Shown here piece after piece: positions 1-36,530 of a DNA stretch of 36,530 nt. The notes under the pieces were generated by a model, which saw nothing but the letters and a program-made list of their open reading frames with translations, searched no databases and had not been told where the DNA came from. The position numbers were made by a program, and so were the translations under genes. Origin of the DNA: Thermoplasmata archaeon (GTDB lineage Archaea > Thermoplasmatota > DTKX01 > VGTL01); assembly GCA_038851035.1 (NCBI GenBank), contig JAWCLH010000029.1:1-36530 (forward strand). The letters run 5' to 3'. Numbering within the stretch: position 1 is the stretch's first letter; every line of letters begins with the position of its first letter.

Positions 1-1572
1 GTCGTCATTTGTCGGTGTGAAGTTGATTTCGGCGCTCTGCTCGCCGCGCGGTATAATGTCAAACAGCGGGCAGTCCTCGCTCCAGTTGAGCCTGTCGCCG
101 TCGGCGTCCTCTGCGAAGATGAGCAGCTTGAAGTTCTTCCCCTGGCTCGCGACCTGGTCCATTATCGGGCTCAAGACTGGATAGCGGTTGACTGAGATGT
201 TGATCGATGCAACAGGTATATGATTAAGGCCAAACCACAGGGTGTTGTTCCCGCCGGTCGCGACCCAGCTAGTCCTGATTTCGTTCAGCATGGAGGGCTG
301 TAAATCAACGGATTTCGATTCGATATGTTCGGCTGTATTGAAATCGTCCCCGACACGGAAGGATATATTGACAGGAATTACCATGGGGGTGGGATTGTCG
401 ATGCGCGCGAGCAGATTAAGCACATCTTTCTCGGAAAGCTCCGTGGGCTCGCATTCAAAGGACATGAATCTAAATGGTCTCTCTTCTTCTCCTATAGAAA
501 CCTTGGGCTCCGGCTTACTGTATTTTCTTACTAGTACATAGTCGAAATAGGTGTGCTCGGTCGTTGAATAGTCCCCGATGCCGACGACGACGTATTTGGG
601 TGTGATTCCTCCGCTACCGCTGATTTCAAGGCTTTGCTCGCTGAAGGGGCTCTCAAGCTGCTTCCAGACGCCCTTGGCCCAAGTGTCAGGAGTGTAGTAG
701 GTGGTCATCCTGAACCATATGTTCCGTACTGTTATTTGGGTGTTTGAATTGACGGTCCCGATATCGTTCACGGTGAGAGCGAGGTAAACGTTATTTTTTA
801 GATAGTCATAGAGCCGAGCCGAAACGAGCTTAAGAGGGCTGCCATAATAGGAGTCATCGTATGCCACTTCATTGGTGAAGCCTGCGTAGGCGCCGAATGC
901 GCTCTGGTACCAGTCCGTGAACTTCAGCCTCGTCTCTATGGCGTAGCTGCCTTCGGGAAGGGAGATTTTCGAAATGACGCAGCCGCCAGTATGGGCGTTG
1001 CCACTGCCCACATTGAAGTCGAGCATTCCACCATTGACCGAGCAGGTCGTGGCCGTATCCACGAAATGGGGTGTATTCCACCTCTGGCTGTCGAGTGAGT
1101 TGCCAGTAAAGTCGTCGTAGAAAACCGAGATCTGCTCGGGGCCGCCAGCGTAGGTGGCGGCTGGATTGCCGTAGTACATATATATTTGAGTTGTCGAGGC
1201 GGCGGCTATTCTGCTCACATTCACCCAAACCTTCAGGGCTTTCCCCTCCTCAATGTTCTCATACCAGCATGGGAGAACTTTCAAGCTGGCCCCGTCCCTC
1301 TGGACAAACTTCAGATCCCCGAAGTCCCTTTTCATATCTGAATCATAGGTCTGGTTGATAAGCACCGGATAATCCGTCAATTGAGCTGTGCTCTTAGTGT
1401 TGTCGATGGTCACGGGTCTCCGAAACTGCCAGTCCAGATCCCACCAGGGCTCGTCTGCTTGTGTGAAGGCAGAGGAAGCAGGATGGGACTCGATGGGCAT
1501 CGTGAAGCCGAGACAGGACGTGGTCAGGAGAACAAGACCAATTAGCACTGAACAAATACCTACAGAACGCAT
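1..1572 (-). CDS. Secreted DUF2341-type surface protein (partial, C-terminus beyond window)
   Basis: The minus-strand frame is open from 1572 to the left edge (524 codons, no stop), so only the N-terminal part is here. It starts with a hydrophobic signal peptide (MRSVGICSVLIGLVLL, then a Cys near residue 20 that could be a lipobox-like or plain cleavage site). Next comes WWDLDWQFRRPVTI near residues 43-56, a signature of DUF2341, followed by the tract typical of that family (VWVNVSRIAAASTTQIYMYY, then a YGNP element). The middle looks like a jelly-roll/concanavalin-type beta domain. The last visible residues (EDADGDRLNWSED, then FTPTNDD) begin an Ig/cadherin-like repeat, so more repeats probably follow. 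A Shine-Dalgarno GGAGGTG lies 5 bases before the ATG, and a TATA-like CTATAAATTTAAT at 1615-1627 (minus) fits a leader of about 25 bases. Likely an extracellular, possibly carbohydrate-binding protein; the substrate is unknown. Confidence 0.8.
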   Translation of the reverse strand, partial: MRSVGICSVLIGLVLLTTSCLGFTMPIESHPASSAFTQADEPWWDLDWQFRRPVTIDNTKSTAQLTDYPVLINQTYDSDMKRDFGDLKFVQRDGASLKVLPCWYENIEEGKALKVWVNVSRIAAASTTQIYMYYGNPAATYAGGPEQISVFYDDFTGNSLDSQRWNTPHFVDTATTCSVNGGMLDFNVGSGNAHTGGCVISKISLPEGSYAIETRLKFTDWYQSAFGAYAGFTNEVAYDDSYYGSPLKLVSARLYDYLKNNVYLALTVNDIGTVNSNTQITVRNIWFRMTTYYTPDTWAKGVWKQLESPFSEQSLEISGSGGITPKYVVVGIGDYSTTEHTYFDYVLVRKYSKPEPKVSIGEEERPFRFMSFECEPTELSEKDVLNLLARIDNPTPMVIPVNISFRVGDDFNTAEHIESKSVDLQPSMLNEIRTSWVATGGNNTLWFGLNHIPVASINISVNRYPVLSPIMDQVASQGKNFKLLIFAEDADGDRLNWSEDCPLFDIIPRGEQSAEINFTPTNDD

Positions 1573-1614
1573 CACGCCACCTCCAAGGCGCTGTGCTAAT
1601 GCTCTTCCTCCCTA

Positions 1615-1627
1615 TTAAATTTATAGT
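1615..1627 (-). promoter_or_regulatory. TATA box for the DUF2341 surface protein
   Basis: CTATAAATTTAAT read on the minus strand. It is about 45-50 bases upstream of the ATG at 1572, which places transcription start about 25 bases before the start codon and keeps the GGAGGTG ribosome binding site in the leader. Confidence 0.5.
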
Positions 1628-1705
1628 GCAGAAATCTAATTCAGACGCCCATCAGAGGGTTCCCTAAAGCCTTATTAGAATAGAGAGATTTTATGGTAAT
1701 AGAAA

Positions 1706-1779
1706 GGGCCCGTAGCTTAGGCTGGTGGAGCGTCCGGCTCATAACCGGATGGTCGTCGGTTCAAATCCGGCCGGGCCCA
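1706..1779 (+). tRNA. tRNA-Met (anticodon CAT)
   Basis: A full cloverleaf can be drawn. The acceptor stem pairs GGGCCCG (1706-1712) with CGGGCCC (1772-1778), with discriminator A at 1779. The anticodon stem TCCGG/CCGGA (1733-1737/1745-1749) encloses loop CTCATAA with anticodon CAT at 1740-1742. The T arm is GTCGG-TTCAAAT-CCGGC. The stem lacks the three G:C pairs typical of initiator tRNA, so it is probably the elongator; a CAT tRNA-Ile2 (agmatidine-modified) cannot be excluded by eye. CCA is not encoded. No intron is visible. Confidence 0.93.
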
Positions 1780-1819
1780 CTATTAATGAGTAATATTGGG
1801 TAGTATGTGTAAGTATGTG

Positions 1820-1970
1820 TAGGCCCGGCCTCACCTTGACGAGCGCTTTGTGGTTGATGCCGCTCGTCTGCGGTCCAGCCTGGGCCATTAAAGAGAAGTC
1901 GGGCAAAATCTATTAAAAGGGGGTAAATGTTGATGGGGAGGCCGGTGGCGATGCCCACGGCCACCGGGCG
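1820..1970 (+). other. Structured spacer between two tRNAs, possible small RNA
   Basis: Two stable inverted repeats lie between tRNA-Met and tRNA-Glu. GACGAGCG (1838-1845) pairs with CGCTCGTC (1861-1868) as an 8-bp stem with a 15-base loop, flanked by GGCCC/GGGCC that could extend it. CCGGTGGC (1942-1949) pairs with GCCACCGG (1960-1967) with a 10-base loop, ending 10 bases before tRNA-Glu. A TATA-like CTATTAAAAG (about 1909-1918) lies between them. No C/D or H/ACA box set is convincing. It may be a processed leader of a tRNA transcript or an independent small RNA. Confidence 0.3.
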
Positions 1971-1977
1971 GCAGGAC

Positions 1978-2052
1978 GCTCCCGTAGTGTAGTCCGGTCA
2001 ATCATCGAGGCCTCTCGAGCCTCAGACACGGGTTCAAATCCCGTCGGGAGCA
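1978..2052 (+). tRNA. tRNA-Glu (anticodon CTC)
   Basis: The acceptor stem is GCTCCCG (1978-1984) with CGGGAGC (2045-2051), discriminator A at 2052. The anticodon stem GAGGC/GCCTC (2007-2011/2019-2023) encloses loop CTCTCGA with anticodon CTC at 2014-2016. The T arm is ACGGG-TTCAAAT-CCCGT. The D region GTAGTGTAGTCCGGTCAATC is typical of archaeal tRNA-Glu. CCA is not encoded. A seven-T run follows at 2057-2063. Confidence 0.95.
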
Positions 2053-2056
2053 AAAC

Positions 2057-2063
2057 TTTTTTT
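2057..2063 (+). terminator. T-run terminator after tRNA-Glu
   Basis: Seven consecutive T five bases after the tRNA-Glu discriminator, the usual form of an archaeal intrinsic terminator. Confidence 0.6.
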
Positions 2064-2397
2064 CCAAGAGTTTTCAAAAAAGGCTTCGCGGGCTCGCTGC
2101 GCTCTCAGGCTCGCCGTCCATGACGGCTCGCCTCTTGCTCGGTCCTGACGGGCCTCTCGCAAAAATGTGTAATAAGATAGCTTTCGCCTTAGTCCAGCGT
2201 GGGCGCGCCTCGCTTGGAGTCTCGCCGTGTATCGGGTCTTACCTTTTCCCCGCTCTCCGGCTCATAGACCCGCTATGACTTCGGGCAGTCGAAGGCCATT
2301 ATGGCGAGAAGGCCCTAGGGCATTCTAAAGGGCACTGGCTCCCAGCCCGCCTCTGAGCTTTTATATATTAGAAGGATTCATATAGGCCGGTGCTGGA
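2064..2397. other. Intergenic stretch without a recognisable gene
   Basis: No convincing reading frame on either strand. It holds a small perfect inverted repeat GCCGTC-CAT-GACGGC (2113-2127) inside a tract rich in GGCTCGC-type words, and the promoter of the following gene. Confidence 0.5.
2359..2368 (+). promoter_or_regulatory. TATA box for flavodoxin-like gene
   Basis: TTTTATATAT-type box (TTTTATATTA region 2359-2370) about 34 bases before the ATG at 2398, giving a leader of roughly ten bases without a Shine-Dalgarno site. Confidence 0.55.
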
Positions 2398-2832
2398 ATG
2401 AAGGTCGCCATCATCTACCACTCTCGCTATGGCAATGGAAAAAAGTGCGTTGACTGCGTCGAAAACCTGCTGAAGAGCGGGGGCCACGAGGTTCTCGTAC
2501 TACGCGCCAACGAGTCGAACCCCTCCCAGATACCACCGGCCGACCTCTATATATTTTCCGGGGCCACGGAGGCCTTCACCATCGCCAGACCGCTCAGGAC
2601 GTATCTCAAGGCACTGCCCGTTCTACAGGGCAAAAAATACGCCCTGATCAACACCCATGCGATGATGAAGCCGAGAGCCCTTCCCAAAATGGAGAAAATC
2701 CTGTCTGGGAAAAAGGGGATGGTCAAGATCGCCGAGATTGACTTCAGAGTGGGGAAGGGCACAGATAAGGGGATGGGATTGCCCCCGGACTACGAACAGC
2801 GGCTCGCGGAGTGGGTGAAGGGGCTGGTATAG
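2398..2832 (+). CDS. Flavodoxin-like protein
   Basis: A 144-residue single-domain protein of flavodoxin size and order. Strand 1 and a phosphate-binding-type loop are at the N-terminus (MKVAIIYHSRYGNGKKCVD). Strand 3 (ADLYIFSGATEAF, about 49-61) ends in the loop that normally contacts the flavin ring, and strand 4 (KKYALINTHAM, about 79-89) follows. The FMN loop is a variant (HSRYGNGKK rather than T-x-T-G-x-T), so cofactor binding is likely but not proven. It is cytosolic, monocistronic and convergent with the aldehyde dehydrogenase; the stop codons are about 40 bases apart. The role is presumably low-potential electron transfer or flavin-dependent reduction. The redox partner is not indicated by context. 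Confidence 0.75.
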   Translation: MKVAIIYHSRYGNGKKCVDCVENLLKSGGHEVLVLRANESNPSQIPPADLYIFSGATEAFTIARPLRTYLKALPVLQGKKYALINTHAMMKPRALPKMEKILSGKKGMVKIAEIDFRVGKGTDKGMGLPPDYEQRLAEWVKGLV

Positions 2833-2869
2833 ACGCGTGCTTTAGCCGTGGTTAGACCTCTGGGCCCCA

Positions 2870-4291
2870 TCAGATTCCAATCAAGTTGAAACAGACTACC
2901 TTTGGCTCAGTCATCTCGAGAAGCGAGAACCTGACGCCCTCCCTTCCCAAGCCCGAGTACTTGACCCCGCCGAAGGGCATGGAGTCAAGTCTGTAGTCCG
3001 TGGAGTCATTTATCATCACGCCACCGCATTCGAGGGAATAGGCACCCTTGAACGCGACCTCAACGCTGCTCGTGAATATTGCGGCGTGCAGCCCATAGGG
3101 GAGCGAGTTGGCTTTGGCTATTGCCTCGTCCAGTCCCTTGACGGGGTAGAGGTTGACAACAGGTCCAAAAACCTCGTGACTGTGTATTCTTGCCTGCTCA
3201 GATACATTCTCGAGCACCGTAGGATAGTAGAGAGCCCGCTTGCGCCTTCCGCCAGCTAGAAGCCTTGCTCCCATCTTTACAGCCTCGTTGACCCACTCTT
3301 CAACCCTCTTCGCCTCCGTTTCGTTTATCATCGGCCCCATGTCGGTCTCTTCCTTCATTTTGTCTCCGACCCTGTACTTCAAGGTGCGCTGAACGAAAGC
3401 GTCCCTAAACTCTTGGTAAATCTTACTATGGATATAGATTCTCTGAACGCCGATGCAATTCTGGCCCGCCGCCCAGAATGCCCCTGAGACGCACGACTCC
3501 ACCGCTAACGATAGCTCTGCGTCCTCCCAGACAATTACCGGCGAATTGGAGCCGAGTTCCATTCCAAGCTTCTTGATTCCGGCGAGGGCGGCTATTCGCT
3601 TTCCAGCCTCGACGCCGCCAGTGAAGGAGACCATTCTGATTCTCTCATCGCTCACCATCGGCTCAGCAACTTCGGGTCCCGGACCGGTCAGCACCTGAAG
3701 GGCCTTTGGTGGAAGACCCGCTTCCAGCAGTGCCTCGGCCAGTTTCAGCGCTGAGAGGGGCGTGGCGGTCGCGGGCTTGAGGATGACCGAGTTCCCCCCG
3801 GCGAAGGCCGGGCCAAGCTTGTGCGCGACGAGATTGAGGGGGTCGTTGAACGGGGTGATGGCAAGAATAACCCCTATAGGGAATCGATAGTAGAAGCCCT
3901 TCCTTTTCTCCCCCCCGGGAAAGGAGTCGAAGGGAATCGTCTCCCCCAGAACCCGCTTTGCTTCCTCTGCTGAGACTGTCAGCGTGTTTACGCACCTTGA
4001 AGCCTCCTTTCTTGCCTCCCGAATGGTCTTGGAGCCCTCCCGGGCGATGGTTCTTGCAAAGTCCTCGAGGTTCTCCCGGACGAGCTGTGCGGTTCGGTAC
4101 AAAATATCCGCCCTTTTGTGAACCGGCAAGGAGCGCATCTCCTTGAATCCCTCAAGGGATGAGCGCAGAGCGGTCTCGATGTCCCGCCTCTCAGCCCTCG
4201 GGACGGTGTCCACGAGGGAGCCATCGTAGGGGTCGCGTACCTCGATTCTCCTCTTCCTCTCAACCCATTTGCCGTCAAGGAGCATCTTCAT
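2870..4291 (-). CDS. NAD(P)-dependent aldehyde dehydrogenase (lactaldehyde/GapN-like)
   Basis: 473 residues, the usual length of the ALDH superfamily. Catalytic features are intact: the oxyanion Asn in ITPFNDPLN (Asn149), the cofactor Lys in LKPATATPLS (Lys172), FTGG (223-226), the general base Glu in MELGSNSP (Glu245) and the nucleophile Cys in GQNC (Cys279). The TPFN...NLVAHK pattern resembles archaeal lactaldehyde and non-phosphorylating glyceraldehyde-3-phosphate dehydrogenases, but the substrate cannot be read from sequence. The ATG overlaps the homoserine dehydrogenase stop as ATGA, so the two are translationally coupled. Aspartate semialdehyde or a related aldehyde is therefore an attractive, unproven substrate. 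It is the last gene of the three-gene minus-strand operon. Confidence 0.88.
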   Translation of the reverse strand: MKMLLDGKWVERKRRIEVRDPYDGSLVDTVPRAERRDIETALRSSLEGFKEMRSLPVHKRADILYRTAQLVRENLEDFARTIAREGSKTIREARKEASRCVNTLTVSAEEAKRVLGETIPFDSFPGGEKRKGFYYRFPIGVILAITPFNDPLNLVAHKLGPAFAGGNSVILKPATATPLSALKLAEALLEAGLPPKALQVLTGPGPEVAEPMVSDERIRMVSFTGGVEAGKRIAALAGIKKLGMELGSNSPVIVWEDAELSLAVESCVSGAFWAAGQNCIGVQRIYIHSKIYQEFRDAFVQRTLKYRVGDKMKEETDMGPMINETEAKRVEEWVNEAVKMGARLLAGGRRKRALYYPTVLENVSEQARIHSHEVFGPVVNLYPVKGLDEAIAKANSLPYGLHAAIFTSSVEVAFKGAYSLECGGVMINDSTDYRLDSMPFGGVKYSGLGREGVRFSLLEMTEPKVVCFNLIGI

Positions 4292-5313
4292 AATCTGCCC
4301 CCTATATGCAGAAGGTCGTTCAGAAGGCTGTAGCCCGTCTCTCTCTTTCCGGCCCCTGGCCCGATAATCGTTACCTCGCCGAGGGCGTCGGTGGTGATGG
4401 TGAGGGCGTTCGTGGCCCCACCCACGCCCGCGAGGGGATGGGTAAGCTCGACCCGCTGGGGGCCAACGGAGGCTCTGACGATGTTCCCCTCCATCCAGAC
4501 CCTCCCTATCAGCTTGTATCGCTTCCCTTCGGCCCTGGCGGCTTTGATGTCCTCGGGCTTGATTTTCGTGATCCCCTCGCAGGGGCAGTCGAACGGCTTC
4601 AGGCGAGCGCCAAGCACGACGTTGGCGAGAATCGTGACCTTGGCCAGTGCGTCCCAGCCCAGCACGTCCGCGTCAGGAATGGCCTCGGCATATCCCAGTG
4701 CTTGGGCACTCTTGAGGGCCTCTGCGTAGGGCAAGCCCTCCTCCATTTTCGTCAGGATATAGTTGGTGGTTCCGTTAAGAATTCCACGCATCTCCGTTAT
4801 CTCGCAGCCCGCGAGGTTCTCCCGGAGGAGGTTCAGCACCGGCGTCCCACTCATCACGGTTCCCTCAAAGAGGAATTTGACGCCTTTTTTTTTCGCAAGT
4901 TTAGCAAGCTCTCGATAGTACAAGGCCACAGGTCCCTTGTTAGTGGTGACCACATGCATCCCCAGCTCGAGCGCTTTCCTAATGTGCGTGGTCGCTGGCT
5001 CACCCGTCTTTATGTCCGTGTAGGTCACCTCGACGAGGGCATCGGCCCCGGCCTCCTGAATCATCTGGAGAACGTCAAAGCCCTTCTTCGGAGCTTTTAG
5101 CTCCTCGAGCTTCCCCTTCTCGCCGGCTTTAATCAGTTTTCCGAGGTCCAGGCCGCTTGGGTCCATGACGGCCCCCTTCAACTTATCCGAAACTGCCACG
5201 ACGCTGCACTCCAGCCCATATCTCGAGGCCAGCAGCTTACTCTTGGCGTGGAGCAGCTCGGCTAGTCCCCTCCCGACGACACCAAAGCCCGCAAACACCA
5301 GCTTTAGCCTCAT
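4288..5313 (-). CDS. hom: Homoserine dehydrogenase
   Basis: Interconverts aspartate semialdehyde and homoserine with NAD(P)H, the branch point to threonine and methionine. The N-terminal Rossmann loop is GFGVVGRG. The signature TTNKGPVA and NGTTNYIL elements follow. The catalytic cluster GYAEAIPDADVLGWDALAK has the Glu, Asp and Lys (211, 222 and 226, counted from the GTG) at the same spacing as yeast Glu208/Asp219/Lys223. There is no aspartokinase or ACT domain, so this is the short monofunctional form. The frame opens with GTG at 5316, but GGAGGTGA, which overlaps the stop of the upstream gene, sits 6 bases from the ATG at 5313 and only 3 from the GTG, so ATG is preferred. The 3' end overlaps the aldehyde dehydrogenase start. 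Confidence 0.93.
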   Translation of the reverse strand: MRLKLVFAGFGVVGRGLAELLHAKSKLLASRYGLECSVVAVSDKLKGAVMDPSGLDLGKLIKAGEKGKLEELKAPKKGFDVLQMIQEAGADALVEVTYTDIKTGEPATTHIRKALELGMHVVTTNKGPVALYYRELAKLAKKKGVKFLFEGTVMSGTPVLNLLRENLAGCEITEMRGILNGTTNYILTKMEEGLPYAEALKSAQALGYAEAIPDADVLGWDALAKVTILANVVLGARLKPFDCPCEGITKIKPEDIKAARAEGKRYKLIGRVWMEGNIVRASVGPQRVELTHPLAGVGGATNALTITTDALGEVTIIGPGAGKRETGYSLLNDLLHIGGRL

Positions 5314-5319
5314 CACCGC

Positions 5320-6672
5320 TCACCTCCATTTGCTCTTCCCTGAACTTCTGGACCCCCCTTCTCCTCTTTCTTCACGCCGATGGTGCAGCAGGGGAGCCGC
5401 GATGAACGTGAGCCCTGCTTCAGTAAGGGCCTTCGCGGTGTTGTTGATCGCCTCGTGCTTGTCAAGGTAGTTACGGAGCAAGGCGTCCTGCAGCCCCCTT
5501 GCTTCTATTTCTTCTTTTGGTAGAAAGTAGTCCAGAATGTCTGAGGGGTGCTCCCTCGTCTTCTCCACCGCCACCTCGCCGCCCTCGTGTTTGGCGCTGA
5601 TGTTCGCCACCTCCGCCGCGAGCTCGACGAGCTCCGCCCTCCTGTCGTAGGGCTGCCTGACGATACTCTTCCAGGTCTCGAGAATGTGGTGCTCGAACCG
5701 TATGTTCCGCTCGAATCCCAGCTCCCTGCGAATTCTGGCGCAGGCTCGAATGGTATCGTTGTTGACTGAGTTTGAAAAGTTGAATCCGATTAGGGGGGAG
5801 CTGCCGTCGTCGCGGCTAAAGAGGCGCGCGGCCAGAATCGTCCAGAGGACAGCGTAGGGGTTGTCGTTGCCCATGTAGACCGATATCTTGAACTCAATGT
5901 CCACGCCCAGTCTGTGGAGCATGTAAGCCGCAAGAATGGTCCCGCTATTCACGTTGAGAACCTGTCTGACGCCGTAGTTTGTGTGGTAGTAAAGGAACTC
6001 GTCTACCCATTTAATGGGGTAGTTATTGGGCTGGCCGACGCCGCCAAAGTAGCCCGTGATCGTCTCCGGGCCGCCAAGGTGCACATTGGAGCCGTCGGTC
6101 CCGCGGGTGTCGAGGGTTTCGCACACCGACGCGCCGAAGACCTTCATTGCCGCGCTCACCGCCAGAAGGTCCCCGTCCGCCTCCTGCTCCTTCATGTTCC
6201 TCACCCTTATGAAGCGGCCCGGCATCAGCTCCTTTCTTTCTAGCGCCTGCCTTGTCTCGGCGACGAGGTGGCTGAAGTACTGGCAGGCGCTGATCTCGAG
6301 GGTGACGGCTCGACTCATGTCGAAATCCATTCTGTCGGCCCGGGGGCCGAGGACCCTACGCCTATATTCTTCAACGGTTATGAATGAACCCTCGTCCCTC
6401 TTTTTCGCCATCCACTCGACTTCCCTTGCGTAATCGGCCCTCTTCTTCTCCAGTCGCGCCATCAGGCTCTCGTAAGTACCGCTCTCGCGGGCCTTCCTGC
6501 GAATCTCCTCTATGCCTCCATATTTATCAATCAACTCGAGAATCGCGTGGACCTGAGGGTTCTTCGGATCGAGGAGGAATGCATTTATCTGCTCAAGCTT
6601 TTTCGCCGAGATGCGAAGCGCACTGTGAAGGCTCCTGCCGGCCCCGGCCCCTTTTGATTTTCTACGAACCAC
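5320..6672 (-). CDS. Conserved-looking protein of unknown function, first gene of the hom/ALDH operon
   Basis: I do not recognise this 450-residue protein. It is soluble, with no signal peptide or TM. The N-terminus is helical and charged. The centre is rich in motif-like stretches typical of an alpha/beta, perhaps barrel, enzyme: RNMKEQEADGD, GTDGSNVHLGGPETITGY, YYHTNYGVRQVLNVNSGT, KISVYMGNDNPYAV and GFNFSNSVNNDT. These have many Asn, Asp, His and Gly at probable loop ends, suggesting a phosphate or nucleotide/carbonyl ligand. The last ~20 residues are basic and low complexity. The start is GTG at 6672, preceded by TTATAAAT (6710-6717). Three bases separate its stop from the hom start codon region, and the hom ribosome site lies in its last codons, so a shared pathway around aspartate semialdehyde/homoserine is inferred. 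I cannot assign a reaction. Confidence 0.8.
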   Translation of the reverse strand: MVRRKSKGAGAGRSLHSALRISAKKLEQINAFLLDPKNPQVHAILELIDKYGGIEEIRRKARESGTYESLMARLEKKRADYAREVEWMAKKRDEGSFITVEEYRRRVLGPRADRMDFDMSRAVTLEISACQYFSHLVAETRQALERKELMPGRFIRVRNMKEQEADGDLLAVSAAMKVFGASVCETLDTRGTDGSNVHLGGPETITGYFGGVGQPNNYPIKWVDEFLYYHTNYGVRQVLNVNSGTILAAYMLHRLGVDIEFKISVYMGNDNPYAVLWTILAARLFSRDDGSSPLIGFNFSNSVNNDTIRACARIRRELGFERNIRFEHHILETWKSIVRQPYDRRAELVELAAEVANISAKHEGGEVAVEKTREHPSDILDYFLPKEEIEARGLQDALLRNYLDKHEAINNTAKALTEAGLTFIAAPLLHHRREERGEGGSRSSGKSKWR

Positions 6673-6709
6673 CTCTCGTCCCCCCGGCCCGCTGGGAATG
6701 AACTATATC

Positions 6710-6717
6710 ATTTATAA
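6710..6717 (-). promoter_or_regulatory. TATA box of the unknown/hom/ALDH operon
   Basis: TTATAAAT on the minus strand, about 40 bases before the GTG at 6672; expected transcription start near 6688. Confidence 0.55.
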
Positions 6718-7021
6718 CTATTCTGCTGGGTTGAGCTCGAGCCGGGTTATGCGGGCGCTCATCACACCTCATGCTGGGTCGTCAAAATGTATAATATGTT
6801 AAGCATCGAATATCAGTATCATATGCACTAGCTGTAGAAGACTGGTCAGCTCGTGCGTGGCAGGCGCTCCAGACTGTCAAGCGAGCCCTCGAGACCTGGC
6901 TTCAGGTAAATCAGGAACGGGACGCAGGATGGCGACATTGCCCGGCGCTTGAGGGCCTGTGACCGGGCGGTCGTCGTGCACGAGGTCCGGGGCCCGGCAT
7001 TCCGGGGTATCAGGCGGAGGG
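6718..7021. other. Intergenic stretch, no supported gene
   Basis: Both strands were read. A plus-strand stretch near 6846-6953 gives a short protein-like reading (AWQALQTVKRALETWLQV) ended by TGA, with no start and no recognisable family. It may be gene debris like the neighbouring pseudogene, but nothing can be claimed. Confidence 0.4.
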
Positions 7022-7303
7022 CTACCTCTTCCTCCCCGGGAACTGTATCTCGCTGTAGATGCCCATCTTGCCATCGACCATTTTCGGCATCTTCGTGTGA
7101 ATCTCCATCGGGGAGTCGACGATGATGTAGCCATTGTCCTCAACCCACCTCTACAGCTCAGCGTAGCTCCTTCTATATTCATCAGCTGGGGTCTCGTACT
7201 TGAAGGTCGCAAACTCCATCTCGGGGAGCAGCTCTAGATCGATGTCGCCCGCCGGCTCCGCATCTCCGTGAATGGATATGACCACGCGGGTCAAGAGCTC
7301 GCC
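7022..7303 (-). pseudogene. Decayed GyrI-like/effector-binding domain gene
   Basis: Read on the minus strand in one frame, the sequence gives LLPEMEFATFKYETPADEY, then SYAEL, an in-frame TAG (7151-7153), then RWVEDNGYIIVDSPMEIHT and YSEIQFPGRKR with a normal stop at 7022-7024. This matches the C-terminal half of the GyrI-like small-molecule-binding domain (AraC/MerR-type effector-binding), where the usual reading at the break is EL-Tyr-RW; one base change (TAC to TAG) explains the stop. The frame is also closed upstream by TAG at 7304-7306, and no start codon or DNA-binding domain is found. It looks like a 5'-truncated, point-mutated relic. A TATA-like GGCTATAAAAAG (7386-7397, minus) upstream may be its old promoter. 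Confidence 0.7.
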
Positions 7304-7561
7304 CTAGATTGCGGTCTTTGGTTCGGGGGATGGAGCGCGAAGGGCGCGAGGACGGGCCTAACCCCTGCCTGCCTCGTCAAAGCGGAGAGCTTTTTATAGC
7401 CCTCGTCGAAGGGGACAGCGCCATTGGGTCCCCCCATTCGATATATGCGGGGGCGCTCGCGGAGCGCTTCTTTAGTTTTACTCCCATACCTCCCAACACT
7501 GGGATTGCGTCGCTGGGAAGAGAGAGTGGATGGGGCGTATTTATAGGCTGAGGGGGACAAA
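7304..7561. other. Intergenic region with promoter of the EVE-nuclease gene
   Basis: No gene is seen. A TATA box TATTTATA at 7538-7545 is about 21-24 bases before the ATG at 7562, so the mRNA should start at or next to the ATG (leaderless). A second A/T box at 7390-7398 points to no gene on the plus strand. Confidence 0.45.
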
Positions 7562-8626
7562 ATGAATTACCTGATTTTTTATTTTTCACCGAAACCATTA
7601 GATCCCGGAATCCCAATCCCCTGCGCAGTGCCCGATTACTTCCTAGTGGCTGTGAGCACGAGGCGCAACTTGGAACTCTGCCTCGAGCACTCCCACGCCG
7701 GCTTCCCCTCCACCTCGACGGGGCCGTGGCCGTTCGAGGACATATCGCCCGGGGACCAGCTGTCATTCCTCTACGGTGCGCGCGTCCGGAATATATACGA
7801 GGTGGTCTCCAAGGCCGCCTACACAGAGCCAGAGCGCCTCCCTCCCTCCTGGGAGCCGATTTATTTTCGGGGGATAAGCCGGTATGGAGGAAAGGAAGGA
7901 GCGGTCGCGCATTATTTCCCGTTCCGGCTTTTCCTGCGGCAGATTGGGGAGTTCGACGAGCCCATTATCCGGTCGGAGTTCGCGTATTTCGCCGAGGGGC
8001 TTCTCTGGAGAGGGGGCTATGGGAAGTCGCACTTCCAGGGCGACGAGCTCTCGAGGCAGAATGTGCTGCGTCTCGCCCATCCGGTAAGCGCTCCTGAGAA
8101 GCCAAAACTGGAGCTGAGCGCCCCCTCCTTCACCCCGCGCTATTCAAGAAACCGTGAAAGACCCGACGGGGTTTTTAAATTCGATGAGAAGCTCCTTCAG
8201 GCCGCAATAAGGCATCATCTGAAGAAGAATAGAGAAGCGATGAACTCATTGCTTAATTTAATCGGACTGAGCGACTGGCGCAACCGCGAGCTCGAGGTCC
8301 TCGGCGAGCGGGCGATCGCGCGCGGGTCCCCTGACCTCATTATTAAAGAGCGGAGCCTTGAGGCGCCCTCGCGGGAGGTCGTGGGCGAGGTCAAGCTGAA
8401 TTCCGCAAAAGTAGAAGATATAAACCAGCTCGCGAGCTATCTCGATGAGGTCGGGGACCGGGCCGTATCAGGTTTTATCGTATCCTCATCATTTCCGAAG
8501 GCAGTGATGAGCGAGCTAAGCCATTATCCTGAAATTCATCCGTTGATTTACGAGCATGCAGATTTCGGTGATAGGGGTCTGAGCTTCGAGGAAATAGTTG
8601 CGAGCATGAAACTGGCCGGCAGATGA
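7562..8626 (+). CDS. EVE/PUA-like domain fused to PD-(D/E)XK endonuclease
   Basis: 354 residues in two parts. Residues ~20-170 read like an EVE/YTH-type PUA fold: DYFLVAVSTRRNLELCLEH, the ISPGDQLSFLYG element, NIYEVVSKAAYTEPERLPPS (about 78-97), and a YFPFRL strand. Such domains flip out and read modified bases. After a linker (~175-205), the C-terminal part carries a PD-(D/E)XK core: SPDLI (Asp258), then GEVKL (Glu276, Lys278), then DINQLASYLDEVGD, resembling the NucS/DUF91-type nuclease arrangement. Together they suggest a modification-sensing or modification-sensitive DNA endonuclease. It lies beside a winged-helix gene and a DNA methyltransferase, which supports a role in restriction. It is probably leaderless. 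The fold assignment of each half is by eye; the nuclease motif is clearer than the EVE match. Confidence 0.72.
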   Translation: MNYLIFYFSPKPLDPGIPIPCAVPDYFLVAVSTRRNLELCLEHSHAGFPSTSTGPWPFEDISPGDQLSFLYGARVRNIYEVVSKAAYTEPERLPPSWEPIYFRGISRYGGKEGAVAHYFPFRLFLRQIGEFDEPIIRSEFAYFAEGLLWRGGYGKSHFQGDELSRQNVLRLAHPVSAPEKPKLELSAPSFTPRYSRNRERPDGVFKFDEKLLQAAIRHHLKKNREAMNSLLNLIGLSDWRNRELEVLGERAIARGSPDLIIKERSLEAPSREVVGEVKLNSAKVEDINQLASYLDEVGDRAVSGFIVSSSFPKAVMSELSHYPEIHPLIYEHADFGDRGLSFEEIVASMKLAGR

Positions 8627-8641
8627 TGCGAAGACTGGAAA

Positions 8642-8935
8642 TCACCTGGTGAGCAGGTTCAGTGCAGAAAGCGCCGTTTTTCCCTTCTCAGACAATATGA
8701 AAAGTCTGCCCTTCCTCGCCCCCGGCGTTATGTTCGTCACCAGCCCCATCCTCTCAAGGGACCTCAGCGCCCGACTCACCCTCGACCTCGCCACCGAGAG
8801 CTGCCGTGCGATCTCGGAGGGCGTGCCCGGTCCGGACCTGAGAACAGTCATAATCTGGAAGCGCAGGTATGACCTTGTGGCTCGAACGACCCAATCGTTG
8901 GCCCCGTTTCTTTCCACGATGCCGATCCGTATCAC
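8642..8935 (-). CDS. Winged-helix (ArsR/MarR-like) transcription regulator
   Basis: 97 residues. The winged helix covers ~25-85: YLRFQIMTVLRSGPGTPSEI, a recognition-helix region LSVARSRVSRALRSLERMGL, and the wing (GARKGRLFILSEKG). There is no ligand domain. It starts at GTG 8935 with GGAG directly upstream; the ATG at 8940 is followed immediately by TGA and cannot be the start. It lies between the EVE-nuclease (convergent) and the methyltransferase (divergent), with about 65 A/T-rich bases separating it from the latter. It most likely controls that shared promoter, like the controller proteins of many restriction-modification systems; this is inferred from position. Confidence 0.85.
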   Translation of the reverse strand: MIRIGIVERNGANDWVVRATRSYLRFQIMTVLRSGPGTPSEIARQLSVARSRVSRALRSLERMGLVTNITPGARKGRLFILSEKGKTALSALNLLTR

Positions 8936-8975
8936 TCCATACTTAAACTTAGTTACACTTTACTTATCGAATTTG
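8936..8975. promoter_or_regulatory. Divergent promoter/operator between wHTH and DNA methyltransferase
   Basis: An A/T-rich stretch made of repeated ACTTA/ACTT words, with an AACT-T-AGTT inverted repeat near 8946-8954, in an otherwise G/C-rich neighbourhood. It is the only space for both promoters and is a natural site for the winged-helix protein. No single TATA box stands out. Confidence 0.4.
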
Positions 8976-8999
8976 TGAACTATCTTTATCTTTCCAATC

Positions 9000-9956
9000 C
9001 TGATCATAATCGCTCCGGTCACCCTGCGCGAAGTCACCCACGCCGATTATCTCGCTTATGCGCGCGTTCATGGGGATATCCGAATTCAGGACCGCATCGG
9101 GCGGCAGCCGAGGCCAATCCCCATCGGCCGTGCCCATCATATTAAAGACCCCCAGCCCCGCAATTTCACCCTGGAGCCCTTCACAACCTGGTCCTTCCCG
9201 GACCGCGGGGAGTGGGCGACGCACCGCGGCAACTACCGCGGCAACTGGGCCCCCCAGATTCCGCGAAACCTCATCCTACGCTACACGAAACCCGGCGAGA
9301 TGGTTCTGGACCAGATGTGCGGCTCCGGAACGACGCTGGTCGAGGCCCGCCTCACCGGCCGCAATGCTATCGGCGTCGACATCCGCGAAGAGGCGATAAT
9401 GCTGACCCGAGACCGGCTGAGCTTCACCCTCCCCCGGACGCTCGACGACTCCCTCCCGCGGACAAAGCAGAGGACCTTCGTCGGCGACGCCCGCAATCTC
9501 GATAAGATAGATGACTGCTCAATTGATCTTATCGCCACCCACCCGCCCTATGCCAACATCATTCCATATTCGAAGGCGGTTCCCGGGGATCTCTCGATGG
9601 TCCACTCGATTGACGAGTTCGTGGGGCACATGAGGCTCGTCGCCCGAGAGTCCTTCCGGGTCTTGAAGCCGGATGGCTACTGCGGAATTCTCATTGGTGA
9701 CACCCGCAGGCACAGGCACTACGTCCCCATCGCCTACAGGACCCTCGGCGCCTTTCTCTCCGAGGGCTTCGTTCTACGTGAGGACATCATCAAGCACCAA
9801 TGGCAGTGCAAGTCCACGCCCTACTGGGTGAAGAAGTCGCTCCAGTGGAACTTTTTAATGATAATGCACGAGCACCTCTTCGTTTTCAGGAAGCCCGCGG
9901 AGGGCGAGGACACTAAAAAACTCAGGGATAGCATGGCATGGCAGGGCGTGGGGTAG
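9000..9956 (+). CDS. DNA methyltransferase, N4-cytosine/N6-adenine beta-like class
   Basis: S-adenosylmethionine motif I is MCGSGTTLVEA and the catalytic motif IV is THPPYANIIPYS (a TSPPY/DPPY-type loop); a later RVLKPDGYCGILIGD strand completes the fold. The frame is clearly coding well upstream of the first ATG (9300): REVTHADYLAYARVHGD (9030-9080), RGNWAPQIPRNLILRYTKPG (the standard run-up to motif I). It is open back to the TGA at 8976. No ATG, GTG or TTG occurs in frame between 8979 and 9300, so the start is non-canonical (CTG at 9000 is given as a marker) or was lost. If translation began at 9300, 218 residues with motif I would remain. Presumed to protect host DNA from, or mark it for, the neighbouring nuclease. 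The modified base and site are unknown. Confidence 0.8.
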   Translation: MIIIAPVTLREVTHADYLAYARVHGDIRIQDRIGRQPRPIPIGRAHHIKDPQPRNFTLEPFTTWSFPDRGEWATHRGNYRGNWAPQIPRNLILRYTKPGEMVLDQMCGSGTTLVEARLTGRNAIGVDIREEAIMLTRDRLSFTLPRTLDDSLPRTKQRTFVGDARNLDKIDDCSIDLIATHPPYANIIPYSKAVPGDLSMVHSIDEFVGHMRLVARESFRVLKPDGYCGILIGDTRRHRHYVPIAYRTLGAFLSEGFVLREDIIKHQWQCKSTPYWVKKSLQWNFLMIMHEHLFVFRKPAEGEDTKKLRDSMAWQGVG

Positions 9957-9962
9957 CCAGCT

Positions 9963-11285
9963 TCAAACCTCTCTCGGCACGTCTATCCTCATCCCCATCA
10001 TCGTCGGCGAGGGAATCAATATCTTCTTCCTCACGGCGAGCTGGACCATGTGCTCCCTGAAGGCCTGCGGCAGGTCCGCGATCATGGGCTCCCCGAACTT
10101 GCCGAGGTGGAGGGCGAGGTGGTAGCGCGTCTGGGAACTCCTCCTGAACGGAGGCAGGCGCCTGAGCGACTCCCTGAAAGCCCTCCAGGCCTCCTCCGGA
10201 TAGGGGTCGGAGGGGTCGTCGGGGTTGATGGCCTCCCAGCGGCCGGAGGCGGGCCAGTAGCAGGTGAGGGTTCCGACCTCTTCCTTTACGAGCGCTCCGG
10301 CCCCGAGTGCCCGCTCAATTATGCTCTTCGCCTGGAGCCCCCTCCCCGGAAAGAGCTCGCGTAGCTTTGCCCCGATTCTCTCCTCGGTTGGGTAGTGGTT
10401 CTCGCGCTTGAGCGCCTCGAGAGCAGCCTCGAGAGCGGTTCCATCCTCCCTAATGTCCGGAGCCCTCTCCGGAACCTGCTGCGGCGCCGGGGCCTTTGGC
10501 TCGACGGCGGGGGGCGTCTGTGCCTCGCCCTTCAGCGCCGATACCTCCTCGACGAGCTTTCGCGTGGCCTCGAGATAGAGAGGGGTAGTTCCGTGGAGCT
10601 TGACATACCCCTCCGTCTCCAGCGACCTCGCGAGCTCCTTAGGCCTTCGAAGGCCGAAGCGTCTGCAGAAGTCGCCGTCGAACTGGTTATGCAGGTAGCC
10701 CGCCACGCGGGAGAACGGAATTCTGGACCCCTCGTTGACGGCTGGCTCCAGTGAGGCGACGAAGCTGAAAAATGCCTCGAGCAGGTCCCGGCCGGCCTCC
10801 GGCAGACCCTGCGCAAGGGCCGCCTCCGCTCCCCCGTCCTCCTTCGAGTGGGTTTGTATCGTTTCTAGTGGGGGGCTGAATACGAGCTCGTCGATGTCAT
10901 GGAATGAGAAATGGACAAATGTTATCCTGGGCACCACGCCCTTTGCGCTCTTCACCGGAAATAGGTCATTGGTAAGAATATACACGGTCTCGCCCTGCTC
11001 CTGCCTCTTGAGCGCTAGCTGAATCAGGAAGTCGTCGGCCTCGCGCCCCGCAGGGGCCTGGGTCACAAGCCCGCTCTGAATCATTTCCTCGAGCCTCTCC
11101 GGCTCGTCAATCACGTGCCTGAGGCTCGCGTCCGCGACCACGCCCACGCGGAAGGGGTGCTTCCGGAGCTCCTCAAGCACCCTGGCGAGCAGGTGCATCC
11201 GCGGGCCCTTCAGCAGGCCCCCTCCGTAGGCGACGTTGCTGGCGTCGACCAAGACTATCGGCGGCTTCTCTGCGGACTCCGGCAA
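9963..11285 (-). CDS. NYN (PIN-like) ribonuclease domain protein with LOTUS-like domain
   Basis: 440 residues. Residues ~8-125 form a NYN/Zc3h12a-like nuclease: IVLVDASNVAYGGG (Asp14, Asn17), VVADASLRHVID (Asp52), AGREADDFLIQLA (Asp84/85) and ILTNDLFPV (Asn106, Asp107), the acidic set expected for metal-dependent RNA cleavage. Residues ~168-240 (IPFSRVAGYLHNQF, FGLRRPKELARSLETEGYV) resemble an OST-HTH/LOTUS winged helix, which binds RNA in NYN-LOTUS proteins. A Pro/Ala linker (~255-280) leads to a C-terminal helical region (~285-440) I cannot assign. The start is TTG at 11285 with GGAGGGG four bases upstream. A TATA box at 11315-11323 (minus) fits a leader of about ten bases. Likely a cytosolic RNA-turnover enzyme. 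Confidence 0.78.
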   Translation of the reverse strand: MPESAEKPPIVLVDASNVAYGGGLLKGPRMHLLARVLEELRKHPFRVGVVADASLRHVIDEPERLEEMIQSGLVTQAPAGREADDFLIQLALKRQEQGETVYILTNDLFPVKSAKGVVPRITFVHFSFHDIDELVFSPPLETIQTHSKEDGGAEAALAQGLPEAGRDLLEAFFSFVASLEPAVNEGSRIPFSRVAGYLHNQFDGDFCRRFGLRRPKELARSLETEGYVKLHGTTPLYLEATRKLVEEVSALKGEAQTPPAVEPKAPAPQQVPERAPDIREDGTALEAALEALKRENHYPTEERIGAKLRELFPGRGLQAKSIIERALGAGALVKEEVGTLTCYWPASGRWEAINPDDPSDPYPEEAWRAFRESLRRLPPFRRSSQTRYHLALHLGKFGEPMIADLPQAFREHMVQLAVRKKILIPSPTMMGMRIDVPREV

Positions 11286-11314
11286 TTTCCCCTCCGGGCG
11301 CCGATTGTCCGCGC

Positions 11315-11323
11315 TCTATATAA
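11315..11323 (-). promoter_or_regulatory. TATA box of the NYN-LOTUS gene
   Basis: TTATATAGA on the minus strand, about 34 bases before the TTG start at 11285. Confidence 0.5.
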
Positions 11324-11337
11324 CCATTCCCGCCGGG

Positions 11338-12351
11338 CTAGATGTCTGGAACGAGGGGGCTCCCGTGGACAGCGGTGTTGTAGACCACATACCAGACCAG
11401 AGGGAGGAGGGCTGTGAAGAGGGCGAGCCATATACCAAGAACGGGATACAGCGCCGCGGGCAGCGCGACCCATGTCAGCGCCTCGTGGTAGCCGTAGGCG
11501 CGGATTATCGCGCCCCTGTCGAATTTCTTAAAGCTTAGGAGGTGGTGGGCAGCTGGGTAGGACAGGGCGTTGAGGGCAATCACCGCCACCGCGACGGGGC
11601 TGAGGAGCCAGATGGGGTCCGTCAGGCCGACGGTGATGTGGACGAAATAGAGCAGGATGGCAGTCATGACGAACTTCATCAGCCACACGGACGCTTTAAA
11701 AAGGGTGGAGATGTAGAGCCTCTCCCCCTCGATTCTTACCCCCATCGCCGCCGCCATGTTCGATGGGTCGGTGGCGACGTCCTTCAGGCCTCCCTCCCAG
11801 TTCTGCATGAATCCGGACTGGAGCGCGAGGTAGGCCATTATGAAAAGATTGCAGTGCAGGTTCTCGAGGAACTTCCCCCCGATTATCGCGCCGTACCACA
11901 CCACCCCGGCGATTCCTATTGATATACATACGCCCCAGACATAGTGGGTCTTCCCGAAGAGGTTGTAGGCGCTGACGACGCCCATCACGAACACGAACAG
12001 CACGAGAAGGGCCCAGGGGTCGAGGCGGGACAGATAGATGCCCAGGAGAACGCAGGCCGTCAGGAGGGCTGCGTACATGGTCTTCGCATGCTTCATCGGC
12101 ACTCTAGTGCCAACAACCCTACTTGAGGTATACCTGACTTTCATATCGTAGTCGAAGTCGGTGATGTTGTTGTGGATGCTTGCGGCGCTGTTCAGGAGGA
12201 AGCCAAGGGCCATTGCCCCCAGAACGAAAAGATCGAGGCTGCCGTGCGATATCATTACGGGAAGCGCCAGCGCAAGCGAGGTCAGCATGGCGTTCTGCGG
12301 CCTGATGGCCTGGAAGTAGTCCCTCGCCGAAGCCCCGCGCTTCCTAGTCAC
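11338..12351 (-). CDS. UbiA-family prenyltransferase
   Basis: A polytopic membrane protein with about eight to nine hydrophobic segments. The two aspartate-rich UbiA motifs are present: NNITDFDYDMKVRYTSSRVV (first, N-x3-D-x-D-x2-D type) and GGLKDVATDPSN (second, DxxxD). It transfers a polyprenyl group to an acceptor in the membrane; in archaea candidates are geranylgeranylglyceryl-phosphate (lipid synthesis), a quinone ring or a tetrapyrrole. The acceptor cannot be told here. The frame is open to a TTG at 12477, but the first ~42 codons look non-coding. A TATA-like AATTAATTAG (12376-12385, minus) lies about 27 bases before the GTG at 12351, just ahead of the conserved SARDYFQAIRPQN, so a leaderless GTG start there is preferred. 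GTG at 12366 and 12399 are alternatives. Confidence 0.85.
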   Translation of the reverse strand: MTRKRGASARDYFQAIRPQNAMLTSLALALPVMISHGSLDLFVLGAMALGFLLNSAASIHNNITDFDYDMKVRYTSSRVVGTRVPMKHAKTMYAALLTACVLLGIYLSRLDPWALLVLFVFVMGVVSAYNLFGKTHYVWGVCISIGIAGVVWYGAIIGGKFLENLHCNLFIMAYLALQSGFMQNWEGGLKDVATDPSNMAAAMGVRIEGERLYISTLFKASVWLMKFVMTAILLYFVHITVGLTDPIWLLSPVAVAVIALNALSYPAAHHLLSFKKFDRGAIIRAYGYHEALTWVALPAALYPVLGIWLALFTALLPLVWYVVYNTAVHGSPLVPDI

Positions 12352-12523
12352 ATTTTTCCGAAGCACATCCTCCCTAATTAATTCTGGGGAAGGATTCACG
12401 AACTTCGTCGTGAAGCCCGTTGTTCTAGCCTTCCGAGGAATGCCGGGCGGGGAAACTCGTGGGCAACTCCTACCCAAGAAGAGAGACGAATCTCGTCCCG
12501 ACGCTCTCGGCCTGGCTCAATAA

Positions 12524-12532
12524 CTATAAATG
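12524..12532 (+). promoter_or_regulatory. TATA box of the arrestin-fold gene
   Basis: CTATAAATG with its centre 28 bases before the GTG at 12556, so the mRNA is expected to be leaderless or nearly so. Confidence 0.55.
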
Positions 12533-12555
12533 CATAGTGACCAAATAACCTGTGC

Positions 12556-13389
12556 GTGTCCCGCATCCGAATTCTGCCCGACAGGCAGGTCTTCATTCAG
12601 GGCGGGCCGGTCGAGGGCACCGTCCGGCTGGAGCTGGAGAGGCCCGCAAAACTCCAGGCCCTGACCCTGAGCCTCATGGGTGCGGAGATCGCCTCCGGCG
12701 AGAGGCCGGCGGGGAAGCACAGGCAAAAACCCGTGCGGACGCGTCTCCTCTTCGAGCGCGCCTGCCAGCTCGCGGGCGAGCATGAGCTTCTTCCGGGCAC
12801 CTATGAACACCGCTTCTCCTTTCCCCTCGAGCTCAACGGCCTCCCGAGCTATGAGGGTAAGCTTATCCATATCAGGTACACCCTCCACGCCCGCGCCTCG
12901 ATTCCCCTCTGGCCCGATATCTACGAGATGACGATCGTCACCGTCGCCCTCCCGCCCGGAGCGCGGGGACCGGACCCGGGGCCCATCCGCTTTTACTCGG
13001 ACGGCCATGAGGACGACTCAAAGCCCAGCTTCAGCGTCGAGCTCCCCCGGACTGTCTGGCGCGCTGGGGAGGAGCTGACGGGCAGAATAAGCATCATAAC
13101 GAGGGCCGGAAAAAGAATCAGGAAAGCCAGGGTGGCCCTCGCGCGCGTCGAAACGTCCACGGCCTCCGGAGAGCTCGAGACGGACACCACCCATGTCTCC
13201 ACCGCAGAGGTCCCCGGGGAGGCTCTTACTACTCTGGGCACGGACTTCGCCCTGGCCATCCCGCCCGACGCCACCCCTTCATACAGGGGCCTCTACTCCG
13301 AGCTGGTCTGGGGGGTGCTCGTGGAACTGGACGTCGCCCTTGGGTTCGACGTCAGGGGGGCTGAGTTCGTCACGGTGGTCGGGACCTAG
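12556..13389 (+). CDS. Arrestin-fold protein (arrestin/Spo0M-like)
   Basis: 277 residues, all beta, with no signal peptide. The N-terminal half follows the arrestin pattern: an initial strand with PGGxVEGTV-like turn (FIQGGPVEGTVRLELE), KLQALTLSLMGAEIA, then LLPGTYEHRFSFPLELNGLP, SYEGKLIHIRYTLHARA and WPDIYEMTIVTV. A second sandwich begins at about 155 (FSVELPRTVWRAGEELTGRI) and ends with a strand carrying VLVELDVALGFDV. In bacteria and archaea such proteins are cytosolic scaffolds of unclear partner. The GTG start fits the upstream TATA box; it is divergent from the UbiA gene. The function is not deducible from context. Confidence 0.75.
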   Translation: MSRIRILPDRQVFIQGGPVEGTVRLELERPAKLQALTLSLMGAEIASGERPAGKHRQKPVRTRLLFERACQLAGEHELLPGTYEHRFSFPLELNGLPSYEGKLIHIRYTLHARASIPLWPDIYEMTIVTVALPPGARGPDPGPIRFYSDGHEDDSKPSFSVELPRTVWRAGEELTGRISIITRAGKRIRKARVALARVETSTASGELETDTTHVSTAEVPGEALTTLGTDFALAIPPDATPSYRGLYSELVWGVLVELDVALGFDVRGAEFVTVVGT

Positions 13390-13472
13390 AGCCGGGGGCA
13401 CCCCGTGAATCGCTCCACAAATTATTAGATGGTCCCGCCGCATTTGCAGAAAGAGAGGAGCGGGGTGAGGAG

Positions 13473-16400
13473 ATGATGAGAGTATCCCGGCTGGTGTGGG
13501 CTCTGACACTTGCGACTCTGTTGCTTGCTTCAGGGCTCTGGCATCTCTCCCCGCCCGCCGCCGCCGAGGCCTGGATTCGGACCGACATGGGAACCCCCCC
13601 GGGCGGCAGCGTGCGGCTCAGGGGAGTGGCGGTTGGCGACGGGGACCGGGACGGAGCCAGCGAGGTCTATTTCACGGCGAGGCCCGGCGGTGGGCTCTAC
13701 CGGTACTCCTGGGACAGCCAGAGCTGGAGCTGGACTATCAAGAACGTCGCGGCTCCGGAGCTGAACGCCGACGCCGTCGGAATCGGCGATGGCGACGACG
13801 ACGGGAAGCTTGAACTCTACGCAACCGGTCTCATCCGGGGCGCTCCGCCGCTTCCGCGCGGCCGGATGGCCCTCTTCCAGCTCTACTACGACGGCTCCGG
13901 TTGGCACCAGGAGACTGTGGCGACCACAGCCTCCCCAGCCACGGGCAACGCCCTTGCAATCGGCGACGGGAACAACGACAGCAGGAAGGAGGTATTCAGC
14001 TGCGGCTCCGACGGCCATATCTACATGTACTACAAGAGCAACGAGTGGAACAGCCAGGACATCGGGAGCGCGGTACCGCCGCCCGGGCAGCCTGCGATCT
14101 CGATGGAGGGGCTGGCCGTGGGAGACGGGGACAACGACGGCTACCCGGAGGTCTACGGCTCCGCCGCGGACGGGAGGGTGTATCGGTTCAGCTACACGGG
14201 CTCAGCGTGGGTGAGGAGCGATGTGGGTGCGGGGGATACCTCCTCGCAGGGCTCCAGCATGGCCGCGCTCGCGATTGCGGACGCGGACGGTGACGGAAAG
14301 AACGAGGTCTATGGTGCGTCGTGGGCCAACGCGACGATATATATGTTCAAATACGACACCACAGCAGGAGCGTGGATAAGGACGGCCCTTGTCTCCCTCG
14401 GCAACATGGTCAACGCGCTCTGCCTCGCCGCCGGGGACGTCGACAGCGACGGCTTGGAGGAACTCTACGCCGGCGCAAGCAACAACCAGGTCTACAGGGT
14501 CTTCATAGACAGCGCCACGGGAAAATGGGCCTCGGCCTCCATAGGCTCGGGCAACGGCCCAGTCAGCGGGGTCGCGGTCGGGAGCGGCGCGGGCGTTCCC
14601 TCATCGGTCGAGGTCTACGCCGCATGCACCGATGGCCACGGTTACCAGTTCCTTCTGGACAGGTTCTCCCCGGCCAACCCGCGAGTCTGGAGCGATACCC
14701 ATCCCGAGCCCGGCAAGTGGTATCCGGCGAGCGTGGTCCATGTACTTTGGGAGGACGTGGGTCGGGACCCGAGCGGCATCGACGGCTACTCGATATCCTG
14801 GGACAACAACCCCGCGACGGTCCCGGACGCGGTGAAGGATTTTGAGGAGTCGGTGCACGACGCGACCAGCCCGGCGCTGAGCCCGGGGAAGTGGTACTTC
14901 CACATTCGGGCCCGAGACAACTCCCTGAACTGGAACGCCACCGCCACGCATTTCGGGCCCATATGCATCGGCACCGCCCCAGACACGGCCCCGCCAATAA
15001 TATCAAACGTGAGGGTAACGGGAATCAGTGACAGGCTGGCCGTGGTAAGCTGGAACACGAACGAGCCCTCGGACGGTCTCGTGGAATACGGCACCGACAC
15101 CGGCTACGGACTTTCCGTCTCGGACCCCGGATTTTTCCTGGAGCACAGTCTGACCCTCACCGGCCTGAGTCCCTCGACCTTATACCACTTCCGAGTGAGC
15201 TCGAGGGATGCGAGCGGCAACGGTCCCTCGTACAGCGAGGACATGACCTTCACGACCCTTGCCTCGCCCGACCTGACACCCCCGGTGATATCAAACGTCA
15301 AGGTCACGGGAATCACTGACAGGCTGGCGGTGGTGACATGGGAGACCGACGAACCCGCTGACAGCATGGTGGAGTGGGGCCCGACCCCGTCATACGGCGC
15401 ATCAACCTCGGATGTGAAGCTCGTCCTCCTCCACGAGCTGACCCTGAGCGGCCTGGAGCCCTCGACAATCTACCATTTCCGCGTGGGCTCCAAGGATACG
15501 AGCGGGAACGGGCCGTCTTACAGTGAGGATCTGAGCTTCACAACCCTCGCGTCGCCCGACACAGACCCGCCCCACATAATGAATTTGAGGGTCGAGGGTG
15601 TGACGGGGTCATCGGCGATCGTCCTCTGGGAGACCGACGAGCCCGCCGACAGCTTCGTGGAATACGGCCAGACATCGTCCTACGGCTTGAGCGCTGCGGA
15701 CAGGAGCTATGTTCTTGTCCACAGCGTGGCATTGCTGGGGCTCTCGCCGGGGGTCTCCTACCACCTGCGCGTCATATCCGCCGACCCGAGCGGGAACAAG
15801 GGCTACAGCGAGGACCTGAGCTTCAGGTCCAACGCCACGCCCTCGGCACCCGACACAACGCCGCCCGTGATATCGGGCCTGACGGTGAGCGGCGTCTCGG
15901 ACACGAGGGCCGTCGTCCTGTGGAGCACGGACGAGTTCGCCGACAGCGAGGTCGAGTACGGGACCGACACCGCGTACGGCCTCAGGGCGTCGGACCCATC
16001 GCTCACGACCATTCACAGCGTGGTCCTGCAGGGTCTGAAGCCCTCGACCGAGTACCACCTGAGGGTGAAGTCCACCGATGCGGCCGGGAACGGACCCGCA
16101 GTCAGTGGGGACGTGAGCTTCTGGACCGCGGGCAGTCCCGACACCACGGCGCCTATGATATCGGACATCAGGGTCGTAAACGTCACGTCAACCACTGCCA
16201 CAATCCTGTGGAGGACCAGCGAGCCCTCCAACAGCTTCGTAGAGTGGGGCAACAGCACGGCCTATGGCAGGAGCATCTTCTCAAGCCTCTATGTCCTCGA
16301 GCACGCCATCGTTCTGACAGGGCTGAAGCCCGGCACCCTCTACCATTTCAGGGTCTCGTCCACCGACCCGGCCGGGAACAAGGGGGGCCCGAGCGCGGAC

Positions 16401-16943
16401 CAGAGCTTCAGAACCTCAGGAGGGACCTCTGCTCCGGCCGTGACAACATCCTCGTTCCCGTGGTGGCTCGTGGCGCTCCTCCTTGCAGTGCTGGTCTTCA
16501 TTGTTGCAGCCGCCGTTCTGCTGGGGAGGAGGGCCCCGCCGGCGAGAGAGACGGGCCCGGTGCCGCCGGAGCCCCCGTCCGCCGGATGGGAGGAGGAAGA
16601 GGGCGTGGGCGGCGCGGGCGGGACCGGGGGGTTCGCGGGCTCGGACGCTGAGGAGCCCGAAGTGCTCCAGATGGATGGCGCGGCCGCGCCGGCGGCGGGC
16701 GGTGGAGCCCCGAGTAGCGGGGCCCCTCTCCAGACCCCCGGCGAGAGCCTACCGGTCTACCCGGGGCCCGGAATTCCGGCGAGCGTGGAACGGCTCCCGA
16801 GCCAGACGTCACCCCCATCCCCGCGCCGCATCAGGTGCCAGGCCTGCGGGACCAGCTTCCCTGTTTATGGTGGCGGAACGCAGAGGGTCACCTGTCCCGG
16901 ATGCGGGAGGACAGGAGTCTTCAGAGGCTCTGCTGGGGGATAG
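13473..16943 (+). CDS. Giant surface protein: beta-propeller, five FN3 repeats, TM, zinc ribbon
   Basis: 1156 residues. A signal peptide (~1-32, VWALTLATLLLASGLWHLS) is followed by about seven FG-GAP/VCBS-like propeller blades (~40-400), each with a calcium-type loop such as GDGDRDGASEVYF, GDGDDDGKLELYA, GDGDNDGYPEVYG and DADGDGKNEVYG. A linker domain (~400-500) leads to five fibronectin-type-III-like repeats from ~504 to ~988, each opening with a TxPxIS strand, an EPADSxVEYG element and a LxPxTxYHFRV strand. A TM helix (WWLVALLLAVLVFIVAAAVL, ~995-1018) is followed by a Gly/Ala/Pro-rich linker and a C-terminal zinc ribbon (CQACG...CPGCG, ~1120-1150) that should be cytosolic. The start is ATG 13473 after a purine-rich GAGGAG. 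It probably senses or binds at the cell surface; the ligand is unknown. Confidence 0.87.
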   Translation: MMRVSRLVWALTLATLLLASGLWHLSPPAAAEAWIRTDMGTPPGGSVRLRGVAVGDGDRDGASEVYFTARPGGGLYRYSWDSQSWSWTIKNVAAPELNADAVGIGDGDDDGKLELYATGLIRGAPPLPRGRMALFQLYYDGSGWHQETVATTASPATGNALAIGDGNNDSRKEVFSCGSDGHIYMYYKSNEWNSQDIGSAVPPPGQPAISMEGLAVGDGDNDGYPEVYGSAADGRVYRFSYTGSAWVRSDVGAGDTSSQGSSMAALAIADADGDGKNEVYGASWANATIYMFKYDTTAGAWIRTALVSLGNMVNALCLAAGDVDSDGLEELYAGASNNQVYRVFIDSATGKWASASIGSGNGPVSGVAVGSGAGVPSSVEVYAACTDGHGYQFLLDRFSPANPRVWSDTHPEPGKWYPASVVHVLWEDVGRDPSGIDGYSISWDNNPATVPDAVKDFEESVHDATSPALSPGKWYFHIRARDNSLNWNATATHFGPICIGTAPDTAPPIISNVRVTGISDRLAVVSWNTNEPSDGLVEYGTDTGYGLSVSDPGFFLEHSLTLTGLSPSTLYHFRVSSRDASGNGPSYSEDMTFTTLASPDLTPPVISNVKVTGITDRLAVVTWETDEPADSMVEWGPTPSYGASTSDVKLVLLHELTLSGLEPSTIYHFRVGSKDTSGNGPSYSEDLSFTTLASPDTDPPHIMNLRVEGVTGSSAIVLWETDEPADSFVEYGQTSSYGLSAADRSYVLVHSVALLGLSPGVSYHLRVISADPSGNKGYSEDLSFRSNATPSAPDTTPPVISGLTVSGVSDTRAVVLWSTDEFADSEVEYGTDTAYGLRASDPSLTTIHSVVLQGLKPSTEYHLRVKSTDAAGNGPAVSGDVSFWTAGSPDTTAPMISDIRVVNVTSTTATILWRTSEPSNSFVEWGNSTAYGRSIFSSLYVLEHAIVLTGLKPGTLYHFRVSSTDPAGNKGGPSADQSFRTSGGTSAPAVTTSSFPWWLVALLLAVLVFIVAAAVLLGRRAPPARETGPVPPEPPSAGWEEEEGVGGAGGTGGFAGSDAEEPEVLQMDGAAAPAAGGGAPSSGAPLQTPGESLPVYPGPGIPASVERLPSQTSPPSPRRIRCQACGTSFPVYGGGTQRVTCPGCGRTGVFRGSAGG
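14982..16425 (+). repeat. Five tandem FN3-like coding repeats of about 285 bases
   Basis: The repeats begin near 14982, 15267, 15558, 15855 and 16140. The first two are the most alike at DNA level (shared stretches around 15010-15050 and 15295-15340), suggesting recent duplication; the others have diverged more. Confidence 0.75.
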
Positions 16944-17017
16944 TGACGGGGGCCCTGAAATGAGCGGGGAGCGCCCGCCGTTTGCGCCCGGAGCGGGATG
17001 GGTCCCTGATGTAGAGC

Positions 17018-18151
17018 TCATCTGGGCCTGAGGGTCTTCATCGCCTTCGGGAAAGCCTCGGCAAACCTCTTTGCGTGTTCCGTTGGCACGGTGAAGGAAA
17101 TCCTGATGAACCTTCCGCCGAACTTTCTGGAGACGTAGTTCCCCGACCTGATGAAGACATTGTGCTTGAAGAGGAGCTCCCTCTCCAGCTCGTCCGGGTT
17201 GACACCCGTGACGCCTATATCCGCGCAGAACATGTTGGCCTGTGAGGGATAGACGGGGAGCGCGCAACCAGGTACGCTCTCCACCGCTTCCTTAATGATT
17301 TTCTGGTTCTCCCTGCAGATTTTGAGAACTTCCGGCAGCCACTTCTTCTTCGTCTGCAGGGAGGCGAGGGCCGCCCTCTGGGCGAGGATGTTCACAGAGA
17401 GGTCGTTTGTGTTGTAGGGAACCACCTTCTCCATCAGCTCCTTCGGGCCGCAGAGAGCGCCAATCCGCATCCCGGCGAGGCCGCAGCTCTTCGAGAAGGA
17501 GTAGGCGATGAACGTCCTCTCCGGAGCCCACTCCGTGGTCTCGTGGTGTCCGGTGGCGAAGTCGCGGTAGGTGACGTCGTCCAGAACGATGAGCGCGTGG
17601 TCGCGCGCGAGCTCCGCAAAAGCCCGGACCTCTTCCTTCCTGTAGCCCGCACCGGTCGGGTTCAGGGGGTCGATGAGCAGGAGCATTCTTGTTCTGGACG
17701 TTATGGCCTCCTGAACATCCTCCACCCGGTACTTCCAAGGTTTATGGTAGACGGGGAGATTGGTGCATTTCGCTCCTGTGAGCTCTATCACCTTATGAAT
17801 CATGAAAAACGAAGGGTCGGAGGTGATGACCTCGTCTCCCGGGCCGAGGAGGGCTCGCGCCAGAATGTATATTCCCTCGATGCCTCCGGCGGTGATGAGG
17901 GCGCGGTAGTCGGGCATCCCGATGTCCTCGAGAATCGCCTCCCGCAGGCCGGGGAGGCCGGTGGCGATTGGATACTTCCGGTACTCCTCCTCCTCCAGAC
18001 TCCTCCGAATCGCCTCCTTGACCTCAGGATAGGTCGGGAGGTGGTTCGTGTTCTGGCTCATCCAGGCGACATCGTGCGTGTGGGCGTACTCGAACTCGTC
18101 GGGCTGGGCCGTCTCGCTCCCCCCGGGCTGAATAATGCTGTTGATATTAAT
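17018..18151 (-). CDS. PLP-dependent aminotransferase, class I/II
   Basis: A fold-type I aminotransferase. Visible elements: ITAGGIEGIYILARALLGPG (cofactor phosphate region), DPLNPTGAGY (Asn for pyridoxal O3'), VLDDVTYRDF (the Asp binding pyridine N and the Tyr), AYSFSKSCGLAGMRIGAL (Schiff-base Lys in SFSKS) and RFIRISF (Arg for the substrate carboxylate). The substrate is probably an aromatic or acidic amino acid but is not readable. The reading frame continues to 18439, but those codons look non-coding. The conserved part begins at about GSETAQPDEFEYAHTHDVAW, just after an ATT at 18151, and the first in-frame ATG (18061) would cut into it. No ATG/GTG/TTG lies between them, so the start is unresolved; 18151 is an estimate. 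Its stop is 74 bases from the convergent giant gene. Confidence 0.82.
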   Translation of the reverse strand: MNINSIIQPGGSETAQPDEFEYAHTHDVAWMSQNTNHLPTYPEVKEAIRRSLEEEEYRKYPIATGLPGLREAILEDIGMPDYRALITAGGIEGIYILARALLGPGDEVITSDPSFFMIHKVIELTGAKCTNLPVYHKPWKYRVEDVQEAITSRTRMLLLIDPLNPTGAGYRKEEVRAFAELARDHALIVLDDVTYRDFATGHHETTEWAPERTFIAYSFSKSCGLAGMRIGALCGPKELMEKVVPYNTNDLSVNILAQRAALASLQTKKKWLPEVLKICRENQKIIKEAVESVPGCALPVYPSQANMFCADIGVTGVNPDELERELLFKHNVFIRSGNYVSRKFGGRFIRISFTVPTEHAKRFAEAFPKAMKTLRPR

Positions 18152-18605
18152 AGGCTGTGGAGGAATTTGTGATGATGGGGGCCGCCCGGCAGCCCTCCAT
18201 CCTGAAACAATTCCCGGCGGGCTTTTTGGAGTTTTGAATAAGAGAAATCGCCTCCCTGGATATAGAAAATCCCAGCAGGGGCGTATATTCGTTGTGGTGG
18301 AGTGGGGAGAGAAAAGAGTGGGAAAAGATGATAGTGGGGGACGCGGAGCGGTGCCGGACGATTCTCGAGACGGACAGAGATGTGTCATGGACATACTCGT
18401 CCACCTCGAAGTCAATGACACGGGCTGGAGGGCCATCACGAGGTAGAAGTTTGCGCATGGCCAGCCACACTGGAGAAAATATCTGGAGTAGTGCAGATAT
18501 GTTATGATTGAGGTAGGAGAGAGCTCGAGCAGACGGACCAGGCACTAGGGATAACCTTCATACATAAAGCCAAGGGCATTTATTAAGTCAATCATTGATG
18601 AAGAA
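18152..18605. other. Intergenic stretch without a recognised gene
   Basis: Reading frames on both strands lack protein-like composition. A GGAGGA followed by GTGATGATG (18159-18177, plus) opens only a frame of about 20 codons. Base composition is less G/C-rich than the neighbouring genes, in line with its place next to a decayed mobile element. Confidence 0.4.
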
Positions 18606-19290
18606 ATGGAGTGTGTAATGAGGGCAAGAACCATGCATCCAGTATCTGGAGTTTTCACTATGGAGAAGGCGATTGAGAGAGAGGAGGGGCTCCTTATCCT
18701 GCACAACCGAATTCACAGAATTCTTACGGAGAATGGACTAGCAAAAGACGAACCCGGGAAGCAGAGACGCCGGAAGTGGGTCCGGTATGAGAGGCGGCAC
18801 AACGACTCCCGTGGCATGCTGACTGGTTCGAGATAGGGGAGGAGGATGTGATTCGTATAGAGCCCGAGTATAAAGGCCGACGCTTCAAGGCTGCTGGTGG
18901 GCGCCGGCGCCTATAAAAGCTCCCCCACCCGGAATAGCCTGAGGTGTCTTAGAAAACCCGTGGTGGCTTATGGCAAGCCCAGGCGGCTCCTGACAGACCA
19001 TGGACCACAATTAACATCCTCAATCCAACGGGAAAGTGGAGAAGGCGGCGGGAACTATTGTGAGGCTCATCCGGCACTTCGGGGGGCTTGAGAGTGTATT
19101 AAACTCCGATCACTCCAGAAGGCTGCGCTAAAGTCACACAGAAGAGTGTGAGACGCCGTTTTAGGCAGTCATAAGGAAGATATGGCCGGTTAGGAGAAGG
19201 GCATTCATAAGGGAGAACATCGAGATGATTGCCAGATATGCCCCCTTCCTAGCTATTATAGGGGAGCTTAACGGTAAAAAAATAGGCTAG
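18606..19290 (+). pseudogene. Decayed DDE/rve transposase (IS481-like)
   Basis: Fragments of one transposase can be read in order across three frames. HNRIHRILTENGLAKDEP and KQRRRKWVRYERRH (18690-18800, frame of 18606) are the helix-turn-helix/linker region. After a frameshift near 18808 comes WHADWFEIGEE (first catalytic Asp region, from 18812). Part of the catalytic core is missing; then YGKPRRLLTDHGPQLTS (second catalytic Asp, ~18969-19019). After another shift near 19025 comes NGKVEKAAGTIVRLIRHFGG (from 19027), ended by TAA at 19129 and TAG at 19162, then IRKIWPVRRRAFIRENIEMI to the stop at 19288-19290. It is clearly inactive. No terminal inverted repeats or target duplication could be identified. 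Confidence 0.78.
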
Positions 19291-19351
19291 AATATAAATC
19301 AAAGAGAAGAACTTAATTCACGACTCCACACCTCCTGCCACTGGGAAAAAC

Positions 19352-19359
19352 CATATAAA
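19352..19359 (+). promoter_or_regulatory. TATA box of the proteasome/exosome operon
   Basis: CATATAAA about 37 bases before the psmA ATG (19393); expected transcription start near 19381, with a short leader containing GAGAGTGAGAGG. Confidence 0.6.
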
Positions 19360-19392
19360 CCGCATGCCATATGACCATCGGAGAGTGAGAGG

Positions 19393-20106
19393 ATGCAGGC
19401 AGGGCAAATGGCGTACGACAGGGCCATCACCGTCTTCTCCCCGGACGGCAGGCTGTTTCAGGTGGAGTATGCCAGGGAGGCCGTCAAGAGGGGGACGACA
19501 ACGGTTGGCCTTAAATATAAGGATGGAGTAGTGCTGATAATCGACAAGCGCATCTCGAGCAGGCTGATCGAGGCCAAGTCAATAGACAAGATATTCCAAA
19601 TCGACAGCCACATAGGGTGTGCAACCTCGGGTCTTGTGGCGGACGCGAGGGTGCTCGTGGACAGGGCGAGAATCGAGGCCCAGATTCATAAAATCACCTA
19701 CAATGAGGCAATTCAAGTCGAGGTCCTGGTGAAGAGAATCTGCGACTTCAAGCAGAACTACACCCAGTACGGAGGAGTGAGGCCCTTCGGAACTGCTCTG
19801 TTGGTGGCCGGCGTGGACGACCAGGGCATCCACCTCTTCGAGACCGACCCGAGCGGCGCCCTGATGGCCTACAAGGCGGGGAGCATCGGCGCAGGGAGGA
19901 ACACGGTAATGAGCGTGTTCGAGGAGAAGTACGAGGATAATATGACACTCGACGCGGCCATCGCGCTCGGCATCGAGGCCCTGACGAAGGCGAGCGAGGG
20001 CGAGGTGAAGCCCGAGACGGTCGAGATCGGCCTGATACAGGTGGGTGAGAACTTCCGCAAGATGGACCCGGAGGACGTTAAGGCTAGAATTTCGAAGGCC
20101 AAGTAA
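19393..20106 (+). CDS. psmA: 20S proteasome alpha subunit
   Basis: 237 residues. The alpha-type N-terminal signature is [20 protein letters not shown], the gate and helix H0 region, followed by [51 protein letters not shown] and [18 protein letters not shown]. It forms the outer heptameric rings of the 20S core, gates substrate entry and docks PAN-type ATPases. The catalytic beta subunit is not in this window. It heads the exosome super-operon with its own TATA box, and SBDS follows after 19 bases. Length and start agree with the family. Confidence 0.97.
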
Positions 20107-20125
20107 TTCCGGGCCGGAAGGTAAT

Positions 20126-20821
20126 ATGGTCAGCCTTGAGAAGGCCGTGGTGGCCAGGCTGGAGAGGGGCGGGTTCCGCTTCGAAGTCCTGGTTGACCCA
20201 GACGCCGCCCAGAAGCTGAGGGACGGGAAGGAGGTAGATATAATCGAGAGCTTGGCAATCGACGAGATATTCAAGGACCAGGCGAAGGGCGAAAGAGCAG
20301 CCGAGGAGAACATAAAAAAGGTCTTTGGGACTACGGACGTTGCAAAAGTGGCAGAGGTAATAATAAAAGACGGTGAGATTCAGCTGACCACCGCCCAGAG
20401 GAAGGAGATGATTGAGGCCAAGAAGAAGGCGATCGTGGCCGAGATTGCGCGCAACGCAATCAACCCGCAGACGAAGACCCCCCACCCGCCGAGGAGAATA
20501 GAGATGGCGATGGAGGAGGCGAAGGTCAAGGTAGACCCCTTCAAGCCCGTCGAGGAACAGGTCAGAATCGTCCTCGAGGCCATCCGGCCCCTCCTGCCCA
20601 TCCGTTTGGAGAAAGTGACCATCGCGGTCAGGCTCAAAGGTGAGGACTACGCCAGATGCATCGGCGACATAAAAAGCTTCGGCACCCTCAAGAAAGAGGA
20701 GTGGCAGGCCAACGGAATGTGGATAGGGCTCGTCGAGATGCCCGCGGGCCTCCAGACCGATTTCATGGAGAAAATGAACGAGAGGACCCGCGGCTCCGTC
20801 GAGGTCCGGGTGGTCAAGTAG
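20126..20821 (+). CDS. Ribosome maturation protein SBDS (Sdo1 homologue)
   Basis: 231 residues in the three usual domains. The FYSH domain is ~1-90 (FRFEVLVDPDAAQKLRDGKE, FGTTDVAKVAEVIIKDGEIQ). The helical domain is ~95-165 (TAQRKEMIEAKKKAIVAEIA, then NAINPQTKTPHPPRRIEMAM). The C-terminal ferredoxin-like domain is ~165-231 (RPLLPIRLEKVTIAVRLKGE). In archaea and eukaryotes it works on the large ribosomal subunit, in eukaryotes with EF-2-like GTPase to release an anti-association factor. The ATG at 20126 has GGAAGGT six bases upstream; an in-frame upstream ATG inside psmA is not used. A hairpin and T-run follow the stop. Confidence 0.96.
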   Translation: MVSLEKAVVARLERGGFRFEVLVDPDAAQKLRDGKEVDIIESLAIDEIFKDQAKGERAAEENIKKVFGTTDVAKVAEVIIKDGEIQLTTAQRKEMIEAKKKAIVAEIARNAINPQTKTPHPPRRIEMAMEEAKVKVDPFKPVEEQVRIVLEAIRPLLPIRLEKVTIAVRLKGEDYARCIGDIKSFGTLKKEEWQANGMWIGLVEMPAGLQTDFMEKMNERTRGSVEVRVVK

Positions 20822-20877
20822 GCCGGGCGCAGCCGGCCGGATGTGGCTCTGATGGAAGAGAGCGAGAGGGGTTTTTC
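20821..20877 (+). terminator. Possible internal terminator/attenuator after SBDS
   Basis: GGCCGG (20821-20826) and CCGGCC (20833-20838) form a hairpin that begins at the last base of the SBDS stop. A five-T run follows at 20872-20876. The two are too far apart for a bacterial-type terminator, but archaeal termination can use the T-run alone. It lies in the only large gap of the operon. Confidence 0.3.
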
Positions 20878-21041
20878 TTATGGCTGGTGATGGGAATGGG
20901 CGGATGGGCAGGGGAGGCGGGGTGGGCGAGCGGAGGACGAGGCGGGAGGAAATGAAGACCAGGACGTGGGGGAAGGAGGTGATGGGTAGGAGCGGCAGGG
21001 GAGGGGAAGGAACGAAGGAGAGCCATATAACGGAGGTGGGA
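20839..21041 (+). other. G/A-rich gap between SBDS and Rrp4, probably untranslated
   Basis: The Rrp4 frame stays open back to an ATG at 20880, but the extra 54 codons encode only Gly/Arg/Glu low complexity. The strong ribosome site lies before the ATG at 21042. The strand is almost purely purine over long stretches. A TATA-like CATATAAC (21024-21031) is too near the ATG to be its promoter. Confidence 0.45.
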
Positions 21042-21932
21042 ATGCGCCCGGTTGAGGAACTCTGGAGGGGCAGGGGGAGGCGAGGCAGAGGGGAGGGGGG
21101 TACGCAGGCCCCACCCGCAGTCCAGCGAGAGATAGTCCTGCCGGGCGAGAGGCTGGGGGCTGGCAGGCTCAGGGCGGGTCCGGGAACCTACAGAGAGGGC
21201 GACGCGGTGTTTGCCGCGACGCTAGGCATAAAAACGATGAAGCAGGGCGAGATTTCCGTGATACCCCTCGCAGGAAAGTACCTCCCGAAGCCGGGGGACA
21301 TCGTCGTCGGCAAGGTTGTGGAGATGACGCCGACTGCATGGGTCATAGACCTAAACTCGCCTTACGTAGCCCCCCTTCCGGCGAGCGAGACTCCCTGGGA
21401 GGTGGAGTACGGCGAGACGCCAAAGTACCTCTCGATAGGCGACACCGTGCTCCTCCAGGTGAGGAGTGTGGACGAGATGAAGAAGGTCAGTGTCACGATG
21501 AAGGGCCCCGGCCTGCGCAGGCTGACCGGAGGCCAGACTATCGACATCGAGGCTCCGAAGGTCCCGAGGGTCATAGGCAAGGGTGGCTCGATGATCAACC
21601 TTCTAAAGAGGCTGACCCGCTGTAGAATTCTAGTAGGTCAGAACGGGAGAATCTGGCTTGACGGGACCGTGGATGATATCGACATCGCTATGGCTGCGAT
21701 AAGAAGAATTGAGTGCGAATCACACAGGCTTGGCCTGACCGACGCCGTGGCCTCCCTCATCGGAGAGATGAGGAGGTCTCTAGAAGAGGCGAGAAGGCAG
21801 GCAGCGCCCGCGGGCGGTCTCAACGAGGTGGGGGTGGGGAGTCCGGGGGAAGGTGGAGGGGGCGGGTGCGGGGGAAGGGAGGAGAGCCGGGGGGAGAGTA
21901 GGGACGGGGCCGGAGGAGGAAGCAATTTCTAG
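21042..21932 (+). CDS. rrp4: Exosome RNA-binding cap subunit Rrp4
   Basis: 296 residues from this ATG, which has GGAGGTG four bases upstream. The N-terminal domain is ~28-75 ([32 protein letters not shown]), the S1 domain ~80-155 ([39 protein letters not shown]) and the KH domain ~165-225 with the IGKGGS loop at 178-183. Trimeric Rrp4 caps the Rrp41/Rrp42 hexamer and feeds RNA into the pore. Two features are unusual: residues ~8-20 are a Gly/Arg run, and the C-terminus (~255-296) is a Gly/Glu/Arg-rich tail that looks disordered. The family is normally about 230-260 residues. Rrp41 starts 10 bases after the stop. Confidence 0.95.
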
Positions 21933-21942
21933 GAGGTATGAC

Positions 21943-22812
21943 ATGGGAGGCATGCAGACGAACCATAGGCTTATAACTGAGGACGGAAGGAGGGCGGACG
22001 GGCGGGCTTTGGACGAGCTCAGGCCGGTGTCTATCCAGGCTGGGGTGCTCAGGAGGGCGGATGGCTCCGCGTACATCGAGTGGGGCGGGAATAAGGTTCT
22101 GGCGGCTGTTTACGGCCCGAGGGAGGTCCACCCCAGGCACCTCCAGAACCCGGCTAGAGCGATAGTTCAGTGCAGATATAATATGGCTGCTTTCTCCGTC
22201 ACAGAAAGGAAGAGGCCTGGCCCGGACAGAAGGTCCATCGAGATATCGAAAATTATCTCGGAGGCCCTAGAGGCTGTGGTCTTCGTGGAGCAATTCCCTA
22301 GGACCACGGTCGATGTCTACATCGAGGTGCTCCAGGCCGACGCGGGAACTAGGTGTGCGGGCCTGACGGCCGCGAGCGTAGCGCTCGCGGACGCGGGAGT
22401 TCCCATCAGGGACCTAGTGCCGGCCTGCGCTTCGGGCAAGGTTGAGGGCGTCGTGGTATGCGACCTGGACAAGGAGGAGGACAACTGCGGCGAGGCCGAC
22501 GTTCCGATGGCGATTCTTCCGAGGACAGGGGAGATTCTCCTACTCCAGATGGACGGCCACCTCACCTACGATGAGCTCCTCCAGGCCATAGAGTACAACT
22601 ATCGCGCCTGCAGAATCATCAACGAGCTGCAGAAGGAGGCCTTGAGGAAGAGGTACTCCGTCCAGCCAGCCGAGGTTGAAGTAATCGAGGCCGCTGGCCC
22701 TCCGGAGATGGAAAGAGGCAGCGAGCGGGTGATGGACACTAGGGTCACGGACGAGACGCCGGAGGAACCTATGCCGCTTGACCGTGGTGAAGGGCCAGGG
22801 GGGGGTGGTTGA
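21943..22812 (+). CDS. rrp41: Exosome catalytic RNase PH-like subunit Rrp41
   Basis: 289 residues. Active-site features are intact: RNA/phosphate-binding RR in [12 protein letters not shown] (96-97), the phosphate loop AGTRCAG (about 134-140), and the catalytic acids in [12 protein letters not shown] (Asp180, Asp186). It degrades RNA 3'-5' by phosphorolysis and can add heteropolymeric tails, inside a ring of three Rrp41-Rrp42 dimers. The ATG at 21943 has AGGAGGT five bases upstream; the frame upstream to 21853 overlaps the Rrp4 tail and is not used. After ~245 there is an acidic, Pro/Gly-rich tail of about 45 residues ending in a Gly run, longer than usual. Rrp42 begins on the next base after its stop. 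Confidence 0.97.
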
Positions 22813-23595
22813 GTGGAGGAGGACGCGATAGCTGAGCTGAAGCGAGAGTACATCAACAGGCTCTTCGCAGAGTCGAGGCGCATAGACGGCCGCGCCCCCG
22901 ACGAGATTCGGCCGGTCAGCGTCGAGACCCGTGTTGTAAAGAACGCGGACGGCTCCGCGAGGGTGAAGTGGGGCGAGACCGACGTTCTTGTCGGGGTAAA
23001 GATGGAGCTCGGTCAGCCATTCCCAGACGCGCCGGATAAGGGGGTTCTCGTCACCAACGCCGAGCTGATACCAATGGCCTCACCTTATTTCGAGCCCGGG
23101 CCCCCAAGGCCCGAGTCGATAGAGCTCGCCAGGGTCGTGGACAGGGGCATCCGGGAGGCCCAGACAATCGACCTCTCGAGCCTCTGCATCACGCCCAAGG
23201 AGAAGGTCTGGGTGGCGTTCGTGGACATCCACGCCCTTGACTTCAGCGGCAATCTATTCGACGCAGCCTCGCTCGGGGCCCTGATGGCCCTCAACACAAC
23301 GACCGTTCCGGCGAAGAGGTTCGATTTGGGAGAGGACTTCAGGCTGAAGGTGGACCACTACCCTATCTCATGCACGTCCGTAAAAATCGACAGGGGTTTG
23401 CTTGTCGACCCCTGCCTAGACGAGGAGCGCGTGGCTCGCGCGCGCCTGACCGTCACCACAGACGAGAACGGCGACATACGCGCAATGCAGAAGGGCATCG
23501 GAGGCAAGCTCACCCTCGAAGAGGTCAAGGCGATGATTCAGACCTCTCAGAGAGTCGGGAGGGAGCTCAGGCAGAAATTCAGACTGGGGGTGTGA
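22813..23595 (+). CDS. rrp42: Exosome structural RNase PH-like subunit Rrp42
   Basis: 260 residues, the standard length. It keeps the RNase PH fold (RRIDGRAPDEIRPVSVETRV, GSARVKWGETDVLVGVKMEL, HALDFSGNLFDAASLGALMA) but lacks the catalytic acids found in Rrp41, as expected for the inactive partner that holds RNA in place. The GTG start immediately follows the Rrp41 TGA, so expression is coupled and stoichiometric. The C-terminal helix ends with ELRQKFRLGV. Confidence 0.96.
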   Translation: MEEDAIAELKREYINRLFAESRRIDGRAPDEIRPVSVETRVVKNADGSARVKWGETDVLVGVKMELGQPFPDAPDKGVLVTNAELIPMASPYFEPGPPRPESIELARVVDRGIREAQTIDLSSLCITPKEKVWVAFVDIHALDFSGNLFDAASLGALMALNTTTVPAKRFDLGEDFRLKVDHYPISCTSVKIDRGLLVDPCLDEERVARARLTVTTDENGDIRAMQKGIGGKLTLEEVKAMIQTSQRVGRELRQKFRLGV

Positions 23596-23598
23596 TGT

Positions 23599-23991
23599 GT
23601 GACGAGAGGAACTGTGAAGGTCGGCCCCGCCGGGAGGTATGGACCGAGGTATGGGGTCAGGTCGAGGGCACAGGTCGCGGCCATCGAGGCGAGGCAGAGA
23701 GAGAAACACCCCTGCCCCAGCTGCGGCCTTGAGAAGGTCAGGCGCGCTGGCACGGGAATCTGGGAGTGCCGGAGGTGCGGTCATAGGTTCGCCGGAGGAG
23801 CCTATCTGCCGAAGGCCGTGGCTGTGACGGGCGAGCAGGAAGGGGCCCCTCCGACCTCAAAGGAGGGAAAAGGCGCGCCGAAAAAGGCTGCAGGGGGGAC
23901 CGAAAGGCCCGCCAGGGATAGAAAAGAAGGTGAGAGAAAGGAGGGTAGTGTTACAAAACAGAAGGGAAAAAAGATGGAGGGTGAGAGCTAA
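23599..23991 (+). CDS. rpl37ae: Large-subunit ribosomal protein eL43 (L37Ae)
   Basis: 130 residues from GTG 23599, three bases after the Rrp42 stop. The first ~75 residues are a normal eL43: [20 protein letters not shown] then a four-Cys zinc ribbon (CPSCG at about 39-43, CRRCG at about 57-61) and [10 protein letters not shown]. The remaining ~55 residues are a Lys/Glu/Gly-rich charged tail not found in typical eL43 of 70-95 residues; it is probably disordered. Its stop TAA shares one base with the rpoP ATG (TAATG). Confidence 0.95.
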
Positions 23992-24125
23992 TGTATAAGT
24001 GCTGGAGGTGCCACGAGAGGATATCTCTCGACCTGAACACGATGGGGCTCCAGTGCGAGAAGTGCGGGTGCAAAATGTTCTACAAGGAGAGGCCCAACGT
24101 GAAGAAGGTCATAAAGGCGAGGTGA
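23991..24125 (+). CDS. rpoP: RNA polymerase subunit P (Rpo12)
   Basis: A 44-residue gene: [20 protein letters not shown], then QCEKCGCKMFYKERP and a basic end KKVIKAR. Four cysteines in CxxC pairs (YKCWRC and QCEKC) make the zinc ribbon. It is the archaeal homologue of eukaryotic Rpb12 and sits in the Rpo3/Rpo10/Rpo11 assembly platform. It overlaps eL43 by one base upstream, and its stop overlaps the Pcc1 start (GTGA), so it is held in the operon by coupling on both sides. Confidence 0.95.
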   Translation: MYKCWRCHERISLDLNTMGLQCEKCGCKMFYKERPNVKKVIKAR

Positions 24126-24535
24126 GGGAGCTGCTGAGGGCCTTCTTCACCTTCGAGCTGGGGGCCGAGAGGAACGAGGCCGTCCTGAAGGCCCTTGGCC
24201 CGGAACTCAGGCACGAGATACCGCGCGCCTCTGCCCGGGCGTGGCTCGAGGGAGCAAGCCTCCGCCTCGAAATCACCGCTCAGGACCCGGCTGCGCTCCG
24301 CGCCGCGGTCAACTCCTATCTCCGGTGGGTCCGGGTTGCGGCGGAGGCGGCCGGAGCGGGCGCGCGCGAGGGCGGCGAGGCGCCATTAGCAAGCCCTCCG
24401 GAGCGGGGCGCGGAGGCCCTCGGAGGCGAAAACTCACCCAGGGAGCGAGAGAGTGAACAAAACGGGAATGGTGCAATGGGGAGCGCCAGCGATGGAAGAG
24501 CGAAAGGGGGAAAGCAGAAAGAAACAGGGAAGTGA
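24122..24535 (+). CDS. pcc1: KEOPS complex Pcc1-like subunit
   Basis: 137 residues from GTG 24122, overlapping the rpoP stop. Residues ~8-78 fit the Pcc1 fold: FTFELGAERNEAVLKALGPE, then ASLRLEITAQDPAALRAAVN and SYLRWVRVA, with the typical D-x2-x-LRA-x-xNS signature. Pcc1 dimerises and binds Kae1 in the KEOPS complex that makes t6A in tRNA; Kae1, Bud32 and Cgi121 are not in this window. Residues ~78-137 are a Gly/Ala/Glu low-complexity tail absent from standard ~80-residue homologues. The exosome-operon position is common in archaea. Confidence 0.8.
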   Translation: MRELLRAFFTFELGAERNEAVLKALGPELRHEIPRASARAWLEGASLRLEITAQDPAALRAAVNSYLRWVRVAAEAAGAGAREGGEAPLASPPERGAEALGGENSPRERESEQNGNGAMGSASDGRAKGGKQKETGK

Positions 24536-24891
24536 TGGATATGGTCGAGATGTCGCCGAAGCTTCAGAGCCAGATTGCGCAGTACCAGCAGCTCCAGCAG
24601 CAACTGCAGATGGTGGTGGCCCAAAAGTCCCAGTATTCTCTCCAGCTGGAGGAAGTGGAGAGGGCTCTGGAGGAGCTGGGAAAGACCAAGGGCGAGACCC
24701 CCGTCTACAGGAGCGTTGGGGCTCTGCTGATAAGGGTAGAGAAGCCCGAGGAGCTGAAGAAGGAGCTGGAGGAGGCCCGGGACACCTTGGGCATCAAAGT
24801 GAAGAGCATGGAGCGACAGGAGACACAGCTCAAGGAGAGGTTCAATGGCCTGCGCACGGAGCTAACGAAGGCGCTGAAGGGCGCAGGGTGA
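24532..24891 (+). CDS. pfdB: Prefoldin beta subunit
   Basis: 119 residues (GTG 24532 overlaps the Pcc1 stop; ATG at 24535 or 24541 is equally possible). Two long coiled-coil helices (QLQQQLQMVVAQKSQYSLQL and EELKKELEEARDTLGIKVKS) flank the beta hairpin (TPVYRSVGALLIRVEK). With the alpha subunit (not here) it forms the hexameric jellyfish chaperone that passes unfolded proteins to the thermosome. Its stop overlaps the GTG of the DHH gene. Confidence 0.95.
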   Translation: MMDMVEMSPKLQSQIAQYQQLQQQLQMVVAQKSQYSLQLEEVERALEELGKTKGETPVYRSVGALLIRVEKPEELKKELEEARDTLGIKVKSMERQETQLKERFNGLRTELTKALKGAG

Positions 24892-26126
24892 TTCGGCTGG
24901 ATGCCCTGAAAGGACTGGTCGCGGAACTCTCGCGTGGCCGGAAGCTGGTGCTGCTTCATCCGGGCGCGGACCCAGACGCAGTCGGGAGCGCCGTGGCGCT
25001 CAGGCATAGCTTTCCAGATGTGGACATCAGCGCGGCCGGGGGTCTGAGCCGTCAGGGCAGGCGGCTTCTGGAGGCGGTGGGCGAAACCGGAATCGATCAG
25101 CCGAACTATGAATTCTACGACACCCTTGTGGTGGTTGACACCAATAATATCGCCGCTCTCGGCGTTCCAGAGAGTGTGTGGGCCTCGAGAAAAAAAATCG
25201 TCATAGACCACCACCTCCACAGCGCATCGCTCCGAGACGTGGACATCTACTATTCTGACGAGACGAAGCCCTCCTGCGCTGAGGTGGTCTGGGAGCTCAT
25301 CAGGGCGGCGGAGGAGGGGAGCGCCTCAGCCTTGGGAGGGGGCGGGGCCCCCGAGGGAGAGAGGGCTGCCGGGAGAGCCGGACCCGTTGAGCCGGCATCG
25401 GCCCCCCCGGCCGCACGAAGCGGCAGCGGTGCGGTCTCCTCGGCCCCACCGGCTGTGCACAGCATGAAGCCCGCAGTCGCGGGTCCGGAAACAGCCCCCG
25501 CCGGACCCGCTCCTTTCATTGGCGCCCCGGTCCCATCAGGTTCACAGGACCGAAGAACTCCACTGGACCGGAGAGTCGCGCTGGCACTGGCGGCAGGCAT
25601 CCTGACCGATACGGCCCATTTTCGATTCGCTCGTGCGGAGACTCTAAGAGTTCTCCTCGACATACTGGAGCGTTCCGGCCTAGCGCTCGAGGAGGCGCTA
25701 GAGCTCGTTTCTGAAGATATCCCGGACCAGTCGCGCAGAATCGCCATGCTCAAGGGGGCCCAGAGGCTGCGCTACGAGCAGACTGGAGGCTGGCTCATTG
25801 CGTTCTCACACGTCAGCGCCTTCGAGGGAGCTCTCTCAAGGGCCCTTATCTCCCTCGGGGCGGACGTGGCTTTCGCCGCTGCCCAGGAAGGATGCGGGTT
25901 CAGGGTCAGTGGAAGGGCGAGCCAGGCGGTCGTGAGGTCGGGCTTCCACATCGGCAGGCTGATGGAGGAGGCGGGCAGAGAGACGGGGGGACAGGGTGGG
26001 GGGCACGCGGGCGCGGCTGGGATGTCCGGGGTGGGAGATATGGAGGCGGCGCTCAACATTCTGGTAGAGAAGACGAAGGAGTGGCTGAGCCGCGGGGAAG
26101 CGGGGGAAGGGGGAGGCTCCGGCTAA
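24888..26126 (+). CDS. DHH/DHHA1 family phosphoesterase
   Basis: 412 residues from GTG 24888, which overlaps the prefoldin TGA; a longer in-frame extension to 24453 runs through prefoldin in another frame and is not real. DHH motifs: LLHPGADPDAVGSAV (His24, Asp28, Asp30), VVVDTNN (Asp84), VIDHHLH (Asp107-His109), GILTDTAHFRF (Asp241), and the DHHA1 substrate loop GGQGGGHAGAAGMSG (GGGH 370-373). It is a Mn-dependent hydrolase of short RNA, ssDNA or cyclic dinucleotides. The exosome context favours clearing short RNAs left by the exosome. Residues ~143-225 are an Ala/Pro/Gly-rich insert between DHH motifs III and IV, a region usually short. Confidence 0.9.
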   Translation: MIRLDALKGLVAELSRGRKLVLLHPGADPDAVGSAVALRHSFPDVDISAAGGLSRQGRRLLEAVGETGIDQPNYEFYDTLVVVDTNNIAALGVPESVWASRKKIVIDHHLHSASLRDVDIYYSDETKPSCAEVVWELIRAAEEGSASALGGGGAPEGERAAGRAGPVEPASAPPAARSGSGAVSSAPPAVHSMKPAVAGPETAPAGPAPFIGAPVPSGSQDRRTPLDRRVALALAAGILTDTAHFRFARAETLRVLLDILERSGLALEEALELVSEDIPDQSRRIAMLKGAQRLRYEQTGGWLIAFSHVSAFEGALSRALISLGADVAFAAAQEGCGFRVSGRASQAVVRSGFHIGRLMEEAGRETGGQGGGHAGAAGMSGVGDMEAALNILVEKTKEWLSRGEAGEGGGSG

Positions 26127-26148
26127 ACTTGATTACCCCTGCAGCGGT

Positions 26149-27468
26149 TTGAGGGTTTGGGGTCGGGCTGAATTGACCTCTCCGAGGGATACCATAGGAC
26201 AGGGTGAGGCGCCGATTCGCTTCCTCCAGAGCGTCTTCTCGGCTTACTACTCCTCGGCAGAAATCCATCTCCCGGACCGCTTCGGGCGGCGCGAGTGGGG
26301 TTTCATGTTCTTCGGCCGGGACACGATGCTCCGGCACTTGGGTTTCAGGAGGGGAGATGAACTCAGGGCGTTCCTGAGGAAGGAGGCGCCGGCGCATGTG
26401 TATTACTCAGCTGCCTATTATCAGCGCCCTGAGGCCCAGCAGATGAGGGACAAGGGCTGGCTCGGGGCGGATCTCATATTCGACCTCGACGCTGACCATA
26501 TCGAGGGAGCCGAGAGAATGAGCTACGAAGAGATGCTCTCCGTCGTGAAAAGGGAGATTCGGCGGCTCGTGGAAGAGTTCATCTGCGGCGACTTCGGGTT
26601 CGGAGGAGAGCATGTTCACATCGTGTTCAGTGGGAGCAGGGGCTATCATGTCCATGTCACTGACCCTTCAGTCTTGGAGCTCGGGAGCAGGGAGAGGAGG
26701 GAGATCGTGGACTTCATCACCGGCGTCGGCCTCGACCTTGATCGCGTCTTCAGCTGGGAGGTGGTGGGGGGTAGGGGGAGGGGCCGGTTCGTGAAACCGG
26801 TGAAGAGGTGGACGATGCCCTCGGCCGGAGAGCCGGGATGGAGGGGTAGGATGGCCCGCGCCACCATCAGGCTACTCGACGAGCTCGAGATGCTCGGAGA
26901 GGAGAGGGCAGTGGAGAGAATGACGCTCCTCACCCGTGGACGGAGAAGGGGGTTGGGGCCGGAGGGGGCGACCCGCATTTACAGAGAGCTCTTCTCTCCG
27001 GGGCGCGGGGGAGTGAGGGGCGCGGACAGAATTCGACGGGAGGGGATAATCGACATTTTCTCGAAGCACGAGCTCGCTCTCTGGTTCCTTGAAATCATCA
27101 AGGAAGCCGCCGGGGTGAAGCTTGAGAAGAAGAGGGAGGAGAGGGTGACCGGGGTTAGGGCGGGCGGGGAGACCGACGAACCCGTGACCTCTGACGTGAA
27201 AAGGCTTATTCGCCTTCCCACCTCTCTCCATGGGAAAACTGGATTCCTCGTCGCTCCCCTCTCCATCGATAGGCTTGAATCTTTTGACCCCCTGAGGGAC
27301 GCCGTAGTTCTCCCTGGGGACCCTGTAAGAGTCAGGGTCGTGAAGGAGCTTAGGGTCAGGCTGAGGGGCGAGGAATTTCATATTGTTCCCGGAGAGACGG
27401 AGCTGCCGTTATTCACCGCGATATTCGCAACTGGCCGGGGTGCGGCTGTCCCGGCGCCCGGCTCGTGA
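26149..27468 (+). CDS. priS: DNA primase catalytic (small) subunit PriS
   Basis: 439 residues as given. Catalytic elements of archaeo-eukaryotic primases are clear: REWGFMFF near the N-terminus, the metal-binding FDLDADH (Asp112, Asp114), SGSRGYHVHV (161-170) and TSDVKRLIRLPTSLHGKTG in the C-terminal third. It makes RNA/DNA primers with PriL, which is not in the window. The start is uncertain: TTG at 26149 is the first, TTG at 26173 the next, and no ATG precedes the conserved region (about residue 22 onward). It is the last gene of the super-operon; A/T-rich termination sequence follows. Confidence 0.95.
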   Translation: MRVWGRAELTSPRDTIGQGEAPIRFLQSVFSAYYSSAEIHLPDRFGRREWGFMFFGRDTMLRHLGFRRGDELRAFLRKEAPAHVYYSAAYYQRPEAQQMRDKGWLGADLIFDLDADHIEGAERMSYEEMLSVVKREIRRLVEEFICGDFGFGGEHVHIVFSGSRGYHVHVTDPSVLELGSRERREIVDFITGVGLDLDRVFSWEVVGGRGRGRFVKPVKRWTMPSAGEPGWRGRMARATIRLLDELEMLGEERAVERMTLLTRGRRRGLGPEGATRIYRELFSPGRGGVRGADRIRREGIIDIFSKHELALWFLEIIKEAAGVKLEKKREERVTGVRAGGETDEPVTSDVKRLIRLPTSLHGKTGFLVAPLSIDRLESFDPLRDAVVLPGDPVRVRVVKELRVRLRGEEFHIVPGETELPLFTAIFATGRGAAVPAPGS

Positions 27469-27496
27469 GCCTCCGCCTATTCACCCCCCCTTCTGC

Positions 27497-27540
27497 CTTT
27501 ATAATTTTTACTATTTTTTATTTAACTATTTTTTATTTAA
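27497..27540 (+). terminator. T-rich terminator with a tandem 15-base repeat after priS
   Basis: Multiple T runs downstream of priS end the super-operon. Within them CTATTTTTTATTTAA occurs twice in tandem (27511-27525 and 27526-27540). This A/T island contrasts with the G/C-rich genes on both sides. Confidence 0.6.
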
Positions 27541-27594
27541 ATTAACATAAATTTGAATCAATTAAATATTAATTTTGGTCAGTACCACAATAAA

Positions 27595-27603
27595 CTTATA
27601 ATC
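27595..27603 (+). promoter_or_regulatory. TATA box of the caspase-like gene
   Basis: CTTATAATC with its centre 26 bases before the ATG at 27625. This predicts a leaderless mRNA and argues for that ATG over the TTG at 27553. Confidence 0.55.
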
Positions 27604-27624
27604 ACATGCTCTACTCATTCTTGC

Positions 27625-30600
27625 ATGAAACCTGGCGGACACAACATAGCCGCGAGAAGCACCGCGGGGGGCATCGCGAGAAAGAGGACTTGGATAACTA
27701 CGAGAGGCCTTCACGAAGCTCACTCCATCCGCTGGGCCCGCCGCAGGGCTGCGGCCGCACTTCTTTTCCTATCCCTTCTCGTCCTTCCCAGTGCGAGCGC
27801 GGCTGGAGCTCAGGAGCCCCGGCAGGGCGTGAATTCGGCGCCCGTGGGAGGGGAGAGCTGTCCGGGCGGCTCAGGCGTGCCCTCCTTCTATGTTGATTCG
27901 TCGCGTGTGGAGCCAAAATTCTGGGTTGAGCCGGACCCCTATATACCCCCGACTCCCACCTCGACGCTCGAGAGTCGCTCCACCGGCGGCTACGCGGTTC
28001 TGATGGCCATAAACGATTACCCTGGCTCGCCCCTCCAGGGCTGCATCAGCGACATCACCGCAATAAGGGACAGGCTAGTCAACACCTACGGGTGGGACAC
28101 TAGGAACATTCACTTCGTAACCGACTCCGCCGTAACCCCCGACAGAATTGTCCAGGAGATAAGGTGGCTCGCCTCTGTCGCCGAGCCAGGGAGCCAGGCC
28201 ATATTCTCATTCAGCGGCCACGGGAGCACGGGCGTGATTTACGCCTACCCGATGAACGCCGTCAGCGACGACACGATCGCCGCTGAGCTGAAGAAGCTGA
28301 ACTCGACCGAGAACATCTGCATCTTCGATTCCTGCCATTCGGGCTCTTGCACCGAGGTCAACATCACCATCCCTCCCTTCATCTCAATGATGGCCTGCGA
28401 GGCCAACGAGCTTGCATCAGACGGCAACACATTCACCAAGGCATGGGTCGAGGGCTTGGGTAAGACCGAGTGGGGAAATGTAGAGGAGGCATTCGCCTAC
28501 GCCTACAATAAGATTCAGGGCTGGCAACACCCGGTGATGTGGGACAATGTCCCGGGCAACATGCTCCTCGGCAGGAAGCCGCCTGTAATTGCTCCCCTGC
28601 CCGAGCCCTCTGCTCCGGAGGACACGGCTATAATAATCTGTCTCACGCCCTATGAATCAGACCCCGTGGACGGCCACGCCAGCCTCACTTGGAGCGTTGA
28701 GCGCTGGGACCCCCTTGCCGTGAAGGCAATCACAGGGCAGGGGAGCGCCGACGACACCCTTACTTTTCAACCAGTGGAAAATTTCTGTGGAAGGACCAAC
28801 GTTACACTAGTTCTCCGCAACGGGGCAGGTCGGACCGCGCGCGCAGTTATGAACCTGACTTGGACGCCTGTGAATGACCCACCCGTTGTGACCGGCCTCG
28901 ACAGGATATCGCCCGTAGTCGAGAGGACAAAGGGGGTCAAAATAATCGTCTACGGCTCCGACCCGGACAACGCGGGTCCAGAGCTCTCGCTGGGGTTCGA
29001 GTACAGGCTGGCCGGAGGCAGCTGGACCTCCGGCGACTTCGAGTGGTCCTTCGTGACCAACCGTTGGGAGCTGCTTTTCGTTCCGCCGGCCAAATGTCCC
29101 CTCGGACAGGCGGACGTCAGGGCTAGGCTGCGCGACGGCGAGGGCTGGGGTGAATGGACCATTGCCAGCGGTCTGGTCGAGGTCGCCAACGCGCCCCCGC
29201 GCGTCGACGCGGTCCGTCCATCCGCGCCGACCGTACGCAGACTCCAGCCGCTGGTCCTCACCGTGGAGGGCGCTGACCCCGAAAACCCTCTGGAGCTCCT
29301 CACCTGCGAACTCGAGCTCAGGCACCGGGACGAGCCATTTTGGTCCCGCCTCACGGGCGCAGAGCTCGACGGCCGCTCCTGGAGGCTGACCTTCACCCCG
29401 TCGGCCCGTGCGTCCCTCGGTCCCTACGACGTGAGGGCACGTTTAAGGGATGCAGACGGCATGAGCGGGCGCTGGAGGGAGGCCTGGGAGGCCTTCTCGG
29501 TTGAGAACGCTATGCCCTCGGTTGATTCCATCGAGTTGTCCACGTCTAGGGTGGAGAGGGGAGGGAGGGCGACGGTGATTGTGAGGGGAGGGGACGTCGA
29601 GGACCCGAGGACGGCAGTGCTCTGCGACCTCCAGTGCCGGGGACCCGGCGGCGAGTGGTCGAGGCTCGAAGGGGTGGAGGTCAGGGGGGACCACTGGGAG
29701 GTGCTCTTCGCACCCAGCCCGAAGTCTAAGACGGGGAGCTATTCCTTTAGAGTTCTTCTGAAAGACTCCAACGGCCTCATCAGCGAATGGCTCTACAGCA
29801 ACGATAGCCTCGAGGTCGTAAACAGCCCGCCAACGGTGCTGGGAATTAACCTCTCCGGAAGCTCCGTGCTTCGCACTCAAAATCTGACCCTCACGATATC
29901 TGGCAGAGACCTTGAAAGCAAAACCTGGGAACTCAGGTGCGAGGTCGAGCAGAGGCTTGAGGGCGGGGGCTGGTCCGGGACTTTTCTAACCAAGCCGGAG
30001 CTCGACGGGAGGAATGGGACGTGGCACTGCAAGTTCACACCCCCCGCCTCCGCGCCCGTCGGGAGGTACTGTTTCAGAGCAAGGCTGCGCGACACCGACG
30101 GCGACTATAGCGCATGGATGGAATACGCGGGCAGGGTGGAGGTTATAAATAATCGTCCCTCCGCGGGGATCTCGCCCCTTCCGCAGGTTGTCAACGAGGG
30201 GACGGAGTTAATCTTCGATGCATCAGCGTCCTTTGACATTGAATCCGAGCTCGATTACCGCTGGAGTTTCGGCGACGGCACCCATGCAAGAGGGGAGGTT
30301 GTGAGGCACGTATACACAAGGGGAGGGGCTCGGACGGTGACCCTCACTGTGACGGATGGCGACGGCGAGACCAACACCGCCACCGTCAGACTCAGGGTCA
30401 ATGCCCTTCCGTTTGCCGCCGCGACCTACAGCCAGCCCAGCGGTAGTAGCTTGAAGGTCAGGTTCGACCCCTCCCTCTCCTCCGACCCGGAGGGCGGGGC
30501 ACTTGAGTACGAGTGGGACTTCGACATCACCGTGGACAGCGATGGGGACGGGGACCCAGACAACGACGTCGACTCCACCGCCGGAGCACCCGAGCATTTC

Positions 30601-31293
30601 TACAAGAGAGAAGGCACCTACAGGATCCGCTTGACTGTGAAGGACGGGGAGGGCGGTGTCTCCTCGGTGGTAATCGAGGTCAGGGTGAGACTTGAGGAAA
30701 AGAAATCCTGGGCGCTACTCAACCCCGCGTTTCTGGGACTCGCACTGGGAGCGGCTGTTGGGATAGCGGGATACGCGGCTGTTAGGCGCAGGAGGCGCGA
30801 ATCGGAATTGACAGAGGAGAGGAAAGCCGATAACGCGACGGCTCTGGATGGCAGCGCCACCCTGCTGCCGGAAAAGGCGCAGTACGGCGTGGAGACAGGC
30901 TCGGGACCGGGGACCGCCGGGTGCGCGGGACCGACGGTGGCCGGTCCGCTTGAGGAGTCATATACTCTCGCCAACCCAGAAACGCTCTACATCCAGGGAC
31001 CGGAGGCGTGGGAGGGGGCAGGCGCCGCGCCGTTCCACCAGAGGCCGCCGGAGCCTGCGGAGGGCTGGGGCCCCGTCTGGCCGGAGGCACCGAGGTACGA
31101 CACTCCCGTCGAGGAGGTTGCCGGAGCCGGTCCGCCGGCGGAGGTAGGGTCATGTCCGGCTGAGCGGTATCCGTCTCCGGAGAGGAGCGCGTCTCCGGTG
31201 CACGCGCGGCCCCTGCCCCCTCAGACTCCGTCAGAGGCGGCACGCACCATTGAGCTCTCCGAGATTCTCAGGAGGCTCGAGGAGCTCAGATAA
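27625..31293 (+). CDS. Surface-anchored caspase-like protease with Ig-like and PKD repeats
   Basis: 1222 residues from ATG 27625. A signal peptide (~38-60, AAAALLFLSLLVLPSASAA) has an unusually long basic lead. The caspase/C14 domain (~121-317) opens with GGYAVLMAINDYP and carries the catalytic pair His199 (FSFSGHGS) and Cys237 (FDSCHSGS). A cadherin/Ig-like region (~320-415) leads to four ~95-residue repeats that contain RARLRDxxG and end in VNxPP-type turns. Two PKD domains follow (YRWSFGDGT; YEWDFDITVDSDGDGDPDND). A TM helix lies at ~1035-1055 (AFLGLALGAAVGIAGYA), then RRRRR and a ~150-residue Pro/Gly/Glu tail ending in an amphipathic helix, LSEILRRLEELR. The protease should act outside the cell. 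Metacaspase relatives cut after Arg/Lys; whether that holds here is unknown. Confidence 0.88.
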   Translation: MKPGGHNIAARSTAGGIARKRTWITTRGLHEAHSIRWARRRAAAALLFLSLLVLPSASAAGAQEPRQGVNSAPVGGESCPGGSGVPSFYVDSSRVEPKFWVEPDPYIPPTPTSTLESRSTGGYAVLMAINDYPGSPLQGCISDITAIRDRLVNTYGWDTRNIHFVTDSAVTPDRIVQEIRWLASVAEPGSQAIFSFSGHGSTGVIYAYPMNAVSDDTIAAELKKLNSTENICIFDSCHSGSCTEVNITIPPFISMMACEANELASDGNTFTKAWVEGLGKTEWGNVEEAFAYAYNKIQGWQHPVMWDNVPGNMLLGRKPPVIAPLPEPSAPEDTAIIICLTPYESDPVDGHASLTWSVERWDPLAVKAITGQGSADDTLTFQPVENFCGRTNVTLVLRNGAGRTARAVMNLTWTPVNDPPVVTGLDRISPVVERTKGVKIIVYGSDPDNAGPELSLGFEYRLAGGSWTSGDFEWSFVTNRWELLFVPPAKCPLGQADVRARLRDGEGWGEWTIASGLVEVANAPPRVDAVRPSAPTVRRLQPLVLTVEGADPENPLELLTCELELRHRDEPFWSRLTGAELDGRSWRLTFTPSARASLGPYDVRARLRDADGMSGRWREAWEAFSVENAMPSVDSIELSTSRVERGGRATVIVRGGDVEDPRTAVLCDLQCRGPGGEWSRLEGVEVRGDHWEVLFAPSPKSKTGSYSFRVLLKDSNGLISEWLYSNDSLEVVNSPPTVLGINLSGSSVLRTQNLTLTISGRDLESKTWELRCEVEQRLEGGGWSGTFLTKPELDGRNGTWHCKFTPPASAPVGRYCFRARLRDTDGDYSAWMEYAGRVEVINNRPSAGISPLPQVVNEGTELIFDASASFDIESELDYRWSFGDGTHARGEVVRHVYTRGGARTVTLTVTDGDGETNTATVRLRVNALPFAAATYSQPSGSSLKVRFDPSLSSDPEGGALEYEWDFDITVDSDGDGDPDNDVDSTAGAPEHFYKREGTYRIRLTVKDGEGGVSSVVIEVRVRLEEKKSWALLNPAFLGLALGAAVGIAGYAAVRRRRRESELTEERKADNATALDGSATLLPEKAQYGVETGSGPGTAGCAGPTVAGPLEESYTLANPETLYIQGPEAWEGAGAAPFHQRPPEPAEGWGPVWPEAPRYDTPVEEVAGAGPPAEVGSCPAERYPSPERSASPVHARPLPPQTPSEAARTIELSEILRRLEELR

Positions 31294-31334
31294 GCTAATT
31301 ACGCCGGAGATGAATTCGCCGTCCGGGTTGTTAT

Positions 31335-32747
31335 ATGCAAGGACCGGTTTTCGCGGCGCCCTCGGCCCTCACCGCCCTGATGCTCCTCCTGCTCGCTTCT
31401 GCCATCGCGCCCGGCGCCTCGGCGGCAATTGGGGCTGGCTCGACGCTCAGGGTCGAGACCCAGACCCAAATGCTACATCGCGAGGGCGGGGGGTACCTCA
31501 CTTGGGAGCTCTCCGGGCCCGCGGTGGTCGAGGTCAGGCGGTGCATAGACGAGCACATGGGCGACGGGGACGGCAACATCACGCAGCTCGAGGCCCAGGC
31601 CTACACCAACGAGATAGAGTCGCTTCTGGAGAACTACAAATCCTACGGCTCGGCGAGAATCATAAGGGTAGCGCTCCTGACCAAGGACATCAACGCCGAT
31701 ACTAAGGGCTTGATGGGAACTGCGAACTCGACTGCCCCCATAACAATTCACTTCTACTTCAACTCCAACCTTAGGCCCGAGGGCACCACGGTCAACTTCG
31801 GCGACACGACGATTCCATTTGCGCTCTTCCAAGCGCTCCCGGACGAGTCGAACCGCACCTTCGCGGGCCGGCTGGACTGGACCCACAGGGAAATCGTCGT
31901 CGGGCTGGCGAGCTTCTCGGGCATCATGAGGGGGCAGGGAGAGCTGACGAGGCTTCGCGCTCCCGGTGCGGAGTTGATTCTGTACCATCTCTCGCTGGAG
32001 GGGGGACAGAGGTCCTTCGACGAGGCCCGGTTCGACACATTCAACCCGCTCCAGTGCTCTCTGGAGCTCTTCATCGTGGTGTGCGTGTTTGGCTTGGTGG
32101 CGCTACACCTTCCAAGGCGCTACATGAAGGACTTGGGGATGAGGAGAGTCGGGTGGCTCCATCTGCTCGTAATTCTCTTGGTTGCGCTGCTCCTTTTACT
32201 TTTCTTTCTCGGCGCGGACGCTGTGGCGATATGGGTCCTCTCGCCGCTCTTCATGGTCGTGAGCTGGGTCCTCTCCCACCAGATATACGCAAAGAAATGG
32301 AGGGGCATCGCGAAGCCGCTGGCCCCTGCGGGCTCAGTGATTGTGGGGACCCCGGCCGGGCCGGCGCTGGAGGCCCCGGCCTTGGGTCAGCCGCTCCCGG
32401 GCTTCGAGCCGGTCAGGAGCTGGGAGCCTGCCCCGCCGCCCGAGTTCCCGTCGGGACCCGCGCCTCACTCACCTCTGCCACCTCAACAGCCCTCCGGATA
32501 TACACGGCCACCAGGACAAGAAAATCCCCCGCCTCCCCGCCCACCCGAGGCCTTTCCTTCTCCTCCATCGCCCCCGCCCCTCCAGCCATCACTGCCGGAG
32601 AGTCCCTCCACGGCCCCTCTTGGCGCCGCTGTGAGGTCAATGAGGTGCCCGAAATGCAGGAGCGTCTTCGATTTCCCGGACGACGGCCGGAGGCCCCTGC
32701 CGGTGAAATGCCCGGGGTGCGGGGCGGAGGGGGCGCTGAAGAAATGA
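31335..32747 (+). CDS. Membrane protein with EF-hand-like loop and C-terminal zinc ribbon
   Basis: 470 residues, 41 bases after the caspase gene and probably co-transcribed. A signal peptide (~10-31, LTALMLLLLASAIAPGASA) leads to a ~210-residue extracellular domain with an EF-hand-like calcium loop (GDGDGNITQLEAQ, ~76-88) and mixed beta strands. Hydrophobic helices lie at ~242-262, ~272-292 and ~295-315. A long Pro-rich linker (~322-432) ends in a zinc ribbon, MRCPKCRSVFDFPDD and VKCPGCGAEG (~437-466). I do not recognise the ectodomain. The plan (ectodomain, TM, Pro-rich linker, zinc ribbon) matches the giant protein at 13473. Start ATG 31335 overlaps a TATA-like TTATATG, so an internal start is possible, but only this start gives a full signal peptide. 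Confidence 0.8.
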   Translation: MQGPVFAAPSALTALMLLLLASAIAPGASAAIGAGSTLRVETQTQMLHREGGGYLTWELSGPAVVEVRRCIDEHMGDGDGNITQLEAQAYTNEIESLLENYKSYGSARIIRVALLTKDINADTKGLMGTANSTAPITIHFYFNSNLRPEGTTVNFGDTTIPFALFQALPDESNRTFAGRLDWTHREIVVGLASFSGIMRGQGELTRLRAPGAELILYHLSLEGGQRSFDEARFDTFNPLQCSLELFIVVCVFGLVALHLPRRYMKDLGMRRVGWLHLLVILLVALLLLLFFLGADAVAIWVLSPLFMVVSWVLSHQIYAKKWRGIAKPLAPAGSVIVGTPAGPALEAPALGQPLPGFEPVRSWEPAPPPEFPSGPAPHSPLPPQQPSGYTRPPGQENPPPPRPPEAFPSPPSPPPLQPSLPESPSTAPLGAAVRSMRCPKCRSVFDFPDDGRRPLPVKCPGCGAEGALKK

Positions 32748-32878
32748 GGCTTCCGATGCACTCCCGAATTTCGCTTGGACGCCCGGGGCCTCAGCCTTGA
32801 GATGAATAGAGGGAAATGGAGGGCCGCGAAATTCGGGACACGTCAACCCCCGCGGGGCTGACACCCGGGGCCCGGCAA

Positions 32879-32888
32879 GCTTAATAAC
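32879..32888 (+). promoter_or_regulatory. TATA-like box before the GNAT/PIN gene pair
   Basis: GCTTAATAAC-type box. Expected transcription start is near 32910, leaving an ~85-base leader that contains a 22-codon frame (32918-32986). Confidence 0.4.
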
Positions 32889-32917
32889 TATCACGAACTA
32901 TTTCAATACCGCAGGCG

Positions 32918-32986
32918 ATGAGGCTCGCCTCTAACCGCCGGGTGCAGGCTGATAGCCTCTACCGACCCAACTGCACCAGCAGGTAG
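32918..32986 (+). other. Possible 22-codon upstream reading frame (leader peptide?)
   Basis: ATG 32918 opens MRLASNRRVQADSLYRPNCT and stops at TAG 32984-32986, ten bases before the GTG of the next gene. It is the first ATG after the predicted transcription start, and its end overlaps the next gene's ribosome site (GGTAGGAGAG). Two small hairpins (GAGGCTCGCCTC and AGGCT-GAT-AGCCT) lie inside it. It may be chance. Confidence 0.2.
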
Positions 32987-32995
32987 GAGAGAGCG

Positions 32996-33436
32996 GTGGT
33001 TGAGGCGCGGATATTCCTGGAGCCCCTGCCGGACAGGCTGAGGGCCTTCATGGGGCGAAGGGGGAGGGTGTTTTTCGAGGTCAGGGGCGAGCCATGGGCG
33101 GGCGCGGGGAGCATGGAGACCCTGCGGATGCACGAGCCCGGACGCAGGGTCATCGGAACAGTAACCTACGAGCTTGCCAGTGAGGGGAGGGTCCGGGTGC
33201 ACGCCCTCCACATCGACGACTGGAGCCGGAGGGGGAGGTATCCCGCGCGCCTGCTCAGGCGTTTCGTCGAGAGCATGAGGGAGAGGGGGATGGTCTCCAT
33301 CGAGGAGAGCCTGTACGGGCTGAGCGCCAGCGGGCACGACTTGATGATGCTTCTGAAGGAAGTGGGGTTCGAGTTCATGGAGATGGGGACGCTGACCGGG
33401 CGCTCCGACTACTCGATCAAGCTCAGGCTGGAGTAA
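32996..33436 (+). CDS. GNAT-like small protein
   Basis: 146 residues from GTG 32996 with GGAGAG upstream. The order of elements suggests an N-acetyltransferase fold: a strand VIGTVTYELA, a strand RVRVHALHIDDW followed by RRGRYPARLLRRFVESMRER (the position of the acetyl-CoA pyrophosphate loop R/Q-x-x-G-x-G/A), and later GHDLMMLLKEVGFEFMEMGT. The loop SRRGRYPARLL is a loose match, so acetyl-CoA binding is tentative. Cytosolic. It is followed 13 bases later by a PIN-like gene, probably one transcript. The substrate is unknown. Confidence 0.65.
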   Translation: MVEARIFLEPLPDRLRAFMGRRGRVFFEVRGEPWAGAGSMETLRMHEPGRRVIGTVTYELASEGRVRVHALHIDDWSRRGRYPARLLRRFVESMRERGMVSIEESLYGLSASGHDLMMLLKEVGFEFMEMGTLTGRSDYSIKLRLE

Positions 33437-33449
33437 GAGGGCGGCCCGG

Positions 33450-34169
33450 ATGGGGAAGACGGAAACTCGCGCCACGAACGTTTCCGGCGAGCGGCCGGGA
33501 GGAGCGCAGGTTGGCAGGGACGCACGCGAGGAGGGGCGCTTTTCCGCGGTTGCGACGGCTTCCTTTCTCCGAAGCTGGGCCTTTTACAGGAACCGAGAGT
33601 GGATTCGGACGGTGGTCTCGCGCCTCGTTGCCTCGACGGCCACGTGGAGAGAGCTCGAGAGGAGCAATCCCGGCGTGGATGTGGGTGACGTTGTGAGGAG
33701 GAACAGGATAATGGGCATGATTGTGTCCTGGGAGCGCGAGGGCTACATCGAGGTCATCGAGGCGCCCGGGGGGCCGGAGCCGGGCACGCTCGATGAGAGG
33801 GCTTCCATCGCCGGGATCAGCCCCTCCGAGACCTCCTCGCTCTTACTCGCGAGGAGACTCGGAATTCACACCCTTCTCAGCGACTCAGTGGAGGCAGCCC
33901 GGGCCCTGGCTGTGGAGCCCGGCGAAGTAAGACACATGTCGAGCTTCGAGCTCCTCAAGGAAGTCCTTGCGGCCAGGGTCGCCTCCGGGCGAGGAATTGG
34001 ACCGAGGGAGATAGAGGCCAGCCTCCGGGGCTTCGTTTCATCCGTGGGGCCCCTGATGGACGAGGCTGGAATCGAGAGAATGGTTATGGAGATATGCGAG
34101 ATGGGGCGACTCAGGCGCGTGGCGCGCGGCGCCCCGGGGGGTGACGCCGATAGCGCCCGGTGGAGCTGA
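33450..34169 (+). CDS. PIN-like domain protein, possibly lacking the first catalytic Asp
   Basis: 239 residues. The N-terminal ~35 residues are polar and low complexity. ATASFLRSWAFYRNREWI and RLVASTATWRELERSN resemble PIN strand 1 and the helix ending in the conserved xxEL. ISPSETSSLLLARRLGIHTL and LSDSVEAARALAVEPGEV, then MSSFELLKEVLAARVASGRG, resemble the second half of a VapC/DUF3368-like PIN domain with Glu and Asp retained. The first Asp of a PIN domain would be near ATAS, where none is seen, so activity is doubtful. No antitoxin gene is adjacent; the neighbour is the GNAT-like gene. The last ~15 residues are Gly/Arg-rich. Convergent with ubiX. Confidence 0.55.
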   Translation: MGKTETRATNVSGERPGGAQVGRDAREEGRFSAVATASFLRSWAFYRNREWIRTVVSRLVASTATWRELERSNPGVDVGDVVRRNRIMGMIVSWEREGYIEVIEAPGGPEPGTLDERASIAGISPSETSSLLLARRLGIHTLLSDSVEAARALAVEPGEVRHMSSFELLKEVLAARVASGRGIGPREIEASLRGFVSSVGPLMDEAGIERMVMEICEMGRLRRVARGAPGGDADSARWS

Positions 34170-34198
34170 GCAGGCGGCGGAGGCATCGCTCCCCGCCC

Positions 34199-34774
34199 TC
34201 ACTCCCCCCATCTTCTGTAGAGCCTGTTCTCGACCCCCAGCGCGTCCAGAACCCTTCCCACGACGAAGTCCACCAGCTCCCCGACGCTCGCGGGCCTTCC
34301 GTAGAACGCGGGACACGCCGGGAGGACCACCGCTCCCGCCTCCGAGAGAGTGGTCAGGGCGCGGAGGTGAATCGTGCTCAGGGGCGTCTCTCGCGGAACC
34401 AGGACGAGCCGGCGCCTCTCCTTCAGCGCCACCGAGGCCGCTCTGGTCACCAGATTGTCCGAGATTCCGCAGGCGATTTTTGAGGCCGTGGACATCGAGC
34501 AGGGGCAGATGACCATTCCATCGAACGGCCTGCTCCCAGACGCGATGGGCGCGTCCAGCTCGCTGTTCCTGTAGAGCCTCGTCGAGCGCCTCCTCAACTC
34601 CCGCGCGCCTAGGCCTGTCTCCAGCCTGAGAATTCTCAGGGCCTCCTCCGACACTATCGCGCTCTTCTCGCATTCGAGCGCCTCGAGCAGCCGGACGCCG
34701 TAGACGGCCCCGGAGGCCCCGGTCAGCGCTACGACGACGTGCGTCCCCCGGCTTCTCTCCCCCGCCGGCCTCAT
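34199..34774 (-). CDS. ubiX: Flavin prenyltransferase UbiX
   Basis: 191 residues. The N-terminal FMN-binding ALTGASGAVYGVRLLEAL is the family signature, followed by ICPCSMSTASKIACGISDNL (CPCSMxTxxxIAxGxxDNL, diagnostic) and LVLVPRETPLSTIHLRAL. It prenylates FMN with dimethylallyl (pyro)phosphate to make prFMN, the cofactor of UbiD decarboxylases. No UbiD is in this window. The ATG overlaps the upstream aminopeptidase stop (ATGA), so the two are translationally coupled, though their roles have no known link. Confidence 0.95.
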   Translation of the reverse strand: MRPAGERSRGTHVVVALTGASGAVYGVRLLEALECEKSAIVSEEALRILRLETGLGARELRRRSTRLYRNSELDAPIASGSRPFDGMVICPCSMSTASKIACGISDNLVTRAASVALKERRRLVLVPRETPLSTIHLRALTTLSEAGAVVLPACPAFYGRPASVGELVDFVVGRVLDALGVENRLYRRWGE

Positions 34775-36210
34775 CTCCCCTCCCCGAAAGCCTCGAAGAA
34801 CCTAGTGTAGGCCCTGACCGCGCAGAAGAGGTCCGCCTTGCTCGTCAGCTCCATGGGCGCGTGGAGGCTCAGGACGCAAGGCCCGAGGTCTACTACGTCC
34901 ATTCCATGCTCCGCGAGGAACTTGGCTATCGTCCCCCCTCCGCCCTCGTCCACCTTGCCTAGTTCCGCACTCTGCCAGGGTATTCTCGCGGCGTTCAGGA
35001 GCCTCCTTATCGCCCCCACGTACTCCGCGCTCGCGTCACTCGACTGGTACTTACCCCCGGACCCGGTGAATTTCGTCAGCACCACCCCGAAGCCCAGCCG
35101 CGCAGCATTAGAGGGCTCGTGGGCGTCCTTGAATATCGGGTCCAGGGCGGAGGTGGTGTCGGCCGAGAGGGCCGAGGAGCGCTCGAGCGCGCGTCTGAGT
35201 GCGCTCTCGGGTGCGTCACCTTCGGTTAGCTCGATGAGGCGCGCGGTGAAGGAGGCGAGGAGGCGGGACCGGGCGCTAGTGTTTCCCTCGCTCCCTATCT
35301 CTTCCTTGTCGAAGAAGAGCGCCGCGCAGGTCCTGCGAGGTCGCCCGAGGGAGCGAATCGCGGAAAGGGCGGCGAAGGCGCAAACGCGGTCGTCCTGCCC
35401 GTAGCCCAGCACGAGGGAGCGGTCAAGCCCCACCTCCCTCGATCTTCCGGCGGGGACGAGCTCGAGCTCTGCGCTCGCGAAGTCCTCCTCCATCATGCCG
35501 TATCTTCTGTGGAGAATATCAAGCACGAGCAGCTTTGTCCTGCTCTTCGCCTTTCTGTGACCGTCGATTGGATTGGTCGCCACAATCGCGTGCAGCTCCT
35601 CGCCCTTGAGCCCCTCCTCAAGGTGCCTCTTCGCCTGCGACTGCCTGTAGAGGTGCGGGGCGAGGTCCTCTATTGTGAAAACCGGGTCCCCTTCGTCCTC
35701 GCCGATGGAGACGTCGACCTCCCTCCCATCTTTCAGGACGACCCTCCCGTGGAGCGCGAGGGGAATCGTGGCCCACTGGTACTTCTTTATGCCCCCGTAG
35801 TAGTGGGTTCTGAAAAGAGCGATTCTGGTTTCCGACTCCTCGTGAAGGGGGTTCTGCTTCAGGTCGAGCCTCGGGGAGTCGATGTGAGAGGCGATGATGT
35901 TCAGGCCGCGCGAGGGCGGCTGCTCTCCGACAACAGCGAGCGCGGCGCACTTGTTCTTCCAGATAAAGTAGAGCCTCTCACCGGGACGCGCTGAGCGCGC
36001 CGAGTCAATTGGGGCGAAGCCGCTCTCCTGCGCGAACTTCCTTATCGCCGCCACGGCCTCGCGCTCCGTCTTGGCGGCGTCGAGGAAAGCCCTGTACTCG
36101 CCAGAGAGAGCCTCCGCCGCCTTTTTCTCCTTCTTTGAAAAATGGTCCCAGGCGGGCTCCCTCTTGAGCTCGAGCTTCTCGACTCCATCCGCTCTCGTTT
36201 TCCTGAGCAT
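34771..36210 (-). CDS. M18 family aminopeptidase
   Basis: 479 residues, typical for M18. Metal-site motifs: IASHIDSPRLDLKQNP (His109, Asp111), GYGQDDRVCAF (bridging Asp), FDKEEIGSEG (the catalytic Glu pair), SADTTSALDP and near the C-terminus SLHAPMELTSKADL (metal His). It is a cytosolic dinuclear-zinc (or cobalt) exopeptidase, in bacteria and yeast preferring acidic or hydrophobic N-termini, and assembles as a large tetrahedral dodecamer. The ATG at 36210 is chosen because nothing protein-like lies upstream. Two A/T boxes (around 36240 and 36296) could serve as promoters. Overlaps ubiX downstream. Confidence 0.93.
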   Translation of the reverse strand: MLRKTRADGVEKLELKREPAWDHFSKKEKKAAEALSGEYRAFLDAAKTEREAVAAIRKFAQESGFAPIDSARSARPGERLYFIWKNKCAALAVVGEQPPSRGLNIIASHIDSPRLDLKQNPLHEESETRIALFRTHYYGGIKKYQWATIPLALHGRVVLKDGREVDVSIGEDEGDPVFTIEDLAPHLYRQSQAKRHLEEGLKGEELHAIVATNPIDGHRKAKSRTKLLVLDILHRRYGMMEEDFASAELELVPAGRSREVGLDRSLVLGYGQDDRVCAFAALSAIRSLGRPRRTCAALFFDKEEIGSEGNTSARSRLLASFTARLIELTEGDAPESALRRALERSSALSADTTSALDPIFKDAHEPSNAARLGFGVVLTKFTGSGGKYQSSDASAEYVGAIRRLLNAARIPWQSAELGKVDEGGGGTIAKFLAEHGMDVVDLGPCVLSLHAPMELTSKADLFCAVRAYTRFFEAFGEGR

Positions 36211-36278
36211 GCGGTTCCCTGGCCCTCATAATGAAGCTTGGTTATTATGGTTGCGATGGCCGCTGGGGGCGGTGCAGA

Positions 36279-36304
36279 ATAACCAGTTATCAGCCCTATA
36301 AATA
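36279..36304 (-). promoter_or_regulatory. TATA box with adjacent palindrome upstream of the M18/ubiX operon
   Basis: GGTATTTATAG (36294-36304, minus) is followed on the same strand by the 12-base palindrome ATAAC-NN-GTTAT (36279-36290), which lies between the TATA box and the expected transcription start near 36273. That is where a repressor would block initiation. It leaves a leader of about 60 bases. Confidence 0.35.
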
Positions 36305-36325
36305 CCCCTCCACAAATCCATCTAT

Positions 36326-36530
36326 TCATCCCCCTCTGAACCTCTGAAATTTCTCAGGGTCCCACCCCCGGAACATCTTGAGAAGGGGGTCCTCAACACT
36401 CCTTGGGCAATCCATAACATCCTCCCACTTGAAAGTGCTCCTGGAATGAGCGAAACTCTTGCTGGATTTCCCTCTTCGAAATGTATATAGAGAATCTACA
36501 ATGGCATAGGCCACTATCCTTCCCAGGAAG
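36326..36530 (-). CDS. C-terminal part of an unknown gene entering from the right edge (tentative)
   Basis: The minus-strand frame is open from the window edge (FLGRIVAYAIVDSLYTFRRG) to TGA at 36326-36328, ending WEDVMDCPRSVEDPLLKM and FRGWDPEKFQRFRGG. Residue use is protein-like, but no family is recognised. It could be the C-terminus of a longer gene or a small protein starting at GTG 36514. The A/T content is higher than in neighbouring genes. Confidence 0.35.
   Translation of the reverse strand, partial: FLGRIVAYAIVDSLYTFRRGKSSKSFAHSRSTFKWEDVMDCPRSVEDPLLKMFRGWDPEKFQRFRGG

Follow-up and report, generated by a model that had tools for sequence, protein, structure and literature searches.

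Why would a nuclease that appears to act on modified DNA lie beside a gene for a DNA methyltransferase? The question is raised by a stretch of 36,530 nucleotides from a Thermoplasmata archaeon (GenBank assembly GCA_038851035.1, contig JAWCLH010000029.1; hereafter the window), in which a nuclease gene, a small winged-helix (wHTH) gene and a methyltransferase gene follow one another. An earlier note, made from the sequence alone, rightly saw a paradox in a modification-dependent nuclease paired in this way and proposed that the three genes form one defence system. Broken restriction-modification (R-M) genes beside relatives of the nuclease, and the distribution of these genes across genomes, suggest conflict rather than partnership. 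We consider it fairly likely that the window nuclease is a divergent stand-alone type IV enzyme that came to lie beside an R-M-type module through conflict or replacement.

Gene layout of the window

All three genes are real open reading frames, as supported by the ORF list, Pfam and PADLOC (Table 1). Their order (nuclease forward, wHTH reverse, methyltransferase forward) does not make one operon. As the earlier note had described, the small wHTH gene lies between the other two and is divergent from the methyltransferase, with starts at 8935 and 9024. The gene directly past the methyltransferase (9963-11285, minus strand) encodes an NYN/Zc3h12a-like RNase domain (PF11977, 1.8e-8) at the N-terminus of its product, which also has a weak OHA match.

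Table 1 Features of the window and of related loci. Coordinates without a locus name refer to the window.
Feature	Position	Strand	Evidence
Nuclease gene, 354 aa	7562..8626	+	ORF; 41 further unique homologous loci; AF2 model
N-terminal YTH/EVE-like (PUA superfamily) domain, residues ~24-175	7631..8086	+	Foldseek and conservation
C-terminal PD-(D/E)XK nuclease domain, NucS/EndoMS-like; D258, E276, K278, Q289	8174..8623	+	NucS_C matches, Foldseek, invariant columns
Winged-helix gene, 97 aa, ArsR/MarR-like	8642..8935	-	Pfam HTH_5/ArsR 1.4e-9
AT-rich divergent intergenic region, wHTH/methyltransferase	8936..9023	.	Sequence
N6/N4 DNA methyltransferase, DpnII-associated type, frame intact	9024..9956	+	HMM positions 15-317 of 317
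Gene of ~81 aa	L061:3494-3739; L055:3138-3419; also L082, L086, L091, L093, L096, others
Protein of ~200 aa (FQIWL)	L046:8872-9480; L116:2818-3405; L117:157-774; L120:652-1260; L121:653-1261
Broken R-M genes beside the nuclease	L055, L057, L058, L061, L063, L068, L071, L082, L086, L089, L092, L096

A predicted YTH-like reader fused to a NucS-like nuclease

As a single sequence, the window nuclease retrieved almost no family matches (none in Pfam), and a pattern scan of genome contigs with this one protein gave no match. Relatives were obtained first from a genome search within the phylum, and their alignment was then used as the query; this search (A1) returned 40 nuclease loci in named archaea and bacteria. 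Besides the window, the family comprises 41 further unique loci from archaea and bacteria, with many of the taxa apparently thermophiles, and no homologues were detected in the phage, plasmid or viral collections searched. The term archaeal defence type, as used in the earlier note, is therefore too narrow, since the family is also bacterial. The first ~22 residues of the window protein are missing in homologues and disordered in the AF2 model, and the start used by the family may be the GTG at 7628, which would give a protein of 332 aa.

A model built with AF2 from a 32-sequence alignment that included the window (mean pLDDT 89.6, pTM 0.88) resolves two domains, a PUA-type reader and a NucS-like PD-(D/E)XK nuclease, in agreement with the base-reading PUA-type N-terminus proposed earlier. 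In Foldseek searches against the PDB, the YTH domains of YTHDC1, YTHDF2 and Mmi1 made up most of the top 50 matches to the reader domain, with TM-scores by target length of about 0.5-0.65, and one EVE entry (1zce) was also found. The predicted fold is thus a PUA-superfamily fold nearest to YTH domains, with no sequence-level match to the YTH chains. The modification-dependent enzymes MspJI and AspBHI were also among the Foldseek matches, while matches of the reader domain to Pin1 and surfactant proteins were regarded as chance. The C-terminal part matched EndoMS/NucS (5gke and 2vld), and the NucS_C profile matched 30 of the 32 family members, at best with 1e-6. Asp258, Glu276 and Lys278 lie where the earlier note had placed them and, together with Q289, are invariant across the 32 sequences, window included; the same is true of W56 and W97 of the reader domain, which are candidate pocket residues.

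Compared with known enzymes, the window nuclease fits a stand-alone, modification-dependent (type IV) enzyme. Like type IV enzymes with PUA readers, it combines in one chain a predicted PUA-superfamily reader domain and a nuclease with an intact active site, and it has no obligatory cognate methyltransferase, 28 of the 41 loci lacking an R-M gene within 1.5 kb. NucS/EndoMS shares the C-terminal nuclease domain but has an N-terminal dimerisation domain where the window nuclease carries a YTH/EVE-like reader, so that by architecture it is no mismatch endonuclease; the window protein scores 11.7 bits against the NCBIfam NucS model, for which the cut-off is 216. DpnI, which reads through a winged helix together with its PD-ExK domain and has no YTH domain, is also distinct, as the model of the window nuclease contains no winged helix.

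The earlier note had suggested that the cassette could be an undescribed defence type. The available portions of Bell et al. 2020 (PMC7641849) already note archaeal YTH-like domains fused to PD-(D/E)XK nucleases, the architecture of the window nuclease, and predict that they restrict modified DNA; those portions describe no bacterial members, no small partner gene and no placement in broken DpnII-type genes. In the literature that was covered, which is incomplete, no account was found of this family lying within broken DpnII-type R-M genes.

The window copy is the most diverged member of its family, forming the longest branch in the nuclease tree and differing at 19 of the 89 columns conserved in >=29 of the other 31 members. 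Given this divergence, it may have a different target or may be decaying. Nothing element-like was found among repeats around the gene.

The methyltransferase and winged-helix genes as a module

The methyltransferase, which ends at 9956 on the plus strand, matches Pfam N6_N4_Mtase (3e-23) and the PADLOC model MTase_II (PDLC03376, 1e-78). Its start had been placed at the ATG at 9300, which is wrong, as the frame is open from 8979 and the conserved N-terminus (motif X region), with the stretch that runs from REVTH to the motif-I region, precedes 9300. This stretch must be coding, because comparison with an 80%-identical gene in genome G001 gives a dN of 0.28 and a dS of 1.37, with differences mostly at third positions, and the frame is intact and under purifying selection. 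Upstream of 9300 the frame contains no ATG, GTG or TTG, and the position of the homologues' start methionine is occupied by the CTG at 9024, which may be a rare CTG start, a start-codon loss or an assembly error. A sigma-70 promoter scan, which has no meaning in an archaeon, returned nothing.

Homologues of the methyltransferase adjoin DpnII genes (PF04556) in G005, G057, G370, G405 and G427 and Dam-like D12 genes in G005, G057, G064, G115 and G182, and this occurrence in an operon with or beside DpnII and D12 genes places the window enzyme in the DpnII-associated methyltransferase family. A related wHTH gene lies directly upstream of, and co-directional with, the methyltransferase in G001, G005, G233 and G263, is separated from it by a 185-aa gene in G031, and is fused to it in G059 as one 412-aa open frame (L040:10539-11777). 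Judged by these arrangements, METHYLTRANSFERASE and the wHTH gene are a recurrent R-M-type module, because the two are adjacent or fused in other genomes; in the window, the wHTH gene is turned around relative to its co-directional homologues. The earlier note had likened the control layout to that of C-protein R-M systems, though with an ArsR/MarR-like protein. Across these six genomes the wHTH pairs with the methyltransferase, and as it belongs to that gene its presence is no sign that the nuclease is under its control; the regulator of C-protein R-M systems is an Xre-type HTH_3 protein that controls the restriction gene, whereas here it is ArsR/MarR-like.

Several other genes accompany the module in these genomes. 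In G001, the nearest relative, the wHTH-methyltransferase pair is divergent from a 370-aa protein (L037:4321-5433) with a weak NucS_C match, which may be a different candidate restriction gene; TALE matches to this neighbour were dismissed as chance. The 185-aa protein between the two genes in G031 (L044:9879-10436) looks like a PD-(D/E)XK protein and has no Pfam match. A protein of ~200 aa (FQIWL...FRPNHLR.LIDL) recurs beside methyltransferase and D12 genes and is a possible cognate restriction enzyme of an unfamiliar family. G005 carries a row of methyltransferase copies (L036:5247-11804), the first complete and the later ones broken, which adjoins DpnII and a Dam-like gene.

Broken R-M genes beside the nuclease

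Both flanks of 46 nuclease loci, representing 41 unique genomes with the window excluded, were scanned in six frames with HMMs for the methyltransferase, D12 and DpnII. R-M genes matched within 1.5 kb of the nuclease at 13 of the 41 unique loci, compared with a single match in 303 kb farther out (1.5-7.5 kb), an excess with a P of ~3e-8 when an upper-bound far (background) rate is used. This distance profile rejects a general defence-island effect, and the wider locus set overturned the view, drawn from six Thermoplasmatota loci, that the nuclease is never near R-M genes. The R-M pieces are broken in 12 of the 13 loci (Table 1), the thirteenth (L083) being the one where the methyltransferase is intact, though distant. 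Ten junctions, spread over nine loci, place the end of R-M homology no more than 14 nt from the start or stop of the nuclease or from the stop of a small partner gene. Breakpoints fall at HMM positions 50, 201, 251 and 280 of the methyltransferase, 39 and 132 of D12, and 86 and 160 of DpnII, and site-specific homing was set aside since they differ between loci. Shared breakpoints in L063/L089 and in L082/L096 probably reflect one event each, and L086 may derive from the same event as L082/L096.

These neighbourhoods bear on two other readings of the window. If the nuclease and methyltransferase arrived independently in a region of gene turnover, they would be functionally unrelated neighbours there; consistent with this, the genes lie on alternating strands, no recognisable R-M breakpoint was found on the 5' side of the window nuclease, and the GC3 of the nuclease is 0.67 compared with 0.74-0.81 in neighbouring genes. 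Chance, however, falls far short of explaining why, across the family, R-M genes cluster at 0-1.5 kb from the nuclease and not at 1.5-7.5 kb, and although this is no proof of a relation in the window genome itself, we regard independent arrival as unlikely. The system proposed in the earlier note would make the nuclease a restriction subunit whose activity the methyltransferase gates or blocks and which is under the control of the wHTH; it draws on the adjacency in the window and on the putative PD-(D/E)XK proteins that adjoin the wHTH-methyltransferase pair in G001 and G031, where a restriction gene would be expected. It is nevertheless very improbable: no trio is present at any of the 41 further unique loci of the nuclease, and intact nuclease homologues mostly have no nearby methyltransferase or a broken one, so that a nuclease dependent on protection could not survive. 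Nor do the 41 further loci contain a conserved intact methyltransferase partner, and the nuclease does not have the conserved linkage with an intact cognate methyltransferase that characterises type II R-M systems.

One replacement that cuts both R-M genes

The clearest view of such a break comes from two colinear loci, L098 from a WOR-3 bin, which has an intact overlapping methyltransferase-DpnII operon, and L061 from Calescamantes. Positions 1792-2519 of L061 are 81% identical to 1480-2207 of L098 (reverse complement), and positions 3748-4412 are 85% identical to 2657-3321 (reverse complement). Between them, 1228 bp of L061 stand in place of 449 bp across the methyltransferase/DpnII junction of L098. 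The 449 bp comprise the final ~70 codons of the methyltransferase and the initial ~83 of DpnII; the 1228 bp hold the nuclease gene and an 81-aa gene that begins before the nuclease frame has ended, so that start and stop overlap. One replacement thus cuts both genes in L061. The double break fits what a conflict would demand, because a methyl-dependent nuclease would presumably be shut out as long as the methyltransferase is active, and loss of the methyltransferase alone would presumably be barred by a DpnII that is still active.

A gene of ~81 aa follows the nuclease in about 14 loci, in several of which it overlaps the nuclease stop, and is absent from the window. It matched no Pfam, NCBIfam or PHROG family and its model had no significant fold match; its product is possibly a partner or inhibitor of the nuclease.

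Distribution of complete genes across genomes

The comparison took in genomes that carry a close homologue of the methyltransferase (E <= 1e-40), leaving out G055 (contig edge). Of the six such genomes whose nuclease is intact, two (the window and G405) have a complete methyltransferase, as do all three whose nuclease is broken (G038, G424, G427) and 17 of the 18 that lack a nuclease. The Fisher p of 0.004-0.006 is indicative only, because the groups are small and the controls without nuclease are all Thermoplasmatota while the nuclease-bearing genomes come from many phyla. A complete DpnII gene is present only in G405 among the 42 nuclease-bearing genomes, and G000 has neither a DpnII nor a Dam-like gene. 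Two exceptions have an intact nuclease alongside intact methyltransferases: G405, a WOR-3 bin with an intact methyltransferase-DpnII operon, where nuclease and operon lie on separate ~5-kb contigs of one bin that is possibly a strain mix, and G393, with three intact Dam-like D12 genes whose specificity is not assigned. The earlier note had held that its reading would fall if homologues of the nuclease never co-occurred with the methyltransferase; for a working methyltransferase, the result largely goes against that reading, adjacent methyltransferase or DpnII genes being almost always broken.

The coexistence of intact genes in G405 could also point to a helper role, with both enzymes active, compatible through different bases or motifs, and the nuclease removing cells or DNA with rival methylation and thereby protecting the resident methyltransferase. 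Such a role would suit the window methyltransferase, with its intact frame under purifying selection, and the window nuclease, which as the most diverged copy could have changed specificity, and it has a precedent in the argument that McrBC inserted in type I loci protects the resident methyltransferase (PMC2614495). However, a helper would not need the R-M genes beside the rest of the family to be broken, and the window methyltransferase has no canonical start codon; we consider this role doubtful.

A proposed conflict between nuclease and methyltransferase

The nuclease probably lies beside the methyltransferase as its enemy rather than its partner, because in its relatives it repeatedly sits inside wrecked methylation systems. 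In the conflict that we propose, the YTH-like domain would flip out and read a modified adenine, and the NucS-like PD-(D/E)XK domain of the same chain would then cut the DNA. The mark is most likely N6-methyladenine, to judge by the YTH fold, the recurrent link to DpnII and Dam-like genes, and the N-terminal YTH domain of Thermococcus gammatolerans McrB (PDB 6P0F), which binds 6mA DNA (PMC12707154, PMC7641849). That domain is likewise archaeal and guides a type IV nuclease, but it is fused to an NTP-dependent McrB motor with a separate McrC, whereas the window family is a direct NucS-like fusion without a motor. A cell could not maintain both a working nuclease and a methyltransferase making its target, and loss of the methyltransferase alone would expose it to DpnII; viable arrivals of the nuclease would be those that break both genes, as seen in L061.

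Known systems offer partial parallels. DpnI and DpnII of Streptococcus pneumoniae are alternative cassettes (PMC3573125, PMC12707154), in which one locus houses either a nuclease dependent on methylated GATC or a GATC R-M system, each excluding the other. Those, however, are clean allelic cassettes, whereas the nuclease family here lies among truncated R-M remnants in many phyla. That cells die when a methyl-specific nuclease and a methyltransferase come together has its experimental precedent in McrBC (PMC2614495), and the conflict between PcaRCI and PcaRCII was settled by silencing (PMC8989522). Both set a methyltransferase against a methylation-dependent nuclease in one genome, but there coexistence is achieved by differing specificity or nuclease silencing, while here the R-M genes are physically broken.

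In the window, the nuclease would have settled against a wHTH-methyltransferase module like those serving DpnII-type nucleases. One way out of the conflict there may be a methyltransferase that is silent or weak, in keeping with its lack of a canonical start; the other may be a change in the specificity of the nuclease, so that the product of the methyltransferase is not recognised any more. We infer the cutting activity, the lethality of co-expression and the silence of the window methyltransferase. More tentatively, the nuclease gene, often accompanied by the 81-aa gene, might be a mobile cassette that, in archaea and bacteria alike, takes over DpnII-type R-M operons and has its own start and stop codons as junctions. 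A single event would then disrupt both R-M genes and thereby render the genome safe for the cassette; on this view the window would be a late or divergent stage in which the methyltransferase was disarmed by start-codon loss. The simplest way to account for junctions near coding ends would be selection among illegitimate recombinants, the most novel a dedicated mobility mechanism.

A methyl-DNA nuclease beside a methyltransferase is thus turned from a paradox into a testable conflict, displayed by many broken R-M loci. The family is an uncharacterised, motor-free, single-chain nuclease that is likely to depend on adenine methylation, of which several members are probably thermostable, and it is of interest both for restriction biology and as a reagent. 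It also supplies natural cases of a single gene replacement that eliminates the two halves of an R-M system.

Follow-up and report, generated by a model that had tools for sequence, protein, structure and literature searches.

Domain architecture at the locus

The stretch of DNA analysed here (the window) covers 36,530 nt of contig JAWCLH010000029.1 from a Thermoplasmata archaeon, and its caspase-type surface protease ORF (Table 1) comprises, in order, a signal-like segment, a linker, a C14 peptidase domain, a Big_9 domain, four Ig-like repeats, two PKD domains, a transmembrane (TM) helix and a tail of ~170 residues, with a stalk of seven Ig/PKD-type domains. The original prediction had listed a signal-like segment, a His199/Cys237 domain, an Ig/PKD stalk, a TM helix and a cytosolic tail, all of which were confirmed by hydropathy, Pfam and the match to PF00656. 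The signal peptide and TM helix were called by hydropathy, in which two segments stood out strongly: AAAALLFLSLLVLPSASAA, close to the N-terminus, and a stretch around residues 1028–1054. The n-region ahead of the hydrophobic core is unusually long (~40 residues), which makes the true start of the ORF uncertain; an in-frame TTG at 27553 is the sole other common start 5′ of the hydrophobic stretch, and gives a protein of 1246 aa. With numbering from the ATG at 27625, His199 lies within SGHG and Cys237 within DSCHSG. In the TTG-numbered frame, the four Ig-like repeats begin at residues 441, 546, 652 and 757; their six pairs share 30–47% identity (shuffle z 17–30). Repeats at the DNA level were uninformative in the stalk.

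Table 1. Features of the caspase-type protease gene and its downstream neighbour (positions in the window)
Feature	Position	Strand	Evidence or remark
Caspase-type surface protease ORF	27625..31293	+	1222 aa from ATG; orthologue L017
Signal-peptide-like hydrophobic segment	27745..27813	+	Kyte-Doolittle window 19, peak 2.02; counterpart in L017
Linker preceding protease	27889..27981	+	PKFWVEPxPYxPP kept in L017 (alignment A3)
Metacaspase-type C14 domain	27982..28569	+	Profile A1 245.5 bits; PF00656 62.3 bits; Yca1 E 2e-7
Catalytic His199 codon (predicted)	28219..28221	+	His in 44/46 aligned domains
Catalytic Cys237 codon (predicted)	28333..28335	+	Cys in 43/46 aligned domains
Big_9 Ig-type domain	28579..28860	+	62 bits, cut-off 23.6 (Pfam)
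Four ~105-residue Ig-like tandem repeats	28873..30147	+	Self-alignment z 17–30
Two PKD domains	30148..30696	+	PKD_4 120.5 bits, two stretches, above Pfam cut-off
C-terminal TM helix and basic residues after it	30706..30786	+	Hydropathy; present in L017 too
Cytosolic tail, Pro/Ala/Glu-rich, presumed disordered	30787..31290	+	Composition; no counterpart in L017
Terminal docking-like helix RTIELSEILRRLEELR	31243..31290	+	Also seen on further surface proteins in this class
Co-oriented downstream membrane protein: signal-like segment, ectodomain, TM segments, C-terminal zinc ribbon	31335..32747	+	Adjoins L017 orthologue too

The product of the downstream gene shares 51% identity with the neighbour of L017, the orthologue of the protease in a second genus, and its AlphaFold model, from a two-row alignment, was of low confidence. 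A dedicated two-gene system of protease and neighbour was considered and dropped, since homologues of the neighbour, found in 21/389 genomes, also occur in three genomes of the class (G002–G004) that have no caspase match. Genes near the protease ORF include a primase and an M18 aminopeptidase, and no immunity or delivery gene was recognised adjoining it.

The C14 domain and its predicted catalysis

Judged by its sequence, the head of the ORF is a C14 peptidase domain. In isolation it matched Pfam Peptidase_C14 (PF00656; E 6.9e-17, cut-off 21.4 bits) as well as the yeast metacaspase Yca1, and the 12-row profile A1 matched metacaspase-4 with E 1.5e-25. PF00656 gave no match for the ORF in the full-length Pfam scan or the whole-genome search; the absence of a C14 domain that these two scans indicated was reversed by the isolated-domain match, and both misses were taken as false negatives of the search filters. 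The score for NF047832 (caspase, EACC1-associated type) was 27.9 bits, below the curated 140, and the gingipain family PF01364 (Peptidase C25) had no match in the protein by Pfam scan, the C25 matches of the genome being located on other contigs. The AlphaFold model of the protease, again from a two-row alignment, was of low confidence (pLDDT 42.8), and the Foldseek search with this model, in which metacaspases ranked first (best E 6.3e-5), lends weak support. The best PDB matches by sequence and Foldseek were Yca1 and Candida glabrata metacaspase-1 (4f6o, 7qp0), which differ from the archaeal protein in being eukaryotic, in having an acidic insert between His and Cys and in the lack of a surface stalk in these entries.

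The His and Cys are invariant in all 12 rows of the A1 alignment. In a wider alignment of 46 domains, made from 49 matching ORFs with four duplicate or cut copies left out, the proportions for His and Cys are those of Table 1, and an Asp two positions before the Cys is present in 38/46. For TbMCA2, the available passages of PMC4357240 give Cys92, Asp95, Ser156 and Asp211 as the S1-pocket positions, and via the alignment with Yca1, rather than with TbMCA2 directly, these four can be read as the Cys and Asp of LQGCISD, the Ser of SGHG and the Asp of DSC. As the S1 residues appear to be kept, specificity for Arg/Lys would be expected, and specificity for Asp would not. The 32-residue stretch from the Cys to the p10 Phe contains no Lys or Arg in the ORF or in L017, a property shared with one further row among the 46, which makes activation via linker cleavage after a basic residue unlikely on present evidence. 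Between His and Cys, both orthologues lack the acidic loop that canonically contributes to the four-Asp calcium site of metacaspases; a DD pair remains in the ORF, with DS in L017, and calcium dependence is therefore doubtful.

Homologues, orthologue and companion proteases

Profile A1 matched 105 of the 389 genomes of the phylum, presumably Thermoplasmatota (E up to 1e-5). Loci were hand-picked among the matches listed, best first plus large frames, giving a non-random set of 104 distinct homologues after removal of identical ORFs, 101 of these being 5′-complete. An N-terminal hydrophobic segment was present in 95/101 5′-complete homologues, compared to 105/240 other ORFs on the same loci, with the caution that the rows of A1 are mostly relatives that looked secreted, so that the profile may favour such proteins. 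Export thus seems ordinary in this family, and it is the stalked single C-terminal anchor that stands out. The original prediction of extracellular placement as an exception did not hold up against these numbers, nor against the precedent of a 2012 survey, which in its available passages reports extracellular and membrane prokaryotic metacaspases and 5/114 positive archaeal genomes (PMC3501461). Beside these known exported and membrane forms, the new element is the single C-terminal anchor and stalk on a caspase-type head. The available passages of PMC6461988 also place C14B among the peptidases expressed in Thermoprofundales. Within the titles and abstract beginnings of the open-licence literature, no stalked, C-terminally anchored archaeal C14 protein was recognised, and neither was the tail motif described below.

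A hydrophobic segment following the protease domain was found in 3 of the 101 3′-complete homologues, namely L017, and L156 and L161 with two segments each. Among the matches listed, only the caspase ORF and L017 combine an Ig/PKD stalk with one C-terminal anchor. PKD_4 matched 27 of 53 long sequences (52 homologues of at least 430 aa and the caspase ORF, which is one of the 27; one frame of 3090 aa was left out). A search of plasmids returned only distant bacterial C14 proteins (134 records, all under 60% identity). A second match in the same genome as the ORF (L067:5637–6446) no longer has the dyad, judging from the alignment, and shows a weak resemblance to C13.

The orthologue L017, located on VGTL01000099 (the same contig as G001:C99), is 53% identical over 998 residues and keeps both the architecture and the His/Cys dyad. 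The original prediction was thus supported with regard to extracellular display and an intact dyad, and a search of the kind it proposed found the same architecture in another archaeal genome. Identity between the two proteins is 70% for the caspase domain, 59% for Big_9, 48% for the Ig repeats and 52% for the PKD domains; dN/dS (NG86) is 0.23, 0.19, 0.49 and 0.33, respectively, values which are rough as dS is about 1–2. Purifying selection on the caspase head, the part best conserved by identity between both orthologues, is supported. The tail of L017 is just 15–20 residues long, so the long cytosolic tail is not common to the orthologues and the enzyme does not need the tail helix.

The genome harbouring the caspase ORF also contains 5 C25 and 11 S8 loci, of which 3/5 and 8/11 have a C-terminal TM helix by hydropathy, and the plan of signal, catalytic head and C-terminal TM is present in 11 of these 16 loci. 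Stalk domains of Ig, PKD, CARDB, cadherin or NPCBM type were found in the six anchored C25/S8 proteins scanned. The caspase is hence one head on a plan that further proteases of the genome follow, and this suggests a role in extracellular proteolysis. Several tails end in zinc ribbons, as seen in an FN3 protein (13473–16943), the downstream neighbour and the C25 proteins L195/L196.

The tail motif and the proposed function

The end of the caspase tail, RTIELSEILRRLEELR, resembles the ends of two S8 proteins of its own genome (L205 and L209) and of a beta-helix protein of G002 (L107), and across three genera of the class this motif of the last 16 residues occurs at or near the cytosolic tail ends of giant surface proteins with S8, C25 or beta-helix heads. 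A regular expression for the tail, written post hoc, matched 4/152 ORFs, which are the same four that built it, and 0/427 ORFs on loci of other orders. Profile A6, made from these four tails and containing no G001 sequence, gave six new matches in the five genomes of the class. Three, all in G001, are in anchored tails: the frames are 1387, 1416 and 1660 aa long, each has a C-terminal TM followed by a Pro-rich tail, and the match falls among the final 17 residues (one beta-helix, one S8 and one Ig/PKD protein); the other three are internal, away from the C-terminus, in frames without a TM. The seven-tail profile A7 added a C25 protease (L264, G001:C88) with a tail consisting of zinc ribbon, helix and zinc ribbon, the other 7/8 new matches in the class not being in anchored tails; the row for L263 in the read-out of the A7 matches was empty. 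Outside the class, A7 had 23 matches at E up to 0.05 in the 389 genomes, which is about chance level, and none in a frame of at least 900 aa. The caspase copy is the weakest of the three own-genome copies under A7 (E 0.003). Homology of whole tails was rejected, since outside the last 25 residues alignments do not convincingly beat shuffles. Presence of the motif flips between genera: the caspase has the helix in its own genus and not in that of L017, and the C25 protease shows the reverse, the own-genome orthologue of L264 being L195 (47% identity over 1354 residues), without the helix.

An amphipathic helix at the tail end had also been predicted. The described tail end is there and its motif recurs, but its hydrophobic moment is modest (0.36, with 47% of shuffles as high) and it is absent from L017. 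The recurrence on other giant surface proteins gives the idea of docking more weight than it originally received, and we infer that the helix may be a cytosolic docking motif which moves between proteins. Tentatively, and as a possibility that we would put below even chances, the helix (consensus roughly E-(I/L)-(D/E)-(D/E)-I-(L/M)-x-R-L) could be a swappable docking tag on disordered tails of unrelated C14, S8, C25 and beta-helix surface proteins, gained or lost between orthologues, which together with the zinc-ribbon tails gathers surface proteases in patches on a cytosolic scaffold.

The ORF probably encodes a membrane-anchored, outward-facing metacaspase-type (C14) endopeptidase, acting on external proteins beside C25 and S8 enzymes, with a tail helix that may dock inside. 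Export would place the caspase head outside the cell, where seven beta-sandwich domains would hold it off the membrane and one helix would anchor it. The head would, most likely, cut after Arg/Lys, with no need for linker cleavage, and work beside gingipain-type C25 and subtilisin-type S8 proteases, with nutrition as its first task and the trimming of the cell's own surface proteins as its second. Inside the cell, a disordered tether may present the terminal helix for docking to a cytosolic partner that further surface proteins in this class would share. The domain order, dyad, S1-type residues, anchor, set of proteases and tail recurrence can be read from sequence; activity, specificity, substrates and docking of the caspase-type protease are predictions. 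The most likely function is extracellular proteolysis directed at Arg/Lys.

A rather unlikely alternative is a maturation enzyme or sheddase, which would cut at Arg/Lys in proteins of its own cell surface (S-layer, other giant proteases) rather than feed on foreign protein. A permanent tether and long stalk would keep such an enzyme near neighbouring surface proteins, the caspase domain is strongly constrained, and metacaspase-type specificity is narrow according to the available passages of PMC4357240; however, neither a substrate motif nor a dedicated substrate gene was found, and the conserved downstream neighbour is not tied to the caspase, as its occurrence in G002–G004 indicates. We consider it very unlikely that the protein is a receptor-like transducer, sensing with head or stalk and signalling through its tail: the length of the tail, the recurrence of its terminal helix, and the zinc ribbons ending other tails of the class fit such a role, but the orthologue keeps the head with almost no tail, and in the tail the Pfam scan recognised no domain linked to signalling.

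Discussion of caspase relatives in archaea usually centres on cell death. A protease for cell death, competition or predation, acting on neighbouring cells or its own cell, is very unlikely indeed here, even though surface programmed cell death or fratricide was proposed for extracellular prokaryotic metacaspases in the 2012 survey, as far as its available passages go (PMC3501461), since the Pfam scan of the protein recognised no immunity, toxin-delivery or signalling domain, the neighbours include the primase and aminopeptidase genes, and the genome, with its C25 and S8 loci, resembles that of a proteolytic generalist. This context favours extracellular proteolysis. Predation or competition, among the surface roles originally suggested, found no specific support, with no immunity or delivery gene recognised adjacent to the ORF. 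An inactive adhesin retaining the caspase fold would fit stalk domains that are typical of adhesins, but neither the dyad nor the S1-type residues have been lost and conservation is highest in the head, making this reading extremely improbable.

With prokaryotic metacaspases and orthocaspases (Peptidase C14, MEROPS C14B) the archaeal protein shares the C14 profile, the dyad, the Asp two before the Cys and the predicted Arg/Lys pocket, whereas its domain is very compact, with 37 residues between His and Cys and no acidic loop, and it has a Lys/Arg-free p20–p10 linker, an Ig/PKD stalk and a C-terminal, outward-facing anchor. The C25 gingipain-type and C11/C13 peptidases of sediment archaea are likewise extracellular, PKD-bearing and of clan CD chemistry, but their catalytic families differ from C14, and the available passages of PMC6461988 give no C14 architecture. 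Homologues sampled across the phylum appear to be exported, and in one lineage C14 sits on the plan of its subtilisins and gingipains, which makes extracellular proteolysis the first hypothesis for archaeal C14 proteins and suggests that these caspase relatives may serve to process external proteins and not to kill the cell.

Least expected in the caspase-type protease is its tail motif, which, if it binds something, would offer an entry point to the way large surface enzymes are arranged in archaea. FtsZ and SSB carry a disordered linker ending in a short C-terminal binding peptide, whereas the archaeal motif, with a putative partner, is found on giant surface proteins that are unrelated to one another, at their cytosolic side.

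Caspase-like domains with substituted dyad positions

Close to the C-terminus of the 3090-aa frame from G001, a genome from a second genus of the same class, lies a degenerate caspase-like domain, with Tyr/Ser at the dyad positions. Alignment of the short C14/C13-like ORF showed that its catalytic His and Cys positions are both substituted; this ORF may be a pseudo-peptidase.

Features at the window and related loci
Feature	Locus	Coordinates	Strand
3090-aa frame	L068 (G001)	2324-11593	
Short exported-looking C14/C13-like ORF	L067 (own genome, C21)	5637-6446	
C25 protease	L264 (G001)	743-5662	
C25 protease	L195 (own genome)	3096-7976	
Giant FN3/FG-GAP surface protein	window	13473-16943	
Membrane protein downstream of caspase-type protease	window	31335-32747	
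M18 aminopeptidase and smaller ORF	window	34199-36210	minus

The downstream membrane protein and its surroundings

The ectodomain of this protein contains a conserved GDGDGNIT loop, which looks like an EF-hand/dockerin calcium loop. Its layout is resembled by that of the giant FN3/FG-GAP protein, which combines a signal-like segment with a TM at the C-terminal end and, on the cytosolic side, a zinc ribbon. The gene order of the minus-strand region is, by reading, matched by similar genes in L017, the locus with the orthologous caspase-type protease; judging by the copy there, the smaller ORF may be UbiX.

Tails of the C25 proteases

The two C25 proteases are orthologues, each with two zinc ribbons in the tail, between which only the G001 copy carries the short helix motif recurrent in cytosolic tails of giant surface proteins.
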